A stretch of DNA of 64,000 bases from Ceratobasidium sp. AG-K. Lineage: Eukaryota > Basidiomycota > Agaricomycetes > Cantharellales > Ceratobasidiaceae. Under the pieces are notes generated by a model, which saw only the letters and a list, made by a program, of their open reading frames with translations, was not told the DNA's origin and did no database searches. The DNA is taken from the NCBI GenBank assembly GCA_037039685.1, contig JAWNGF010000001.1, positions 9,176,001-9,240,000 of the forward strand, read 5' to 3'. Shown piece by piece: positions 1-64,000 of this stretch; position 1 is the first letter of the stretch, and each line of letters opens with the position of its first letter. Both the position numbers and the translations under genes were made by a program.

Positions 1-228
1 GCAATGCCGAGAATTGGTACAAAGAATAGGTGAATCATACCACGACTAGTAGAACCAGTGTCAAGTCGCGTACGGAGCCAGCACCAACGCATCTGGCCTA
101 ATAACACTACTCCGGCTTTATATTTGATCAGATGCGTGCCAATTAACTAAATAGAACGTGGATAAAACCTATTACACAATGGTAAGAATAAGATTGGTAG
201 AAATACTCTCCCAGAGAGACTAAACGCC

Positions 229-1642
229 TTAGTTTGGGGCCACAGGACCCTCCACTACTTTCTCTGGGCGGCGGTCGTGGGGAAACCCACGTGCATAATT
301 TTGCGGGGTGGGGAATGTTGGGACGCGCACTACCTGAGGGTTAGTCTGCAAATCCTGTAGCTCCGATACCTGCGCGTCTGCGTTCGAGTTTCCACCGCGC
401 CTTTTCTTGGACTTATTAGAAGACGATTTGGAACGTGCACAGGTCTGAAGTGCTACACTAGCAAGCTTCACTAGGTTGCTATCAACTCCACAGTCGAGCT
501 CTATCACCCGAAGTGTGGGGAAGGCACAGCATACTTCGATGGACTCCGTCGCCTGGAGATACGTTAGTAAACGCTCCTCGAGTTCCTTGATATAGTAGCT
601 AACCACATCCCCATATTCAGTCTTTATCCGGATATCCTAGGTGGTGGGTTCTTTTTGCTCAGACCTAGGAGAGATACAAGTTTCAATATTAAGAGACGGG
701 TAAACATTACAAGAAACGGACGGACGTTTTAAAAGCACTTGTCCAGGCGCAATACCTATAAGGACCTCAAGTTTGGTACATCCGCCTTTTGCCAGCGCTC
801 TAACAAGTCTCCCCCCACTGTCCTCGACGCAAGCAACCTCACGGATATTTGGGCAACAGCGCAGAACCTTGTGTGCTCAGCTCGGCAGGACAATCTGCTG
901 AATGCTTGGGAAGACGTTCCCTCGAATGCCGTTTTAATAGCGGCGGTCATCGCCGAACGAGCATGTGGGATCTCGAGGGTATGTACGTTTGGCAGAGAAC
1001 GAAGCAGCTCAACGAATGGGGGAAGCAATGCAGCGGGCTGAAACCGGGTAAGTGTGACCTTTATCACTCTGTAATTGTGTCATTGGCCCGTGCCTAGTTA
1101 ATAATGGTATAACCCACTTAACATAATGCCATAGATGTCTGCTATTCAAAGGGCCTTTGCTCTTTCTTTCCATCGCCTTATTGAAATGTATATAAAAGCG
1201 ATAAGAGAAATGTTATAAACGAGTGACTATATACAAAGAGAAGAGAGAGAGAATGAGGATGAGGATGAGAACGGCGCACGGAGCGCGCCTTATATACCCT
1301 ACGGTTAAGCGTCGAGTATATGCTAGTACCTACTACGCTTTGCTCGATTGCTATCGCTCGTAGGTACTGGTAAGTTCTCGTACATTCGTTATGTATATAC
1401 ATTGGGTAATTATCTATTTCAACACGCCTAACACTATGTTCTTTGGTTATCCTCGGGCAGCAAGACAGCACAATCGAGATAGTCTCCTCCCAAAGTGAGA
1501 GTAGACCTTTTCTGCTGGTACTCGGGGTGGATACGAGGGCCACAGCTTCGTTTGGTGGTTCGTGCTCGAGCTCTGACCGGGGACTGGGATTCCTTTTGGG
1601 TGCTGCTGCCCTTTTTGCGCATTTCCTAGACTTCGGGGGCAT
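229..1642 (-). pseudogene. Broken F-box protein gene (paralog of the gene at 5450-6797)
   Basis: Three pieces match, in order, the intact-looking F-box gene 5 kb downstream. About 1430-1642 gives a basic N-terminus followed by an F-box-like helix (a GL-LW-E-IS-IVL-CCP pattern against GL-RLP-ELISMIVSYYP in the paralog). About 756-1067 gives the LRR-like segment containing PPFVELL and LPNVHTLEI. 229-606 gives the C-terminal piece (FPTLRVIELDC and, later, PQVVRVPTFP, against FPSLRVLELEC and PRVVRVLYFP). The part that should follow the F-box is replaced by a 246-bp LTR, and only about 75 bp separate the LTR from the next homologous block, so coding sequence is also missing. Members of this family are usually substrate receptors of SCF ubiquitin ligases; this copy should make no complete protein. 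The homology was seen by comparing the two loci directly. No external search was made. Confidence 0.72.
1179..1424 (-). mobile_element. Solo LTR, 246 bp, with 5-bp target duplication
   Basis: Read on the minus strand the element starts TGTTGAAAT and ends ATTTCAATA, an inverted repeat with one mismatch (the terminal CA has become TA). The flanking 5 bp are identical: CGCCT at 1174-1178 and at 1425-1429 on the plus strand. It contains a TATATAA box on the minus strand and a CT-rich leader, as expected of an LTR promoter. No internal retroelement sequence is present, so it is a solo LTR left by LTR-LTR recombination. The size suits a Ty1/Copia-type LTR but the superfamily cannot be proven from an LTR alone. 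It is unrelated to the Gypsy LTRs at 35.9-64 kb. It interrupts the F-box pseudogene. Confidence 0.85.
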
Positions 1643-1689
1643 TATGGATGCCGATGAACTTAGGCGGTTGTTGGCTCGTGATCACTGAT

Positions 1690-2040
1690 GCTTGGAGTTG
1701 AGAAAACGGCGTCAAGCTCGACCCGTGGCTAAATGAATGGATCACGTGCAAATGCCAGGCGAATGTAGCGCAAGCACCAAACTCGATATAGTCTACTGGG
1801 TCTATCAAGGAGACAACCAATGAGATGTGGAAACTGCAGATCATTGTTCAAGTTATGTTATTTAGTAACTAGCCAACAAGTCCGACCAAGGGCCTCACAA
1901 GCAGTACAATCGCATACTGTACCCGCAAGTGACAAAGCGCCGCTTAGATAATGCTGAATCAGCCTGTCAAAGGGGGGGTTAAAGCGCCCGGGGGCCCGAA
2001 CCACTGGACAAAAGCGTCGGTCAACATCATCCCTTTTTTT
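1690..2040. other. Intergenic, nothing recognised
   Basis: This stretch lies between the F-box pseudogene and the start of the DDE transposase gene. It contains a C/G run near 1970-1995 and a T-run just before the transposase start codon. I see no ORF, RNA gene or repeat that I can defend. It may contain the 5' end of the transposon that carries the transposase, but I could not identify terminal inverted repeats. Confidence 0.5.
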
Positions 2041-2044
2041 CAAC

Positions 2045-5000
2045 ATGCAAACCTTAGATCTCAATCTTGATTCATTGCACACGCTCTTTTTGAGTCTTCC
2101 TAATTCCCTTCCTGATAATCCTCCGGATTCTAATCTGAACTTTGAACTTGATGCCAACATGATACGAGAGGAAGGGTGGGGAGTGGAGTTCAACCACCGA
2201 ATGGAGGTTGCATGGGAGACCTGGCGGGGCAACATCAAGATCCAAGAGCGGGGCAAGAGGCTTTTGGAATGCATTGACCTACTGAAAAAAGCATCCACAA
2301 TACTGTCTGGTCCCGAGAGGGAGATGTGGGTTGGCAGATGGGCTGAAAAGTTGAGGCACGCAGCACTTGCAGCAGGAGCAAACCCCTCAATGTGAGTTTA
2401 TCTATGTACTATGATACACAAGCTAATACCACAACACAGACTCAATAACACCAAGCCTGTAGTTATTGACCTCTCCAACAACTCTGAGGCTGAAATCTCA
2501 ATGATGAGGGGCAGTTCAATGGAAGTTATGACCTCCGGTTCAACAGAAAAACGTCCACTCCATCAATCCAAGCTTTCATTTGTTCGAGTTGATTGGAGGA
2601 CTTACCTAGAACAATGTGCTCAACAAGCATTACGGCTGGTAGCCAAAGATCAAGCTTTGATGGCTGCCGAGGCTGCTCGAAAGGAGAAGGCTGAAGAAAT
2701 GCGAAAGTTAAGAGACCGACAGCGGAAACAAGAGGCACGCACAGCTGTAGTCCAGGAGGAGATAAAGTCTGGACGTCGAAACAAGGATGGTGTACTAAAC
2801 AAAGAGAACAGCAGTGTGAGTAGAAGCAAACACCTCAGAGACTCTGACTCACACGTGTGTAGATTGCTGAGACTGTTGACAATGGCAGTATCAAAGCAGC
2901 CCGAGAGAAACTGGCTCAAGGCAGCCGCGCACAGAAAGGGCTGCCTAAGCATTCTGGTCAACCCAATCCCGTTCAGGCTCCAAAGCGGGTCTGTTGGCAC
3001 GCACCCGGGTATTGGGTCCATATTGTTTCAGCAATCAAGGAAGAAGGGGGTATGCGGCATGCTCACAAACATCCATCCAGCATTGTTAAACGACTGCAGT
3101 TGACCCATCGGGCATCTGGTCTGTTTGACCGACTCCATAAAGGGGTTCTTCGGCGGTGGTTTTTTGCAAACAAGGACGGCACAGTGTGTTGGAAGGACTG
3201 GGTTTCCAAGGCTGTTGAGCGTGAAACATTGGCTGGTGGAGTGGGCCAATCAAAGAAGCTGGTCAGCATGGTGTTTCATCCTTTGAATAACAAGCTAACG
3301 TACCAACCTCAGGCATCATATCCATCTGTCGTTGAAGGGGTAACCAAGCAACTGCAAGCGCTGCGCAACACCAACATCCCAATATCGTGCAATGTAGCAC
3401 GTTCAATAATTTCTGCACACCTTCGGGTGCAGGCCCCTGATGTGGGTGGAATGGCCTTTTCTGATCGGTGGTTGCATTCGTTCCTACATGCACAGCTTGG
3501 GTGGTCCTACCGAACCACCACAAAGGCAGCTCGGAAACGGCCTGCCAATTGGGAAGCTCAGTGTCTGCTGACTTTCCTACGAATGACACGTACCATCACT
3601 CGGCATAACATCAAGAGCCCCCGACTGATAGTGAATGCCGATCAGACAGGAATCTCGTTATTCCCTCTCGGAAATAAGACCTGGGCACAGCGTGGGAGTT
3701 CCCAGGTTGGTAGTGTGTGCCACGATGAAAGACGCCAGGTAAGTAAAGAGTAGTTACCTCGCGGCCAATGGCTCACTCCTGTTTAGTTCACCCTTGTTGT
3801 TGGATCTAGTCTTGGAGGAGATATTCTCCCGTTTCAGTCGGTCTGGGGTGGCTCTACTGAAGCAAGCTTACCAAGCAACGACACCTCACGGCGAGCTGAA
3901 GCAGATGCCTTAGGTTTCACGTTTGAACACGGTGATACCCGCCACTGGAGCTCGCTACACTCTACAAAAAAGGTAAGCATATATGCACATCTCCTATGCC
4001 CCAGTTAGCTTACCAAGCGTGCTACCAGTGGGTCATCGATACTCTTGCACCACACTTTGAAGAAGTCCGAAAGGCAGAGGGCCTTCCGCCGAAGGCACAA
4101 GCAATCCTTTATATCGATTGTTGGCCGGTTCACACTTCGAAGTCGACACCCGAATGCTTCCTTCCTTGGATGGCATCAAACTATCCAGAAATATCGGTAT
4201 TGTTCGTCCCTGCAGGATGTGAGTTGTCAGTTTTCCGAGACAGGAGAAGGAACTGACTCACCTTGACAAGGTACGGGCGAGTTCCAGCCCGCCGATACAA
4301 TCCTCCAACGAGTAATCAAGCACGTCATCAAGCAGGCCGCACTCGACTACTTCACCGGTTGGTCAACCCGCCTGCTTCAAAATGGAGCAAAACCAGAGGA
4401 TGTGTCCTTGCCAAGCGACCTTCCTACCCTTCGTAATGCCTCGGTTTCGTGGACTCTCGAAGCGTACAACCACCTCGCAAAACACCCCGAGATTGTGAAG
4501 AAGTCCTGGGAGAAGTGTCAGACCGGCGATTGGAACCTATCATGGGAGAAACTCACCTCTCCCAACGCTATTGAACTATTTTTCTCAACTGTAGCCACCA
4601 ATTCGTCGTTCCGGGACGAGGTCTCTAGCTTGGATCCAATTATTCCATGCTCATCGCAAGAGTTCCTTCACGATTCAGCAGACAAGATGGAAGTCGGCCA
4701 TATGGATGACCCGAGCGACGACGTCTCGCTGCACGTGAGCGAGTTGACGGAGGCGCTGAGCGAGTGCCTGGGGGAAACGGTGGTACTCGGACCGGGCGGC
4801 GCATTCCGGCGCACAGGAGACGAGGCTGATATTGAGGGAGTAAATGCGTCATCGCCACTGTCGCAAAAAAGTTCCATTGAGGGCAATGGTAAATGAACAA
4901 TTCACAGATACGGTCAACTTGCACTCACAGAATTGACCGTAGGAGGCCACAAGCGATCAACAAATTTCGTCACCGACATTGCAGTACTAGGTGGAACGCA

Positions 5001-5199
5001 TCCAGCGGCGCTGAATGACCTCACGGCAACTAGCAAGCTCAAGAGGTTAGCCAAACCCGCAAACACGATGAAGTCGAGAAAGCGCAAACGCGAGACCAAG
5101 GATGCAACCCATGCCGAAGAACAACAGACACTTACCCAAGGGAGTCAGAAAGAGTCCAACACGAAGGTGGCACGGCGCCGAAAACATGCTTGCAAGTGA
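2045..5199 (+). CDS. DDE_1 superfamily transposase, seven exons, apparently intact
   Basis: Seven exons join in frame with GT-AG introns: 2045-2391, 2440-2815, 2863-3738, 3787-3972, 4005-4218, 4271-4888 and 4931-5199, giving 961 codons with no internal stop. The N-terminal third is acidic then coiled coil (an E/K/R-rich stretch near 2650-2760). The middle holds a helix-turn-helix-like region. The catalytic core has three acidic motifs in the expected order: NADQTG in exon 3, YIDCWPVH in exon 5 and QPAD in exon 6, a DDD triad as in pogo-like DDE_1 enzymes. The C-terminus ends in a Lys/Arg-rich nuclear-localisation-like tail. It should bind and cut the ends of its own element in the nucleus. 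The ends of the transposon were not found, so it may be an active element, a decayed one with a preserved gene, or a host-retained gene. It lies between two F-box paralogs. Confidence 0.8.
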
Positions 5200-5449
5200 C
5201 CGGATGCGTGAGGGGAGGTCGTGGTCGGGCGTGGGCTTCATAGATGGTTCCCAACATAGCAGTTATATTATGATTTGTAATATATTTAGACATTACGTAA
5301 TTGATTTGTCAGCAACTGTCCTTTGAGGGAAGCTAGGCGTCGGGCAGCTGTGGACGGTGGACAAACCCCAAGTCAAGCGTCGCGTCGTGGGTCCTTGGAC
5401 AGCGGACGACGCTATGTCACTTGCGGGTACAGTACATCGTGCAACATCA

Positions 5450-6797
5450 TCAGTCAATGGGAAACTCTTCGACTCGATTGGGAGTATGCGCAATCGTATA
5501 ATGGCCAAACTTACTGAGTACGGAAGGGAAATATAGAACACGAACGACTCTAGGACAGTCATACAAGTCCACGCTTTCGGCAGCTTTAGCCTTGCTACGA
5601 CTCACCCTTACCTTATCAGGAACTTTGTAATTTGCACATGCACGCAGTGTGCTAGTAGCATTCTCGATATAGGTTTCGATGTCCGCTGTGACTGTCTTGC
5701 ACTCAAGCTCCAGAACACGTAGTGAAGGAAACTTGGAGCAAGCCAGAATGGTATCACTTATTGCTTTCTACGGTAGGCACGTCGTGAGTCGAACGGAACG
5801 CCAGCTCGGAAATTAAATACAATCACTCACGGTTGCTTGCCCCCAAGTCGTGATCCGAATACACCTCAGTGGTGGACTCCTTAGGCTTAGTCCTAGGCGT
5901 AGTTGGGTCGTGGGATTGAACACTATGGATAAATACTATTCACTGGAGAGTGGGACTCACGTTGCATCATATTGAATCCAGGAACAACGCCTCCAATTAG
6001 CTCGAGCTTGCTACATCCTCCTCGATACAGGGCTTCGAATACTCTTCTGCCATCGTCGTCTCTTTTACAAATTACTTCTCGAACCGAGGGGCAACATTGC
6101 AGAATCTCATGCGCACGGGCTGGTAGAATGATCTTCTCAATTGCTGGGAAAATGCTTCCTTCAAAGGCGTTCTTGAGTGCCTTGGCCATTCCCAAAGACA
6201 TGTGCTGTATCTCAAGGGTGTGGACATTAGGGAGATTATGAAGTAGCTCGACAAATGGAGGGAGTGCTGTCTTGGGCTGAAATCCAGACATTGTAATCGT
6301 TACAACTCTGCGATCCCCAGATGAGTGGTTTCTACAGGAGTATGTCTACCTACCCACCGAACATGAGGCCACAAATAATTGCTTTCCAATAGCCCCCGGC
6401 TTCGCGTCTCCAGCGCCAGTCCAAGCGCTCGATACCAATTCATCTTTGTGCATAGAACAACCTGAAATCTCTCCCAGAGTAGCGGTAAAAACAAGTGTCT
6501 TAAATTTCGACACGTTTGAGAAAGTGCACGCAGAGTCTGGAACCTCGTGAAGAGTTCAGGATCGGTTAAGCAGTCAGAACGTGCAAGGCAATGCTCAGTG
6601 CCTATCGGGGGATAGTACGAGACGATCATAGATATGAGTTCGTTTGGCAGCCTTGAGAGCCCAGTGCAGAATACGCTTGTGGAGGATGGGGCATGAGCAC
6701 TGGGCGAAGCGTGAATAGGCGCGGGCTTGACTTCACTTTCCACGCTGGAATTCAGAGTAGCTGTTTTTCTTGCCCGTTTCCCCACCCTCGAAGGCAT
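5450..6797 (-). CDS. F-box protein with LRR-like C-terminal half
   Basis: The start at 6797 opens a basic, low-complexity N-terminus followed by an F-box (RLPNELISMIVSYYP, then a conserved LSQTCR-LRHLFLPLLW helix pair), the surface that binds SKP1 in SCF ubiquitin ligases. The downstream part has LRR-like segments (LPNVHTLEI; FPSLRVLELEC). Exons can be followed to a TGA at 5450-5452, with GT-AG introns at about 5925-5970 and 5770-5830. Near 6300-6345 the reading frame changes without a convincing intron (only about 22-31 bp between GT and AG), so either a very short intron or a 1-2 bp frameshift lies there and this copy could be defective. The degraded paralog at 229-1642 has the same three-part organisation, which supports the gene model. 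Confidence 0.65.
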
Positions 6798-7015
6798 AAT
6801 CTACGAGATTGCTAGTCAGTGATCAGCAGCCTCGCAAGCCGAATAATCAAGGTTGGCGTTGGATTGGAACGACGAATGTGGAATGATGGCCCTACATATG
6901 CATGCAAGGCGCATACACAAATACAAACAAGCAGTGAAGCCACAGTAGATGAATCCGTGTGGTACGTTGTAAGCTAAACTCGCAAGAAATGATCTCTAAT
7001 ATAAAAACAATACGA

Positions 7016-8798
7016 CTATTCAATAACCCCAATGCTACCTGCGCACTGTGGCTCAGGTCGACTATCACCCGGCATGGGCCACCACGTCCGGTTTTGAGCT
7101 CCAAATCCGAATAAAGGCCAGATTGGTATATAACACACTTGTCCCCAAGCGCATACATCCGGACACCGTATCCAGCTCGACCAATCCAGCTGAGCGATGA
7201 GTTTCTGGACTTGGGACGCACTCGTTTCAATGTTCGTCATGTGGAACGATTGACCTTTCCGGAGGGCAGTCAACTCGGAGTGGATATCGATGAGGATAGT
7301 GCAGATGGATTGGTGTACGTGGGTGATAGCCATCCATAACTTGCGCTCATATGGGGCTACCAAGTCCCTTTCGCCGTAATACTCTAGTTCCGGGACAATG
7401 GATCTCCTACAAGTGTCTATTTGTGTATCCCTGGACGCGCCGCGCTCAAAAAATGGAAGAATTAGGGATGAGACTAGGCGGTAAGCATGTTGGAGATGGA
7501 CGGATGTGTTGGTGGATGGGGTATATGCATGAGTGATTGACGAGCCGGGGGCCTCAGAAATACTGTCCGCGAATGCCCGGTCTAACAAATTCTTGAGCTG
7601 TGGTAGTCGATCGCTGTACTGGGAAACGAGTAGGTCCGTAACCCCACGCCAGTCCACGGCGGTGTTTGCCGATTGCGTCTCCACTGCCATGCGAAGCATG
7701 CTATCGACATCTCTTCTCCACGCAGCAATTGTCTCGTTCGACAACGATGCCATACGAGTTGGCAGCCCCAATTCTGAGCTCGCCTCATCTTGAATCCCGC
7801 GGGCAGTCGCGTGCCACCCGGAATAAAGTGTAACGCGAGCCTCGCCTTGTCCATCATACGTATGCGACGCCGCACGGAGCCATTCCCAAGAGGCATATTG
7901 CGCAAACATATTGAACCCTCTCCCGGGGGGATGACCTCGACCAGGTCCAGGAAACGGCGGACGCTCTCCAGGAGGTGGAGGCGGGCCACGGTGTCCACCA
8001 CCTCCATGCTCCCCGTATTTATCAGACCCTCGCCGGTCCGAATGATCGTCCATGTCATCCGCCCATTGTGTCACGTCCATATTTCGTACAAGTTTCAACC
8101 CGCCAGAATTCATGTCGCACCACAAGAGTTCGAAACCAGCATTCGTCCGTACGAATCCGGAGATTCCTCGTGTGCTCGCCCAAGCACAGAGTCTCTCGGC
8201 TCGAGCATAGTCACCGAACACATTGGTGCCGTTGGAGGGATTAGATGGAGGGGCAAGAAGGTCTTGAGAGTCAAGGGTGCCAGAGGACGTAAGCGCCGCG
8301 CTAAGACCATTGAAGTACAGTAGTGGTCCAAGGGTAGCGGTAGTACGGTAGGTGCGGATATAAACGGAGGTATTTCTACGCCCGCCATAAATTCCGTAGG
8401 ACATCTCGGGGTCGAATGCGAACCTGGCCAATTATAATAAGTCACAAGTCTGAAAATGCAGTTGGAGAAACTGACCATTCTGGACTCGACGGTTCGTCAG
8501 AGTCGGTGCGGGCATGGTACAGCAGCGTGTTGGCAGGAACCGAGGCAAGCGTAACTGAAACCCCATTAGGCCTTATTGCGTTCCCCTTTTCAAAGGCATC
8601 AGCCGCCGAGCGAAGAAATCCAAACACAAGACTCACCCATTGACGCAAAAGCCCGTTGACCTCGTTGAATATCTCAAAACTATCCCTTTCTACTGCCTTG
8701 TCATCTAAACCTCGTTCAGGAGCAGCGCTCAGCACTCCCTGGTCCACCCCTAGCCCAGCCACTGTGGGCAACGCCAAAATCGCCCAACAGAACCTCAT
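7016..8798 (-). CDS. Conserved secreted fungal protein of unknown function
   Basis: Exons 8798-8637, 8585-8476 and 8423-7016. The first intron (51 bp, GTGAGT to AAAAG) is a multiple of three and would read through; the second (52 bp, GTCAGT to CCAG) shifts frame. I chose the second in-frame ATG (8798) because it starts directly with a hydrophobic signal peptide (MRFCWAILALP, followed by small residues); an ATG 23 codons earlier exists. The mature protein has an N-terminal block (QWGNAIRPNGVSVTLASVP, LLYHAR), a Gly/Pro-rich acidic loop in the middle (about residues 190-240), and a C-terminal Trp/Cys signature (LDWSSWIRCPDVCAWGQVC then a WPLFG block). I know this architecture as a widespread uncharacterised extracellular fungal family; no catalytic motif is evident and I assign no activity. 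Confidence 0.75.
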
Positions 8799-9287
8799 AA
8801 TTCGCCTTGTCGTCGTGGAAAGATAACCATGAGGAAAACTCCGAGGTATCCTTATCACGGCCGCCACTGTGGTGCTGCGGAACTCCTCAGCTTTTATCCG
8901 CTAATATGCACAAACAGAGATCGTATCGTTATGTAATAGACCACTTACAACCTAACCAGGAGTGTCGACTCCTTCATCCTCTCGCAGTCGCATATACTCA
9001 TGCAAACTCCTTAGGGCGCACCCAACTAATTCACATACAATTCAATCAAATTATCGCTAAGCTCGCTAGCTACATAACAGGATAGGGAGAGTCATGACCG
9101 GTCGTGACAATTATCTCAGACGTTTTGTCTGGCATCAATAGAGGAGAGGACGAGTAGGGAGAGGAGACTTGTTGGATACAAACACACCAGCCAAAAAAAG
9201 GTACCAGGGCAAATACAAAGCACGAAGATTCCGAAAAGAAAATAGATAGAATAGTCCTTTGGGTTTGCAAAATCTTGAATTGAGCGC
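8799..9287. other. Intergenic, upstream region of the secreted protein gene
   Basis: About 490 bp between the start of the 7016-8798 gene and the stop of the next minus-strand gene. It should hold the promoter of the former and the 3' UTR of the latter. No TATA box is convincing, and I see no RNA gene or repeat. Confidence 0.5.
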
Positions 9288-11761
9288 CTACTCGATCGTC
9301 AAACGCTTTGAGCTTCGAATGGCTGGAGTCATTCCACGGCGCCGCTTGGGCTTGCCCTTTTTGCTCGTCGTGCTCGCCTGGGTGGAACCAAACCACCGTC
9401 GGAAACTTCCCGTGCGCGTCATCGTGGCTGCAGGCGCCTCGGGCTCGAGCATGGGGGACTCGGAATCGACCTTGGGCGGAGGACTTGAAGCCGAACTGTC
9501 GGTTCCAGCAGTCTTGGGCTTATCCACCGAGACAAAGACCCACTCATTGGGTGTACCCGATTGCGAAGGCACAGGCATGCCCGGTCGCTCTCGATCGAGT
9601 TTTGGGACAGGTGGTATCTCGGATGGAGGCACGGCTTGTGCAAGTTCGGCTCGTTCGCTCTTGGGCCTGGCGTCCTCGTGCATTGTTCGTACGAGATCGG
9701 GTGAGCGTTCAACTTCCTCTTCTCCCTCTTTCACATCTGCCAATTGTTCCGCGGGTGCTTTGACGAGAGGAGCGGTACCAGTCCAGAGTACATCCACATC
9801 GTGAGACGTATCTGTGCTCCCTGAAAAGGCCGAGTCCCTAAAGGCACCACGAGACAACAAGAGCTCTTCGGTCGAGGGATTGGCAGGTCCCGATTCGGCG
9901 GGCGCTAGATACGTATCTTGAACGGGCGACGCATTTGCAAGAGGTGGAGGCGGCGGAGGTGCAACGAAGCCAGGAGAAGCTGGTGACGTAGGAGAGTCGT
10001 TCTGGGGCGACGGAGGAACTGGCGCCAGTGGTGTCATAGGCGTCTGAGCAAGAGGAGATTCGGGCACCTGGACCGGTTCCCGAGCTTGTCCAGGTTTAGG
10101 CGTCTCGTAAATAATCTCTCCAGATGCCATTGATCCATTTCGCGCATGTCCACCAGTACCATTAGGCGCCAGAGCAGGTGGAGGCGGAGGATGTCTGAAT
10201 CTCCCGCTCGCGGTACGACCAGGTCCTCCGCTGCTAGCACGGAACTTGCGCAAGATACTCGAGTTGCGCTTGGCTGGGATTGGGACGGGAACAGGCATCG
10301 GCTTAGAGGCGGATGAGGGGCTGGGTGGTTTAGCGCCAGGCGGCGTCAACGGCTTGTTACGAGGAGGGGTTGATAGCTTGGCACGTGGAGGAGTCAATGG
10401 GGGAGGAGCGACGTGCATGGGAACAGGCATTGTCATTGGCGGGTTTGCGACTGGCGGAACGGGCTGAGCGATCACAGGCGCTGGCATAGGAACAGGCTTT
10501 CGATGCGATCCTGGAGCCGAAGCACTCCGAGAGTGGGCAGCCGCAATAGGTAGATTCTTCTCTGGCTCGTCGGTTGCAAACTTGCCATGGCTGGTGCCTA
10601 CCGTTGGACTCGCCGTAAATGGACCGGGACTGTACGCCGTATCGCTTTCGAGGGTCTGCTGATACGGAGAGGGCGAGGTGGTACCTTGGTTCGAAGGTGA
10701 GGGCTTGCTAGTACCTGGAGCAGTGAATAGCCAGAGATCCTTGGACCGGCTGCGTCCGCCGATAGGAACTGCCGCAATGAGCTTGAAGGCGTGGGTATCG
10801 AATGTGCGGAGCAGTCCAAAGACATGAGGGAGGACTGCCTCGTCGGATTTCTCGGTAGAGAAGTCTAGAGAGCAGGCGAGTTAGTAACGATGCGAATAGG
10901 TTTGACTCGCACACGACACGTGCAAAGACAAATGCGAACAATGGAACCGATAATAACAAACTCACAGCCATATCCCTTGAGACGAAATTCCCAGCACGCG
11001 TTGCCCAGTTTACGTTCCGACTTGACTCCGCGTGGCCAGGCCCCTCGCACAGACTGGAGAATGGCGGGGGTCGCGTGTAATGGGGCGTTGAGGACACGCA
11101 ACACGGTTGGCGCGATGAAAGACAAGGCAAAGACTGATTCTGTAGCTGGTGGGTTAGATAATATCGATGCAGGACGAGTAAATGTGAGAGATAGTTTGTC
11201 GAGCTATGGAACTGGCGCTTAGATGAAATGGCAACGAGGCGGTTGGGGCACCTACGTATTGTCGACCGTAATCGATCGCTGTAAGGAACGTGTATTGGTG
11301 TTGAAGGAGAACGGAGAAGAGGTGGACGATTAGGATTTCGGATCTGTTGAAAGGTTAGTGCAGAACGGTAAGCAACTGAAGATGCTCACCGGACAGTCTT
11401 GGTTGACCACGGATTGCTCCGAAACACAAACTCTGCGACATCGCCGTCTCCGACTTCGCCAAAGAACCGCGTTTCGTTTCCAAATGACTCTCTGTGTTCG
11501 CATTAGCCGTGTAGATAGGTAATAGATAGAACGAACCTTAGTGCCGAGAGAGCCGATGAAGAAATATTATGACATCGCAATGTGTCTGCACCGTTGAGCG
11601 AGACGAGCGTGTACGACTGGGGGTTGACTTCAGTCCGTACAAACTACAAGACAGTTAGTTACGTCGCAACCACTATTTTCCAACTTGCCTCGCTCCGTGG
11701 TTGAAAATTCTGTGGTTGTGACATGGGGGCGGGCAGAGCCACTTTCGACGTAATGGGACAT
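9288..11761 (-). CDS. Uncharacterised basidiomycete protein with proline-rich C-terminal half
   Basis: A multi-exon gene. Going down the minus strand I can join exons around 11500-11640, 11400-11500, 11250-11345, 10970-11145 and 10865-9288 with GT-AG introns of about 45-60 bp. The N-terminal third is globular: a strand-rich start (NPQSYTLVSLNG), two helix/strand units (LIVHLFSVLLQHQYTFLTAID; LPHVFGLLRTFDTHAFKLIAA), and a KLGNACWEFRLKGYG segment. This pattern is common in an unnamed basidiomycete family. The rest, about 500 residues, is Pro/Ser/Thr-rich with PPPP runs and ends in a basic tail (RRRRGMTPAIRSSKR), probably disordered and possibly SH3/WW-binding. The first exon is uncertain: an ATG at 11761 is the best start, but its junction with the next exon is not in frame with a canonical donor. 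No function is assigned. Confidence 0.6.
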
Positions 11762-11956
11762 AAATCGAATCTCGGTGTTTGCGTGTCTTGTTTGGCTATG
11801 CCATGTGGGCATACGTCACAAAGGGCAGATCCCTGGTTCTGGGTTCTAGCGCCCTGATTTCGACTTCGAATTTTGTATTGGAAGCGCTGAAAGGAGTTTT
11901 ACATGATGTCATTTTGCCCCACCGCCCCACCGATAACCTTGGATTGTCTACACGAT

Positions 11957-13853
11957 TCAGGGGTAGCGGTGCCAGGGCTCGTGCATATAGGCACGCCCCA
12001 ACTCTGTGTCTTCTGGATACTCGAGGGCTGTGTTGACCGATGGAACAAACCAGGCGCGCCCGAGTTCCTCGTTCACCTCTATTCGCGAAAAGGCCGGCTC
12101 GATAGACGAAGACGCTTCTTGCATCAGTGCCCGAATAACTTCCCAATCCACTCTGTACTCCGGATGTGTCTCCGTAGCCAGCGCGGGCATGGGGATGATA
12201 TTTTCTTCTGCGACGTCTGTACCACTATGAGTATCTGGTACCTCAACAAACCAGGACACTCACATCGGGACGATCCATCCGCTCCCATTATTGGATAAAA
12301 TGGCTGGTTGCGTCCGCGGGGCAATGTATCTACACCCACGTCCCGAATCCAGTCTTCCCCTGCCATGCACTTGTAGTCCCATCCAAGTATAACTCCAGTG
12401 TAATGAAACTTGGCGTGACGGAATACGAGTCCAGCCCACCATCGTACGTTGCCCTCGGTTCGACGCTTAGTCACCACCCTTGCTTCTGACTCTCTGAGTC
12501 GAGCGACAGCTATGCGTAGGTGGATTCCAACGGATTGAAACGGATCTCGATCGAGTACTCGGCTTAATGCTTGAGCAAGGACGGGCTCGGTATCGAGAGG
12601 ACATTGTTCTTTGACGACGCTGACCACGCCCCCTATGAATTGAGTCGCATCTGCCGCCTCTGGGCGGGCAATGAGGAACGCCACTGCCGCTGCATATAAT
12701 GCAGCACCGCGCGTTTCGGGAGATAGACTTGTGGTGATCTGGTCATGGACTCGCCTGCATCCAAGTCAGCGCATACAGAATGCGTAACACGGTGGTACGC
12801 ACGTAACGGAATGCAAAATATTATTCGCTGCCCGAAGAATCATCTGCGACAATGTGTTTGACACTCTGATCGAATGACTTGAAGTGAGAATACTGACCTC
12901 GGACGCTACGGCCGGCCCCATCAACGCCCTGTGTTGCCCCTGCGGAACGCCAAGCGATGCCAATTTCAGTCTCATCTCTTCAGAGCCCAAAAAGGGCTGT
13001 CTAGCATAATGAAAGACGTCAACTGCCAGTTTCCGCGGAGGTTGGTCCTGTTCCCAGTTCTCGCTGGGTTCGAGGTGGGGAAGGGCAATCCAGGCGTGAA
13101 CGTGTCCCGGAAACCCAACGGGGGAAGAACGTAGGTTTGGGCCATTTTTTGTACCGCGCTGGCGCGAGCCATCGTCCTATCCTGGCATCAAATCACACTT
13201 TCCATCGTTACTAGGACAAGAATTACGCACCCAAGGGCTTGCTTTGCCCACCACCGCCTCTGAATCCAATCTTCTCTAACCTCCCGCTTGTCTGGTTCCT
13301 CGTCCGTCTGGGTAAAATCGCTGTCGTCCCATTGATCTGTGACATTTTCCCAGCGCTCGCACTTCCATATCCTATCCTCCCTCGCGCACACGTCACGCAA
13401 CTGCGGAGGAACAGCACATGCCGCTTCGGACCTTAGTACGTGCCATGCACCATCTCCAATTTCATTGATTTCCACCACCGAGGCTCCTCTTTTGGATGGT
13501 GTGGTAATTATGGTGTTGAGTAGGGAGAGCACGTGAAGGTCTGTGAGGCGGCGAGCCGTATATCGCTTGTACCATCCTATAATGAGGTCAGTTAATCAAA
13601 AAATTTAGGGCTAATGAGATATGAGAGACAAACCTCCACTTGCCCCCTCGTCTTTCCACATTCTCTCGTACCTCGCTCGATAATGAGTCAACCACAACAC
13701 ATCGGTCCTCGCCACTTCTCCCAGCGCACGCGAGGCAAGCAAGCAAGACAAGAGGGTTTTGACAGAAGCGTCATCGTGTCTTGAGGGTTCCAGCTTAGTG
13801 AGACAATGAAGCACTAGTTCAGGTATACCAACGACTTGAGAGGCGGACGACAT
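11957..13853 (-). CDS. FBXO21-like protein: F-box plus YccV-like (hemimethylated-DNA-binding) domain
   Basis: The start at 13853 is followed at once by an F-box-like segment (GIPELVLHCLTKL, then LLASRALGEVARTDVLWLTHYRARY). The middle carries a helical/transglutaminase-like region (ARPEAADATQFIGGVV, PLDTEPVLAQALSRVL). The C-terminal third has the YccV/HspQ-like fold signature: VFRHAKFHYTGVILGWD, then a C-x-AGEDWI segment and GVDTLPRGRNQPFY, as in human FBXO21. The last intron (about 47 bp, GTGAGT to TACAG) joins DGSSR to YVAEENI, restoring the conserved end, and the stop is at 11957. By family knowledge it acts as a substrate receptor of an SCF ubiquitin ligase; the substrate in fungi is unknown. 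Upstream exon borders (13188-13610) were not all fixed. Confidence 0.78.
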
Positions 13854-14566
13854 GGTACCAGCAGTGGTCGCGAAGAATAGCCCCTATGCAGATATATACA
13901 ATCCGTAAGCCGAAGCAGACCCAGGACGAAATGAAGTGATCTTCGGTTAAAGTCGTAAGCAGTGATCAGCGATCCCGGGCTTGTAGATTTGGCCGTTGGA
14001 GCTAGAACATCCCAGTGGAGCGGGCGCCGGGAGAGGATGGCCAAGAGGGGAAGAACGTAAACTAACAAACAAGGTTGACTCGCGGAAATCCATGCACAAA
14101 CGAGGGTGGAGTTTAAGCCTTGCAAGGAATCTGTGCTTGTTTTTGGTAAGGAGCAATTGGTAGAGATAGGCAAGACTTAGTCAGCGGCCCCGGATAAGTG
14201 GCTAGTTTCAAATTTGCCCTGCCTCAACTGGTTGGCGGAATTATATGCACTGATTCGCGGTAGCGTCTCCACTAAAAATTGCATATGAAACAATTTCCAG
14301 TATAGGTTTACTGGCTCTTATGTTGCAGGAATATTGGGGACTGTATTGAAACTCCTTTACGAGAATTTTCACACAAGTGAACTAAACAACGTGGGGTCTC
14401 ATGATCGCCCGTTCGGGGATTTATCCTTTTAGGTCCAGTGACCGTCCAATGTATAAATATAGTCTCTGAGTCCCGAGCTTGTGTTCATTACACAGTGAAA
14501 CTTAGACTTGTTCCTCTTCTTTTCCTCCTTTCAGGCTCTCAGGAATTCAATATTGGATGGACCAAA
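13854..14566. other. Intergenic, about 710 bp
   Basis: Contains the upstream region of the FBXO21-like gene and the region where the C-terminal part of the truncated NACHT gene ought to be. No coding continuation of the NACHT protein (for example WD40 or TPR repeats) was seen in any frame, nor any RNA gene. Confidence 0.5.
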
Positions 14567-16528
14567 TTACAAGGCTACATCAGGACTTTGAAGCCGGTTA
14601 CATACCTTTCCGTATATTTCTGGGCCACGGTACCTAGTGATGGTCCCGTATAGTTCGTCAATCTCGGCGTGTTTTCTTCCTGAGGTTGATCCCACTGATA
14701 GCATTAGCTTCAAGCGCTGTTTCTGATCCCCAGCCTGTATGTATCGAACTGCTGTGGCCGCATATATGAATAATATACCAGACATGGTGGCCAACTGCTT
14801 GATTTGGGTTCGCTCGACCAACGGTAACTCTTCGCGTAGGTACAGCTCGATGTCGGCTTGCACGTCTGATTGTTTGACTGTATGCAGTTCATAGATGGAG
14901 CGTGAGCTCACGGGCTGTTCCTGGATACCAGTCTGTATGCTTGGCTCAGGCCGACTCGTAACGAAGAACTTGACCGGAAGATCGTGTGCCTCTCGAAGCA
15001 GTATGTCTAGAAATATTTTTGCACTCTTGTTGGCCGTACACTCGTCTAGGGCATCGACAATGATTACGAGTCCCCTCGGCATCTGGTCTTTCACTTGTTG
15101 CAGCGGTTGCTTTATCATCTGTTCGAACTGTGTAGGGATCGTGCGGGAAAGAAGGTCCGGGTCATTCCTCAGTACATTGCAGAGATTAGCCAGGAATTGG
15201 TTTGAAAATCGAGCAAGCTGGTATGCAATCGTGGGTATAATGCGAGCAACTTCCCGACACTCGGCTGTTGTGCGAGTACAAAAGAAGCTCGCGGCAAGTT
15301 GTTTTCTTCTCTCCAGTCTCTGAGCAAAGGTGTATGCAATGGTGGTCTTGCCGGTGCCAGCCATGCCATTCATCCAGCACACTTTCGGGGTATTGGGGTC
15401 GTCTAGCCAAGTATGAAGGTCGGATAGTACGCCGGTGCGAGTTTTTTCAGCGCAGGCTCTGCGATTTATTTCGGTGGATAAACTAGAGTTATAGGCGGCG
15501 AGTTTTGCGGGCTTGATGCCTTCCAGTCGATCATTCTGTTAAGCCCGAACCCCGTGAATCTCAGTTGACTTTAGAAGTAATCTGCTACTTACCTGTTCCT
15601 TGCTTCGGATGTTTAGATCTGTGTCAATCTACGAAGCATTCAGATACGTGTACATATGCGCTCGTACGCTAGTAACACAATCACCTGCAACTGTCGGGAA
15701 ATGGCCTTGATATATTGGTCGCACTTCGTAAGCGCTTCTCCAACCTGCTCCGCTTGGATGAGGCGTCCGATTGAGTCTTGCGCTTGGATCTTCGCGATGA
15801 CATCTACTTGGTTTTGGATTGATCTAAACGGGGATCGTATTAATCTCTGCCCTGTATTTAATGTGGATATGAGACGCACTGTATTTGTTCAACGATGAAG
15901 TCCATCATCGAGGATGCCGTCATCCCAGGCAAGTGTCGGCCAAGCGTTTCACTCATAATCTTGAGTTCGCGAACCAACGGCTCGCACTCTTCTTGGTTCT
16001 TGGTGGCTTCCTGCATACCAGATTGAAAGTAATCAGTTGACGCTTTTCGATGTACTATAGTGAGTGCACTCGCCTCAAGCGCATTGAAACCCGATAGCAA
16101 ACCCCGACTACGGATTGGAGGGGTGGGAAAAACCCGGCGCTGGTGTGTAGCGCACGGAGGGCCATGTTCAGTCCACCCCATGCGATAGCCCTACTTGGAG
16201 CTGGCTGGGGGCCGCTGAGCGCTACCGGAATATGTAATGACGGGGCCGGTGATGCAGACGCTGGGAGCGCAAGCGCAGCTATAGAGTGGACAGGAGATGG
16301 CGGCGCTGAAATGGGCCGCTTCGGCATAGGTGAGAGTGCGACTGGCGCCTGTAGAGCGGCGCTCGACAGTCCAGACGCAGGAGGTGATAACACAACTGTA
16401 GGCGGGACTGGAGTAGTAGGCCTCGAGGGAGGAGCTGATGGCGATGGCGATCCGAATGCTTTGTTCCATGCGCGGGCGGCACTGGCTCGAATTCCTTTGG
16501 ACTTTGACTTTGACTTTGACATCCTCAT
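14567..16528 (-). pseudogene. NACHT-type P-loop NTPase, frameshifted and C-terminally truncated
   Basis: The N-terminal exon starts with a Lys/Ser-rich stretch, a Pro/Ala-rich linker, then AWGGLNMALRALHTSAG, the helical start typical of Agaricomycete NACHT receptors. A coiled-coil region follows (15640-16060). The NTPase has Walker A GMAGTGKTT (near 15345) and Walker B GLVIIVDALDEC, then FFVTSRPEPS as a sensor-like motif. Two defects are visible: near 16100 the frame changes inside a G-run (four Gs; five would keep the frame), and the protein stops at 14567 shortly after the IDELYGTI helix, where family members continue for several hundred residues of winged-helix and repeat sensor domains. 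Such NLR-like proteins serve in self/non-self recognition in fungi. This copy is probably dead. Confidence 0.72.
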
Positions 16529-16801
16529 AGACTGTGGTAGAGGGCGTCAAACACATAAGAAATTTGCATTTGTGACTATATCAGGACATGGCTGTGCATG
16601 GACCTGAACACCAGGCATAAGGCCTAAAATGGGTTGTTCGGATTGTTACGCGTTCATTCCCGAGTGTAAAGCACCGTAACGCGTAGCGTAACGAATAGCA
16701 CAGCCACGATCTCCCGCGTTAGTTGCACCGTGGATGTGCGTTGCACGCCATTTGCACGGATTACCGAATCAAATACCATAAATACTATATATGCACTATA
16801 T

Positions 16802-17453
16802 CTACATATGATCCTCGATAATCTTTGCAGCTCGGTGGAGGCTTGGGAGAATATCTATGCCGTTCCCATGTTGCATGTGATTAGCCCTTAGCCTTCCCCC
16901 GGAGAAGGCGCGTTCGGTATCAACAGGGGATGCTGTAATAGATACCAATGTGTTAATAAACGTGGTGATTAGATTGGAGGAATTAACATACTGGGCGCTT
17001 CGGATTCGTTGTCGGCCAGAACTGCAAATCCGCGTTGGCCGCCACACGACCGAGCGGCTACAAGTAGATTCCGCCTGCCGTCACAGTTCCGCATGCGGTC
17101 CCTAGTGAGGGGACCATGGTTCGGCTCGTGAAACCTACAGCTCAACTGGATGATAAGTCTCTCAGGCTCGCCATTCTCGTTGTGAAAACGCTCGAGAGAG
17201 GGCTCATAATGGTTGTACGCCGAGGATCGCCATACATCTGCAGCGGCATCTAGTAAGAGTCGATATTAAAATGAATCCGTAATAGAATAATATAAGTGCA
17301 CGTATCCGAAATCTCTCGGTCACTATAATCCCATACCTCGACGTCAGACAATAAAATAAGGCCCTTGCGGTGCTTTGCACGAGGGCGGGTTGCCCCCAAA
17401 GGAGCAGGGCGTTTGTTGAAGGTATTGGGTGCAGGGAGAGATTGGCGAGGCAT
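16802..17453 (-). mobile_element. hAT element relic: N-terminal finger and C-terminal dimerisation motif, catalytic core missing
   Basis: Minus-strand exons start at 17453 with a basic N-terminus, continue at about 17250-17045 (a segment with spaced Cys/His residues, resembling a degenerate BED-like finger) and, after a GTATGT...TTACAG intron, reach a C-terminal exon with SPVDTERAFSGGRLRANHMQH, the conserved hAT dimerisation signature. The two exons join in frame to a stop at 16802. The roughly 400 residues with the catalytic DDE core that should lie between them are absent, so this is an internally deleted derivative that could not transpose by itself. Terminal inverted repeats and the 8-bp target duplication were not identified. 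Confidence 0.65.
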
Positions 17454-17890
17454 TGTTGAGTGGTATTTTTTCGAAGCTCAAGGAGGTTCGAGCGACGCCC
17501 CTACGGTCCGACTGGAGTCACTCTTATATACTGTATGCATACACTTTGGGTAGGGGTTATATCACGCAAATTTCGGGCGCATATATTCATATTTAGTAGC
17601 CTATAGCGAGGAGGCAGACAGCGAGCGCTGGTTCATGTACGTCACGCGCAGCGGGCCCCACTGTCCCTCACATCCGCGCGCACAGCACGGATAACGTCCC
17701 TAAATTCCGAGTTCGTGCGGTTAGCGTTACATAAACACCCCACGCTTTGCTCACTCCCAACCCGACCCGGACCCGCAAATTTGCCGTGGTCATTATCCGA
17801 CATCCCGTGCGCCGTTTTAGGCCCTAACCAGGCAGAATGAAGTTGGTTCAGGCCTCATGTGACATGATGTCACGACACGCGACAACCACC
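17454..17890. other. Intergenic, about 440 bp
   Basis: Between the hAT relic and the unknown plus-strand ORF. It has a TATATA-like stretch near 17525 and a GC-rich block near 17640-17780. Nothing else can be supported. Confidence 0.4.
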
Positions 17891-17976
17891 ATGTCTCCCA
17901 AGTCCAAAGCAAAAAAAGAAGTTGTCTCGACGCTATACGTGCCGATTCCCCATCGCTGCCGCCTACTACATCGCAT

Positions 17977-18450
17977 TTGCCTGCCTCTTTCCACGAGGTG
18001 GATAATCCCACCAAACCGAGTCCCGAAATCGAATGGGAGACTGACCGTGACGATATCGATCCTGAACTTCAGGATGAAGTCGATGCCGAGGACGTTCTTG
18101 ACGACCTCAACTACCAAGCTCGCAAAATCCACGAGAGCTTTTCTAAACTCATGGACAGCTCAAATCACGAGTTGACTGATCAAATTTTCAGCCGTGAGCG
18201 GTACCGCAATATGCTAGGCCTTGTTGCCGCCGATCTAGTCGAAACGATTGAAAAGATATCGTACATCCAGGACATGTACGGTGCAGTCGAGCTTATAAAG
18301 GACCGGGACGTTTGTGTCGTTGACGCCCTCTCGCGGTACGCTGACCGCCCCGAAATGCGCCACCCGTCTGCCCCGCCGAAGGTCAAGCGTTCCACCCTGA
18401 GGACGATGGTTGGGGGTAGGATCGCTTTCAAAACCCTGGGGAATGATTGA
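17977..18450 (+). CDS. Unrecognised acidic/helical ORF with a foreign 3' end
   Basis: An open frame of 157 codons from 17977. It is acidic at the start (WETDRDDIDPELQDEVDAED) and then strongly helical with regular Leu/Ile spacing. The frame is open further upstream but has no ATG; the ATG at 17891 (MSPKSK) lies in another frame separated by a run of seven As, and one more A would join the two. The last 20 or so codons are the antisense of an FAD-monooxygenase fragment, so the natural C-terminus is missing. I do not recognise the family. It is probably a gene fragment; expression cannot be judged. Confidence 0.35.
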   Translation: MPASFHEVDNPTKPSPEIEWETDRDDIDPELQDEVDAEDVLDDLNYQARKIHESFSKLMDSSNHELTDQIFSRERYRNMLGLVAADLVETIEKISYIQDMYGAVELIKDRDVCVVDALSRYADRPEMRHPSAPPKVKRSTLRTMVGGRIAFKTLGND

Positions 18451-18525
18451 GTTTTTGACGAGGAGACGAGCAAGGGTTAGACCCGCTGGGCCAGCACCGA
18501 TGATAGCAATGCGAGGATGAAACAT
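18388..18525 (-). pseudogene. 5' fragment of an FAD-dependent monooxygenase
   Basis: From the ATG at 18525 the frame gives RIAIIGAGPAGLTLARLL, a dinucleotide-binding fold with GxGxxG, followed by FESDPTPNHRPQGGTLDL, the FAD-binding strand and loop of class A flavin monooxygenases. After LDL the match to the family ends abruptly (about 18388) and the frame runs on antisense to the unknown ORF until a stop at 18235. About 45 of an expected 400 residues remain. The start region is well preserved, with a TATA box at the right distance, so the breakpoint is probably recent. Confidence 0.72.
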
Positions 18526-18607
18526 GGCTAAAGCAAAGTATTTTCAAAAGGCGTAGACGATGTGAAGAGAACTCTGAGGTTTTGTGGTAGTCCCTCGGTG
18601 GTCTGCT

Positions 18608-18615
18608 CTTATATA
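18608..18615 (-). promoter_or_regulatory. TATA box of the FAD-monooxygenase fragment
   Basis: TATATAAG on the minus strand, about 85 bp upstream of the ATG at 18525, followed by a pyrimidine-rich leader. Confidence 0.55.
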
Positions 18616-19343
18616 CCCTCAAGGCGCCGGAATACACATGGGACGGTTTGTGTACATATATCGCACAGCCAACCCTTCGGCATGTCGCATGTACGTACAG
18701 GCAGGCAGGTGGTTCCTGTAACTGGTTTTCATTAGTGCATTGCAGAGGGTAGTAATATTATATGCTGCGCCGCGATCACTGAGGTACCAAGATCAGGCTA
18801 ACATACACTTACTGGCGGTTTCTATTATAGATATATGCGCTACCCAAATACACCTCCCACATTAAGAAATGGAGGATTACGCGGACACGTTCAGACGTGC
18901 CGTCGGATCAGGTATCGTTGATGGCTCGAGAGTCGTGTGATAGATTCCCGCCGAACATTGCGCGTCCCCAGCCATGGACTTGATACAGAAACCATATCAG
19001 TCGAACGGTTCAACGTTCCCGTGGCGGTGCGGGTGCATCCCATATTATTCTAACGCCGAATCATGGGGAAAGTAGTGGGTCAAAAATATTATTGCAATGG
19101 TACGCGAGTTGATCTTCGGCAAAGGGCAATGGATCAGAACCTCTATCATATACCGCAGCACTTGGGTCAATAGTCGGCGATTTACTTTGAGTTGAAACTC
19201 AAAGCCTTGAGCCTCCCGGTGAGTATATGCGCTTATTTCAAGGTCATATACAGCACCAATGGCGCGCCCATTTCTCGGCCGAAGCGCCAAACCAATAATT
19301 ACACCCAGCTTCTACACCTCCAATTCAAACCAAATTCGACACA
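18616..19343. other. Intergenic, about 730 bp
   Basis: Upstream region of the homoserine dehydrogenase gene. I see no RNA gene, clear repeat or coding remnant. A CT/CA-rich leader precedes the ATG at 19344. Confidence 0.45.
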
Positions 19344-20566
19344 ATGCCTATCAATGTAGCAATCGTGGGCGTTGGCCTAGTGGGCTCAGAGACTATTGCC
19401 CAGCTTGCTAGACTAACCTCGCAATTTCGCCTCGTCGCACTCTCCAACTCGAAGAAGCTCCTGTTCAACCCATCGGGCGTATCACTCTCGTCATGGCAAT
19501 CTGAACTCGCGGCATCGAGCGCGACTCCTGATCTCGAGCAACTCACGAGGTCGTTGATCGGGATTCAGGGCAATGGAGAGAGGGTTGCGCTGGTGGATAA
19601 TACGTCCTCGGATGCGGTTGCGGCGTTGTATCCTTCGTTTTTGAGTGCGGGAATCGACGTTGTTACGCCCAACAAGAAGGCCTATTCGTCGGATTTGGGA
19701 TTGTATCAGAGGATCAAGGATGCGAGTGCTCAGGCTGGGTCGAGGTATCTGAACGAGTCGACTGTAGGCGCTGGACTGCCGATCATCTCAACTCTGAAGG
19801 ACCTGATTGCAACTGGAGACAAGGTGAGTCGCGCAAACCTATTATGTCGCCTCTCATACTTAGAAGGAGTAGATCATCAAAATCGAAGGAGTACTTTCCG
19901 GAACTCTGAGCTACATCTTCAACGAATACTCCAAGCCTGGAGGGGGAGACTCGTCATTCTCGTCCATCGTTAAAGTCGCGCGCGAAAAGGGATACACCGT
20001 AAGTCCCCCCATTAGCCTACATAGCAGACACTTGAAATTGTATCACATATAGGAGCCCCATCCAGGAGATGATCTCAACGGCGCTGACGTAGCCCGAAAA
20101 CTCACCATCCTCTCGCGCATGATCCCCGAACTCGCCTCGTCCCTGCCACAAGGATACAAGTCCGTATCCATCACTTCACTCGTACCTCATGCATTGGCCA
20201 ACGTCTCGTCTGGGGACGACCTTATCGCTCGTCTGCCCGAGTTTGATGCTGAGCCTGCCAAATTGCGAGATGATGCTGCGAAAGAGGGCAAGGTGTTGAG
20301 GTATGCGGGTGTAATTGATGTCAAGAGTGGGACGATCAAGGCTGCTTTGGAAAAGTGAGTGCGGAGACGTGATGTAATAGGATAGGACTGATGGTGGCGA
20401 TAGATACCCTGTTGATCACCCGTTCGCGACCGCACTTGGGGGATCAGACAATATCATCGCATTCCACACGGAGCGATACAGCCCTCGCCCGTTAATTATA
20501 CAGGGCGCGGGAGCTGGAGCGGCCGTAACAGCAATGGGAGTCGTGAGCGACTTGCTCAAACTGTAG
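19344..20566 (+). CDS. HOM6: Homoserine dehydrogenase
   Basis: Four exons (19344-19823, 19873-19998, 20053-20354, 20404-20566) with GT-AG introns of 49-54 bp join to 356 codons, the usual length of fungal HOM6. The N-terminus is a Rossmann fold (VAIVGVGLVGSE, GxGxxG). It is followed by DNTSSDAVAALYPSFL, VVTPNKKA (the conserved NKK of the nucleotide/substrate site), NESTVGAGLPII, and the catalytic-domain motif GVLSGTLSYIFNEY with EPHPGDDLNGADVARKL. The C-terminus has GGSDNIIAFHTERY and ends QGAGAGAAVTAMGVVSDLLKL. The enzyme reduces aspartate semialdehyde to homoserine with NAD(P)H in the cytosol, the branch point to threonine and methionine. All catalytic-domain signatures are present and no defect is seen. 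Confidence 0.96.
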
Positions 20567-20640
20567 CTATAGACTAAGCTCGAATAAATCAATTGAATTC
20601 AATGGGTATCGAATAAACAAATTCAAAGGTATATCTAAGT

Positions 20641-22389
20641 TCACTCAAAGCGCACCGTCGCCTCGCGTCCCTTGCGGTCAATCTTTAGCAACTTCTTCGC
20701 CACACATGCATAGAGTGCTTTGATGCCAAGTCCTGATGCGCTTTCGCTTTCTCCTTCTTTTCCGGCGAGTGCTGTTCGAACGGCTGGAAGAGGCGATGGC
20801 CCTTCGCGAAGGAGGTAGAGGAGGAGTGTGGCGGTGAGGACGGTTTGAGCAGAGGCGGGTTCAGTGGGGTTGGCAGTAGAGGACGCGACCGAAGGAGCGG
20901 GCGAGGAAGGCGCGCCTGCGAGTGATTGGGAAGCAATGGTTTGGAGGATTGATCTGGACCTAATATCAGGGCAGATGCGCAGGATGGGGCAATGGACTTA
21001 CGCAGTTTCCGCAACACCTGGCGCAGGCGTGTCCGTACCATAATTTGAAGTTGGAACGAGGACTTTGCCAACCGTAGACCAAATGAGCGCCTGTAAATCT
21101 AATTAAATTGGGAACAAAATAAAAAATAAAATTACATACGGCATTGGCTTCCGTCTCGGGTGTGACCTTGACTTCCTGGGTTGGGGCAGGTGCAGGTGTA
21201 GGTGCGGGTTTCGGTTTCGGTTCGGCGGCAGGTTTAGGCGGTGGGGGTGTAGGTTCACGGGGAGGCGCAGCGACAGGAGTCGGCGCGGGGGCAGGTGTAG
21301 GTGCAGGGGGATGCGCCGCCAAGGAACTAGTAGACCTCAACGGTGGAGCCGAACTCACGGGCGACGCGGGTGGGGACAACCCAACTGCAGGGGGAATGGC
21401 AAGCACAACTGTCGCGTCCACTCCATCGCCTTCATCCTCGCCCTCGTCGCCCCACACCGAATCCACCCCCACCGGTTCGTCGGGTTCTGTAGGCCCAGCG
21501 GAGCTCAAGATCGAATCGTCGGCCCATTGGGGTGGTCCTTCGTCGACTAGGGACTCGCCCACGCCAGACGAGAGGTGCATAGAGATATTGGTTGTCGCGT
21601 CTGGATCGGCGCGAGTGAGGAACGGGTTAGGAATTTTGCCTCCGCCAGGGCGCGTGCGAGTTCGCGCGGCTGCGGTGGGCGTGGAGATAGGAGCGGCAGT
21701 TTGCTGGATTGCGCGCGTACGCTTTTTGGTGAGTTGTTCGCGGAGGGCGTCTCTCTGGCGCCAAGTCAGTATAAATCAGTATACGGGGAAGGTGGACTTA
21801 CGCGTCGTTTGGCAGCAGCTAGTTGCGCCTCGAGTTTAACTACAATCTTTTCTTCGTCCTTGGCGGACGGGAGTTCTGGTTCGTCGGGCGCGAGTTCAGG
21901 GCCAGACGACTTGAGTTCCTCGAGCTCGTCTTCAAGTAGCGAGATACGACTCCGAACCTCTGACGTGCGATCAAGCAGCTGGTCGATATGCCCTCGAGCG
22001 CGTGGCATCGATCCACTAACTCTTTTAAGTACACCACCACCAAACCCGACCTGGACTCACTAATTATCCACCAACCGCGAAGCGGCATCCAACAACACGT
22101 CCACATCTACCTCTCGTTCGGGTACCGGCGGCGCACCACCCACCCCAGTATTCAACGGCACCGCAATAGGTCTGACGTCCACCGGACCCTTGACACCACC
22201 CACATCCACACTCCGATGCGTAAACAACGTCTGCTCGCCCTCGTCTGCGTCACGTATAATATCAGTAATCACGTGTTTCCCGAGTACGGCGTCTGTAAAC
22301 GGTCCGACGTCTGTAATCGTACGGTTCGAGGCGGTGAGAATGTCATCGGTCGAGAGCGAGAGACGCGAGAGAGAGTCGAGCAGGCCCAT
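20641..22389 (-). CDS. DASH (Dam1) complex subunit SPC34-like protein with long low-complexity tail
   Basis: The start at 22389 opens an N-terminus whose segment PFTDAVLGKHVITDIIRD, followed by ADEGEQTLF, matches the SPC34 signature (FTNA-L--HDIT-LIRDTE-HE-ALF). Next comes DVDVLLDAASRLVDNYGSM, again as in SPC34, and a coiled coil (ISLLEDELEELK). The first intron is at about 22010-22055. Unlike yeast SPC34, a long Pro/Ala-rich and acidic region follows (21140-21580), then a C-terminal helical segment ending at a TGA at 20641-20643. SPC34 belongs to the ring complex that couples kinetochores to microtubule plus ends. The family call rests on the N-terminal 150 residues; the tail might be specific to this lineage. 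It is transcribed divergently from histone H3. Confidence 0.62.
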
Positions 22390-22922
22390 CGTGTCTGATT
22401 GGTGTAGACGAATTTAGAGTTTTGACTCAAGGAGATGTGACTAGGTATGAGTGTATGCGGTCCCGTAGATTACCTGGCTGTATGCAGTGTTGCAGGTACT
22501 GCGATTAGGGTTGTGGAGTGAGTCGGGATTTGGCGACGCGTTCCGGCCCTGGATCAGGGTTCGGTGGCGGAGGACATCACGTGACGTACGATGACGAGCC
22601 TGAACTTGACAAAAAGCAGAAAATATGCTCAGTAAAGCGTCGATAAGCCTATCTGTACAACTCGAAGTCATTTTCCGCAGTTTATTGGAATCATTTTGAT
22701 GGCAAGAACTGAACTCCACCAGCTCTCCGGCGCCAAGTCGCATCCGGAATCTTTGTTTTTCGATTCTGCCGGATCACGTGCGCCTCAGTTATGTTGTTTA
22801 CGTGGGCTTGGTACCCACCCGAGCAAGTCTTGAATAAAAGGAGATGGTCAAACGTCCAGACTTGTCCATCACCACCACCACACGAATCCCCACCACACCT
22901 AAAAACTCCACTAAAACACATA
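22390..22922. promoter_or_regulatory. Divergent promoter region between the SPC34-like gene and histone H3
   Basis: 533 bp with no coding remnant between two divergently transcribed genes, one kinetochore-related and one encoding a histone. It should hold both promoters. No TATA box stands out. A pyrimidine/CA-rich stretch (22860-22920) leads to the H3 start. Confidence 0.45.
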
Positions 22923-23499
<577 letters not shown>

Positions 23500-24091
23500 A
23501 CAATCTCTCTGCTGTTGTTAGCGATCGCTTATTATTGTTGGCTGTATCCCATGTATACTACTGTCTAGTTATCAATCCATTTTTTCTCCTCGGAACTGTG
23601 TTGAGTGTCTTGTTGAAAGTCAGGGGAAGGTTAGGGCGCGATTTGTGTTGGATTTGGACTAGTCTGTGATTTTAATTGGAGGGCTCCTGTTGACTTGGCC
23701 TCTGCTGGTCACACCTGCGGTATTGCGACAGTACAGGCTGTGCTTCATTGTGTTCCTCGGACACGCGGCAAGCGCATTGCACGTTGCGACGATCGCTGGT
23801 TGGTGCCACATCGAGATCATGTGGCTATGTCGAGAAGCCAAGATTCCCGTTTGGTCATCCCATCATTGGTGTCATTGTGTTGATTTTTGTGCACGGTTTA
23901 TTTGGTGGCGCAACTAGATTCCTGTTCACGCGGATAGAGTGGTGATCATGTTTACGATAAATGTGATTATGCCGAGTGGCTAGATGGTTACATTTCATGC
24001 ACCCAACGCTCGACCCCTATCCAAACTGTAGAATCAAGTCGTTCAAGCCACCCCAACACATCCATTCAGCTTCTCAATTATCCAAATACGT
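23500..24091. other. Intergenic, 3' regions of H3 and the CHCHD2-like gene
   Basis: About 590 bp between convergent genes. It is rich in T runs and contains no convincing gene. A short tRNA-like A-box lookalike near 23970 was examined and rejected. Confidence 0.45.
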
Positions 24092-24709
24092 CTAATACGG
24101 TCGCGCAGCTGCCTGGCACTATTGAAGAAGAGATGTCAGTTGCTGTGTGGGAATAATTGCGCACAAACTTACAGCCTTAAGTTGCTCGAGGTACCACCCG
24201 CACGTGTTCATATCCCCAGTCTCCAAGCACTTGGTGAATTCTAAGCCAGAAAAGTTAGCTCACTCTGATCCAAAACTTTAAACTCTCGACTCACCCTTGG
24301 CCTGGAAATCACAGCTCAAACCCGAATTCTGAGCCTGATACTGCTGAGGAGGAGGCGCATACTGCTGCTGGTGCTCAGCAGGGGGCGCTTCAGACCGCCC
24401 ACCGAAAAGCATAGAAGACAATCCGTGGCCGACGGTAGAGCCAACCGCAACAGATCCGGCGGTCGCTGCCATCTGGGCCAGCATTCCTGGTTGGCGGGCT
24501 TGTTGTGCTTGGGCGTGTGCTTGCGGAGGCGCCGAGTAGGTCTGGGGGTACGCGGCTGTAGACGCCTGGCGCGTCTGTCCGCCCGAGCCGAAGCTGGACG
24601 AGGACGACGAGGGACGGGCAGATGGGCGGGAGCGAGATTGGCGCTACAAAATAAATTAGATCCACATTCACATCGACTATGGGTCGAGCAGTGGTGTACT
24701 CACAGGCAT
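24092..24709 (-). CDS. MIX17: CHCHD2/MIX17-like twin CX9C mitochondrial protein
   Basis: The first coding exon is only ATGCCT (24709-24704). Later exons give an Arg/Ser-rich N-terminus (PRQSRSRPSARPSSSSS) able to act as a targeting sequence, a Gln/Ala/Pro-rich linker, the hydrophobic conserved stretch MAATAGSVAVGSTVGHGLS, and a C-terminal CHCH domain. In that domain two CX9C motifs are exact: C-DFQAKEFTK-C and C-GWYLEQLKA-C. The stop is at 24092-24094. In the family these four cysteines form two disulphides through the MIA40/ERV1 relay in the intermembrane space; human CHCHD2/CHCHD10 and yeast Mix17 support cristae and respiration. It is divergent from another mitochondrial gene across 168 bp. 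Confidence 0.88.
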
Positions 24710-24877
24710 GATAGAAGACACAAGCGAGTGGCTGGAAGTGGTGGTCAAGAGCGGGTTTATAACGCACCAATCGGACCGAGGAGATCTCTAGAATTTGCTC
24801 CAACTCCGGGGACTACGCAAGCGCCGTGTCCCGCTGCCGGCTGACTCAGCCGATTTTCGCTTGACTTTCATCTCACC
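24710..24877. promoter_or_regulatory. Shared divergent promoter of two mitochondrial-protein genes
   Basis: Only 168 bp separate the start codons of the CHCHD2-like gene (minus) and the MBA1/mL45-like gene (plus), so their promoters must overlap. No specific factor site was identified with confidence. Confidence 0.5.
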
Positions 24878-25859
24878 ATGCTGACTGTTTCGAGACTTGC
24901 AATCGCCCGACGATGTGTTCCTTCGGCGAGCGTGTTTGTGGCTAGGAGGGGAGTGGCCACGGCTTTCGAGACGAAGCAGCAGCGGGAAGAGCGAATTAAA
25001 AAGGAGCAGGAGCGGCAGAATGCGGTTGCGCTAGAGCGAATGGCAAGGTCTGAGATGCCAATGGATTTTGATATAAAGATGCAGCAGCTTTCTATCCTCG
25101 GTATGCTCTTGCTCTCTTTGTTTGTGAGACCAAGTTGATGGCGTGAAGACTTGAGGTATCCGTTCCCGATAGCTACAGCCCCGCCTGGTATCAAAGGAAA
25201 GTTTACCTGGTTCCTCGATGCATTGCGGGATAGATTTATGAGCATAACGAGGTGCGTTTCATTACGTTGTCCGTCATCAACTACATACCCACGCAACTCA
25301 GCTTCCGAAAAGCCTACCGAGTCGGACTCTTACCCAAACCATCCCTCCGCCAACTCTTCACACTCTCCTCTAAACCATTCGCCGAACGCGCACTATCAGC
25401 ATATGAATCCATGAACTCGGAATTCGCACGAGGCGATGCCCGAGCGCTCGCTCGCGTATGCAGCGAGGAACAACTCGACCGATTGAGGCAGCGTATCAAG
25501 TCGAGACCGAGGGACCAGCGGATAGAGTGGAGTAAGGCGGGTGGGGGAAAGGTCAAGGTGGTTAGTTTTCGTACGGTGGATGCGTGGTCGAGTAAGAAAC
25601 CCGAGGATCACTTGGCTCAGGCGTTGGTGAGGTTTGATACCCGCCAGGTGAGTCGCTCCTTCCCGACTAAACCCAAGTTGACTCGCATTAGTCTCTGGCT
25701 GTCTACAGTCACTCAGGCAAACTACTGTCCGGAGACCCCAAAAAGGTAGTCCCAGTACAAGAGTACATGATCATGGAGAGGAAAAACTGGTCCGAGGGGG
25801 ACTGGATGCTCCGAAAATCAATTCCACCTAATCCACCCACGAACCTAGCTAATGCCTAG
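24878..25859 (+). CDS. Tim44-like domain protein, MBA1/mL45 type (mitochondrial)
   Basis: The ATG at 24878 starts an Arg/Ser/Ala-rich amphipathic presequence (LTVSRLAIARRCVPSASV, then ARRGVAT), followed by a charged coiled coil (ETKQQREERIKKEQERQNA). After two introns (about 25099-25149 and 25251-25308) the core follows: FRKAYRVGLLPKPSLRQLF, AYESMNSEFARGDARAL, and a Tim44-like alpha/beta region with VVSFRTVDAWSSKKPEDHLAQALVRFDTRQ. A last short exon (from about 25711) ends NWSEGDWMLRKSIPP before the stop at 25857-25859. The family (Mba1 in yeast, mL45 in animals) holds the mitoribosome at the inner membrane for co-translational insertion. The call is by domain pattern and presequence; a mitoribosomal subunit is the main alternative. 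Confidence 0.72.
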
Positions 25860-25910
25860 ATTCATTCATTGTTCATATCCAATAAATGCACGCATACATG
25901 AATTCACCCC

Positions 25911-27846
25911 TCACGCCTGACCCTGCTCGTCCTCCAACCCCATCTCCTCGAAATGCTCCAACAACTCGTCCACCTTGACGTCTGGGAAATCCGCCTCGTC
26001 TTCTTCCCCACCGTCGACTGCCTCGACACCCTCCATCGCATACTGCCCCTTTTTCTTCTTCTCCTTGTCCTTGTCTCCGTCCTTGTCGTCCATCTTGACA
26101 TCGCCCTTGTACAAATTGACCGTCGCTCGGAGCTCGGGGTCCTCTTCCAACTCTTGCAAAAACAGCTCGTAATCCGCCTCGACACGTGCCTGGTCCAACC
26201 CGCCACGACGACCCAATGCGCCCCGTCCCTCGGCCCCATCTTCCTCGTTGGCCTCCTTTGCAATCGACCGGAGCTTCCAATTCCTCGTACGATTCTTTTT
26301 TCGGCGGTTCGGGTACGTTTTCTTGACGAGTACGACGTCGGGCACACGTCCGCTATCCAACGCGTCGAAATCGTCCGAATTGAAGTTTGCCCGCGAGATG
26401 AGGTATCCGAGCGCCGTGTCTCCGGGTTGGAGGATCCCGCCTAGGTGGGTCCGGGTGTGGTAGATTCCGCTCGTGGTGCCGTCGCCGTCGACGTCCATTC
26501 CGCCTGAACTGGATTGGAAGGCATTGTTCGGTGCGACTTGGGCGTCGGCGAGGACCCATTTGCCGTTTGTTTTGCCTGATGGTTCGATGTCGAGGATGGT
26601 AAACTCGACGAGGTCCGAGACGGCGGCTAGGCTCTCGAAGGGGGTGCGCCAGTAGATGGGGGCGGTTACGTCGGTGGTTTGGAGTGTTGCAAAGTCGATG
26701 AGATGGATTGAGTTTCCGACTCGTGTGCATACGGTCAACGGACTGCGGCAAGTTAGATGCGTCTCATGTAAGAGAGGAAGGACATACGAGATATTGCTCA
26801 AGCTCCGCGCAAGTTTCTGAGGGAGGCAAACGAGATCGTCTTTACATATTGGGATAATCTCGCACGAGTAGGTGAACTTGTAGTTCGACGTGCCGGAATG
26901 CGTATCCGTTGACAAGAGCTGTTCCGAAGATTTGGATCTGCATATACCCAGCATCGGTCAGCCTCCACCTCCACCTCCGCCAATATCCCAAAACGCACCT
27001 GATGGGCACAACTGCATTCAAAAACTCCACCATCTTGATCGCATGATTCCGCTGCGTATAATAGAAATCCAATCCGTCCTTGGCCTCTTTGACATTGATC
27101 GTATCTTTTTGCGCCGAGTGCTTCAAGATGAGTTGCTCGAGGTACAAGAATGTGCGTTTGTGGTTGACTTTTTGTCGGACCTGGACCATGGCTTTCCATG
27201 TATTCTTGGCCGCGAGTCGAGTGCAATCTGGACATTGCCCATAGACGACAATGTACTCGACTTCGAATATTTGTTGCAGGATCGTAGATGTGAATACCTA
27301 CACCTGTCAATAACTGGACCTGAATCACAGCACTAATGCAAGCTCACCTCTTTCTGGATTGTCAATTTAACCTTTATCCGCTTCGAATGTGGCTCGGTCC
27401 AGATGAACCCAGCGTCGATCAGTCGGACTTTATTGAGCCCTTTGAGTTTCTTCAAGCAAATCGCGAGAAGCTCTCGAGATTCAGGCTGGGCGATCGTCCA
27501 TGTGGCGGGAGGCGAGAGAAATCGCTCGCAGTTTCGACAGTAATTGACCGTGGCTGTAGGATCGTTAGGGTGGAATGAGCGAGTGGTGGGAGGGCGTACA
27601 TTGCTTTGGGATTCCCTCTGTAATATCAACACTGGATAAAGAAATATGTTCAGCCGGATTCGTGGCTCATAGGTAATCGTACTCACGAATTCCTCAAGCA
27701 AGCAATACACAGGTTCGCAGAATTCGGCTCGATGGGCGTACCTAGATCAACCGTCAGTTTCTATCTCCCAATGGCACTTCAATCGGTCACATACCGCAGT
27801 CCGCACACAAGACACGGTGAATCGAAGGGGGTGCGATGTACTCCAT
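25911..27846 (-). CDS. NMD3: 60S ribosomal export protein NMD3
   Basis: From the ATG at 27846 exons encode the N-terminal zinc-binding region with CxxC pairs (VLCADCG; VNYCRNCERFL; VVYGQCPDCTRLAAKNTW), the middle domain (SRELLAICLKKLKGL-KVRLIDAGFIWTEPHSKR; KHSAQKDTINVKEAKDGLDFYY) and the SH3/OB-like part (FKFTY-like strand, ICKDDLVCLP, CTRVGNSIHLIDFATLQT). The C-terminus is acidic with a helical ELLEHFEEMGLE segment, as expected for the nuclear-export signal region, and stops at 25911. NMD3 bridges nascent 60S subunits to CRM1 for nuclear export. Introns are about 45-60 bp. It is convergent with the MBA1/mL45-like gene (51 bp between stops) and divergent from RPB10. Confidence 0.94.
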
Positions 27847-27979
27847 GATGGTCGCAAGTCGAGAGAGAGCCACCTGAATAAGCGTCGGCTATGGTGGATC
27901 TTGTACGGCGCTAAACAAATTTATTTGTGACTGATGGCGGGTATTGCAAATTGGTCGGAGAGACTTGGACTCGGCCACC
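27847..27979. promoter_or_regulatory. Shared divergent promoter of NMD3 and RPB10
   Basis: 133 bp between the two start codons, one for ribosome export and one for a subunit common to RNA polymerases I, II and III. A common growth-linked control would make sense but is inference; no motif was proven. Confidence 0.5.
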
Positions 27980-28366
27980 ATGGTAAGCAAATGCCCGTAT
28001 CGCTTTACAAAGCGTGATTGATTTTTGGAGCGTTCTAGATTATTCCGGTTAGGTGTTTTAGCTGCGGAAAGGTGATTGGGGACAAGTGGGAAGAGTATGT
28101 CAAGCTATTGCGGGACGACGTGACTGAAGGGTGAGTCGGCTCGGCTGACACTCGAGTGGCGCTGATACGGCAGAACAGAGATGCAATGGACCAGTTAGGA
28201 CTCAAAAGATACTGCTGCCGGCGAATGGTCCTCACCCACGTCGACCTTATTGAGAAACTCCTCCAGTACAATCGTACGTCTCCCCTTTTTCTGCAATTGT
28301 TTGTGTTCTTACTCGTGGCATGCAGCAATGGAGCGAACAAAAGAGCGAATGGCACGCGACGGCTAG
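27980..28366 (+). CDS. RPB10: RNA polymerases I, II and III subunit RPABC5 (ABC10-beta)
   Basis: Exons 27980-27982, 28039-28130, 28179-28273 and 28326-28366 join to 76 codons. The first coding exon is just the ATG. The protein starts [19 protein letters not shown], the invariant zinc site CFSCG of the family, and continues to [26 protein letters not shown], containing the second zinc pair CC in RYCCRRM. For the second intron the acceptor at 28177-28178 was chosen because it restores the conserved [10 protein letters not shown]; the nearer AG breaks the frame. The subunit sits at the assembly platform of all three nuclear polymerases. It is convergent with VPS16, with 59 bp between stops. Confidence 0.95.
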
Positions 28367-28425
28367 TCCAGCTTGTAATTATCATTATCACGCATGTCTA
28401 TAATACAATCCGCTATCAAGTCCGT

Positions 28426-31400
28426 TTACCGCATCGTCGACAAAATCTGGTCAAGCTCTCGCGTGACGAGGTTATTCGGTGCGCTCTTCTTGATTTGCCT
28501 AAATTACCGTTAGCGTCTGCTTCCACAAACTGGGACTCGAGACTTACTCCAGCTTGGCCCTGTCTCCTCTCGTCTTGCACTCTTCTCCGGCCTGACGCCA
28601 CTCTCCACACTTGACGTACAAATCCGCTCGCTTAGGTGCATCACACCGGCCAACGTACGAGGCAGCTTGTTTCATATGCCCTCGTGCGACGAGGTGCGTC
28701 ACGAATGGTTCATATCCGATTGGTGAACGTTTCGACTTGGCAAGCTGTTCGAGCCCGTCCCAATCCTGGAGCTCGGTCAGGGCGTAGAGCTTGATGTACC
28801 AGAACCTAGGCGGGCGCATCATTAGATGGCTGGGAGTGAGTCGATGAAACAATATCGGCGCACCGTTTGTCAGGGACCTTCCAATCTGCTCTAACCTTCT
28901 CAGCTTTCCGAGGTTGGCCGTTCATCAGGCAGGCTCGGATCGTAGCGTTCACACTCAATCCAACAACTTCCACCCTCCCCTCCAAATCCTTTTCCAATTG
29001 TTGCTGGAAGGTTAGCAGCCGAACACTCTCGTCCATTGCCTACCACGCTACCCAGTCAGCACACCTTCAAAGAATGGAGAAGGCGACTACGCACTTTGGC
29101 CTCCCAACCTCTCTCCCTATCTTCGCTGAAAAACTTGGCAGCCGCTCGCACATTCTCAATCCGGTTGTCAGCGACTTTTGCCTGCCGAGCATCGTCCAAC
29201 GATAGCAAGGCGGACGCAACACGTTTATCGTCCTGGTAGTAGAAATCGCGAAGCAGTTCGCGGTCTTGTTCGCGCGCGTAGACCTGGAAAAGCTCAATTG
29301 AAGTGATTTGGGGCGAAAAGGAGAGATGAGCACCTCAAGTAGCCGTACAGCAGGTCCGAACTGTTTCCCTCCCTCTTCCAGGAGTCTGAAAAAATCGCCT
29401 AGGGTAGATTGTTTCTTGAGTTGTAATAGTACCAGGTAGACTATCGTATGAAATTATTGATTTAGTCTTACATGTGAGGTGGGGAGAACACACACCTAAA
29501 TCTGTATCACCACTGTCTACGGCTTTGAGCAGCGCCAACCTGTCCTCTTTCATTTGCAGCAACAGAGGAACTTGTTCGCCTGGCCGAGGCTCGTGGTCTA
29601 ACAGCTGCGCAAGTTGCTCGGATAAGTGGGTGGGTGGGCGACAGGACGAAGTAACGAACCATAGTTGCCAGCCGTCCCCTCCCAAGTTCCCATGCCCTTT
29701 TCGCAATATCTGCGAAACTTGCCCCAGGGGTTGCTCGGAACTTTTCCACAATTGCGCGGCATACCTCGGCGTCGGCCTTTTCAGGAGACGTATCTGGATC
29801 CTCTATCAGATACGTTAGAGGTTAGCACATCTAGGTCACCCGGAGGAAATTTGTAATTACCTCTGGTCTTTCCGCTCTTTGCAATCTTGGCGCATGCCCA
29901 ATGTTTGAGTACCGCATCCGGGGGGCGCCCTAGGAACTCCGCGATACGCAATGCGAGTAGGTGTTCGTTTCGCGCTGTAAGGCGGGCGATGAGGTGTGCG
30001 GCTGAGGTGTGTTGGAACCTATCAAATAATTAGTCGCGGCAAGGGTTAATCCAGGAGAGGAAGACCTACTGGGCATAGGTGATAGGAATGCCAATCTCAT
30101 AATACCGCGCCGCGTTCAAGACCTTAAGCGTCTTGCCCATAGCCACAAAGTCGGTAGGGTCGTACATGTCCAGGAACGCTCGTCCGAACGAGGCTGCCTA
30201 TAGTTCTGGCGGTTAGTGATGTCGTATTTGAGTGGTACGAGTTGAGCTTACACTCATCAGCTTTCTTTGCCACACCGTGTCCCATTCTCGTCCCGCAGCA
30301 TCAACTAGGATGTCCACTGCACCAGCAAGCTCAGGTCGAATGGCTCGTACGCTATCGTGGGCGCTTGGGTATCGTTCGGAGAATTGCTCAGCTGCGTGGA
30401 GAAGCAGTGCAGAGGGGTGTGCGGAAGACGGGCTAAGCGCGTTCATTGAGGATGCTAATCAGGGCGAATTAGTGACTAAAACTGTGTCACAGATGGTAGA
30501 CTTACGTGGAACTTTCTGAATCCAATCACACCTATCTATACATACAACCCGCGCGCCGTCCACTTCGCCAACTACGTGTGGTGCGCCGGGATAATAGTGT
30601 TTAATCGTATCCCCAAACGGTCCGAGGATAACCAAAAGACCAGAGGTATAGGATAGCACGACGGCGTCGTTTCCACACCAAACAACCTGCCTCGGTAGAG
30701 CCGGGCTATCCTGTGTAGAGTCATGCTCTCGAATAAATTATTGGTCAAACCGTCGCTCGAATAGACTTGAAGACTCACCCGCGAAGCTCTTTGAGAAATC
30801 AGCCGAAACAACCCAGACCAAACCGGAAGCCGTCAAAAGTGCAATACTCTTGCCATTCGGGCTAGGCGCGATAGACAAGAATGGACCCCTTCCAACCCGC
30901 TGGTCGAGGCATTCCAAAGCATCCACACTCAGAATCGTGTTTCCGCTCGCCACCAGCACCTCAATGTGTTTACTAATCGCTGCATCAGGAGGTACGATGG
31001 ACCACCCGTGAGGGGCACTGTCCAACGGCGGGTCGGGTAATGCGAGGGCGAGTGGTTTGGTTCCAGTCCAAGATTTTACTTCGAGGAATGTTAGGTGGTT
31101 TGTGAGTGCCACCATACCCTGCTCGTGTATCCGTGCATCAAGGATACCGATATCAGCTGCATCCGACCCGAGCGAATGTTGGGTGTAGGTTCCAGCAAGG
31201 TCATGGATGCGGTAGGTGCCCTCATCATTGAGAGTTACGAGCCGCTCGTCGTGCGTCCAGCCCAGGGAAACCACTTTGCCTTGGTCCCACTGGGAAGAAG
31301 TTAGGTGTGAGATTAATGGAGGATGAGCACTTACGGGTATTGTGTTAATTAGGTTTCCAGCGGAGGAGTAGATTACGATTTGAGGCTTCGCTATGTTATG

Positions 31401-31692
31401 CCGGCCTAATGCAACGAGTTTAGAAGAATCTCTCATAAGGGCTGAAATTTACATGAGTGCCAAATAAGCCGAATATGTTGTTCGCGTACTTACCAAGAGG
31501 TCCTCCATACCTAGCTCCAGCGATAATGAAGTCCGTAAGATCGTTCAACTGCCACATCATTTGGTACACTTCGCGAGTACTATAAACTAGTTTAGATAGA
31601 TAAATAACATGATGAAACATTTCTCGCCTGTAAAATACTTCTCCATCTTGCACAGGTTCCCATGTGGTAGTTGGGCTCTGCACCGTGGTCAT
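28426..31692 (-). CDS. VPS16: Vacuolar sorting protein VPS16 (HOPS/CORVET core)
   Basis: The N-terminal beta-propeller exon (31436-30738) has [27 protein letters not shown] repeats and [20 protein letters not shown]. The helical C-terminal half runs through 30660-28426, including [10 protein letters not shown] near 30290, an [14 protein letters not shown] segment near 29230, [21 protein letters not shown] (28900) and [21 protein letters not shown] (28780). The last exon ends in [16 protein letters not shown] with a TAA at 28426-28428. The start is the ATG at 31692 ([11 protein letters not shown]); an in-frame ATG lies 13 codons upstream. VPS16 is a core subunit of the HOPS and CORVET tethering complexes at the vacuole and endosome. 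It has many short introns. A LINE fragment lies only 52 bp upstream of this start. Confidence 0.9.
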
Positions 31693-31743
31693 CGTCGTTG
31701 GGCACGAGCGCTTACAGTAAAAGGTGATCACGTGCTTGGCAAT

Positions 31744-32130
31744 TTTTATTTTTATTTTTATTTTTTAAATACGTTATATTGGCTACAAGAACACAAGGTC
31801 TAACCGCCGAGAGAAAAGCCGAGACAATTATACGAAGGTAAAGAAGAGTAGTGCAGTGGCTGGTAGGTGTACGTTAAGCAAGCGCCTAAGGCGCGTGAAG
31901 AAAACTAAGGACCGACTATACTATTTGATAAACGCAGACGATTGAGAAATAAAGAGCATGATGGCCGAAAGGCCCTCAGCTTTGCCAAATAAGGCGTTGA
32001 AGGATAGAAACGAGGAGGCCTTGTGCAGGATCCTACGCTCGTTGTCGTGACGTGGGCAATCAATTAAGATGTGCCGTACCGTTTGCACCCCCACCTCGCC
32101 ACAAGGGCAGCCGGTGTCCTCCGAGGATAC
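31744..32130 (-). mobile_element. 5'-truncated LINE with A-rich tail and 16-bp target duplication
   Basis: On the minus strand the element starts in the last part of a LINE ORF: TGCPCGEVGVQTVRHILIDCP then RHDNERRILHKASSF, a C-x-C...H...C terminal motif typical of Tad/Jockey-like elements, with a stop after SSAFIK. A 3' UTR follows and a tail of five-to-six-base A-rich units (AAAAAT) ends at 31744. The 16 bp TCACGTGCTTGGCAAT occur perfectly on both sides (31728-31743 and 32131-32146), the target-site duplication left by target-primed reverse transcription. Only about 390 bp were integrated. Confidence 0.88.
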
Positions 32131-32146
32131 TCACGTGCTTGGCAAT

Positions 32147-33069
32147 ATAGGTCCTCTCAGTAATTAGGTCTGTCCCTGTGCAAAAGGTTTCCCACCTTTC
32201 AAGAATTAATGGGCTGGGTTGCATTATGTCGGCTTAATTAAGTGACTTAATTTTACTTGGGGTTAGTCCACATTTTCTCCACCCACAGAAACATGGGGAA
32301 GCTATCAAGAAAGTCGCCCGACAACTCAGCCGAAACTGAAATTCCTCCAGTGGTGCTCCATAGAGCTCCGGGAGCCTCGGAGAGGTTAAATAGCCCTCCG
32401 AAGTCCTGGAGCGCCTGGGAGAATTTTTCAGTTTTTGCTTACGAAGGTGGTCTGAGTCTCCTAGCAATTCGGCTACACAGTTATGCACGCGCACTGAGAA
32501 TGACAAAAAATACTATTTTTTGGTATCAAAGTGTCCAGATTCAGTATTTTATCGGGCTTCAGTCTGGATTCGACCAATTTTCAATGCGAACTATCCTGAT
32601 ATTTGAGGCTTCAGATCTGATTCTTGAATTTGAAAAACAAAGCTGTGGGATAAGTTGTCCCAAAAATCGATATAAATGTTACTAAACCCTGTCCAAAAAA
32701 GGCAATAATACTGAAACTGGACACTTTGATACCAAAACAACAGTATTTTACACATTTGTAGAGATTGCTGGGTGGCGCCACAAACGATGCTCAGACTGTC
32801 ACGTCTAGATCTCTCAAACCGAATTAGAAACACTAATAAGGGAGGAGTTGCTCGTATGGAAACCCCCCAGGGATGGTCTCAATATCTTGAGCTTGATTGG
32901 TGTCATCCCCGATCTCGATTTGGGGGAGCGTTCGAGCTAGTATGCTCCTCCATATCCTGTTAGCGAATACCATGAAGGCGGGTCCCTTTTCTCGGTAAGC
33001 TCAACTGCATGCAAAATCCCCATATTCTACCCCACCTGGATGAATGTACGTCGTTTCATCTAGCTTCTG
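32147..33069. repeat. Non-coding stretch with an imperfect inverted repeat
   Basis: No gene was recognised. Arms at 32509-32548 and 32707-32747 are inverted copies (shared core TTTTGGTATCAAAGTGTCCAG) about 160 bp apart; the spacer shows no coding sense. It may be a foldback/MITE-like element. Its outer limits and target duplication are not clear. Confidence 0.6.
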
Positions 33070-33665
33070 GACAGGCCTGAAGTCACTGTTGCTCAGCGAC
33101 TGCAACTGGTTCGTCGGATCCACCTACAATGTGATCAAAACTTAACTGCCATCTTGCATCGGGGAGTGTAGCTTATTGAGGTAACGCACGGCATAAATCA
33201 TATTTATTCCAAGTCGATAGTCCATGGCGATTTGAAAGCGGTACGGTTTGTTGATGAGAGACATAGTTCTCGACTCATGATTTGCACTTCCATTAGTTTA
33301 ACGTTATCCTAATCCGCACTGCCAACGGCTACTCGGCGAAAATAATTGATTTCAGCTCGTCCCAAATCACTTGCGACCAATGCTCCGGGGGTTCGACCAC
33401 TAAATGCGGGACAACCCAATGGAACAGTCCAGAAATTTGCGATGAGCCCGCGTCCTATTAATCAGACATTTGGGCCTTTGGGTGCGTCACTTTGGAAGTA
33501 TTTTTTGGAAAGACTCCGCACAGTGCTAATGAGACAGAAATATTACGGAGGCTCGTGCGTGGTCTCCCACCGGCTGAAGAACATGATCTCGGCTACGAAT
33601 TGGGCATGGATACCCCGCAACGCTCGATCTGGAATGTGATGTAAAAATGTTGGCGGGAAGAACCG
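33070..33665 (+). pseudogene. Protein kinase domain remnant (TKL-like)
   Basis: In successive plus-strand frames the C-lobe of a protein kinase is readable: IVHGDLKA (catalytic loop, HGDLK), then KIIDFSSSQI (the DFG motif changed to DFS), GTTQWNSPEI (the APE region), SDIWAFGCVTLEVFFGKTPH (helix F) and NVM-KCWREEPEDGP (the final conserved R/W segment). There are at least two in-frame stops (TAA after PASY, TAA before KCW) and a frame change between the catalytic loop and DFG. The N-lobe is not seen. Such kinase fragments are common in this fungal group, and this one cannot give an active enzyme. Confidence 0.72.
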
Positions 33666-34728
33666 GAGGACGGCCCTTGACGTCATCGTTGCAGTATCAG
33701 CTCTAGCGCTCTTGCGAGACAACACGGCAGGGAGAGGGGAAGACACATTTGTGTGGCTGCAATATCACAGGGAGCAAGGACAAGCGCGCGTCGATCGGTG
33801 AGATGGCCGTTCCGTCGTATGTGGGAAACTACCCAGCGCCAGCTACATGTAAACCAACGAGACACGCGAAGCCGCACACCATTCTACAACGACATCCAGA
33901 CAACACTCTTGGCCGCACTAGATGTACTCAAAACATTGCGAATAGGACTTGGATATTCAAGTGGACTCGTTGAAAACGGGATTAGCTTGAGCACCCCGGA
34001 TCGACCATGCGGAGCCAACAAACACGACTTCCCACACGCCATCGGATATATTGAAATACTTGCAATGGAGAAGCGCACATACTCAGCCTCCTGTCAGTCC
34101 CTGTCGAAGCTGTGAATTCGTCGCCACCGGGTGAACGCAACGGTAGGAGAGCATGCTGGGGTCCTGAACTGTATCAGCACGATTTACTCGAACGCAGCCA
34201 TGAATTCCTACCAGCGTACGAAACCCTGCCAACATGTGCGAGCTCGTAGTCAAAGCAAGCACATCGGTCGGGGTGGATGGGTTCAAGCCTTTAATGATCG
34301 AGGGACAGAATCACCGGTCGAAAATTTGAATTTCATTTGATCGGGAAGGCTTGGCACCCCATGAAGGACTCGTTTGGTGCCAGACACGCCTGTCGGCTCC
34401 GGTTCGTTCTGTCAGTGCACGTGAACGACCATACAATCACCCCTTCAAAGGGTTGGCAAAAACGATCTTCGAGGTCGGAATCAAGGGGTTTTTGGCCTTC
34501 TAGCTCTCGCGGCTTGCATCCTCGGCGTCTAAATTTGGTCAAGACGGTTGGTACCACCGTCGAGCCGGCGAGTTTTGTCAGCGCGCAAGTACATATATGT
34601 CCAACGCGCGCGACAACAAGCATTTCTGCTGTCGAAACCGAGGATTTGCACATCTTCTTGAGCGCTCACAGAGTCTCACTGCGTGTTGGGTGGGTCCGAT
34701 GCGAGTTGTCAAGTTGGGGACTTGTGGG
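33666..34728. other. Intergenic, about 1.06 kb, no supported gene
   Basis: Several short open frames on both strands lack homology, consistent splice sites or codon pattern. I see no RNA gene or clear repeat. Confidence 0.4.
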
Positions 34729-34735
34729 TATAAAT
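34729..34735 (+). promoter_or_regulatory. TATA box of the cysteine-rich secreted protein gene
   Basis: TATAAAT about 107 bp upstream of the ATG at 34842, followed by a CA/CT-rich leader usual for expressed fungal genes. Confidence 0.6.
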
Positions 34736-34841
34736 CTAGCTGGTTACGCGAGTCCCAAACTTCAGCACACATCCGCCCAGTCCACTGTGTTTCGCTCCCC
34801 TACGCTACTCCCCTCGTCATTGCATCAGTCATAGTCCTACA

Positions 34842-35102
34842 ATGAGGAGCATCGCATTCAATATCCTTCTGGCCGTAGTACTCGTTCCAGCTACCTTGGC
34901 TGTTCCAGGCTATAGCAAAGGCCCATACAACCAGCCATCGTATCCAACTCCTACTCCGAAGTGCATACCAAACGGATCGGTAAGTGACGCTATGACGTTC
35001 CTAGTTTTGTCAGGTGTTGACCTCGTTCCGTAGCCTTGCGATGTCACCGACCCTGGTCAGTGTTGTTCTCAAACGTGTAGTGTGGCCGATGGCTGTATAT
35101 AA
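34842..35102 (+). CDS. Small secreted six-cysteine protein with knottin-like spacing
   Basis: Two exons, 34842-34979 and 35034-35102, with a canonical 54-bp intron (GTAAGT to CGTAG), join in phase 0 to 68 codons. Residues 1-20 form a clean signal peptide (MRSIAF, then an ILLAVVLVPA core, with a cut after Ala likely at 20). A Pro/Tyr/Ser-rich spacer follows to about residue 40. The C-terminal 28 residues hold six cysteines spaced C-x6-C-x7-CC-x3-C-x5-C, the cystine-knot (knottin) framework. The cysteines fall on both sides of the intron, and the full framework appears only after splicing, which supports the model. Families with this framework include protease inhibitors, channel blockers and antimicrobials; which applies is unknown. 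It could also be an effector of another fold. It lies at the border of a transposon cluster. Confidence 0.72.
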
Positions 35103-35617
35103 ACGAGTGATGCTATTTGTAACTTGGTGCCTATGTATACGCCTCTGGCCTGATAGTATGATTAATACACGACCGCGCTACGACTCCGCTTATTCTGACA
35201 TCGCCGCCAAAGTTGAAGGCAGTGGCCAATAAATACGGGGAATCGACGTTGAGAGTACGTATTGTATCATGCTCGTTGTGTCCTAGAACATTCTATTTAG
35301 AGATAGTTAGAAGAGAAACACCCCACACTGGAATCTGGTCGCATGAAAACCAATAGGTAAGCACAGGTGTATGCCCAGGATTCTGGCCCAAATCAACACA
35401 AACCTACTTGGCGAGCAAAGGCTCGCGAGAGACTTGTGCATCAGACTTGATGTGCAAGCACATTGGATGACCATGTAGACGTATATAGACCTAGTACTTA
35501 CCATTGATCCTGTGCTGCATAGACCTAACTAAACCAACCCAGCTTGTCACTGTGTGGGCTAGGCGGGCTGAATCCTTCATCAGGAACAACGACCGATCTA
35601 TGGCAGCCTATATTGAA
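35103..35617. other. Intergenic, no supported gene
   Basis: 3' flank of the cysteine-rich gene. The AT content is higher than in the housekeeping block. No ORF with support. Confidence 0.4.
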
Positions 35618-35673
35618 GCCTCTGATCTCCAAGGGTCTATATAGCGCTATATAGACCCTTAGAGATCGGAGGC
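35618..35673. repeat. Near-perfect palindrome, 28-bp arms
   Basis: Arms 35618-35645 and 35646-35673 are reverse complements with only a few mismatches and no spacer, centred on CTATATAGCGCTATATAG. Weaker symmetry continues outwards to about 35590 and 35700 (TCTATGG...CCATAGA). It would form a cruciform in DNA or a long hairpin in RNA, and is probably the centre of a foldback repeat. Confidence 0.8.
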
Positions 35674-35762
35674 TCCATATAGACCACCATAGACGCCTCC
35701 TTGCTTCCTGAAGTTGTGATCTAAACATTGAGAACTCATAGTCTAAAGCACTGACCGTGACT

Positions 35763-35906
35763 GCTTTCAGCTATATTTTCACTGTGTCAGCAAAACCCAA
35801 GAATCTCGTGTGGTCTCGGGATCAATGGGAGGTGCTCATCAAGCTTGTGGCGGCTCCTAAGCGTCTGAAAAAAGGTCCGGCTAACCAGCGCTAATTGGCA
35901 CTAATT
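35763..35906. repeat. Left arm of a foldback repeat split by element A
   Basis: This segment is an imperfect reverse complement of 43137-43370 on the other side of element A. Shared landmarks in inverted order include CTAATTGGCACTAAT (35891-35905; inverse at 43175-43189), GGGAGGTGCT, and TTCACT followed by AAAACCC. The Gypsy element therefore landed between the arms of an older palindromic repeat. Confidence 0.65.
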
Positions 35907-36415
35907 TGTTGTAAGCTTCTTCTTGGTGGCTAGGAGACAAGCCACGATGGAGAGTGGACAGCACTAAGACCTAAGTGACCTCTTGAACTGCAACACACTT
36001 AAGTGTCTGTAGGCTCTTGAGGGTAGGGGTGGTTCAAAGTGTCACTCTAAGGGGATGTTTGACGAGACAAAACAAGCTGGGGTTACCAGGCTTGTTGGTC
36101 CTCTATATGTATTCACAAAGTGGCCAAGTCATACAAGGTGCAGCCACATGAGTCATACAAAACAGCCAGTCAGGAGTGTCCATGTGAGTCATGCTGTATG
36201 AACAGACATGACTCGTACAAGGCACAGCCGTGTTACACAATGTAACAGAATAACCACAAGAAGGTGGCAACGTGGCACAGGAAAAGACAAACAATGTACA
36301 AACAGGACGACAGACACAAGGACAGGCGGGCAAGGCACAAGACAAGTCCGATGGAGTGAGCTGGCTCATGACATTACTCCCCCTCAGGAGTCCATCTAGG
36401 GGACCTGGATGGACT

Positions 36416-37240
36416 TCATTGGATCTTGCAATCCTTGTCTTTGGCAAGCATGTGCTCTTCCAGGCCCTCATCCTCTTTGATGGTTAAGTCAATCGGGTTG
36501 AACACAGTGTTACCTGGTTCGTCTGAAAACTTTTCCCATTCCTCCCATGTCTCCTCCTTTGTCCAGTTGGCCTTGGACCAGTCCAACACCCTCTTCTGAG
36601 CCTCCACAAAGTCCTGGTCCCATTGTCGCACGTCCGGCTCTGCTTCCTTCCATGCTGACACATCTGCATCCTCCCACTTCCACCAGTTCGGAGCCCACTC
36701 AAACTTTTCCTTCTGGTATCTTCCCCTTTCCATCTTCCAGTCGCTCAAGTCCCTTTAGTAGTTGGCGTCCCAGGCGTTGTTCCACCTAGGTCGGAGCGTT
36801 GGTTGTCTCCCGTTGTACCCTGGTACCCACTCGCTCGAGTATGCCCCTTCTTGTCCCCATTCGACAACCCCAAGCATATGGGTGGAGAGGAGGACAACCT
36901 CCAAGACTTGGAACGCGGCGCATCCTTGACAAACAAAGATGTCCTTTTGTAGGAGTTGCATGCGTGTCAGCCATTTTTTCCCGACCCACTGGAATTCTCC
37001 CAGGTCTGAGTGTAGGACGTCATCTGACGCCCTAAAGTGCATTCTGCCAGAGCTTTGCTGTGCCCTTTTGAAGACGTAGAGGGCAGCTCCAGCGTCAAGG
37101 ATCCTTGCTGTGGCAAAGGCAGGTCCTTCAAGTATGCGGGTGAGGTTGTTGGCGATGGTGGCACAGGTAACGGCAGGCATAGTGGAGAGCAGAAAAGGTT
37201 CAGAGCGTAGATTTGTGAGTTTGTTTTGGAGTAGTAGCAA
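36416..37240 (-). pseudogene. Element A third ORF (broken)
   Basis: Homologous to the intact 277-codon ORFs of B (47954-48787) and D (59412-60245). It contains LEGPAFATARILDAGAALYVFKR-like and VLLSTHMLGVVEWGQEGAYSS-like segments and a Trp/Glu-rich C-terminus (WTKEETWEEWEKF). A stop after AWDANY (about 36755) splits it. No known domain was recognised. Confidence 0.75.
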
Positions 37241-40200
37241 GTTTTGCAGATGTCACTACCCACTGGGCCCCTTCTGCCTTTTATCTTTCCTGGAACGTAG
37301 TTAGATGGCGTGGGAGTGTTGGGGTGTCGACGTAGAAAGTCCTTGATGATCTTGGATTGATGTCCAAAATCTTGTGCCTTCTGTTCCGTGTCTTCTTCAT
37401 CTCCATATCCCTTCCATCTGATCCTGTAAAACAGGCCATCCTTTGTCTCCTTCCAGTCCACAATCTTTTCTACTTCATATTCCTCTTCTCCTTCTTCCGT
37501 AATGATTGGCGGCGGTTGGGGTTGGTTTTGCTTGAACTCTGCGTCTTCTATGTAAGGGCTGAGCAAGTCGATGTGGAAAACAGGGTGCACCCTCATTGCT
37601 GCTGGCAGAGTGAGCTCATAAGCATGTGATCCTATCTTTCGCTTCACAACAAACGGTCCATGCTTCTTGTTATCCAGTTTCTTTGAAGGTCTTTTTGTTT
37701 GGATGTTTCTTCCCAACAGCCATACTAGATCTCCTTCCTGGTACTCGTTCTTTGGTTCTTCCTGCGGGAGCCTTTGGTTTTCCATGGATGCAATTGCTTT
37801 GTCATGGATGTTACACCATTTTTCCGTGATTATGTTTGCTTCAGGAACCATCATTTCTTCTGATGAGATGTTCCACAATGGTTCCCTGCCGTAGACTATT
37901 GCAAAAGGGGAACTACCTGTTACACAGTGCTTCTGCAGATTATAACTGAATTCTGCAATTGGTAACAAGTCCACCCAATCATCTTGCCGATAGTTGACAA
38001 AGGATTGTAGCCAGCCTTCCATCCATTGGTTGATTCTTTCTGTCACTCCATCTGTCTGGGGGTGGTAGGCAGTGCTGAAACTTGGGCTGGTTCCAATTCT
38101 CTTGTAAATGGCCTTCATAAGTTTAGAATTGAAAGTAGTCCCTTGGTCTGAGATCATGCTTTTTGGAAAGCCGTGTAGTTTCCAAATATTTGTGACAAAA
38201 AGATTTGCCAGCTCGCTTGCCGTGTGAGATTCTTTGCAGGGTATGAAATGCGCCATTCTTGAGAACTGGTCCACCACTACCATGATGCTGTCTGACCCTC
38301 TGGACTTTGGCAATTTTACTACAAAGTCAAATGCTATGTCTTCCCAGGGACCTTTTGGAATTTCTAGAGGTTTGATTGGTACTATTGACCTTGATCCCCT
38401 TGCTCATTGGCAGGTCTCACAGGATTCCACGTGTCTGTTTATGCTCTGCTTCATCCCTGGCCAGAAGTATCTTCTTGCTATAAGTTCCAACATCCTGGCT
38501 TGCCCTTGATGCCCTGCAATCCTTGAGTCGTGGTGTAGTTGCATGATGGACAGTCTGGCTTCCTTATCTTCCGGGATGTAGATTTTCCCTTTGTACCATA
38601 TTAGTCCCTCCTTGAAGTCATAATCTTTTGCGCTATGTTGCAGGGTTCTTGGTAACATTTCCCTTGATTTGCAGATTTCCTTGATTTTTGCCAGTCCTTC
38701 ATCAGTTTCTTGTGCTTCCTTGATAGTTGCTACCATGTCTGTGTCCATCTGCCCCATAAATCCTTTAAATTTTTCAGCGGATATCATAACTTGTTCCAGT
38801 GTGGGAATATCCTCATGGTCAGATCGTCTTGACAACAGGTCCAGCTTAGACAAAAGGATTCCAGGACGGTATATGATATCAAAGTTGTAGGAAGCCAGTA
38901 GTTGATGCCATCTTGCGTGTCGACGGTTGAACGTTCTTGCTTCCTTCCAGAACTGTAGGTTCCTGTGATTGGTGTAGATTGTGATTGGATCCTTTGTCCC
39001 CTCAAGGTATAACCTCCAATGTGTCAGTGATTCTATGATTGCCATAAGTTCCTTGTCATGGACGTCGTAGTTGAGCTGTGCCTCATTGAAGGATTTTGAC
39101 AGGAACACTATGGGGTGTAGGTAGCCATCATCTTGCCTTTGAGATAGAATTGCTCCCATTGCTACTCCGCTCGCATCCGTTTCCAGAAAAAAGGGTTTCT
39201 CAGGGTCAGGATGGCATAGTGTGGGTTCCTTGCTGATTTCTGTTTTCAGGGCATCGAAAGCCTCCTGTTGATCCTTCTCCCATTTCCATTTGTTATCCTT
39301 TCTTGTAAGGGTTGTCAAGGGTTTTGCTAAACGGCTAAAATTCAGTACAAATCTTCGGTAGAAGTTTGTGAATCCTAGGAACGCCTGAACCTGCTTGACC
39401 GTTTTTGGTTCCTTCCATTCCTTTATTGCCTTGACCTTCTCTTCCTCCATTGAGATGCTAGAATCACTGATTCAAGTCCGGTATACGTAAGTTTGGTGAC
39501 AAAGAATTCGCATTTTGGGAGCTTTGCAAATAGGTTTTCATCCAGTAAGATCTTCAGCACCTTCCTGACATCTATAGTATGTTGGCTTCTGTTTTTAGAG
39601 AAGACTAGGATGTTGTCAATGTATACTATGACACATACGTCAATAAGGTCGTGGAAGATGTGGTTCATGTATCTTTGGAATATGGCGGGTGCGTTTTTTA
39701 GTCCAAATGGCATGACAACATATTTGAACAGGCCTTCTTTGGTTCTGAAGGCTGTCTTCCATTTGTCCCCTTCCCTAATTCTGATATTGTTGAAACCCAT
39801 GCGCAGATTGATTTTGGAGAATATTTTTGCATCCTTGATTTTATCCAGAAGATCTTCCATTAAGGGCATTGGGAACCTGTTGTCCTTTGTAATGGCGTTC
39901 ACTCCTCTGAGGTCTTGAACCAGCTGTAATTGTTGCACTGCTTCTGGATTCTTTGGATTGATGGGTTTTTTGACAAAGAAACAAGGTGATGCAATGGGGC
40001 TTTTGCTAGGTCAAATTTTCCCGGCGGCAATTTCCTCATCCAGGTATTCCCTTAGTGCAATTGATTTGGCCAGTGAGAGCAGGATAGGTCTGGCCGGTTT
40101 TGGAAGTTCAGCTCCTTCCTTGAAGTCGATGGCGCAGTTGTATGGGCAATGTTCCGGAATTTTCTTGAACTTTTCCTTGCTAAATACGTCGGCAAATTCC

Positions 40201-40658
40201 TTGAATTCTTCTGGAAGGTTGTCTATTGAGGCTGTTCTTGCCTGTATGGGTTCAGGTCCCCATGATATGTGCTTCGTTTTCCAGTTAATATTGGGGTTTG
40301 CTTCCTCTAACCATTCAAGTCCTAAAATGAGCTTGGTTTCTCCAGTAGGCATAGCAAAAAAGATTTGTTTGAAGGTTTTTCCTTCTATGTCAAGTACAAG
40401 CTTGGCTTTGAAGCGTATTTGGTGTGAGAGCTCTTTTCCCTGGATGCCAATTACTTTTCAAGGAGAGGGAAGCTCAATGAGAGGAATGTTGTTGGAGCGG
40501 GCCCAAGAGATGTCCATAAAGTTCTTAGAAGCTCCTGAATTGATGAGAGTAGGGACTGGTTCTGTGATTCCGGCAATGTTTGTGTAAACAATGGTTGATT
40601 CGTTTGTTGCTCTAAAGTACATTGTTTCCATTGCCGGTTTTTTGGTCTCTCCACACAC
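36967..40658 (-). pseudogene. Element A pol: protease-RT-RNase H-integrase-chromodomain, inactivated
   Basis: In order on the minus strand: aspartic protease with LINSGAS in place of LIDSGAS; RT with FSKINLR for FSKIDLR and YIDNI for YIDDI (two of the RT catalytic aspartates lost); RNase H with TDASG present but TNHRN in place of TDH; a zinc-binding HHCC region ending CETCQ; integrase with a VVVDQFSR segment and SDQGTTF; and a chromodomain (EEYEVEKIVDWKETKDGLFYRIRWKGYG). In-frame stops occur near 40011 (CGA to TGA), 39940-39960 and 38404. The frame after the chromodomain stays open into ORF3 territory. Every D-to-N change listed lies in a former CpG when compared with element D or B. Confidence 0.9.
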
Positions 40659-40685
40659 AGTTAGAGGGAGACCCCTTCTTTTCCC
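40644..40685 (-). promoter_or_regulatory. Candidate -1 frameshift signal, element A gag/pol
   Basis: Minus strand: heptamer G GGA AAA (plus 40679-40685) in gag phase, about five bases, then GGTCTC (40668-40673) able to pair with GAGACC (40644-40649). The gag stop lies between the stem arms and pol is in the -1 frame. Same arrangement in element D. Confidence 0.6.
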
Positions 40686-42642
40686 GAATCTTCTATTATT
40701 GTAGCTTCTCTTCCCTTTATGCTGGGCTCAGTTGCTATCCACTCCTTGGATGAGCATTTGAGCAAATGGTGACCTTCTTGGCCGCACTTCAGGCATTGGT
40801 TTGATGCTATTCTTGCCTTGTATACTTTGTCTGGAAGCCGCTTTGTAGAGGTTTGCCCAGTAGTGGTTGATTGGGGTGTTTTCTTCCTGGTGAATGCCTT
40901 GATTTGTTGCAATTTCTGGTTGATGGAGATTGCAAGAGTGATCCATTGGTTAAGGTTAAGGTGCCTTTCAGTTCCATCCTTGTTGATGAGGGAAAGTTCA
41001 AATCATGCCAATTCTGTTTTGATCTCCGGCTTGAGTCCTTCCTTGAATTGGTTGATAAGGGCTTCTTCCCCCCAATTCACATCTACCATGTGAAATCGGA
41101 ATTCTGTTGCATAGTTTGCTACTGAATTGGTTTGCTTGCTTTTTCAGATATCGGCTTCCACCTTAGCCTTTTTGTTAGGGTCGCTAAATTGTTCCATGAA
41201 GTGCAACTTGAATGTTTCCCATAATGTTAGGTTTGGATCAGGTACTCCATTGTTCATGGGTCGGGGTAGCACCTGTGCCCAATGTGTAGCGGGTCTGTTA
41301 TCCAATTTGAAATTGGCAAGTGCTTCTCTAATTTGTTCTTGTCCCAAGCTGTATTGGTCGCCCAACCTGACAAAGTAGCTTTCCAGTTGGGTGATGAACA
41401 TTTCTGCTCCCTCTCCTTTCTTCCCGTTGAAAGCTTCTGGTCTAGTTACTTTTGGATGCCTGTTTTCTCTTCTGTTGTCAGGGTTTTCAGAAAGCTGACG
41501 TAGCCTTTGTTCCAATTTGTCAAGCCTGGTGGATTCTGCTTTGGGGTGGGGAGGTGATACGGCATGTAGGGATGCTTCATCCATCTGTTTGCGCATGTTG
41601 TTGATTGTCTCTTGCATGGTGTTAATTTGTCCAATTGTAATCCTTCCATCTCCCCTTAGTCCTTCTAGTCCTTGGGTGACTGCTTCATTCCAGGCTAACT
41701 GTGCCTGCCTTGTGGTGTTAAGGTCTTCCTGTACATTGTTTACCAGTCCTTGTGTGTTTGTGACTTTGTTTCTTAGGCGGATTACGTCTTGCCCGACCAG
41801 GAAGCTGTTATGTTCACTGTTTTGTGCAGCAGTAAGGATATCTGTCAGGGTTCCTTGTAGGTTGTTGAGAGAATTGTTGAAGATTTGTTGGTTGTTGGCC
41901 AACACTTGAGTAGATTGTTCTAACCCATTGAGTTGCCTATTGATTGTTATCCTCATTCCATCAATAATCCTTAAGAGTGCATTGTGTCTTCCAAGGTGAA
42001 GATTGTCAAGGTCGTCAAGATTGCTAATCACCGTCCTACTGCTGGAACTGGAGCTTGAGGTGGGAATCCCAGGTACTTCTTGGCCTTCAGTTGCCATTGG
42101 TTGCTGTGAATACCCTTGTGGTACATATGGCGGTGCTGGGTTAACTGGTGTCACGGTTTGAGAGTTTATTGGGACTGGACCAGCATTGGTGATAGTTCCT
42201 GCAATCTGGGGTACTTGAGGAGTGTGGGAAATGTGCAGCGTGGGGGGGGTCTGATAGGAACAAGGGATACGCCCCCGTGAGCTTCAGGTTGAGGGGAAAA
42301 AAACTGTCTTCTGGATCCCATAGGCCATAGTGGACGCAATGGGCCTGGAGTTGTGTTTGAGATAGGGATTGGAATTGTGACCGGTGTGGGGTCATCGGTA
42401 ATATTGCCTGGTTCTCTGGTAACAATGGTGGGTTCTTCTTGTATGACTGAAACGTTCTCAGCATTGAATGTTCCAGGCATAGAGGCTTGGCTTTGTGGGC
42501 GAGACCTTGCTGGTCCCCCGGCTCGTGCCTGTGCAATATCTTGCTCGTTGAGGGAGCTTGTAGGTCTTGAAGCCCTACTTGGTCCTCTCCTTATTGATAA
42601 TGGTGTTGCAAGACGCAATCCCGCGTCCTCCTGAATGGACAT
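40661..42642 (-). pseudogene. Element A gag, frameshifted
   Basis: Starts MSIQEDAG at 42642 with a Pro/Arg-rich N-terminus. The frame shifts in a run of eight Cs (minus strand) near 42241-42250 and resumes at about 42170. A coiled-coil region and the retrotransposon gag core (ITQLESYFVRLGDQYSLGQEQI; ETFKLHFMEQFSDPNKKAKV) follow. A stop at 41144 interrupts, and a zinc knuckle CLKCGQEGHHLLKC (C-x2-C-x4-H-x4-C) is found at about 40800-40760. Gag ends with TAA at 40661-40663, and pol lies in the -1 frame. Confidence 0.85.
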
Positions 42643-42650
42643 GATTGTTA

Positions 42651-42662
42651 AGCTTGTTTTGT
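42651..42662 (-). promoter_or_regulatory. Element A primer-binding site, complementary to its own LTR
   Basis: Two bases inside the 5' LTR, the minus-strand sequence ACAAAACAAGCT is the exact complement of AGCTTGTTTTGT in the LTR (42825-42836), which starts 33-34 nt after a TATATATA box (42862-42870). No tRNA 3' end (TGG...) is recognisable at this position. It suits self-priming. Confidence 0.72.
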
Positions 42663-43136
42663 AATGTTGTAAGCTTCTTCTTGGTGGCTAGGAGACAAGC
42701 CACGATGGAGAGTGGACGGCACTAAGACCTAAGTGACCTCTTGAACCGCAACACACTTAAGTGTATGTAGGCTCTTGAGGGTAGGGGTGGTTCAAAGTGT
42801 CACTCTAAGGGGATGTTTGACAAGACAAAACAAGCTGGGGTTACCAGGCTTGTTGGTCCTCTATATATATTCACAAAGTGGCCAAGTCATACAAGGCGCA
42901 GCCACATGAGTCATACAAAACAGCCAGTCAGGAGTGTCCATGTGAGTCATGCTGTATGAACAGACATGACTTGTACAAGGCACAGCCGTGTTACACAATG
43001 TAACAGAATAACCACAAGAAGGTGGCAACGCAGCACAGGAAAAGACAAACAACATACAAACAGGACGACAGACACAAGGACAGGTGGGCAAGGCACAAGA
43101 CGAGTCTGATGGAGTGAGCTGGCTCACGACATAATT

Positions 43137-43850
43137 AGGCTTGCTGACTGTTGCGACAATTGTTATTAGTGCCCATTAGTGCCAATTAGGTCCATCCCTT
43201 TTTACAGACAAAGCTCTCCTAAGTGCTCACAAGCAATCAAGAGTGAAATGCACACTTATCTCGCAAGGGCTCACAAGACATCACGAGTGCTTGGGAGCCT
43301 GACAAGCACCTCCCCTGAATCCCAAGACCCCACAAGACAAACAAGATTTTGGGCTTTTTGTAGAGTGAACCTTATCTCCAAGGCTGACCGGGGGGCAAAT
43401 TAGCTCCACAATCATTTCAAATTCACTGTTTTTGGTATGGATCAACCCAAACCATGCGCATGGTGCCTGGAGTCTAAGGCAATACATCACTGAATGTGGC
43501 CATTTTTGGTTCAGTGTGCAGGTCACTAATATTCAGTTCCTTGGCCCCCAACAGTGTTGTATGCTCAACCAAAAGCAAGAAATCTTGTTTGGCTTGTGAG
43601 TTCTTGTGATGGCAGGCACTATCTTGTCAAGCTTGTGATGGTTTGTGAGTGCTCATGAGATGTTACAAGCAGAAACAAGCCTTTTACTTGTTTGTCTCCT
43701 GAGTGCTTATGAGCAATCCCGAGCACTCCAGAGACCACTGAGATAGTCCTGGGCATCACAAGACCTCAAGAGCCAACTGAGATTTCTCACTTTTGGTTGA
43801 GTGAGTACTGACAATGCTTGGGTGTAGAGCTCATCCAAATGATTTGACTT
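43137..43850. repeat. Right arm of the foldback repeat and flanking repetitive DNA
   Basis: 43137-43370 mirrors 35763-35906. The remainder (to 43850) is rich in variants of TCACAAG/CTTGTGA and TGAGTGCT, with further weak inverted symmetry (for example AACAAGATTTTGGG near 43345 against AAATCTTGTTTGGC near 43585). No gene. Confidence 0.55.
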
Positions 43851-44150
43851 TCAACCTTTGAGAACAATGTTTAGATGGCATATCATTGATCCTGCAGATG
43901 CTGTGATGTAGTGCTTTACAGTTGATGCCCACATGAAAACTCCACTTGTTTTCTCACACAGTTGCTCAATGCTTCCCACAGGCCACTTGCACACACAAGT
44001 GAATCCACCAAGCTCCTTTTCAAGGTATGCATATATGTCATTTGATGCCTCAAGGTTGTGAACATTAAGGTACAAGATGTGGGTATTATTGAGTTCATCA
44101 AAAAAATTCCTTGATGTCTTGATCAGGGCAACTTTGTCACAACCCAACAC
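43851..44150 (-). pseudogene. NACHT NTPase fragment
   Basis: The frame contains THILYLNVHNLEASNDIYAYLEKEL and EQLCEKTSGVFMWASTV, the segment after the sensor motif of Agaricomycete NACHT proteins (compare SGILFIYAATAVRYI in the NACHT gene at 14.6 kb). The P-loop and Walker B are absent. About 100 residues of a gene captured or left between repeats. Confidence 0.6.
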
Positions 44151-44159
44151 TATGATGGT

Positions 44160-44728
44160 TGCCGACTGTAACTGTATGTGCTTAAGTCAAGGCTTAGAGA
44201 GACTTGGCACCCAAAGAACAGTGAACTGTAGACTGTGAATGGCACTAAGGCCTGAGGCTCCAAGGTAACCCTGAGGGAAACCCAGCAAAGGACTGTTTGT
44301 TGGGGAAATGACAAGGCAAAACAAGATGGGGATACCATGCTTGTTGTTGCCTCATTATATATTCAGAAAAAAGGCATGAGTCACACTCATGCCAAGAAAC
44401 AAGTCATAGAAGCTATCCAATCAGAAAGCTCTATGAGTCATGTCCTATAAAGGAACATGACTTGCTGAGAAAGGAAGTTGCAAGACAAAAGAAAAAGGAA
44501 GCAGCTTAAGGCTGTGCAAGCACAAGGTAAACAGACACAAAGGAAACATGCACAAAGGAAATTGGAAACAAAGGAGACACAAGACAAGCAGCCAGAAGGC
44601 AAAGTCCATTGGAGGGGCCTTGGGTCATGACATTACCCCCCTTTAAGAGCCCATTTAGGGGACCTGAATGGTGACTACTGTAATTTACAGTTGCCCACCA
44701 TTTTTTTAAAGGCCTCCCTGTCCCCCTG
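44160..44728 (-). mobile_element. Family E LTR plus a short internal stub
   Basis: An LTR of about 470 bp ends TCATGACA at 44632; the start is only approximate. It resembles the A/B/D LTRs in layout (TATA near 44340, pyrimidine-rich site, same PPT type) but not in most bases. The adjoining 44633-44728 begins TTACCCCCC, the complement of a polypurine tract, so this is the 3' LTR side of a minus-strand element of which only about 95 internal bases remain. A second piece of the same LTR is at 58789-58914. Confidence 0.6.
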
Positions 44729-44867
44729 TGTTGTAAGCTTCTTCTTGGTGGCTATGAGACAAGCCGCAATGGAGAGTGGACGGCACTAAGACCTAAGAAA
44801 CCTCTTGAATTGCAGGACACTTAAGTGGCTGTAGACTCTTAAGGGTAGAGGTGGTTCAAAGTGTCAC
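44729..44867 (-). repeat. A-type LTR fragment, first 139 bp
   Basis: Matches the outer part of the LTRs of A, B and D (TGTTGTAAGCTTCTTCTTGG onwards) and is cut by the 5' LTR of element C at GTGTCAC. No continuation of the same LTR was found on the other side of C. Confidence 0.85.
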
Positions 44868-45112
44868 TGTCGTGACCTGTCCCGCCCTCTCTCTCTTCCT
44901 GTGGACTTGTGGCTTGTATTGGCGCCTTAAGCGCCTCTTCTGTATAGATGTGCCCTCTCCCTTGCTTAGTGAGGTGTATGGATGACGTGTCACCATGAGT
45001 CATATGACTCATGCTGTTTTCTATTGGCTGGCCTGCGCAGCCCCCTTTATGACTTGGACTTTGACTCAGACAAGTGACTCATGTATGTACTATGACTCAC
45101 TTGTTCTCTGAG

Positions 45113-45156
45113 TATATATACTGGCTTGCAAGCATGGTCATCCCCAGCTTGCTTTG
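45113..45156 (+). promoter_or_regulatory. Element C LTR promoter and self-priming donor site
   Basis: TATATATA at 45113-45120; AGCTTGCTTTG at 45146-45156, 33 nt downstream, where transcription should begin. This 11-mer is the exact complement of the PBS at 45358-45368. The 3' LTR keeps the TATA but reads AGCTTGCTTCG at the site. Confidence 0.68.
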
Positions 45157-45357
45157 TCTCGTCAACTCTCCCTGCAGTAGTGTGATCAGAGGCACTTGGC
45201 TACTTAGCCACTTCAGCAGCCACTTGGGATTTGGAGCAACGACTTGTACTTACAAGGTTGCAATTTCCCTTGGTGATTTAGTCTACTTAGACTTATCACT
45301 CACGGTCAACAGTCGATAGTTGTTGACAACACTTCTACTTAGCAGGTTGCGACATTG

Positions 45358-45368
45358 CAAAGCAAGCT
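45358..45368 (+). promoter_or_regulatory. Element C primer-binding site
   Basis: CAAAGCAAGCT, three bases inside the 5' LTR, exact complement of the LTR site at 45146-45156. No tRNA-like primer complement is visible. Confidence 0.68.
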
Positions 45369-45410
45369 TTTAGTACGCTGAGCCACGAGAAAACAAGGTC
45401 ACGTGACAAC

Positions 45411-47453
45411 ATGGACAATCAATCCTCTAGTGCAGCGTCTCAAAGGAGCAAGGCTCCAACAGCAACAATAGTCAAAATCCAATCAAACCCCTCAAGAGGA
45501 GCAAGGGAACGGGCAGGCAATTGGACGGCACCACTTAGAAGCGGCAGCCGCACATCAAGACCCCCTTCTACCAGCGTTCCAGGAGGAATTGGCAACATTA
45601 TCGAAACATCAGGGACTTAAGAAGAAACCAGAATTTCAAACAAGCAAGGGTCCATCTCACCAACAATTCGAGTAGTTGAAAATCCAATCAATACACCGCC
45701 ACCAGCAGCTCCAGTCGTCACTTTCCATAGTGAAAGTGTGATTAGTCCTAGGGCTGTGCGCTTGATTAGGATACCAGGACCACTTAGAAATGCGACCCCA
45801 GGACCATTGAACACCAGAACAACAGGGACTAGACAACCCTTAGCATTTCCTGACTTTGGAATGCAATTTCCACCACCTATAGCCACCCCCACATCCATGC
45901 CACCACTAGTAGAAGTCCCTAGGACTCACAGTGCCCTGAGTGTTCCATCAACCTTCCAATCACAAGGAAGCGTTGAGTCTGCCTCTCAAGATGAAGGACT
46001 GAGACAAGAACAACTGATGGAAAATATGGAGGGAAATCCAATCCAAACCCTGGAAAGGATCTTCAACACCCTCCAGATCCAATATCAACAAGAGAACGCA
46101 GTCCAAGCCCTTAGAATTGAAGGGCTGGAACAATGATGGGATCTACAAACCCAAGATACAACAAATATGATGCAACGAATTGAGCGCATTGCCTCTAGAA
46201 CGGAAGATGGAGTCAATACTTTCTACAAAAGGCTGAGGAACGTTGATTGCGTTCAACAGTGAATCATCAATATCTTCAAACAATCGGTTGAAAATTGCGA
46301 ACAAATCAACAACAGGTTGAACAATTTTGATATCCTGATGAACCAAACCTTGCAAGGACATACCCAACAGATCTCATGCATTGAAGAAACCCTAGGAAGA
46401 ATGGCGGAAGGAATGAGGAACATGACCATCACCCTCGGAAGGATTGATGAGGAAGTCACCAAAGGTTTCCAAGATCAAACCAACCGACTCAGGGAAATCC
46501 AAACAGGGGGACAAGAAATGTTTGATCTCCTTGAGCAAATCGGAGTAGACGCCCAAGTAGAGTCGGATCATCGACGCAAGGAATCTAGACAAACTTCTAT
46601 GGAAAACCCAAACCCTAGGGAACCTCCCCCGCATAGGAGGAATATCTCACCCCAAGGAAGGCGATCTCCCTCATTTGAGGTACAAGGGCAATCAGGCTAT
46701 CAAGTCAGGGATGAAGGAAGAACCTTCATTTTTCAAACAGGACAAGGTGGAAACGGGAATGGATCTGGACCACACATCAAGATGCCCAAAGCATTTGAAG
46801 GAACAAGGGGAACAGCCGCCAAAACTTTCCTTGTGTGGATGAAAGCATTTTTCCGCCTGAACCCAAATCAATATGACACTGAGGAGTGGCGAATTGTTGC
46901 AACCCTCATGAATATGGCAGAAGGAGCAGCAGGAAACTGGGCACAGCCCGCCCTCAATCGGTACAACGACAACAAGAACCATCCTTGGCTGGAATCATGG
47001 GAAGTTTTCCAAAATGCCTATGAGAAACAGTGGAGTGACCCTAGCAAGAAAATCCAAGCAGAACAAGGGATTCAACGGCTCTACCAAAACAAATCTGTAG
47101 GCAAATATGTCTCTGAATTCCAACTTCTTGCACAAGACCTAGATTGGAACGATGCCGCTCTGATTGCTTGTTTCAGGCAAGGGTTGAGCAGAATGATCAA
47201 AGCAGAACTTATCCGCAAAGAACTCAGGGACAGGAGGGCCGCTGCACAAAGGGATTTAGAAGGATGGATTGACATTGCCCTCCAGGCTGAAGAAATCCAA
47301 AAACTCACCAATCCACAAAACAAGGGAAAAAAGGAAGACAAGGCCAAGGGATCCAGAACCACTAGACAAGTGAAAGGAGATCTAGTTCCGAAGGCAGAGA
47401 AAACACGCTGCAAGGAGAACAACCTCTGCATCAAATGTGGAGAAGCAGGACAC
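45411..47453 (+). pseudogene. Element C gag, three nonsense codons, cut at the zinc knuckle by element B
   Basis: One frame from MDNQSSSAASQ at 45411 is interrupted by TAA at 45618, TGA at 46134 and TGA at 46260; the TGAs fit decayed CGA codons. It has a Pro-rich N-terminus, a coiled coil, and a gag core from about 46770 (HIKMPKAFEGTRGTAAKTFLVWM, EVFQNAYEKQWSDPSKK, YVSEFQLLAQDLDW). The zinc knuckle begins CIKCGEAGH at 47428-47453 and is interrupted at its histidine; the final Cys of the C-x2-C-x4-H-x4-C pattern lies beyond element B at about 52113. Confidence 0.88.
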
Positions 47454-47953
47454 TGTCGTAAGCTTCTTCTTGGTGGCTATGAGACAAGCCGCGATGGAGA
47501 GTGGACGGCACTAAGACCTAAGTGACCTCTTGAACTGCAACACACTTAAGTGTCTGTAGGCTCTTGAGGGTAGGGGTGGTTCTAAGTGTCACTCAAAAAG
47601 GGGTGTTTTGACAAGACAAAACAAGCTGGGGTTACCAGGCTTGTTGGTCCTCTATATATATACGAGAAGTGGCCGAGTCATACAAGGCGCAGCCACATGA
47701 GTCACAGCAGTCAACCAGTCAGGAGTGTCCAAGTGAGTCATGCTGTATGAACAGACATGACTCGTTACAAAGCACAGCCGCGTTACACAATGTAACAGAA
47801 TAACCACAAGAAGGTGGCAACGCGGCAAACAGAAACGGGAACGTAACAGAAAGAGAGAGACAGGCGGGCGAGACAATGGGCGAGTCCAATGGAGTGAGCT
47901 AGCTCACAACATTACTCCCCCCTAAGAGACCGTCTAGGGGACCTGGACGGGCT

Positions 47954-48787
47954 CTATTGGATCCCACAATCCTTGCCCTTTGCAAGCATGTACTCCTCCA
48001 GTCCCTCGTCCTCCTCCAGAGTCAGGTCGATGGGATTGAAGACGGTATTTCCCGGTTCGTCCGAGAACTTCTCCCATTCTTCCCAAGTCTCCTCCTTCGT
48101 CCAATCCACATTTGTCCAGTCCAAAACCCTCTCCTGGGCCTCCACAAACTCCTCGTCCCACTGTCGCACATCGGGCTCTGCCTCCTTCCATGCCGACACG
48201 TCAGCCTCCTCCTTCTTCCACCAGTAAGGTTCCCATATGATCTCCTCCTTCTGGTATCTGCCTCGCTCCATCCTCCAGTCGCTTAGGTCCTTCTCGTAGT
48301 TGGCGTCCCAGGCATCGTTCCATCTAGGTCGGAGCGTTGGCTGCCTTCCGTTGTAACCTGGTACCCACTCGCTCGAGTACGCCCCTTCTTGTCCCCATTC
48401 AACCACTCCGAGCATGTGGGTGGAGAGGAGAACAACCTCCGAGACCTTGAATGCGGCGCACCCTCGGCAGACGAATATGTCCTTTCGTAGGAGCTGCATT
48501 TGTGTCGGCCATTTCTTCCCGACCCACTGGAATTCCCCCAGGTCTGAGTGGAGGATGTTGTCCGAGGCCCTGAAATGCATTCTCCCCAAGCCTTGTTGCG
48601 ACCTCTTGAAGACGTATAGGGCGGCCCCGGAGTTGAGGATCCTTGCCGTGGCAAAGGCAGGTCCCTCCAGGACGCGGGTGAGGTTGTTGGCGATGGTGGA
48701 ACGGGTGACAGCAGGCATTGTAGAGGGCAAAAGAGATTTAAAGCGTCGAGTTGGGAGTGTTTCTTGGAGTAGTAGCAAGTTTTGCAA
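47954..48787 (-). CDS. Element B third ORF, unknown 277-codon protein
   Basis: An open frame between chromodomain and 3' LTR, nearly identical to the D copy (59412-60245). The likely functional start is the internal MPAVTRSTIANN, 22 codons in. It carries LHSDLGEFQWVGKKW, a C-x2-C pair (VCRGCAAF), LLSTHMLGVVEWGQEGAYSS and a strongly acidic, Trp-rich C-terminal third (WEPYWWKKEEADVSAW; WTKEETWEEWEKF). No transmembrane segment, so not a classical envelope protein. It overlaps the post-chromodomain extension of pol in another frame. Function unknown. Confidence 0.6.
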   Translation of the reverse strand: MQNLLLLQETLPTRRFKSLLPSTMPAVTRSTIANNLTRVLEGPAFATARILNSGAALYVFKRSQQGLGRMHFRASDNILHSDLGEFQWVGKKWPTQMQLLRKDIFVCRGCAAFKVSEVVLLSTHMLGVVEWGQEGAYSSEWVPGYNGRQPTLRPRWNDAWDANYEKDLSDWRMERGRYQKEEIIWEPYWWKKEEADVSAWKEAEPDVRQWDEEFVEAQERVLDWTNVDWTKEETWEEWEKFSDEPGNTVFNPIDLTLEEDEGLEEYMLAKGKDCGIQ

Positions 48788-48891
48788 GTGACACTACTGG
48801 CTTTGCCGCCTCTGCCTTTTATCCTCCCTGGAGCGTAGTTAGATGGCATGGGAGCCTCGGGGTGTCGGCGTAGAAGGTCCTTGATAATCTT

Positions 48892-49542
48892 TTAAAGGTG
48901 ACCAAAATCTTCCGCCCTTTGTTCCGTGTCTTCTTCACTTCCATAACCCTTCCATCTGACCCTGTAAAAAAGACCGTCCTTTGTCTCTTTCCAGTCCAAA
49001 ATCTTTTCTACTTTGTATTCTTCTTCTCCTTCTTCTGTTATGATCGGCGGTGGTCGGGGTTGGTTACGGCTGAATTCAGTGTCTCCTTTGTAAGGGCTGA
49101 GCAAATCGATGTGGAAAACAGGGTGCACCCTCATTGTTGCCGGTAAGTCAAGCTCATAAGCGTGTGACCCTATCTGTCGCTTTACAACAAATGGCCCGTG
49201 CTTTTTGTTATCCAGTTTCTTTGAAGGTCTTTTTGTTTGAATGTTCTTTCCCAGCAGCCATACTAGATCTCCTTCTTGGTACTCGTTCTTTGGCTCTTCT
49301 TTTGGGAGCCTTTGGGTTTCCATTGACGCAATTGCTTCGTCGTGGATTTTACGCCATTTTCCTGTGATGTTGTTTGCTTCTGGAACCGCTGATTCTTCTG
49401 CTGAGATGTTCCACAGTGGTTCCCTTCCGTAGACAATTTCGAAAGGGGAACTACCTGTTATGCGGTGCTTCTGTAGATTATAGCTGAACTCCGCAATCGG
49501 TAATATGTCCGCCCAATCATCCTGCCGGTAGTTGACAAACGA
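48892..49542 (-). pseudogene. Element B integrase C-terminal part and chromodomain
   Basis: Continuation of pol after the stop at 49543. It contains RPSKKLDNKKHGPFVVKRQI (GPY/F-like module), VHPVFHIDLLSPY and the chromodomain EEYKVEKILDWKETKDG followed by FYRVRWKGYGSEEDTEQ. The stop that separates it from the upstream part is CGA to TGA relative to element D. Confidence 0.8.
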
Positions 49543-51609
49543 TCATAGCCAGCCTTCCATCCATTGATTGATTTTCTCCGTTATTCCATCTGTTTGGGGG
49601 TGGTAGGCAGTACTGAAACCTGGGCTAGTTCCAATCTTCTCATAAATGGCTTTCATAAGTTTGGAATTGAAAGTAGTCCCTCGGTCTGAGATTGTGCTTT
49701 TTGGAAAACCGTGCAGTTTCCAAACATTTGTGATGAAGAGATCTGCAAGGTCGCTTGCCGTGTGAGATTCTTTGCAGGGTATGAAGTGCGCCATTCTTGA
49801 GAATCGGTCCACCACTACTAAGATGCTATCTGATCCCCTGGATTTTGGCAACTTCACCACAAAGTCAAAAGCTATGTCTTCCCACGGTCCTTTTGGAATC
49901 TCCAGAGGCTTGATCGGGACTATTGACTTCGATCCCTTTGTCCGTTGGCAGGTCTCGCATGATTCCATGTATCTGTTTACGCTTTGCTTCATCCCTGGCC
50001 AGAAGTATCTTCTTGATATTAGTTCCAGTGTTCTAGCCTGTCCTTGATGTCCTGCAATTTTTGAGTCGTGATGAACTTGCATGATGGCTAGTCTGGATTC
50101 CTTATCTTCTGGCACGTAGATCCTTCCCTTGAACCATAATAGTCCCTCCTTGAAATCATAATCTTTTGCGCTGTGTTGTAGGGTTTTTGGTAACGTTTCC
50201 CTCGATTTGCAGATTTCTTTGATTCGTGCCAGTCCTTCATCTGTTTCCTGAGCCTCCTTGATAGTCTCTATGATGTTCGTGTCAACTTGTCCCATAAATC
50301 CCTTGAACTTTTCGGCAGATATCATAACTTGTTCAGGCGTCGGGATATCTTCATGGTCTGACCGTCTTGACAACAGGTCCGGTTTTGATGACAGGATTCC
50401 AGGGCGATATATGATGTCAAAGTTATAGGAAGCAAGCAATTGATGCCATCTTGCGTGTCGACGGTTGAACGTTCTTGCTTCTTTCCAGAATTGTAAGTTC
50501 CTATGGTCGGTGTAGATGGTGATAGGGTCCCTTGTTCCTTCAAGGTATAGCCTCCAATGTGTTAAAGATTCTATGATAGCCATAAGTTCTTTATCGTGGA
50601 CGTCGTAGTTGAGCTGAGCCTCGTTGAAAGACTTTGAAAGAAAAGCAATAGGGTGCAAGTAGCCATCGTCTTGTCTTTGCGACAAGATTGCTCCCATTGC
50701 TACTCCACTTGCGTCCGTCTCCAGGAAAAAGGGTTTGTCAGGGTTTGGATGGCGTAGAGTGGGTTCCTTGCTGATTTCTGTTTTTAGGGCCACAAATGCT
50801 TCCTGTTGATCGTTTCCCCATTCCCATTTGTTCTCCTTTCTTGTCAAGGTTGTCAGGGGTTTTGCTAGAACCTGTGTGGCCTGTTCTAGGCCACTAAGCC
50901 TTCGATCTATGGTGACCCTCATTCCGTCTATAACCCTAAGGGTAGCGTTGTGTCTTCCTTCTAGAAGGTCGTCTAGGTCATCTAAATTGCTGATTACAGT
51001 CCTGCTGCTAGAACTGGAACTTGAACTTGAGCTTCCTGGATCACCGGCGCTTTGTTGCACCGGTCCTGGTTGCTCGGAGTAACCTTGTGGGATATATGGT
51101 GGTGCTGGAATTGCCGGTGTGACTGGCTGGGAAGCCATTGGGACCGGTCCTGTGTTGGTGATGGTTCCTTCAATTTGAGGAACTGTAGGGACATTGGGAA
51201 CGTGCGGTGTAGGCAGAGGTCTAATAGGGACAAGCGATACGCCTCCATGTGCTTCGGGTTGGGGAGAAAAGAACTGTCTTCTATTTCCTAACGGCCACAA
51301 GGGGCGTGATGGCCCTGGAGTTGCAGTTGGTATGCGAATTGTTGCTGGAGTGGGGTCGTTTGTGAGATCTCCTGGTTCCCTATTTGTGATAGTGGGTTCT
51401 TCCTCTTGTACAACTGTCATGTTGGCTATGCCGAAAGCTCCTGGCATTGATGCTTGGCGTTGGGGGCGTGATCGGGTAGGACCTCCCGCTTGAATTTGTG
51501 CGATATCTTGTTTGTTCAATGATCCTGTGGGCCTTGCTGCCCGATTGGGTCCTCTTCTTGTTGATATAGTGGATGAGGGGCGTGACCCTCCATCTTCTTG
51601 AATAGACAT
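49543..51609 (-). CDS. Element B fused ORF: gag N-terminus joined in frame to RNase H-integrase
   Basis: 688 codons. The first roughly 255 residues are gag N-terminus (MSIQEDGG..., a Ser run near 51030, ISNLDDLDDL, a coiled coil to QATQVLA). At about 50868 the frame passes directly into KPLTTLTRKENKWEW, the RT thumb/connection, then RNase H (ETDASG, DKELMAIIES, IYTDHRN: all three carboxylates present), the HHCC zinc region and the integrase core to WMEGWL, where TGA replaces CGA. Compared with A, about 2.6 kb from gag to RT is deleted without frame loss. A few bases of microhomology (TTTGCTA-like) lie at the junction. Confidence 0.85.
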   Translation of the reverse strand: MSIQEDGGSRPSSTISTRRGPNRAARPTGSLNKQDIAQIQAGGPTRSRPQRQASMPGAFGIANMTVVQEEEPTITNREPGDLTNDPTPATIRIPTATPGPSRPLWPLGNRRQFFSPQPEAHGGVSLVPIRPLPTPHVPNVPTVPQIEGTITNTGPVPMASQPVTPAIPAPPYIPQGYSEQPGPVQQSAGDPGSSSSSSSSSSRTVISNLDDLDDLLEGRHNATLRVIDGMRVTIDRRLSGLEQATQVLAKPLTTLTRKENKWEWGNDQQEAFVALKTEISKEPTLRHPNPDKPFFLETDASGVAMGAILSQRQDDGYLHPIAFLSKSFNEAQLNYDVHDKELMAIIESLTHWRLYLEGTRDPITIYTDHRNLQFWKEARTFNRRHARWHQLLASYNFDIIYRPGILSSKPDLLSRRSDHEDIPTPEQVMISAEKFKGFMGQVDTNIIETIKEAQETDEGLARIKEICKSRETLPKTLQHSAKDYDFKEGLLWFKGRIYVPEDKESRLAIMQVHHDSKIAGHQGQARTLELISRRYFWPGMKQSVNRYMESCETCQRTKGSKSIVPIKPLEIPKGPWEDIAFDFVVKLPKSRGSDSILVVVDRFSRMAHFIPCKESHTASDLADLFITNVWKLHGFPKSTISDRGTTFNSKLMKAIYEKIGTSPGFSTAYHPQTDGITEKINQWMEGWL

Positions 51610-52100
51610 ATTGTATGTTGTTAAGCTTGTTTTGTAATGTCATAAGCTTCTTCTTGGTGGCTATGAGACAAGCTGCGATGGAGAGTGGACGGCACTAAGA
51701 CCTAAGTGACCTCTTGAACCGCAACACACTTAAGTGTCTGTAGGCTCTTGAGGGTAGGGGTGGTTCTAAGTGTCACTCAAAAAGGGGTGTTTTGACAAGA
51801 CAAAACAAGCTGGGGTTACCAGGCTTGTTGGTCCTCTATATATATACGAGAAGTGGCCGAGTCATACAAGGCGCAGCCACATGAGTCACAGCAGTCAACC
51901 AGTCAGGAGTGTCCAAGTGAGTCATGCTGTATGAACAGACATGACTCGTTACAAAGCACAGCCGCGTTACACAATGTAACAGAATAACCACAAGAAGGTG
52001 GCAACGCGGCAAACAGAAACGGGAACGTAACAGAAAGAGAGAGACAGGCGGGCGAGACAATGGGCGAGTCCAATGGAGTGAGCTAGCTCACAACAGACAC

Positions 52101-53689
52101 GCAATCGCTGATTGCAAGAAGGAATGGACCTACAAGGACAAAGGAAAAGCACCAGTGAAAGGGAAAGCCAGCGAAGTGAAGAAAGGAGAAACGGAGGAAA
52201 CCAAGTCCACCAATTCTGAGTTGGAAAACTAGATGGGCGTCTCTCCACCGTGTGTGAAGATGCCCCTATATCCTCTCTGCAAAATGTATACTACTGCAAA
52301 GCCACAAATGAATCACCTATGGTATATGCACAAGCAGAGGGAATCACAGAAAACATCTCGACTCTCATTGACTCTGGCTCTTCTAGAAACTTCATCAACC
52401 TGAACTTTGCAAGAAAAAACAATATCCCCTTGATCCCTTTACAAATGCCTAGAAGCGTGGAAATGATCGATGGGAAAACTCAAAAAGACCACATCCAGCA
52501 CCAATGCAAATTGAAATTTGACATAGAAGGAAGAACCTTCAAACAAAGATTCTATGTCATGCCTACAGGAACCCAACCAATGATCCTTGGTATGACATGG
52601 CTGAAGGAAACAAACCGCAAAATTTCCTGGGCCCCATTCTCTATCAAATGGAGAAAGGAGCCTGACATCCAAGCAAAAGCAGGGATGTTACAAGAACTTC
52701 CGGAAGAACTCAAGGACTTTGCCGATGTCTTTGATGAGGAGCAATATGACAAACTCCCGGAACATAGGGAGTGGGATTGCAAAATAGACTTCTATGACGA
52801 CAACAAGCTCCCAAAACCAAAAAAAGCTTATCTGCTCTCACCTAGAGAAAGGGAAGCCACAAAGGAGTATGTGAGGTCAGAATTGAAGTCAGGAAGAATC
52901 AGACCCAGCAACTCCCCTGTCGCTGCTAGCCTATTCTTTGTTACAAAGGCACTGAAACCAGGACAAACCGTGCCTGACCTGAGACCAGTTGTTGACTACA
53001 GAGGAGCAAACACGGAAACTATCCCAGACCGTTACCCCATTCCGCTGATGGATCAACTCCTGGAGATCTTCAAGAAGACTAGCGACAAATCAAATGAAGA
53101 ACTTTTTATCACCTCTCTAGACCTGAAGAACGGTTTCTGGAATGTGAGAATCAGGGAGGGGGACAAATGGAAAACAGCATTCAGCACTTCTGAAGGCCTC
53201 TTCAAATACACTGTGATGGCTTTTGGTCTGAAGAACGCACCTTCTACCTTCCAAAGAATGATGGACAATATTTTCAGAGACCAGATCGGAAAAAAGATAG
53301 TAGTCTACATTGACGATATCTTGATCATCTCTAGGGGAAGAGACCAACACACTTTGGACATCAGAGAAGTCCTTGAAAGGTTACGAAAAAACAATCTGTA
53401 TGGAAACCTCAAAAAGTGCACCTTTTACGGCAAAAAGGCCAATTGGGTAGGATTTGTTGTGGACGAAAACAGTATCTCCATGAACAAAGACAAGATCAAG
53501 ACTATTCAGGAATGGCCTATCCCGAAAACTGTCAAACAGCTACAAGCTTTCATCGGCTTCTGCAACTTCTACAGAAGATTCGTGGTTTCTTTCTCCTCCA
53601 TTGTCAAACCCCTGACTCTGCTTACATGAAAGGACCAGAAATGGGAATGGAAGGAGATACATCAAGAAGCTTTTGAAAACCTGAAGAAA
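52101..53689 (+). pseudogene. Element C end of gag, protease and reverse transcriptase
   Basis: Gag resumes at 52101 and ends at TAG 52230-52232; pol is in the -1 frame from about 52223. Protease has LIDSGSSRNF; the linker EDIQAKAGMLQELPEELKDFADVF-type segment follows; RT has FITSLDLKNGFW, FGLKNAPSTFQRMMD and VVYIDDILIIS with catalytic aspartates intact. A TGA at 53627-53629 (LLT-stop-KDQ) ends the first pol piece; the frame continues after it. Spacing downstream of the gag stop allows a GGGCGTC/GATGCCC stem. Confidence 0.88.
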
Positions 53690-55336
53690 ATGATCTCAGA
53701 AGAACCGGTACTGGCACACCCTGACGAATCAAAACAATACTTCCTAGAGACAGATGCCTCAGGAGTCACCTTAGGAGCAATTGTTAGTCAACGACTGGAT
53801 GATGGATACTTGCACCCAATTGGCTTCCTTTCCAAAAGCTTCAAAGATGCAGAATCAAACTATGACACACATGACAAAGAGCTCTTTGCTATCATTGAGG
53901 CACTGAGACACTGGCATATCCACCTTGAAGGAACAAAGGAACCAGTGATCATCTACACAGATCACAAAAACCTGACCTACTGGAAGGACTTGGTCAATTT
54001 CAACCAAAGACACCACAGATGGCTTCTCATGCTAGCAAGTTACAATTTCGAGATCCATTATCGTCCTGGGAAGATGTCGGAGAAACCAGATATTCTCTCA
54101 AGAAGAAGCAACCATGGGGACATAGCATCGGCAGAACAGACAATGATATCCGCCAAATGGTTCAAGGGCTTTGCTGCCTTGATGGGACCCGACCTCATGA
54201 CTGACCTCAAGGAAGCTCAAGAAGAAGATGAAAGCCTACAAACCTTGATTACCAGCACAAGGAACAAGGACTCTCTTCCACCATCAGTGAAGAAGCAATT
54301 CAAGGATTACAAATGGGAAGAGAACCTTCTATGGTATCAAGGAAGAATCATTGTTCCAGACGAAAAAGATATCAAACTGAAATTACTTCAACTACACCAT
54401 GACACGCCCATAGCAGGTCACCAGGGGCAAGCTAGAACCCTAGAACTTTTATCCAGAAGGTATTATTGGCCTGGGATGAAAGCTCAAGTCAATCGCTTTG
54501 TTGAAAGCTGTGAAATCTGCCAAAGAGGGAAGGGAAGCAAAGGACACCTACCGCTCAAACCCTTACCCATCCCGGAAAAACCCTGGCAAAACATCGCTTA
54601 TGATTTCATCATGAAACTCCCAAAGTCCAAAGGGTTTGACAGTGTCCTTGTTGTTATAGACCGCTTTTTGAGAATGGCACATTTCATCGCTTGCAACGAA
54701 GCCACCAACTTGGAACAACTTGCCGACATCTTCATCAAGGAAGTATGGCACCTCCACGGCTTCCCAAAAACCACTGTTTCCAACAGAGGAACTACTTTCA
54801 AATCCCACTTCCTGAAGGCGGTGTACAAGAGACTCAATATCCAACCAACCTTCAGCACTGCCTTCCACCCAGAGACCGATGGCCTTGCAGAGAAAACAAA
54901 CCAATGGCTAGAAGGATGGCTGAGAATATTTTGCAACCATCGACAAGATGACTGGGCCAAATGGCTACCAATCGCGGAATTCTGCCACAACAATCACAGG
55001 AATTGCATCACAAGCAAGTCACCCTTCAAAATTGTCTATGGAATGACTCCAAAATGGACCATTGAGGACTATATGACTCAATCTCCAGAAGCCAACAAAT
55101 GGACAAAGGATATGGAAGCTGTGTGGGAAGAAGCAAAAGCCATGATGGAATACCACCAAACAAAGGAAGAACTTCCAAAAAAGCAGTACAAAGAAGGGGA
55201 CAACGTGTGGCTCCTGACTACCAATATCAAGACCAGGCGCCCAAGCAAGAAGCTTGATGACAAAAAACTGGCCCCTTTGTTGTCAAAAAACAAATCTCTT
55301 CACACACCTACCAACTTGACCTCCCCAGGTCCATGA
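53690..55336 (+). pseudogene. Element C RNase H and integrase
   Basis: Same frame as RT past the stop: ETDASGVTLGAI, DKELFAIIEAL and IYTDHKNL give an intact RNase H triad. Zinc region HHDTPIAGHQGQ...CEICQ. The integrase core has YDFIMKLPKSKG, VVIDRFLR and then SNRGTTF, where the family has SDRGTTF: the second catalytic aspartate is asparagine. ETDGLAEKTNQW carries the glutamate. Near 55270 the frame shifts by one base within GPFVVKK-type sequence, ending this frame at 55336. Confidence 0.88.
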
Positions 55337-56613
55337 AAATACATGACGTCTTCCACGGAATCATGCTGACGCATTACAAGGAAGATACAGACTTCCATCG
55401 GAACCAACCTCGACCTCCGCTGATCGTTACGGAAGAAGGGGAGGAGGAACATGAAGTAGAAAAAATTGTTGATTGGCATCAAGACCCTGATGGGCTGAAA
55501 TATCACATCAGATGGAAAGGATATGGACCTCTAGAAGACACAGAAGAATGGGCAGAGACATTTGCCAATATGACTCCAGTGATGAAAAAATTCCAGAAGG
55601 ACTTTCCCACCGGCCCTCTTCCTCCGAATTTCAAACCACAAGAATACAAAAGGACAAGAGGAAAGGCAGCTGAAGTCCTCATCCCAGCTACTCAGCCTAC
55701 TACTCCCAGTCCGCTCTTAGCCTACTCTCCAAACACCGTTCCAAAAAACTTTTCTCCACTTTTGCAATGGCCCCCACCCGCTCCAACAACTCCGCTGCCC
55801 GCCTTAGCTCCTACAGGCTCAACACCGCCTATGGCAAGGCCATCATGGCCAGAGGACCTGGCGAATTCGCCATCAACTGCAGGGCCACAGCACCCTGGTC
55901 CCTCAAGGAGGCCAGGAAATTGGCCAACAACCTTGAGCCTGGGGTACACCTCGGCTATATCCCCCTTGCCAAGCAAGGCAACCTCAAATGGGACAAGGAG
56001 TGCAAGTCCCTCATCCACCCCCAACTCGGCTCCCTCTTATGGGTCAGCCACCCCAACACCCAGCCCTCGGACCCAACCAACATTGGCTGCAGCAAGTACT
56101 ACCACTGCTGCAGCTGCATTGGACTCACCGTCCGCGACGTCATCACCAAGAGCGCCAATGCCTGGAATAGAGACACTGGCTACAAGTGGGAAGGTGACAA
56201 GTGGTTCAAGCACAAAACTGACCCCCGCCTCGCATTGGCCAATGGAGGACACGTCGATGGCGACGGAATCTGGTGGAGCGATTGCTCCTACAACTTCACC
56301 AGCGGTTGGCCCGCCCCTTGTGAGTGGCAAAGAAAGCCTGAACCACCAGTCGCTGACAACACCTACCCCGATACCTCTTTCAACGCTGTCAATTGGTCAA
56401 AAGGCGCCAATGGAAACAGCCAAGTCGACATGGCCGACCAGCCAATGGAGCCAGGTGAAATCAAGGAGGAGGTGGTCGACATCCCCCCCCCCCTCCTATC
56501 ACCGACGAGGACGCCGAGTGTGTCAAGCGGGAGTGGAACGCGACATGGGACAGGGCCCGGGAAAACGTCAAGGCCCTCATCGCCGACGTCAGGCAGGCAA
56601 TTGCCAAGCTTGA
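55333..56613 (+). pseudogene. Element C chromodomain and post-chromodomain extension
   Basis: The frame restarts with MKIHDVFHGIMLTHY and carries the chromodomain HEVEKIVDWHQDPDGLKYHI, RWKGYGPLEDTEEW. Chromodomains direct integration to marked heterochromatin in chromoviruses. After about 55690 the frame is Pro/Ser/Thr-rich and is better explained as the shadow of ORF3, which uses another frame of the same DNA. Confidence 0.8.
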
Positions 56614-56914
56614 GCTCCACCCGCCCACCAATCGCATGCCTTGCAACGCGAACGTCTTGGAGGCCTACCGCCTCGTCCAGTGCGGATCCTGGACGGTCGA
56701 CCAACTCAACAAGTGGCTCGACCACCGACAAGAACAGTGGGAACTCCGGGAGCAACAAGAGCTCGAGCGTCTCCAGCAACAACACCAGGAAGAGCTGGAC
56801 CAAATCTACCAGGAGAAGTGGGACCGCATGAATGAGGTCCTTGAGTCGGACATGCGCAACCTTGCAGAGCGGGTTGGCTGGCTGGAACTAAAGGAATGGG
56901 TCGCCCGCAGATAG
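55767..56914 (+). CDS. Element C third ORF, unknown protein, one homopolymer frameshift
   Basis: From MAPTRSNNSAARLSS the frame encodes ARKLANNLEPGVHLGYIPLAK, a Cys-rich stretch (CSKYYHCCSCIGL), GDGIWWSDCSYN and PMEPGEIKEEVVDIPPP. In the C-run at 56484-56493 the frame is lost; one base away it continues as ITDEDAECVKREWNATW, a long coiled coil (EQWELREQQELERLQQQHQ) and ends LELKEWVARR at 56914. Codon usage and composition look protein-like in this frame, unlike the overlapping pol extension. No known domain was recognised. Its position matches ORF3 of A, B and D, but similarity to them is at most faint. Confidence 0.55.
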
Positions 56915-57441
56915 GCCCAGGCGCTCCACTACCTGGCCCTATGTGGGGGGGCAATGTCGTGACCTGTCCTGCCCTCTCTCTCTTCCTGCAGACTCGTGGC
57001 TTGTATCGGCACCTTAAGCGCCTCTTCTGTATAGATGTGCCCTCTCCCTTGCTTAGTGAGGTGTATGGATGACGTGTCACCATGAGTCATATGACTCATG
57101 CTGTTTTCTATTGGCTGGCCTGCGCAGCCCCCTTTATGACTCGGACTTTGACTCAGACAAGTGACTCATGTATGTACTATGACTCACTTGTTCTCTGAGT
57201 ATATATACTGGCTTGCAAGCATGGTCATCCCCAGCTTGCTTCGCCTTGTCAACTCTCCCTGCAGTAGTGTGATCAGAGGCACTTGGCTACTTAGCCACTT
57301 CAGCAGCCACTTGGGATTTGGAGCAACGACTTGTACTTACAAGGTTGCAATTTCCCTTGGTGATTTAGTCTACTTAGACTTATCACTCATGGTCAACAGT
57401 CGATAGTCGTCGACAACACTTCTACTTAGCAGGTTGCGACA

Positions 57442-58481
57442 TATCGGCCTTTGATCAAGGCCGCGTTATTGCCCTTTGAGAGGCCAACAAATCTTACCGT
57501 GAAATCACCCAAATCACTGGCATTCCCAAGTCCACAGCACAGTACATATATTCTCAGTATTGGAAATACCACACTGTCACCCCTTGTCATTGATCTGGCT
57601 GGCCACCCGTAATTTCACCCCGTACACGGCATCAAATCATTCATGAGGTGCTAAAGAATAGGGACAAAGCATATAGACTGGTATCAGACAACCTAGGCTT
57701 TGTCACCAAGTGCCAAGTTCGTGCAGTTGCCAATCGGTCTGGGTACCGCCGCCGTATTGCTTGAAAAAAAACGTACCTTAGCCCAAATGCAATTGCGCAA
57801 CGCAAACTATGGGCAAAGCGCTATGCAGGGCACTCATGGAACAACCTAATATGGGTTGACAAGGTGACTATTGAGACGGGGGAGAGGCCGGGGCCAGTTC
57901 GTGTCACTCGGAAACCTGGGGAGGAATACCGCCCAGGCTGCATGGCATACACCTTCCAAAGTGGTCGCCAATCGATAGCCCTATGGGGATGCATTGCCCA
58001 TAACAAAAAGGGACCCATTGTGCAACTCGAGACTGCGCCGTATAAAGTCAACAAGAATGGTTGACGATCAGGTGGTGGACTAACCGCAGAAGGATATGCC
58101 ACACAAATCCTTGACGGACCGCTGAAAGACTTTGGGATGGAACTACAAGCAGAACAGGGGCAAGAGATCCTAGTGGTCAAAGATGGGGCCCCAGCACATA
58201 GAGGGCCCGCTGCAAAAAAGGCTCATCAAAAACTTGGTATCTGCCAGTTTCCTCACCCACCCAGTTCACCCAATTTGAATCCCATTGAGCCATTATGGCA
58301 GCTCCTCAAATCCCGTGTAGCTGCAATCCCTAGCTCTCAAAGAAACATTCAAACCCTTTGGGAAGCTGTGCAAATGGCTTGGGACTTGATCACGGTCGAA
58401 GACATTAACAAGCATACCGGACAGATGGATGCTTGTGTGAGAGCTGTAAAGGCGGCCAAAGGTGGCCCAACAAAATTTTAG
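57442..58481 (+). pseudogene. Tc1/mariner transposase, inactivated
   Basis: Begins in an N-terminal HTH (AFDQGRVIAL...KSYREITQITGIPKSTAQYI) directly at the end of element C. It continues as a second HTH, then NNLIWVDKVTIETG (first catalytic acid region, altered), LVVKDGAPAHR (second Asp) and SSPNLNPIEPLWQLLK (final Glu, DDE type). At least four in-frame stops are all TGA (after VIAL, after TPCH, after RRRIA, after KVNKNG), the expected product of CGA decay. The 5' terminus is missing and the 3' inverted repeat was not identified. Confidence 0.85.
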
Positions 58482-58914
58482 GATCACCAATCAATTATTC
58501 TGTGTCCAGTGTATATATTAAATGTATCAATTTTACAGATGAGCAACACATGCCAATGTTACCAGGGAAAAGTGTGTCCTCAGACAACAGCAATGAGTCA
58601 CGTGTCCAAATACTTTATGTCAGCCGTAGTACAAAGCACAGCCGCGTTACACAATGTAACAGAATAACCACAAGAAGGTGGCAACACGGCACAGGAAAGG
58701 ACAAACAACATAAAAACAGAACAACAAATGAGAGAGCAGACAGGCGAGGCACAAGACAAGCCTGATGGAGAGAGCTGGCTCACGACACCTTAGAGAGACT
58801 TGGCACCCAAAGAGCTGTGAACTGTAGACTGTGAACAGCACTAAGGCCTGAGGATCCAAGGTAACCCTGAGGGAAACCCAGTGAGGGACTGCTTGTTGGG
58901 GAAATGACAAGGCT
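58482..58914. repeat. Repeat scraps: A-type LTR end and family E LTR piece
   Basis: 58628-58788 matches the last third of the A-type LTR (CAGCCGCGTTACACAATGTA to CACGACA). 58789-58914 matches the start of the family E LTR (AGAGACTTGGCACCC to ATGACAAGGC) and is interrupted by element D. 58482-58627 is unassigned, probably the end of the Tc1 element. Confidence 0.75.
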
Positions 58915-59369
58915 GTCGTAAGCTTCTTCTTGGTGGCTATGAGACAAGCCGCAATGGAGAGTGGACGGCACTAAGACCTAAGTGACCTCTTGAACTGCAA
59001 CACACTTAAGCGTCTGTAGGCTCTTGAGGGTAGGGGTGGTTCTAAGTGTCACTCAAAGGGGATGTGTTGACAAGACAAAACAAGCTGGGGTTACCAGGCT
59101 TGTTGGTCCTCTATATATATTCAAGAAGTGGCCGAGTCATACAAGGCGCAGCCACATGAGTCACCGCAGTCAACCAGTCAGGAGTGTCCAAGTGAGTCAT
59201 GCTGTATGAACAGACATGACTCGTACAAAGCACAGCCGCGTTACACAATGTAACAGAATAACCACAAGAAGGTGGCAACGCGGCAAACAGAAACGGGAAC
59301 GTAACAGAAAGAGAGAGACAGGCGGGCGAGACAATGGGCGAGTCCGATGGAGTGAGCTAGCTCACAACA
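58915..59369 (-). repeat. Element D 3' LTR
   Basis: About 455 bp, close to the LTRs of element B. It holds the TATATATA box (near 59115) and AGCTTGTTTTGT on the minus strand (near 59075-59090) with the same spacing as in A. Confidence 0.9.
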
Positions 59370-59411
59370 TTACTCCCCCCTAAGAGACCGTCTAGGGGAC
59401 CTGGACGGGCT

Positions 59412-60245
59412 CTATTGGATCCCACAATCCTTGCCCTTTGCAAGCATGTACTCCTCCAGTCCCTCGTCCTCCTCCAGGGTCAGGTTGATGGGATTGAAGA
59501 CGGTATTTCCCGGTTCGTCCAAGAACTTCTCCCATTCTTCCCAAGTCTCCTCCTTCGTCCAATCCGCATTTGACCAGTCCAAAACCCTCTCCTGGGCCCC
59601 CACAAACTCCTCGTCCCACTGTCGCACATCGGGCTCTGCCTCCTTCCATGCCGACACGTCAGTCTCCTCCTTCTTCCACCAGTAAGGTTCCCATTTGATC
59701 TCCTCCTTCTGGTATCTGCCTTGCTCCATCCTCCAGTCGCTCAGGTCCTTCTCATAGTTGGCATCCCAGGCATCGTTCCATCTAGGTCGGAGTGTTGGCT
59801 GTCTTCCGTCGTAACCTGGTACCCACTTGCTCGAGTACGCCCCTTCTTGTCCCCATTCAACCACTCCGAGCATGTGGGTGGAGAGGAGAACGACCTCCGA
59901 GACCTGGAATGCGGCACACCCTCGGCAGACGAATATGTCCTTTCGTAGGAGCTGCATTCGTGTTGGCCATTTCTTCCCGACCCACTGGAATTCCCCCAGG
60001 TCTGAGTGGAGGATGTCGTCCGAGGCCCTGAAATGCATTCTCCCCGAGCCTTGTTGCGACCTCTTGAAGACGTATAGGGCGGCCCCGGAGTCAAGGATCC
60101 TTGCCGTGGCAAAGGCAGGTCCCTCCAGGACGCGGGTGAGGTTGTTGGCGATGGTGGAGTGGGAGACGGCAGGCATTGTAGAGGGCAAAGAAGATTTAGA
60201 GCGTAGAGTTGGGAGTGTTTTTTGGAGTAGTAGCAAGTTTTGCAA
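59412..60245 (-). CDS. Element D third ORF, unknown 277-codon protein, overlaps pol
   Basis: An uninterrupted frame between the chromodomain and the 3' LTR; it overlaps the open post-chromodomain part of pol by about 500 bp in another frame. The internal MPAVSHSTIANN (60176) is the likely start. Features: LEGPAFATARILDSGAALYVF, LHSDLGEFQWVGKKW, C-x2-C (VCRGCAAF), LLSTHMLGVVEWGQEG, and an acidic Trp-rich C-terminal third. It is conserved, apart from scattered substitutions, in B, and recognisable in A. No membrane segment, no known fold. It might be a nuclear or gag-accessory protein; that is a guess. Confidence 0.62.
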   Translation of the reverse strand: MQNLLLLQKTLPTLRSKSSLPSTMPAVSHSTIANNLTRVLEGPAFATARILDSGAALYVFKRSQQGSGRMHFRASDDILHSDLGEFQWVGKKWPTRMQLLRKDIFVCRGCAAFQVSEVVLLSTHMLGVVEWGQEGAYSSKWVPGYDGRQPTLRPRWNDAWDANYEKDLSDWRMEQGRYQKEEIKWEPYWWKKEETDVSAWKEAEPDVRQWDEEFVGAQERVLDWSNADWTKEETWEEWEKFLDEPGNTVFNPINLTLEEDEGLEEYMLAKGKDCGIQ

Positions 60246-63200
60246 GTGACACTACTGGTTTCGCCCCCTCTGCCTTTTATCTTCCCTGGAGTGTAGTTAG
60301 ATGGCGTGGGAGCCTCGGGGTGTTGGCGTAGAAGGTCCTTGATGATCCTTGAAAGGTGACCAAAATCTTCCGCCCTTTGTTCTGTGTCTTCCTCACTTCC
60401 ATAACCCTTCCATCTGACCCTGTAAAAAAGACCGTCCTTTGTCTCTTTCCAGTCCAAAATCTTCTCTACTTCGTATTCTTCCTCTCCTTCTTCTGTTATG
60501 ATTGGTGGTGGTCGGGGTTGGTTACGGCTGAATTCAGTGTCTCCTTTGTAAGGGCTCAGCAAATCGATGTGGAAAACAGGGTGCACCCTCATTGTTGCCG
60601 GCAAATCAAGCTCATCAGCGTGTGACCCTATCTGTCGCTTCACAACAAATGGCCCGTGTTTTTTGTTATCCAGTTTCTTTGATGGTCTTTTCGTTTGAAT
60701 GTTCTTTCCCAGCAGCCAAACTAGATCTCCTTCTTGGTACTCGTTCTTCGGCACTTCTTCTGGGAGCCTTTGGGTTTCCATTGATGCAATTGCTTTGTCC
60801 CAGATTTTACGCCATTTTCCTGTGATGTTGTTTGCTTCTGGAACCGCTGATTCTTCTGTTGAGATGTTCCACAGTGGTTCCCTTCCGTAGACAATTTCGA
60901 AGGGGGAACTACCCGTTACGCGGTGCTTCTGTAGATTATAGCTGAATTCCGCAATTGGTAACAAGTCCGCCCAATCATCCTGCCGGTAGTTGACGAACGA
61001 TCGTAGCCAGCCTTCCATCCATTGATTGATTCTCTCCGTTATTCCATCCGTTTGGGGGTGGTAGGCAGTGCTTAACCCTGGGCTAGTTCCAATTTTCTCA
61101 TAAACAGCTTTCATAAGTTTGGAATTGAAAGTAGTCCCTCGGTCTGAGATCGTGCTCTTTGGAAAACCGTGCAGTTTCCAAACATTCGTGATAAAAAGAT
61201 TTGCAAGGTCGCTTGCCGTGTGAGATTCTTTGCAGGGTATGAAGTGCGCCATTCTTGAGAATCGGTCCACCACTACTAAGATGCTATCTGATCCCCTGGA
61301 TTTTGGTAACTTCACTACGAAGTCGAACGCTATGTCTTCCCACGGTCCTTTTGGAATCTCCAGAGGTTTGATCGGTACTATTGACTTCGATCCCTTTGTC
61401 CGTTGGCAGGTCTCGCATGACTCCACGTATCTGTTTATGCTTTGCTTCATTCCTGGCCAGAAGTATCTTCTTGATATTAGTTCCAGTGTTCTAGCCTGTC
61501 CTTGATGTCCTGCAATTTTTGAGTCGTGATGAATTCGCATGATGGCCAGTCTGGATTCTTTATCTTCTGGTACGTAGATCCTTCCCTTGAACCATAATAG
61601 TCCCTCCTTGAAATCATAATCTTTCGCGCTGTGTTGTAGGGTCTTTGGTAACGTTCCCCTCGATTTGCAGATTTCTTTGATTCGTGCTAGTCCTTCATCT
61701 GTATCCTGAGCCTCCTTGATAATTTCTATGATATTCGTGTTTACTTGTCCCATGAATCCTTTGAACCTTTCGACAGATATCATAACTTGTTCAGGCGTGG
61801 GAGTATCTTCATGGTCGGATCGTCTAGACAATAGGTCCGGTTTAGATGATAGGATTCCAGGGCGGTAAATGATATCAAAGTTATAGGAAGCAAGCAATTG
61901 ATGCCATCTTGCGTGTCGACGGTTGAAAGTTCTTGCTTCCTTCCAGAACTGTAGGTTCCTATGATTGGTGTAGATGGTGATGGGGTCTTTTGTTCCTTCT
62001 AGATATAGTCTCCAATGTGTTAAAGATTCTATAATAGCCATAAGTTCCTTATCGTGGACGTCGTAGTTGAGCTGAGCCTCGTTGAAAGATTTTGAAAGAA
62101 AAGCAATAGGATGTAGGTAGCCATCATCTTGCCTTTGCGACAGGATTGCTCCCATTGCTACTCCACTTGCGTCTGTTTCCAAGAAGAAGGGTTTGTCAGG
62201 GTTCGGATGGCGTAGAGTGGGTTCCTTGCTGATCTCCGCTTTTAAGGCTTCAAATGCTTCCTGCTGATTGTTTCCCCATTCCCATTTGTTCTCCTTTCTT
62301 GTCAAGGTTGTCAGGGGTTTTGCTAAACGGCTGAAATTCGGTACGAATCTTCGGTAGAAATTCGCGAATCCTAGGAATGCTTGGACTTGCTTGACTGTTT
62401 TTGGTTCCTTCCACTCCTTTATTGCTTTGACCTTTTCTTCCTCCATAGAGATGCCCAAATTGCTGATTCCAAGTCCAGTATACGTTAATTTGGTGACAAA
62501 GAATTCGCATTTTGGAAGCTTTGCGAAAAGATTTTCCTCCAGTAATATCTTTAGTACTCTTCTGACATCCACGGTGTGTTGGCTTCTGTCCTTGGAGAAG
62601 ACCAGGATGTCGTCAATGTATACAATGACACATACGTTGATAAGATCATGGAAAATGTGATTCATATATCTTTGGAAGATGGCGGGCGCGTTTTTTAGTC
62701 CAAAAGGCATGACGACGTATTCGAAGAGTCCTTCTTTTGTTCTGAAAGCTGTCTTCCATTCGTCGCCTTCTCTAATTCTGATATTGTTGAAACCCATGCG
62801 TAGATCAATCTTGGAGAAAATTTTCGCGTCCTTGATTTTATCCAGGAGGTCTTCCATTAGGGGCATTGGGAATCTGTCGTCCTTTGTAATGGCGTTTACT
62901 CCTCTGAGGTCTTGAACAAGTCGTAGCTGGCGAACTGCTCCTGGATTTTTTGGATCAATGGGTTTTTTAACAAAGAAACAAGGTGATGCAATGGGTGATT
63001 TGCTTGGTCGGATCTTTCCCGCTGCGATTTCTTCATCCAGGTATTCTCTTAGTGCAATTGATTCCGCTGGAGAGAGTGGGATTGGTCTGGCCGGTTTTGG
63101 AAGTTCAGCTCCTTCCTTGAAATTGATGGCGCAGTCGTATGGTCGATGATCTGGGATTCTTTTGAATTTCTCTTCACTGAAGACATCGGCAAATTCCTTG

Positions 63201-63655
63201 AATTCTTTGGGTAGGTCGTCTATTGAGGCTGTTCTTGCTTTGATGGGTTCTGGCCGCCATGATATGTGCTTCGTTTTCCAATCGATGACCGGGTTTGCTT
63301 CTTCTAACCATTCTAGTCCTAGAATAAGTTTAGTTTCCCCAGTAGGCATAGCAAAGAAGATTTGTTTAAAGGTTCTTCCTTCCACGTCTAGTTCCAGCTT
63401 AGCTTTGAAACGTATTTGGTGAGAGAGTTCCTTTCCCTGGATACCGATTACTTTTCTTGGAGTGGAAAGTTCCATGAGTGGGATGTTGTTGGATCGAGCC
63501 CAAGAGATGTCCAAGAAGTTCTTTGAAGCTCCAGAATCGATGAGGGTTGGGATAGGTTCTGTGATTCCGGCAACATTTGCGTAAACAATGGTTGACTCAT
63601 TTGTTGCTCTAAAGTACATTGTTTCCGTTGCCGGTTTTTTGGTCTCTCCACACAC
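59741..63655 (-). CDS. Element D pol polyprotein: protease-RT-RNase H-integrase-chromodomain
   Basis: 1304 codons counted from a GTG; pol is probably reached by -1 frameshifting, so no own start is needed. Domains in order: aspartic protease LIDSGASKNF (about residue 39); RT with FSKIDLRMGF, FGLKNAPAIFQRYM and VIVYIDDILVFS; RNase H with ETDASG and DKELMAIIES but TNHRNL; zinc HHDSKIAGHQ...CETC; integrase with FDFVVKLPKSRGSDS, TISDRGTTFNS and QTDGITERINQW (DDE complete); GPFVVKRQI; and the chromodomain EEYEVEKILDWKETKDG, FYRVRWKGYG. The TDH aspartate of RNase H corresponds to a catalytic carboxylate (Asp498 in HIV-1 numbering); here it is Asn, so RNase H is probably inactive. The last roughly 200 codons are low complexity and overlap ORF3. 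Confidence 0.93.
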   Translation of the reverse strand: MCGETKKPATETMYFRATNESTIVYANVAGITEPIPTLIDSGASKNFLDISWARSNNIPLMELSTPRKVIGIQGKELSHQIRFKAKLELDVEGRTFKQIFFAMPTGETKLILGLEWLEEANPVIDWKTKHISWRPEPIKARTASIDDLPKEFKEFADVFSEEKFKRIPDHRPYDCAINFKEGAELPKPARPIPLSPAESIALREYLDEEIAAGKIRPSKSPIASPCFFVKKPIDPKNPGAVRQLRLVQDLRGVNAITKDDRFPMPLMEDLLDKIKDAKIFSKIDLRMGFNNIRIREGDEWKTAFRTKEGLFEYVVMPFGLKNAPAIFQRYMNHIFHDLINVCVIVYIDDILVFSKDRSQHTVDVRRVLKILLEENLFAKLPKCEFFVTKLTYTGLGISNLGISMEEEKVKAIKEWKEPKTVKQVQAFLGFANFYRRFVPNFSRLAKPLTTLTRKENKWEWGNNQQEAFEALKAEISKEPTLRHPNPDKPFFLETDASGVAMGAILSQRQDDGYLHPIAFLSKSFNEAQLNYDVHDKELMAIIESLTHWRLYLEGTKDPITIYTNHRNLQFWKEARTFNRRHARWHQLLASYNFDIIYRPGILSSKPDLLSRRSDHEDTPTPEQVMISVERFKGFMGQVNTNIIEIIKEAQDTDEGLARIKEICKSRGTLPKTLQHSAKDYDFKEGLLWFKGRIYVPEDKESRLAIMRIHHDSKIAGHQGQARTLELISRRYFWPGMKQSINRYVESCETCQRTKGSKSIVPIKPLEIPKGPWEDIAFDFVVKLPKSRGSDSILVVVDRFSRMAHFIPCKESHTASDLANLFITNVWKLHGFPKSTISDRGTTFNSKLMKAVYEKIGTSPGLSTAYHPQTDGITERINQWMEGWLRSFVNYRQDDWADLLPIAEFSYNLQKHRVTGSSPFEIVYGREPLWNISTEESAVPEANNITGKWRKIWDKAIASMETQRLPEEVPKNEYQEGDLVWLLGKNIQTKRPSKKLDNKKHGPFVVKRQIGSHADELDLPATMRVHPVFHIDLLSPYKGDTEFSRNQPRPPPIITEEGEEEYEVEKILDWKETKDGLFYRVRWKGYGSEEDTEQRAEDFGHLSRIIKDLLRQHPEAPTPSNYTPGKIKGRGGETSSVTCKTCYYSKKHSQLYALNLLCPLQCLPSPTPPSPTTSPASWRDLPLPRQGSLTPGPPYTSSRGRNKARGECISGPRTTSSTQTWGNSSGSGRNGQHECSSYERTYSSAEGVPHSRSRRSFSSPPTCSEWLNGDKKGRTRASGYQVTTEDSQHSDLDGTMPGMPTMRRT

Positions 63656-63682
63656 AGTTAGAGGGAGACCCCTTCTTTTCCC
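63641..63682 (-). promoter_or_regulatory. Candidate -1 frameshift signal, element D gag/pol
   Basis: Minus strand: G GGA AAA (plus 63676-63682) in gag phase, about five bases, GGTCTC (63665-63670) pairing with GAGACC (63641-63646); the gag TAA is at 63658-63660 in the loop and pol lies in the -1 frame. Confidence 0.62.
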
Positions 63683-64000
63683 GAGTCTTCCATAATTGTT
63701 GCCTCCCTTCCTTTAACGCTGGGTTCCGTCGTTATCCATTCCTTGGACGGGCATTTGAATGATCAGTGTCCTTCTTGTCCGCACTTCAAGCAGCGGTTGC
63801 TTGCTATCCTTGCTTTGTATACTTCATCGGGTAGCCGCTTTGTAGAGGATTGTCCGCTAGCGGTTGGTTGAGCTGCCTTCTTTCCTGTGGAGACCCTGAT
63901 TTGTTGCAATTTCTGGTCAATAGAGATTGCAATTGAGATCCAACGATCAAGGGAAAGTTCTCGTTCTGTTCCATCTTCATTGATCAGGGTAAGTTCGAAA
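63658..64000 (-). pseudogene. Element D gag C-terminus (partial at window edge)
   Basis: Minus-strand frame with the zinc knuckle CLKCGQEGH followed directly by TGA and then SFKC; the knuckle Cys/His ligands are in place (C-x2-C-x4-H-x4-C counting the stop codon as one residue). A has an ordinary residue at the stop position. CGA to TGA would explain it. Gag proper ends at TAA 63658-63660. Confidence 0.75.

Follow-up and report, generated by a model that had tools for sequence, protein, structure and literature searches.

Matched primer and primer-binding sites in five Gypsy lineages of a Ceratobasidium genome suggest self-priming of the Tf1 type

Introduction

How do the Gypsy elements at this locus start the copying of their RNA into DNA? 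Most LTR elements use tRNA primers, with half-tRNA priming known from Drosophila copia and from Ty5, and priming from the element's own RNA has been shown by experiment for Tf1. We analyzed a window of 64,000 nucleotides from Ceratobasidium sp. AG-K, in which the stretch next to the 5' LTR of two Gypsy elements (A and C) had been noticed to complement a site inside the LTR, and we ran the covariation test across the 53.6-Mb genome that includes this window. Outside Tf1, self-priming has been inferred from sequence, and it has been predicted in fungal chromoviruses including Tcn1 (available parts of PMC10085805, PMC7175516, PMC6317226, and PMC4600332).

Results

Element A is a Ty3/Gypsy chromovirus on the minus strand (35907..43131) with LTRs that are 96.8% identical (5' LTR 42665-43131 and 3' LTR 35907-36373, both on the minus strand) and a TAATT target duplication that was read at both ends. 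Its 5' LTR contains a TATA box region (AATATATATAGAGG, 42858..42871, minus) followed by the candidate self-primer AGCTTGTTTTGT at the inferred RNA 5' end (42825..42836, minus). A 2-nt TT spacer (42663..42664, minus) separates the LTR end from the primer-binding site (PBS) ACAAAACAAGCT (42651..42662, minus), which is the exact reverse complement of minus 42825-42836. Element C lies on the plus strand, with its 5' LTR at 44868..45354, a TATA box region at 45112..45121, the candidate self-primer AGCTTGCTTTGT at 45146..45157, a 2-nt TT spacer at 45355..45356, and the PBS GCAAAGCAAGCT at 45357..45368. Here, 45358-45368 (CAAAGCAAGCT) are the exact reverse complement of 45146-45156. Re-reading the window sequence thus showed that the complementarity described for both elements is real and exact.

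The original prediction gave the C primer a length of 11 nt, which was too short: counting pair 12, the paired stretch is 12 nt, and the primer as read from the pairing is 12 nt or slightly more. It had also been stated that the PBS and LTR sites of A and C differ by a single compensatory base. Pair 7 is indeed such a difference, but at the sequence level pair 12 is a second one, being G:U in the window copy and C-G in 25 of 26 family C loci. Primers of C at other loci end mostly in TTTGC, TTCGC, or TTCAC. Pair 10 was discarded as evidence because, although exact in the window, it varies independently among the family C loci, with no covariation at this position (TA 9, CA 8, TG 6, CG 3). Since the window C element carries AGCTTGCTTTGT in its 5' LTR and the primer copy AGCTTGCTTCGC (57233-57244) in its 3' LTR (56955..57441, plus), the T-A at pair 10 probably arose by separate decay on each side, at a CpG.

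Two further elements with A-type LTRs are present on the minus strand. Element B1 (47454..52095), nested between the C LTRs, has A-type LTRs (about 51638-52095 and 47454-47911), and its primer (51800-51811) and PBS (51624-51635) are both exact A type. Element B2 (58913..64000), represented by its 3' part only, has an A-type 3' LTR (about 58913-59369) with a primer copy at 59075-59086, and a pol frame of 1304 aa (59741-63655) that encodes RT, RNase H, integrase, SH3_Tf2-1, and a chromodomain. In addition, a solo LTR of lineage D (44135..44632, minus) contains the primer ATCTTGTTTTGC (44316-44327). The PBS predicted from this solo LTR was then found beside LTR ends elsewhere in the genome: the 100 places listed of 121 included 13 PBS with the TT spacer, and 11 of these 13 had a perfect LTR partner.

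Across the genome, five lineages (A, C, D, E, and F) have differing PBS that each fit the LTR site of their own lineage, one pair having been predicted beforehand as described above. The primers vary between lineages and the flanks are alike, with every lineage having its own matched primer and PBS. Pairing was perfect over 12 nt in 29/31 loci of A, 11/13 of D, and 37/40 of E, and over 13 nt in 8/13 loci of F; the degenerate LTR of the D locus L075 was kept in all counts. In family C, pairing was perfect in 8/26 loci and in 15/26 when one G:U was allowed, and the mismatch or gap in the remaining 11/26 is ascribed to decay after insertion. These C pairing counts leave out L002, L004, and L044, which were dropped because their match ends at the LTR end, marking them as 3' LTRs or solo LTRs that lack a PBS. 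Decay was also seen in L062, in which the 5' LTR is altered at two primer positions and the 3' LTR is exact. When whole Gypsy elements were picked by their RT (L059-L062 and L156), 5/5 fell in lineages with a self-complementary PBS.

The specificity of the pairing was examined by crosswise comparison. Within the own lineage, all 12 positions paired in A, D, E, and F (3' LTR) and 11/12 in C, where the copy used has one G:U; with other LTRs, the PBS paired at 10/12 at most and once at 11/12. A full match was obtained in 0/5000 dinucleotide-shuffled LTR pieces for A, D, E, and F, and in 3/5000 for the window C copy (11 nt). Chance similarity was rejected on the shuffles together with the difference between pairing with the own and with other LTRs. 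The sequence is simple enough for shorter matches of 9-10 nt to arise by chance, and the PBS of A matches 10 nt of one Copia LTR. A census with a PBS pattern returned 726 matches, and the 100 listed comprised 85 of A type and 15 of C type; no mixed A/C PBS was present among these 100, although the pattern permitted mixing. The LTR-site pattern gave 1647 matches and its reversed control 0.

The LTR site had been placed 33 nt past the TATA start, and this spacing was found in 26/30 A and 25/28 C loci counted. It was 34 nt in 8/13 D loci, and in 35/40 E loci it was 31 nt to the 14-mer (33 to the 12-mer). In all five lineages, the primer is followed in most copies by a CTTG or CTCG motif. In A, at most one of 191 other 12-column windows is conserved as strongly as the primer or as the PBS, partly owing to the choice of loci (A and E loci were chosen by similarity to a stretch containing the PBS); in C, in a set that includes L002, L004, and L044, primer and PBS are no more conserved than their surroundings. 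The PBS letters of D and F are invariant because these loci were picked by PBS pattern, and this invariance, arising by construction, was rejected as evidence. In folding predictions, the mean primer:PBS pair probability was 0.96 for the leader of the window C copy, 0.95 for D, and 0.99 for E, and 0.37 for A and 0.06 for the C leader of L057. With respect to the three-duplex 'pretzel' of the 5' leader, a feature of the Tf1/sushi group, free folding was thus mixed: the primer:PBS duplex prevailed in 3/5 leaders tested and not in the other two.

We also compared the PBS of lineages A, C, D, and E with 39 tRNA genes (38 distinct, not all isoacceptors) and found no tRNA that fits. None of the five PBS begins with TGG. 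Matches anchored at the tRNA 3' CCA reached 2 nt at most in A, C, D, and E, and internally the longest matches, of 7-9 nt, did not go beyond what 60 shuffled regions gave (6-10 nt). It had been expected that no tRNA would pair better with the PBS, and this held for the 39 genes, an incomplete set; on this comparison, tRNA priming was rejected for the Gypsy elements. As an internal control, the Copia elements L154, L155, and L157 have a common half-tRNA-Met-type PBS (GTTATGAGCCC), as in the half-tRNA priming of copia and Ty5, which is unrelated to the Gypsy PBS and has a complement of 5 nt or less in the own LTR. The uninterrupted initiator-tRNA pattern had 0 matches in the genome, presumably because of introns. 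With an intron gap, the pattern was found at four places, and ARAGORN reported one tRNA-Met in one of two such loci and nothing in the other.

All five lineages have, in addition, a predicted hairpin in U3 that spans the inferred start and contains a third matched copy of the primer. Its U3 arm is an inverted PBS-like sequence at about -18 to -8 that pairs with the primer. The left arm is AACAAGCCTGG in A (42844..42854, minus) and GCAAGCATGG in C (45128..45137, plus); the arm lies at 57215-57224 in the C 3' LTR and at 44335-44345 in the D solo LTR. The literature searched, mostly without subscription journals, contains no description of a U3 hairpin of this kind, and the matched hairpin, as modelled, is possibly a new feature.

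Discussion

The strong covariation across families and the tRNA comparison agree in supporting self-priming, and the sequences indicate that several Gypsy families of this genome very probably use their own RNA, and not a cellular tRNA, to prime DNA copying, by the mechanism already known from Tf1. The RNA would begin at the A of a CCC(C)A motif that lies, to judge from the spacing, about 33 nt past the TATA start, and its first 12 nt (as many as 13 in F and 14 in E) would fold back onto the PBS, which sits 2 nt past the 5' LTR and whose pairing with the primer is visible in the sequence. By analogy with Tf1, the RNase H of the element would cut behind the primer, before the CTTG/CTCG motif, and the freed primer 3' end would then begin minus-strand DNA.

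Use of a cellular tRNA or tRNA fragment, with the LTR complement being incidental, is very improbable. It would agree with the general habit of LTR elements and with the PBS of the three Copia elements, and the 39 genes compared (38 distinct) fall short of all isoacceptors. However, the lack of a TGG start, the CCA-anchored matches of no more than 2 nt, and internal matches within the shuffled range argue against it, and the five differing PBS would require as many tRNAs, every one of them happening to fit the LTR site of its element. That the pairing is instead a structural or regulatory RNA element, acting in packaging, dimer formation, or translation, is also very unlikely. The pairing is read from sequence, and the nearly palindromic E site (ACAAGACTTGT) would suit dimers, but in all five lineages the site lies 2 nt from the LTR end, the position required of a PBS, and no tRNA-type PBS was found there in A, C, D, and E. 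Hardly credible is shared ancestry plus chance, by which the homologous A, C, and D sites would agree through inheritance and not function. These LTRs do agree in the CCCCA-CTTG context and in part of the primer, and yet two positions that differ between A and C are altered in both the PBS and the LTR site, the same is true of the bases changed in D, and E and F have different pairs. The unusual conservation of primer and PBS in A, partly a product of locus choice, also speaks against inheritance alone; those of C lack it.

The origin of the matching is a separate matter. It had been proposed that selection maintains the pairing; the pairing is borne out, but naming selection as its cause was too strong, since plus-strand synthesis may extend into the primer and templated matching of the Ty3 kind could contribute. 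In Ty3, plus-strand synthesis runs into the attached tRNA primer (available parts of PMC5371799), and should a similar extension occur in these elements, a single cycle could suffice for a changed primer to rewrite the PBS. We consider the chances about even that the matching stems mainly from such copying of primer into PBS in each cycle and not from selected compensatory mutations, a view that is compatible with self-priming. It is favored by the lineages differing in whole primers and not in single bases alone within like flanks, by the absence of mixed PBS among the 100 matches listed, and by the loss of pairing in copies that decayed after insertion. Against this, a mismatched primer must still prime once, and the copying is not directly observable in integrated copies. 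Under self-priming, two processes would keep the sites matched: replication limited to paired copies, and copying of the primer into the PBS during plus-strand synthesis. If the primer does rewrite the PBS each cycle, a lineage could switch its priming code in one step.

It is conceivable, though rather doubtful, that the U3 arm acts as a lock on the RNA that changes with primer and PBS and makes priming largely private to each family. Speculatively, the hairpin would shut in the primer of the 3' LTR, so that only the true 5' end primes, and RNAs begun too far upstream would likewise hold the primer in a local hairpin. If this lock works, it would account for how the PBS avoids pairing with the additional primer copy at the 3' end of the same RNA. 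Ty3 has a bipartite PBS, of which the second part is located at the RNA 3' end within U3 (available parts of PMC5371799), and thus resembles these elements in having a second primer-complementary site within U3. The Ty3 sites bind different parts of the tRNA, whereas the U3 copy here repeats the same complement and could not bind the same 12-nt primer simultaneously.

Like Tf1 and Tf2 of Schizosaccharomyces pombe, the elements described here are chromodomain Gypsy elements whose LTR ends in CA, without a tRNA-type PBS and with a PBS that is complementary to the probable RNA 5' end. According to the parts of the reports available, Tf1 differs in having an 11-nt primer (PMC7175516), compared with 12 nt or slightly longer here, and a single ORF (PMC10085805), compared with gag and pol on separate ORFs in L060; in the present elements, RNA start and cleavage are predicted. 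Predicted self-priming is also ascribed, in the text available, to the other chromoviruses of the Tf1/sushi group (Tj1, Tosmo1-3, sushi-ichi, Cryptococcus Tcn1, and the moss Tcn1 clade), and SM-Tcn1, of the Tcn1 clade, is reported without evidence for self-priming (available parts of PMC2864245). Unlike that group, a single genome here contains five lineages with differing matched primers in hundreds of copies, which amounts to natural covariation evidence and provides a ready set of compensatory pairs, and the predicted matched U3 hairpin is absent from the published descriptions searched, as far as their accessible text goes. Chromodomain Gypsy elements were shown for four of the five lineages (A, C, E, and F), with RTs that are 45-60% identical and with RT, RNase H, integrase, and Chromo domains in the A/B2, C, E, and F frames, in the Ty3/Gypsy pol order and with the chromodomain at the C-terminus. 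SH3_Tf2-1 was found in A, B2, C (L059), E, and F, a lead toward a placement with Tf1, sushi, marY1, and Tcn1.

Pairing between primer and PBS in the Gypsy lineages

Sequence rechecking bore out the complementarity that the original prediction had described between the primer-binding site (PBS) beside the 5' LTR and a site within the LTR, the primer, which would be the RNA 5' end. In Gypsy element A, minus-strand positions 42825-42836 pair exactly with the PBS at 42651-42662 (12 nt), and in Gypsy element C, 45146-45156 pair exactly with 45358-45368 (11 nt), the twelfth pair of this copy being G:U. Both PBSs lie 2 nt (TT) past an LTR that ends in CA. The two lineages had been said to differ by one base on both sides; this holds for pair 7 (T-A in A vs C-G in C, changed on both sides), but pair 12 had been missed and differs in the same way (T-A vs C-G, again on both sides).

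We then searched the genome (53.6 Mb, 17 contigs, window included). The A loci were chosen by similarity to the PBS region, the 30 best being kept of 40 scored; pairing was perfect over 12 nt in 28 of these 30 (29/31 with one extra locus). For C, 28 loci were collected and pairing was counted in 26, without three 3' or solo LTR loci and with element L059 added: 8 paired perfectly, 7 further loci had 11 Watson-Crick pairs and one G:U, and pairing in the remaining 11 was interrupted by a gap or by up to two mismatches. The LTR-site pattern matched 1647 times and its reversed control never. A PBS pattern permitting mixed A/C forms matched 726 times, and the 100 matches listed comprised 85 of A type, 15 of C type and no mixture. 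Covariation was found between lineages, where the PBS and its own LTR site change together, but not at pair 10 of family C, which varies independently (TA 9, CA 8, TG 6, CG 3 among 26 loci).

A third lineage, D, is present in the window as a solo LTR (44135-44632) with the primer site ATCTTGTTTTGC. If self-priming is general, the PBS GCAAAACAAGAT is expected beside LTR ends. This pattern gave 121 genomic matches, and none with the reversed control. Among the 100 matches listed, 13 read ACATT followed by the PBS, and nearly all others were the LTR site itself in reverse reading. A perfect 12-nt LTR partner was present in 11 of these 13 loci; one had a one-base gap in the partner and one a degenerate LTR. 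In lineage E (element L060), the PBS is a different one, AGAACAAGTCTTGT, and pairs along its whole length with the element's own LTR site ACAAGACTTGTTCT; the inner 12 nt are perfect in 37/40 loci, and 9/40 have a mismatch at pair 2 of the 14. Lineage F (element L062) has the PBS GTAAATTGTTCTT, with 13 nt matched exactly in 8/13 further loci. All five Gypsy elements chosen by reverse transcriptase (RT) and fetched whole (L059-L062, L156) belong to lineages with a self-complementary PBS. When each PBS was compared with each LTR, own-lineage matches were 12/12 for A, D, E and F (for F, the 3' LTR) and 11/12 for C, with one G:U in the copy used, and LTRs of other lineages reached up to 10/12, once 11. 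In A, at most one of 191 other 12-column windows was as conserved as the LTR site or the PBS; in D and E the two sites ranked near the top, and in C they were not above their surroundings, ranks that are owed in part to how the loci were chosen. The site core ACAAGACTTGT of L060 and its relatives is almost palindromic, and RNA dimers could form via primer or PBS.

The 33-nt spacing from box to site recurred across the genome, with the TATA start 33 nt before the LTR site in 26/30 A and 25/28 C loci. This distance is 34 nt in 8/13 D loci and 31 nt in 35/40 E loci (33 to the conserved 12-mer). In each of the five lineages, most copies have CC or CCC(C) before the primer and CTTG or CTCG after it, so that the primer is the part that varies between lineages within a similar frame. 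CTTG/CTCG sits at the expected cleavage junction behind the primer; for some leaders, folding predicts a duplex between the bases that follow it and GACA at the LTR end.

tRNA matches and the proposed priming mechanism

No better-fitting tRNA was found for the PBSs of A, C, D and E among 39 tRNA genes (introns called by ARAGORN in 32): matches to tRNA 3' ends were at most 2 nt, and the best internal ones reached 7-9 nt, inside the 6-10 nt that 60 shuffled regions gave. Three Copia elements (L154, L155, L157) have visibly different LTR ends, yet share GTTATGAGCCC after the LTR, and the complement to their own LTR never exceeds 5 nt. After presumed splicing, an intron-bearing tRNA-Met gene has an anticodon arm that matches GTTATGAGCCC, and this Copia PBS is of the half-tRNA-Met type.

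Judged by the pairing, its position, the inter-lineage covariation and the absence of a fit in the tRNAs tested, Tf1-type self-priming is the best reading for the Gypsy lineages. The RNA 5' end would fold back onto the PBS, RNase H would cut behind the primer, and minus-strand DNA would then start from it. In five folded leaders, the primer:PBS duplex had a mean probability of at least 0.95 in three, and 0.37 and 0.06 in the other two; because it is weak in these two, the duplex may depend on proteins or on additional RNA structure. The match had been ascribed to selection. The matching itself stands, but it need not rest on selection alone because Ty3 plus-strand synthesis runs on into the primer, according to PMC5371799; by analogy, such extension may copy an altered primer into the PBS and so rewrite it.

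A partial inverted primer copy in U3

Between TATA and primer, part of the primer recurs in inverted orientation in all five lineages, and a hairpin of copy and primer is predicted to span the putative start. In the window, eight LTR primer sites were found, and all have such a PBS-like copy beside them (U3; 36086-36096, 42844-42854, 44335-44345, 45128-45137, 47635-47645, 51819-51829, 57215-57224 and 59094-59104). At least 5 primer bases pair with the TATA-primer stretch in 54/54 distinct sequences from the five lineages (2 of them from F). The median fraction of shuffled spacers folding as stably was 0.033 for A, 0.010 for C, 0.030 for D, 0.000 for E and 0.007 for F, and it was at most 0.05 in 46/54 single sequences. 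In the models, the distance from the start of the left arm to the primer is 18 nt for A, C, E and F and 23 nt for D. When spacers were swapped between lineages, each of the C, D, E and F primers had its best fold with its own spacer, by only a slight margin over the C spacer in the case of D; for the A primer, C and D spacers gave folds as good as its own spacer did. Within the RNA, the hairpin can arise only at the 3' end, or else in transcripts begun further upstream. It might serve to hide the second primer copy; alternatively, the U3 copy could be a second binding site, by analogy with Ty3.

LTR decay and element class

Pair 10 of C is a CpG site. Nearly all substitutions between paired LTRs are transitions (14/15 in A, 13/13 in C, 3/3 in the A-type element B1) and the majority are in CpG context (9, 10 and 3, respectively), as if methylated cytosines had decayed. 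At the same primer stretch, window C reads TTTGT in the 5' LTR and TTCGC in the 3' LTR. Since pair 10 shows no covariation in C, CpG transitions dominate and the two LTRs differ there, the exact pair 10 of this copy probably reflects decay on both sides. No target duplication was seen at the outer ends of C (44868-57441), and B1 is nested inside it; the two LTRs may therefore not come from one insertion and may be recombinant.

According to Pfam, the frames of A, C and the A-type element B2 encode RT, RNase H, integrase and chromodomain, which makes the three chromodomain Ty3/Gypsy elements. E and F contain RT, RNase H, integrase, SH3_Tf2-1 and chromodomain, and pairwise comparisons between lineages gave 45-60% identity for the RT domains of A, C, E and F. 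As described in PMC10085805, PMC7175516, PMC6317226 and PMC4600332, self-priming is known in fungal, vertebrate and lower-plant chromoviruses and is proposed for Tcn1 of the basidiomycete Cryptococcus. That the present lineages are a further set of these already known self-priming chromoviruses is well supported; the accessible parts of the literature on such elements held no description that we found of matched lineages side by side or of the U3 hairpin. A first look at the whole genome yielded 1423 RT candidates, of which 150 were scored, all above the cut-off. In many of the candidates listed, the pol frame is open over 1323-1350 codons, which suggests recent activity.
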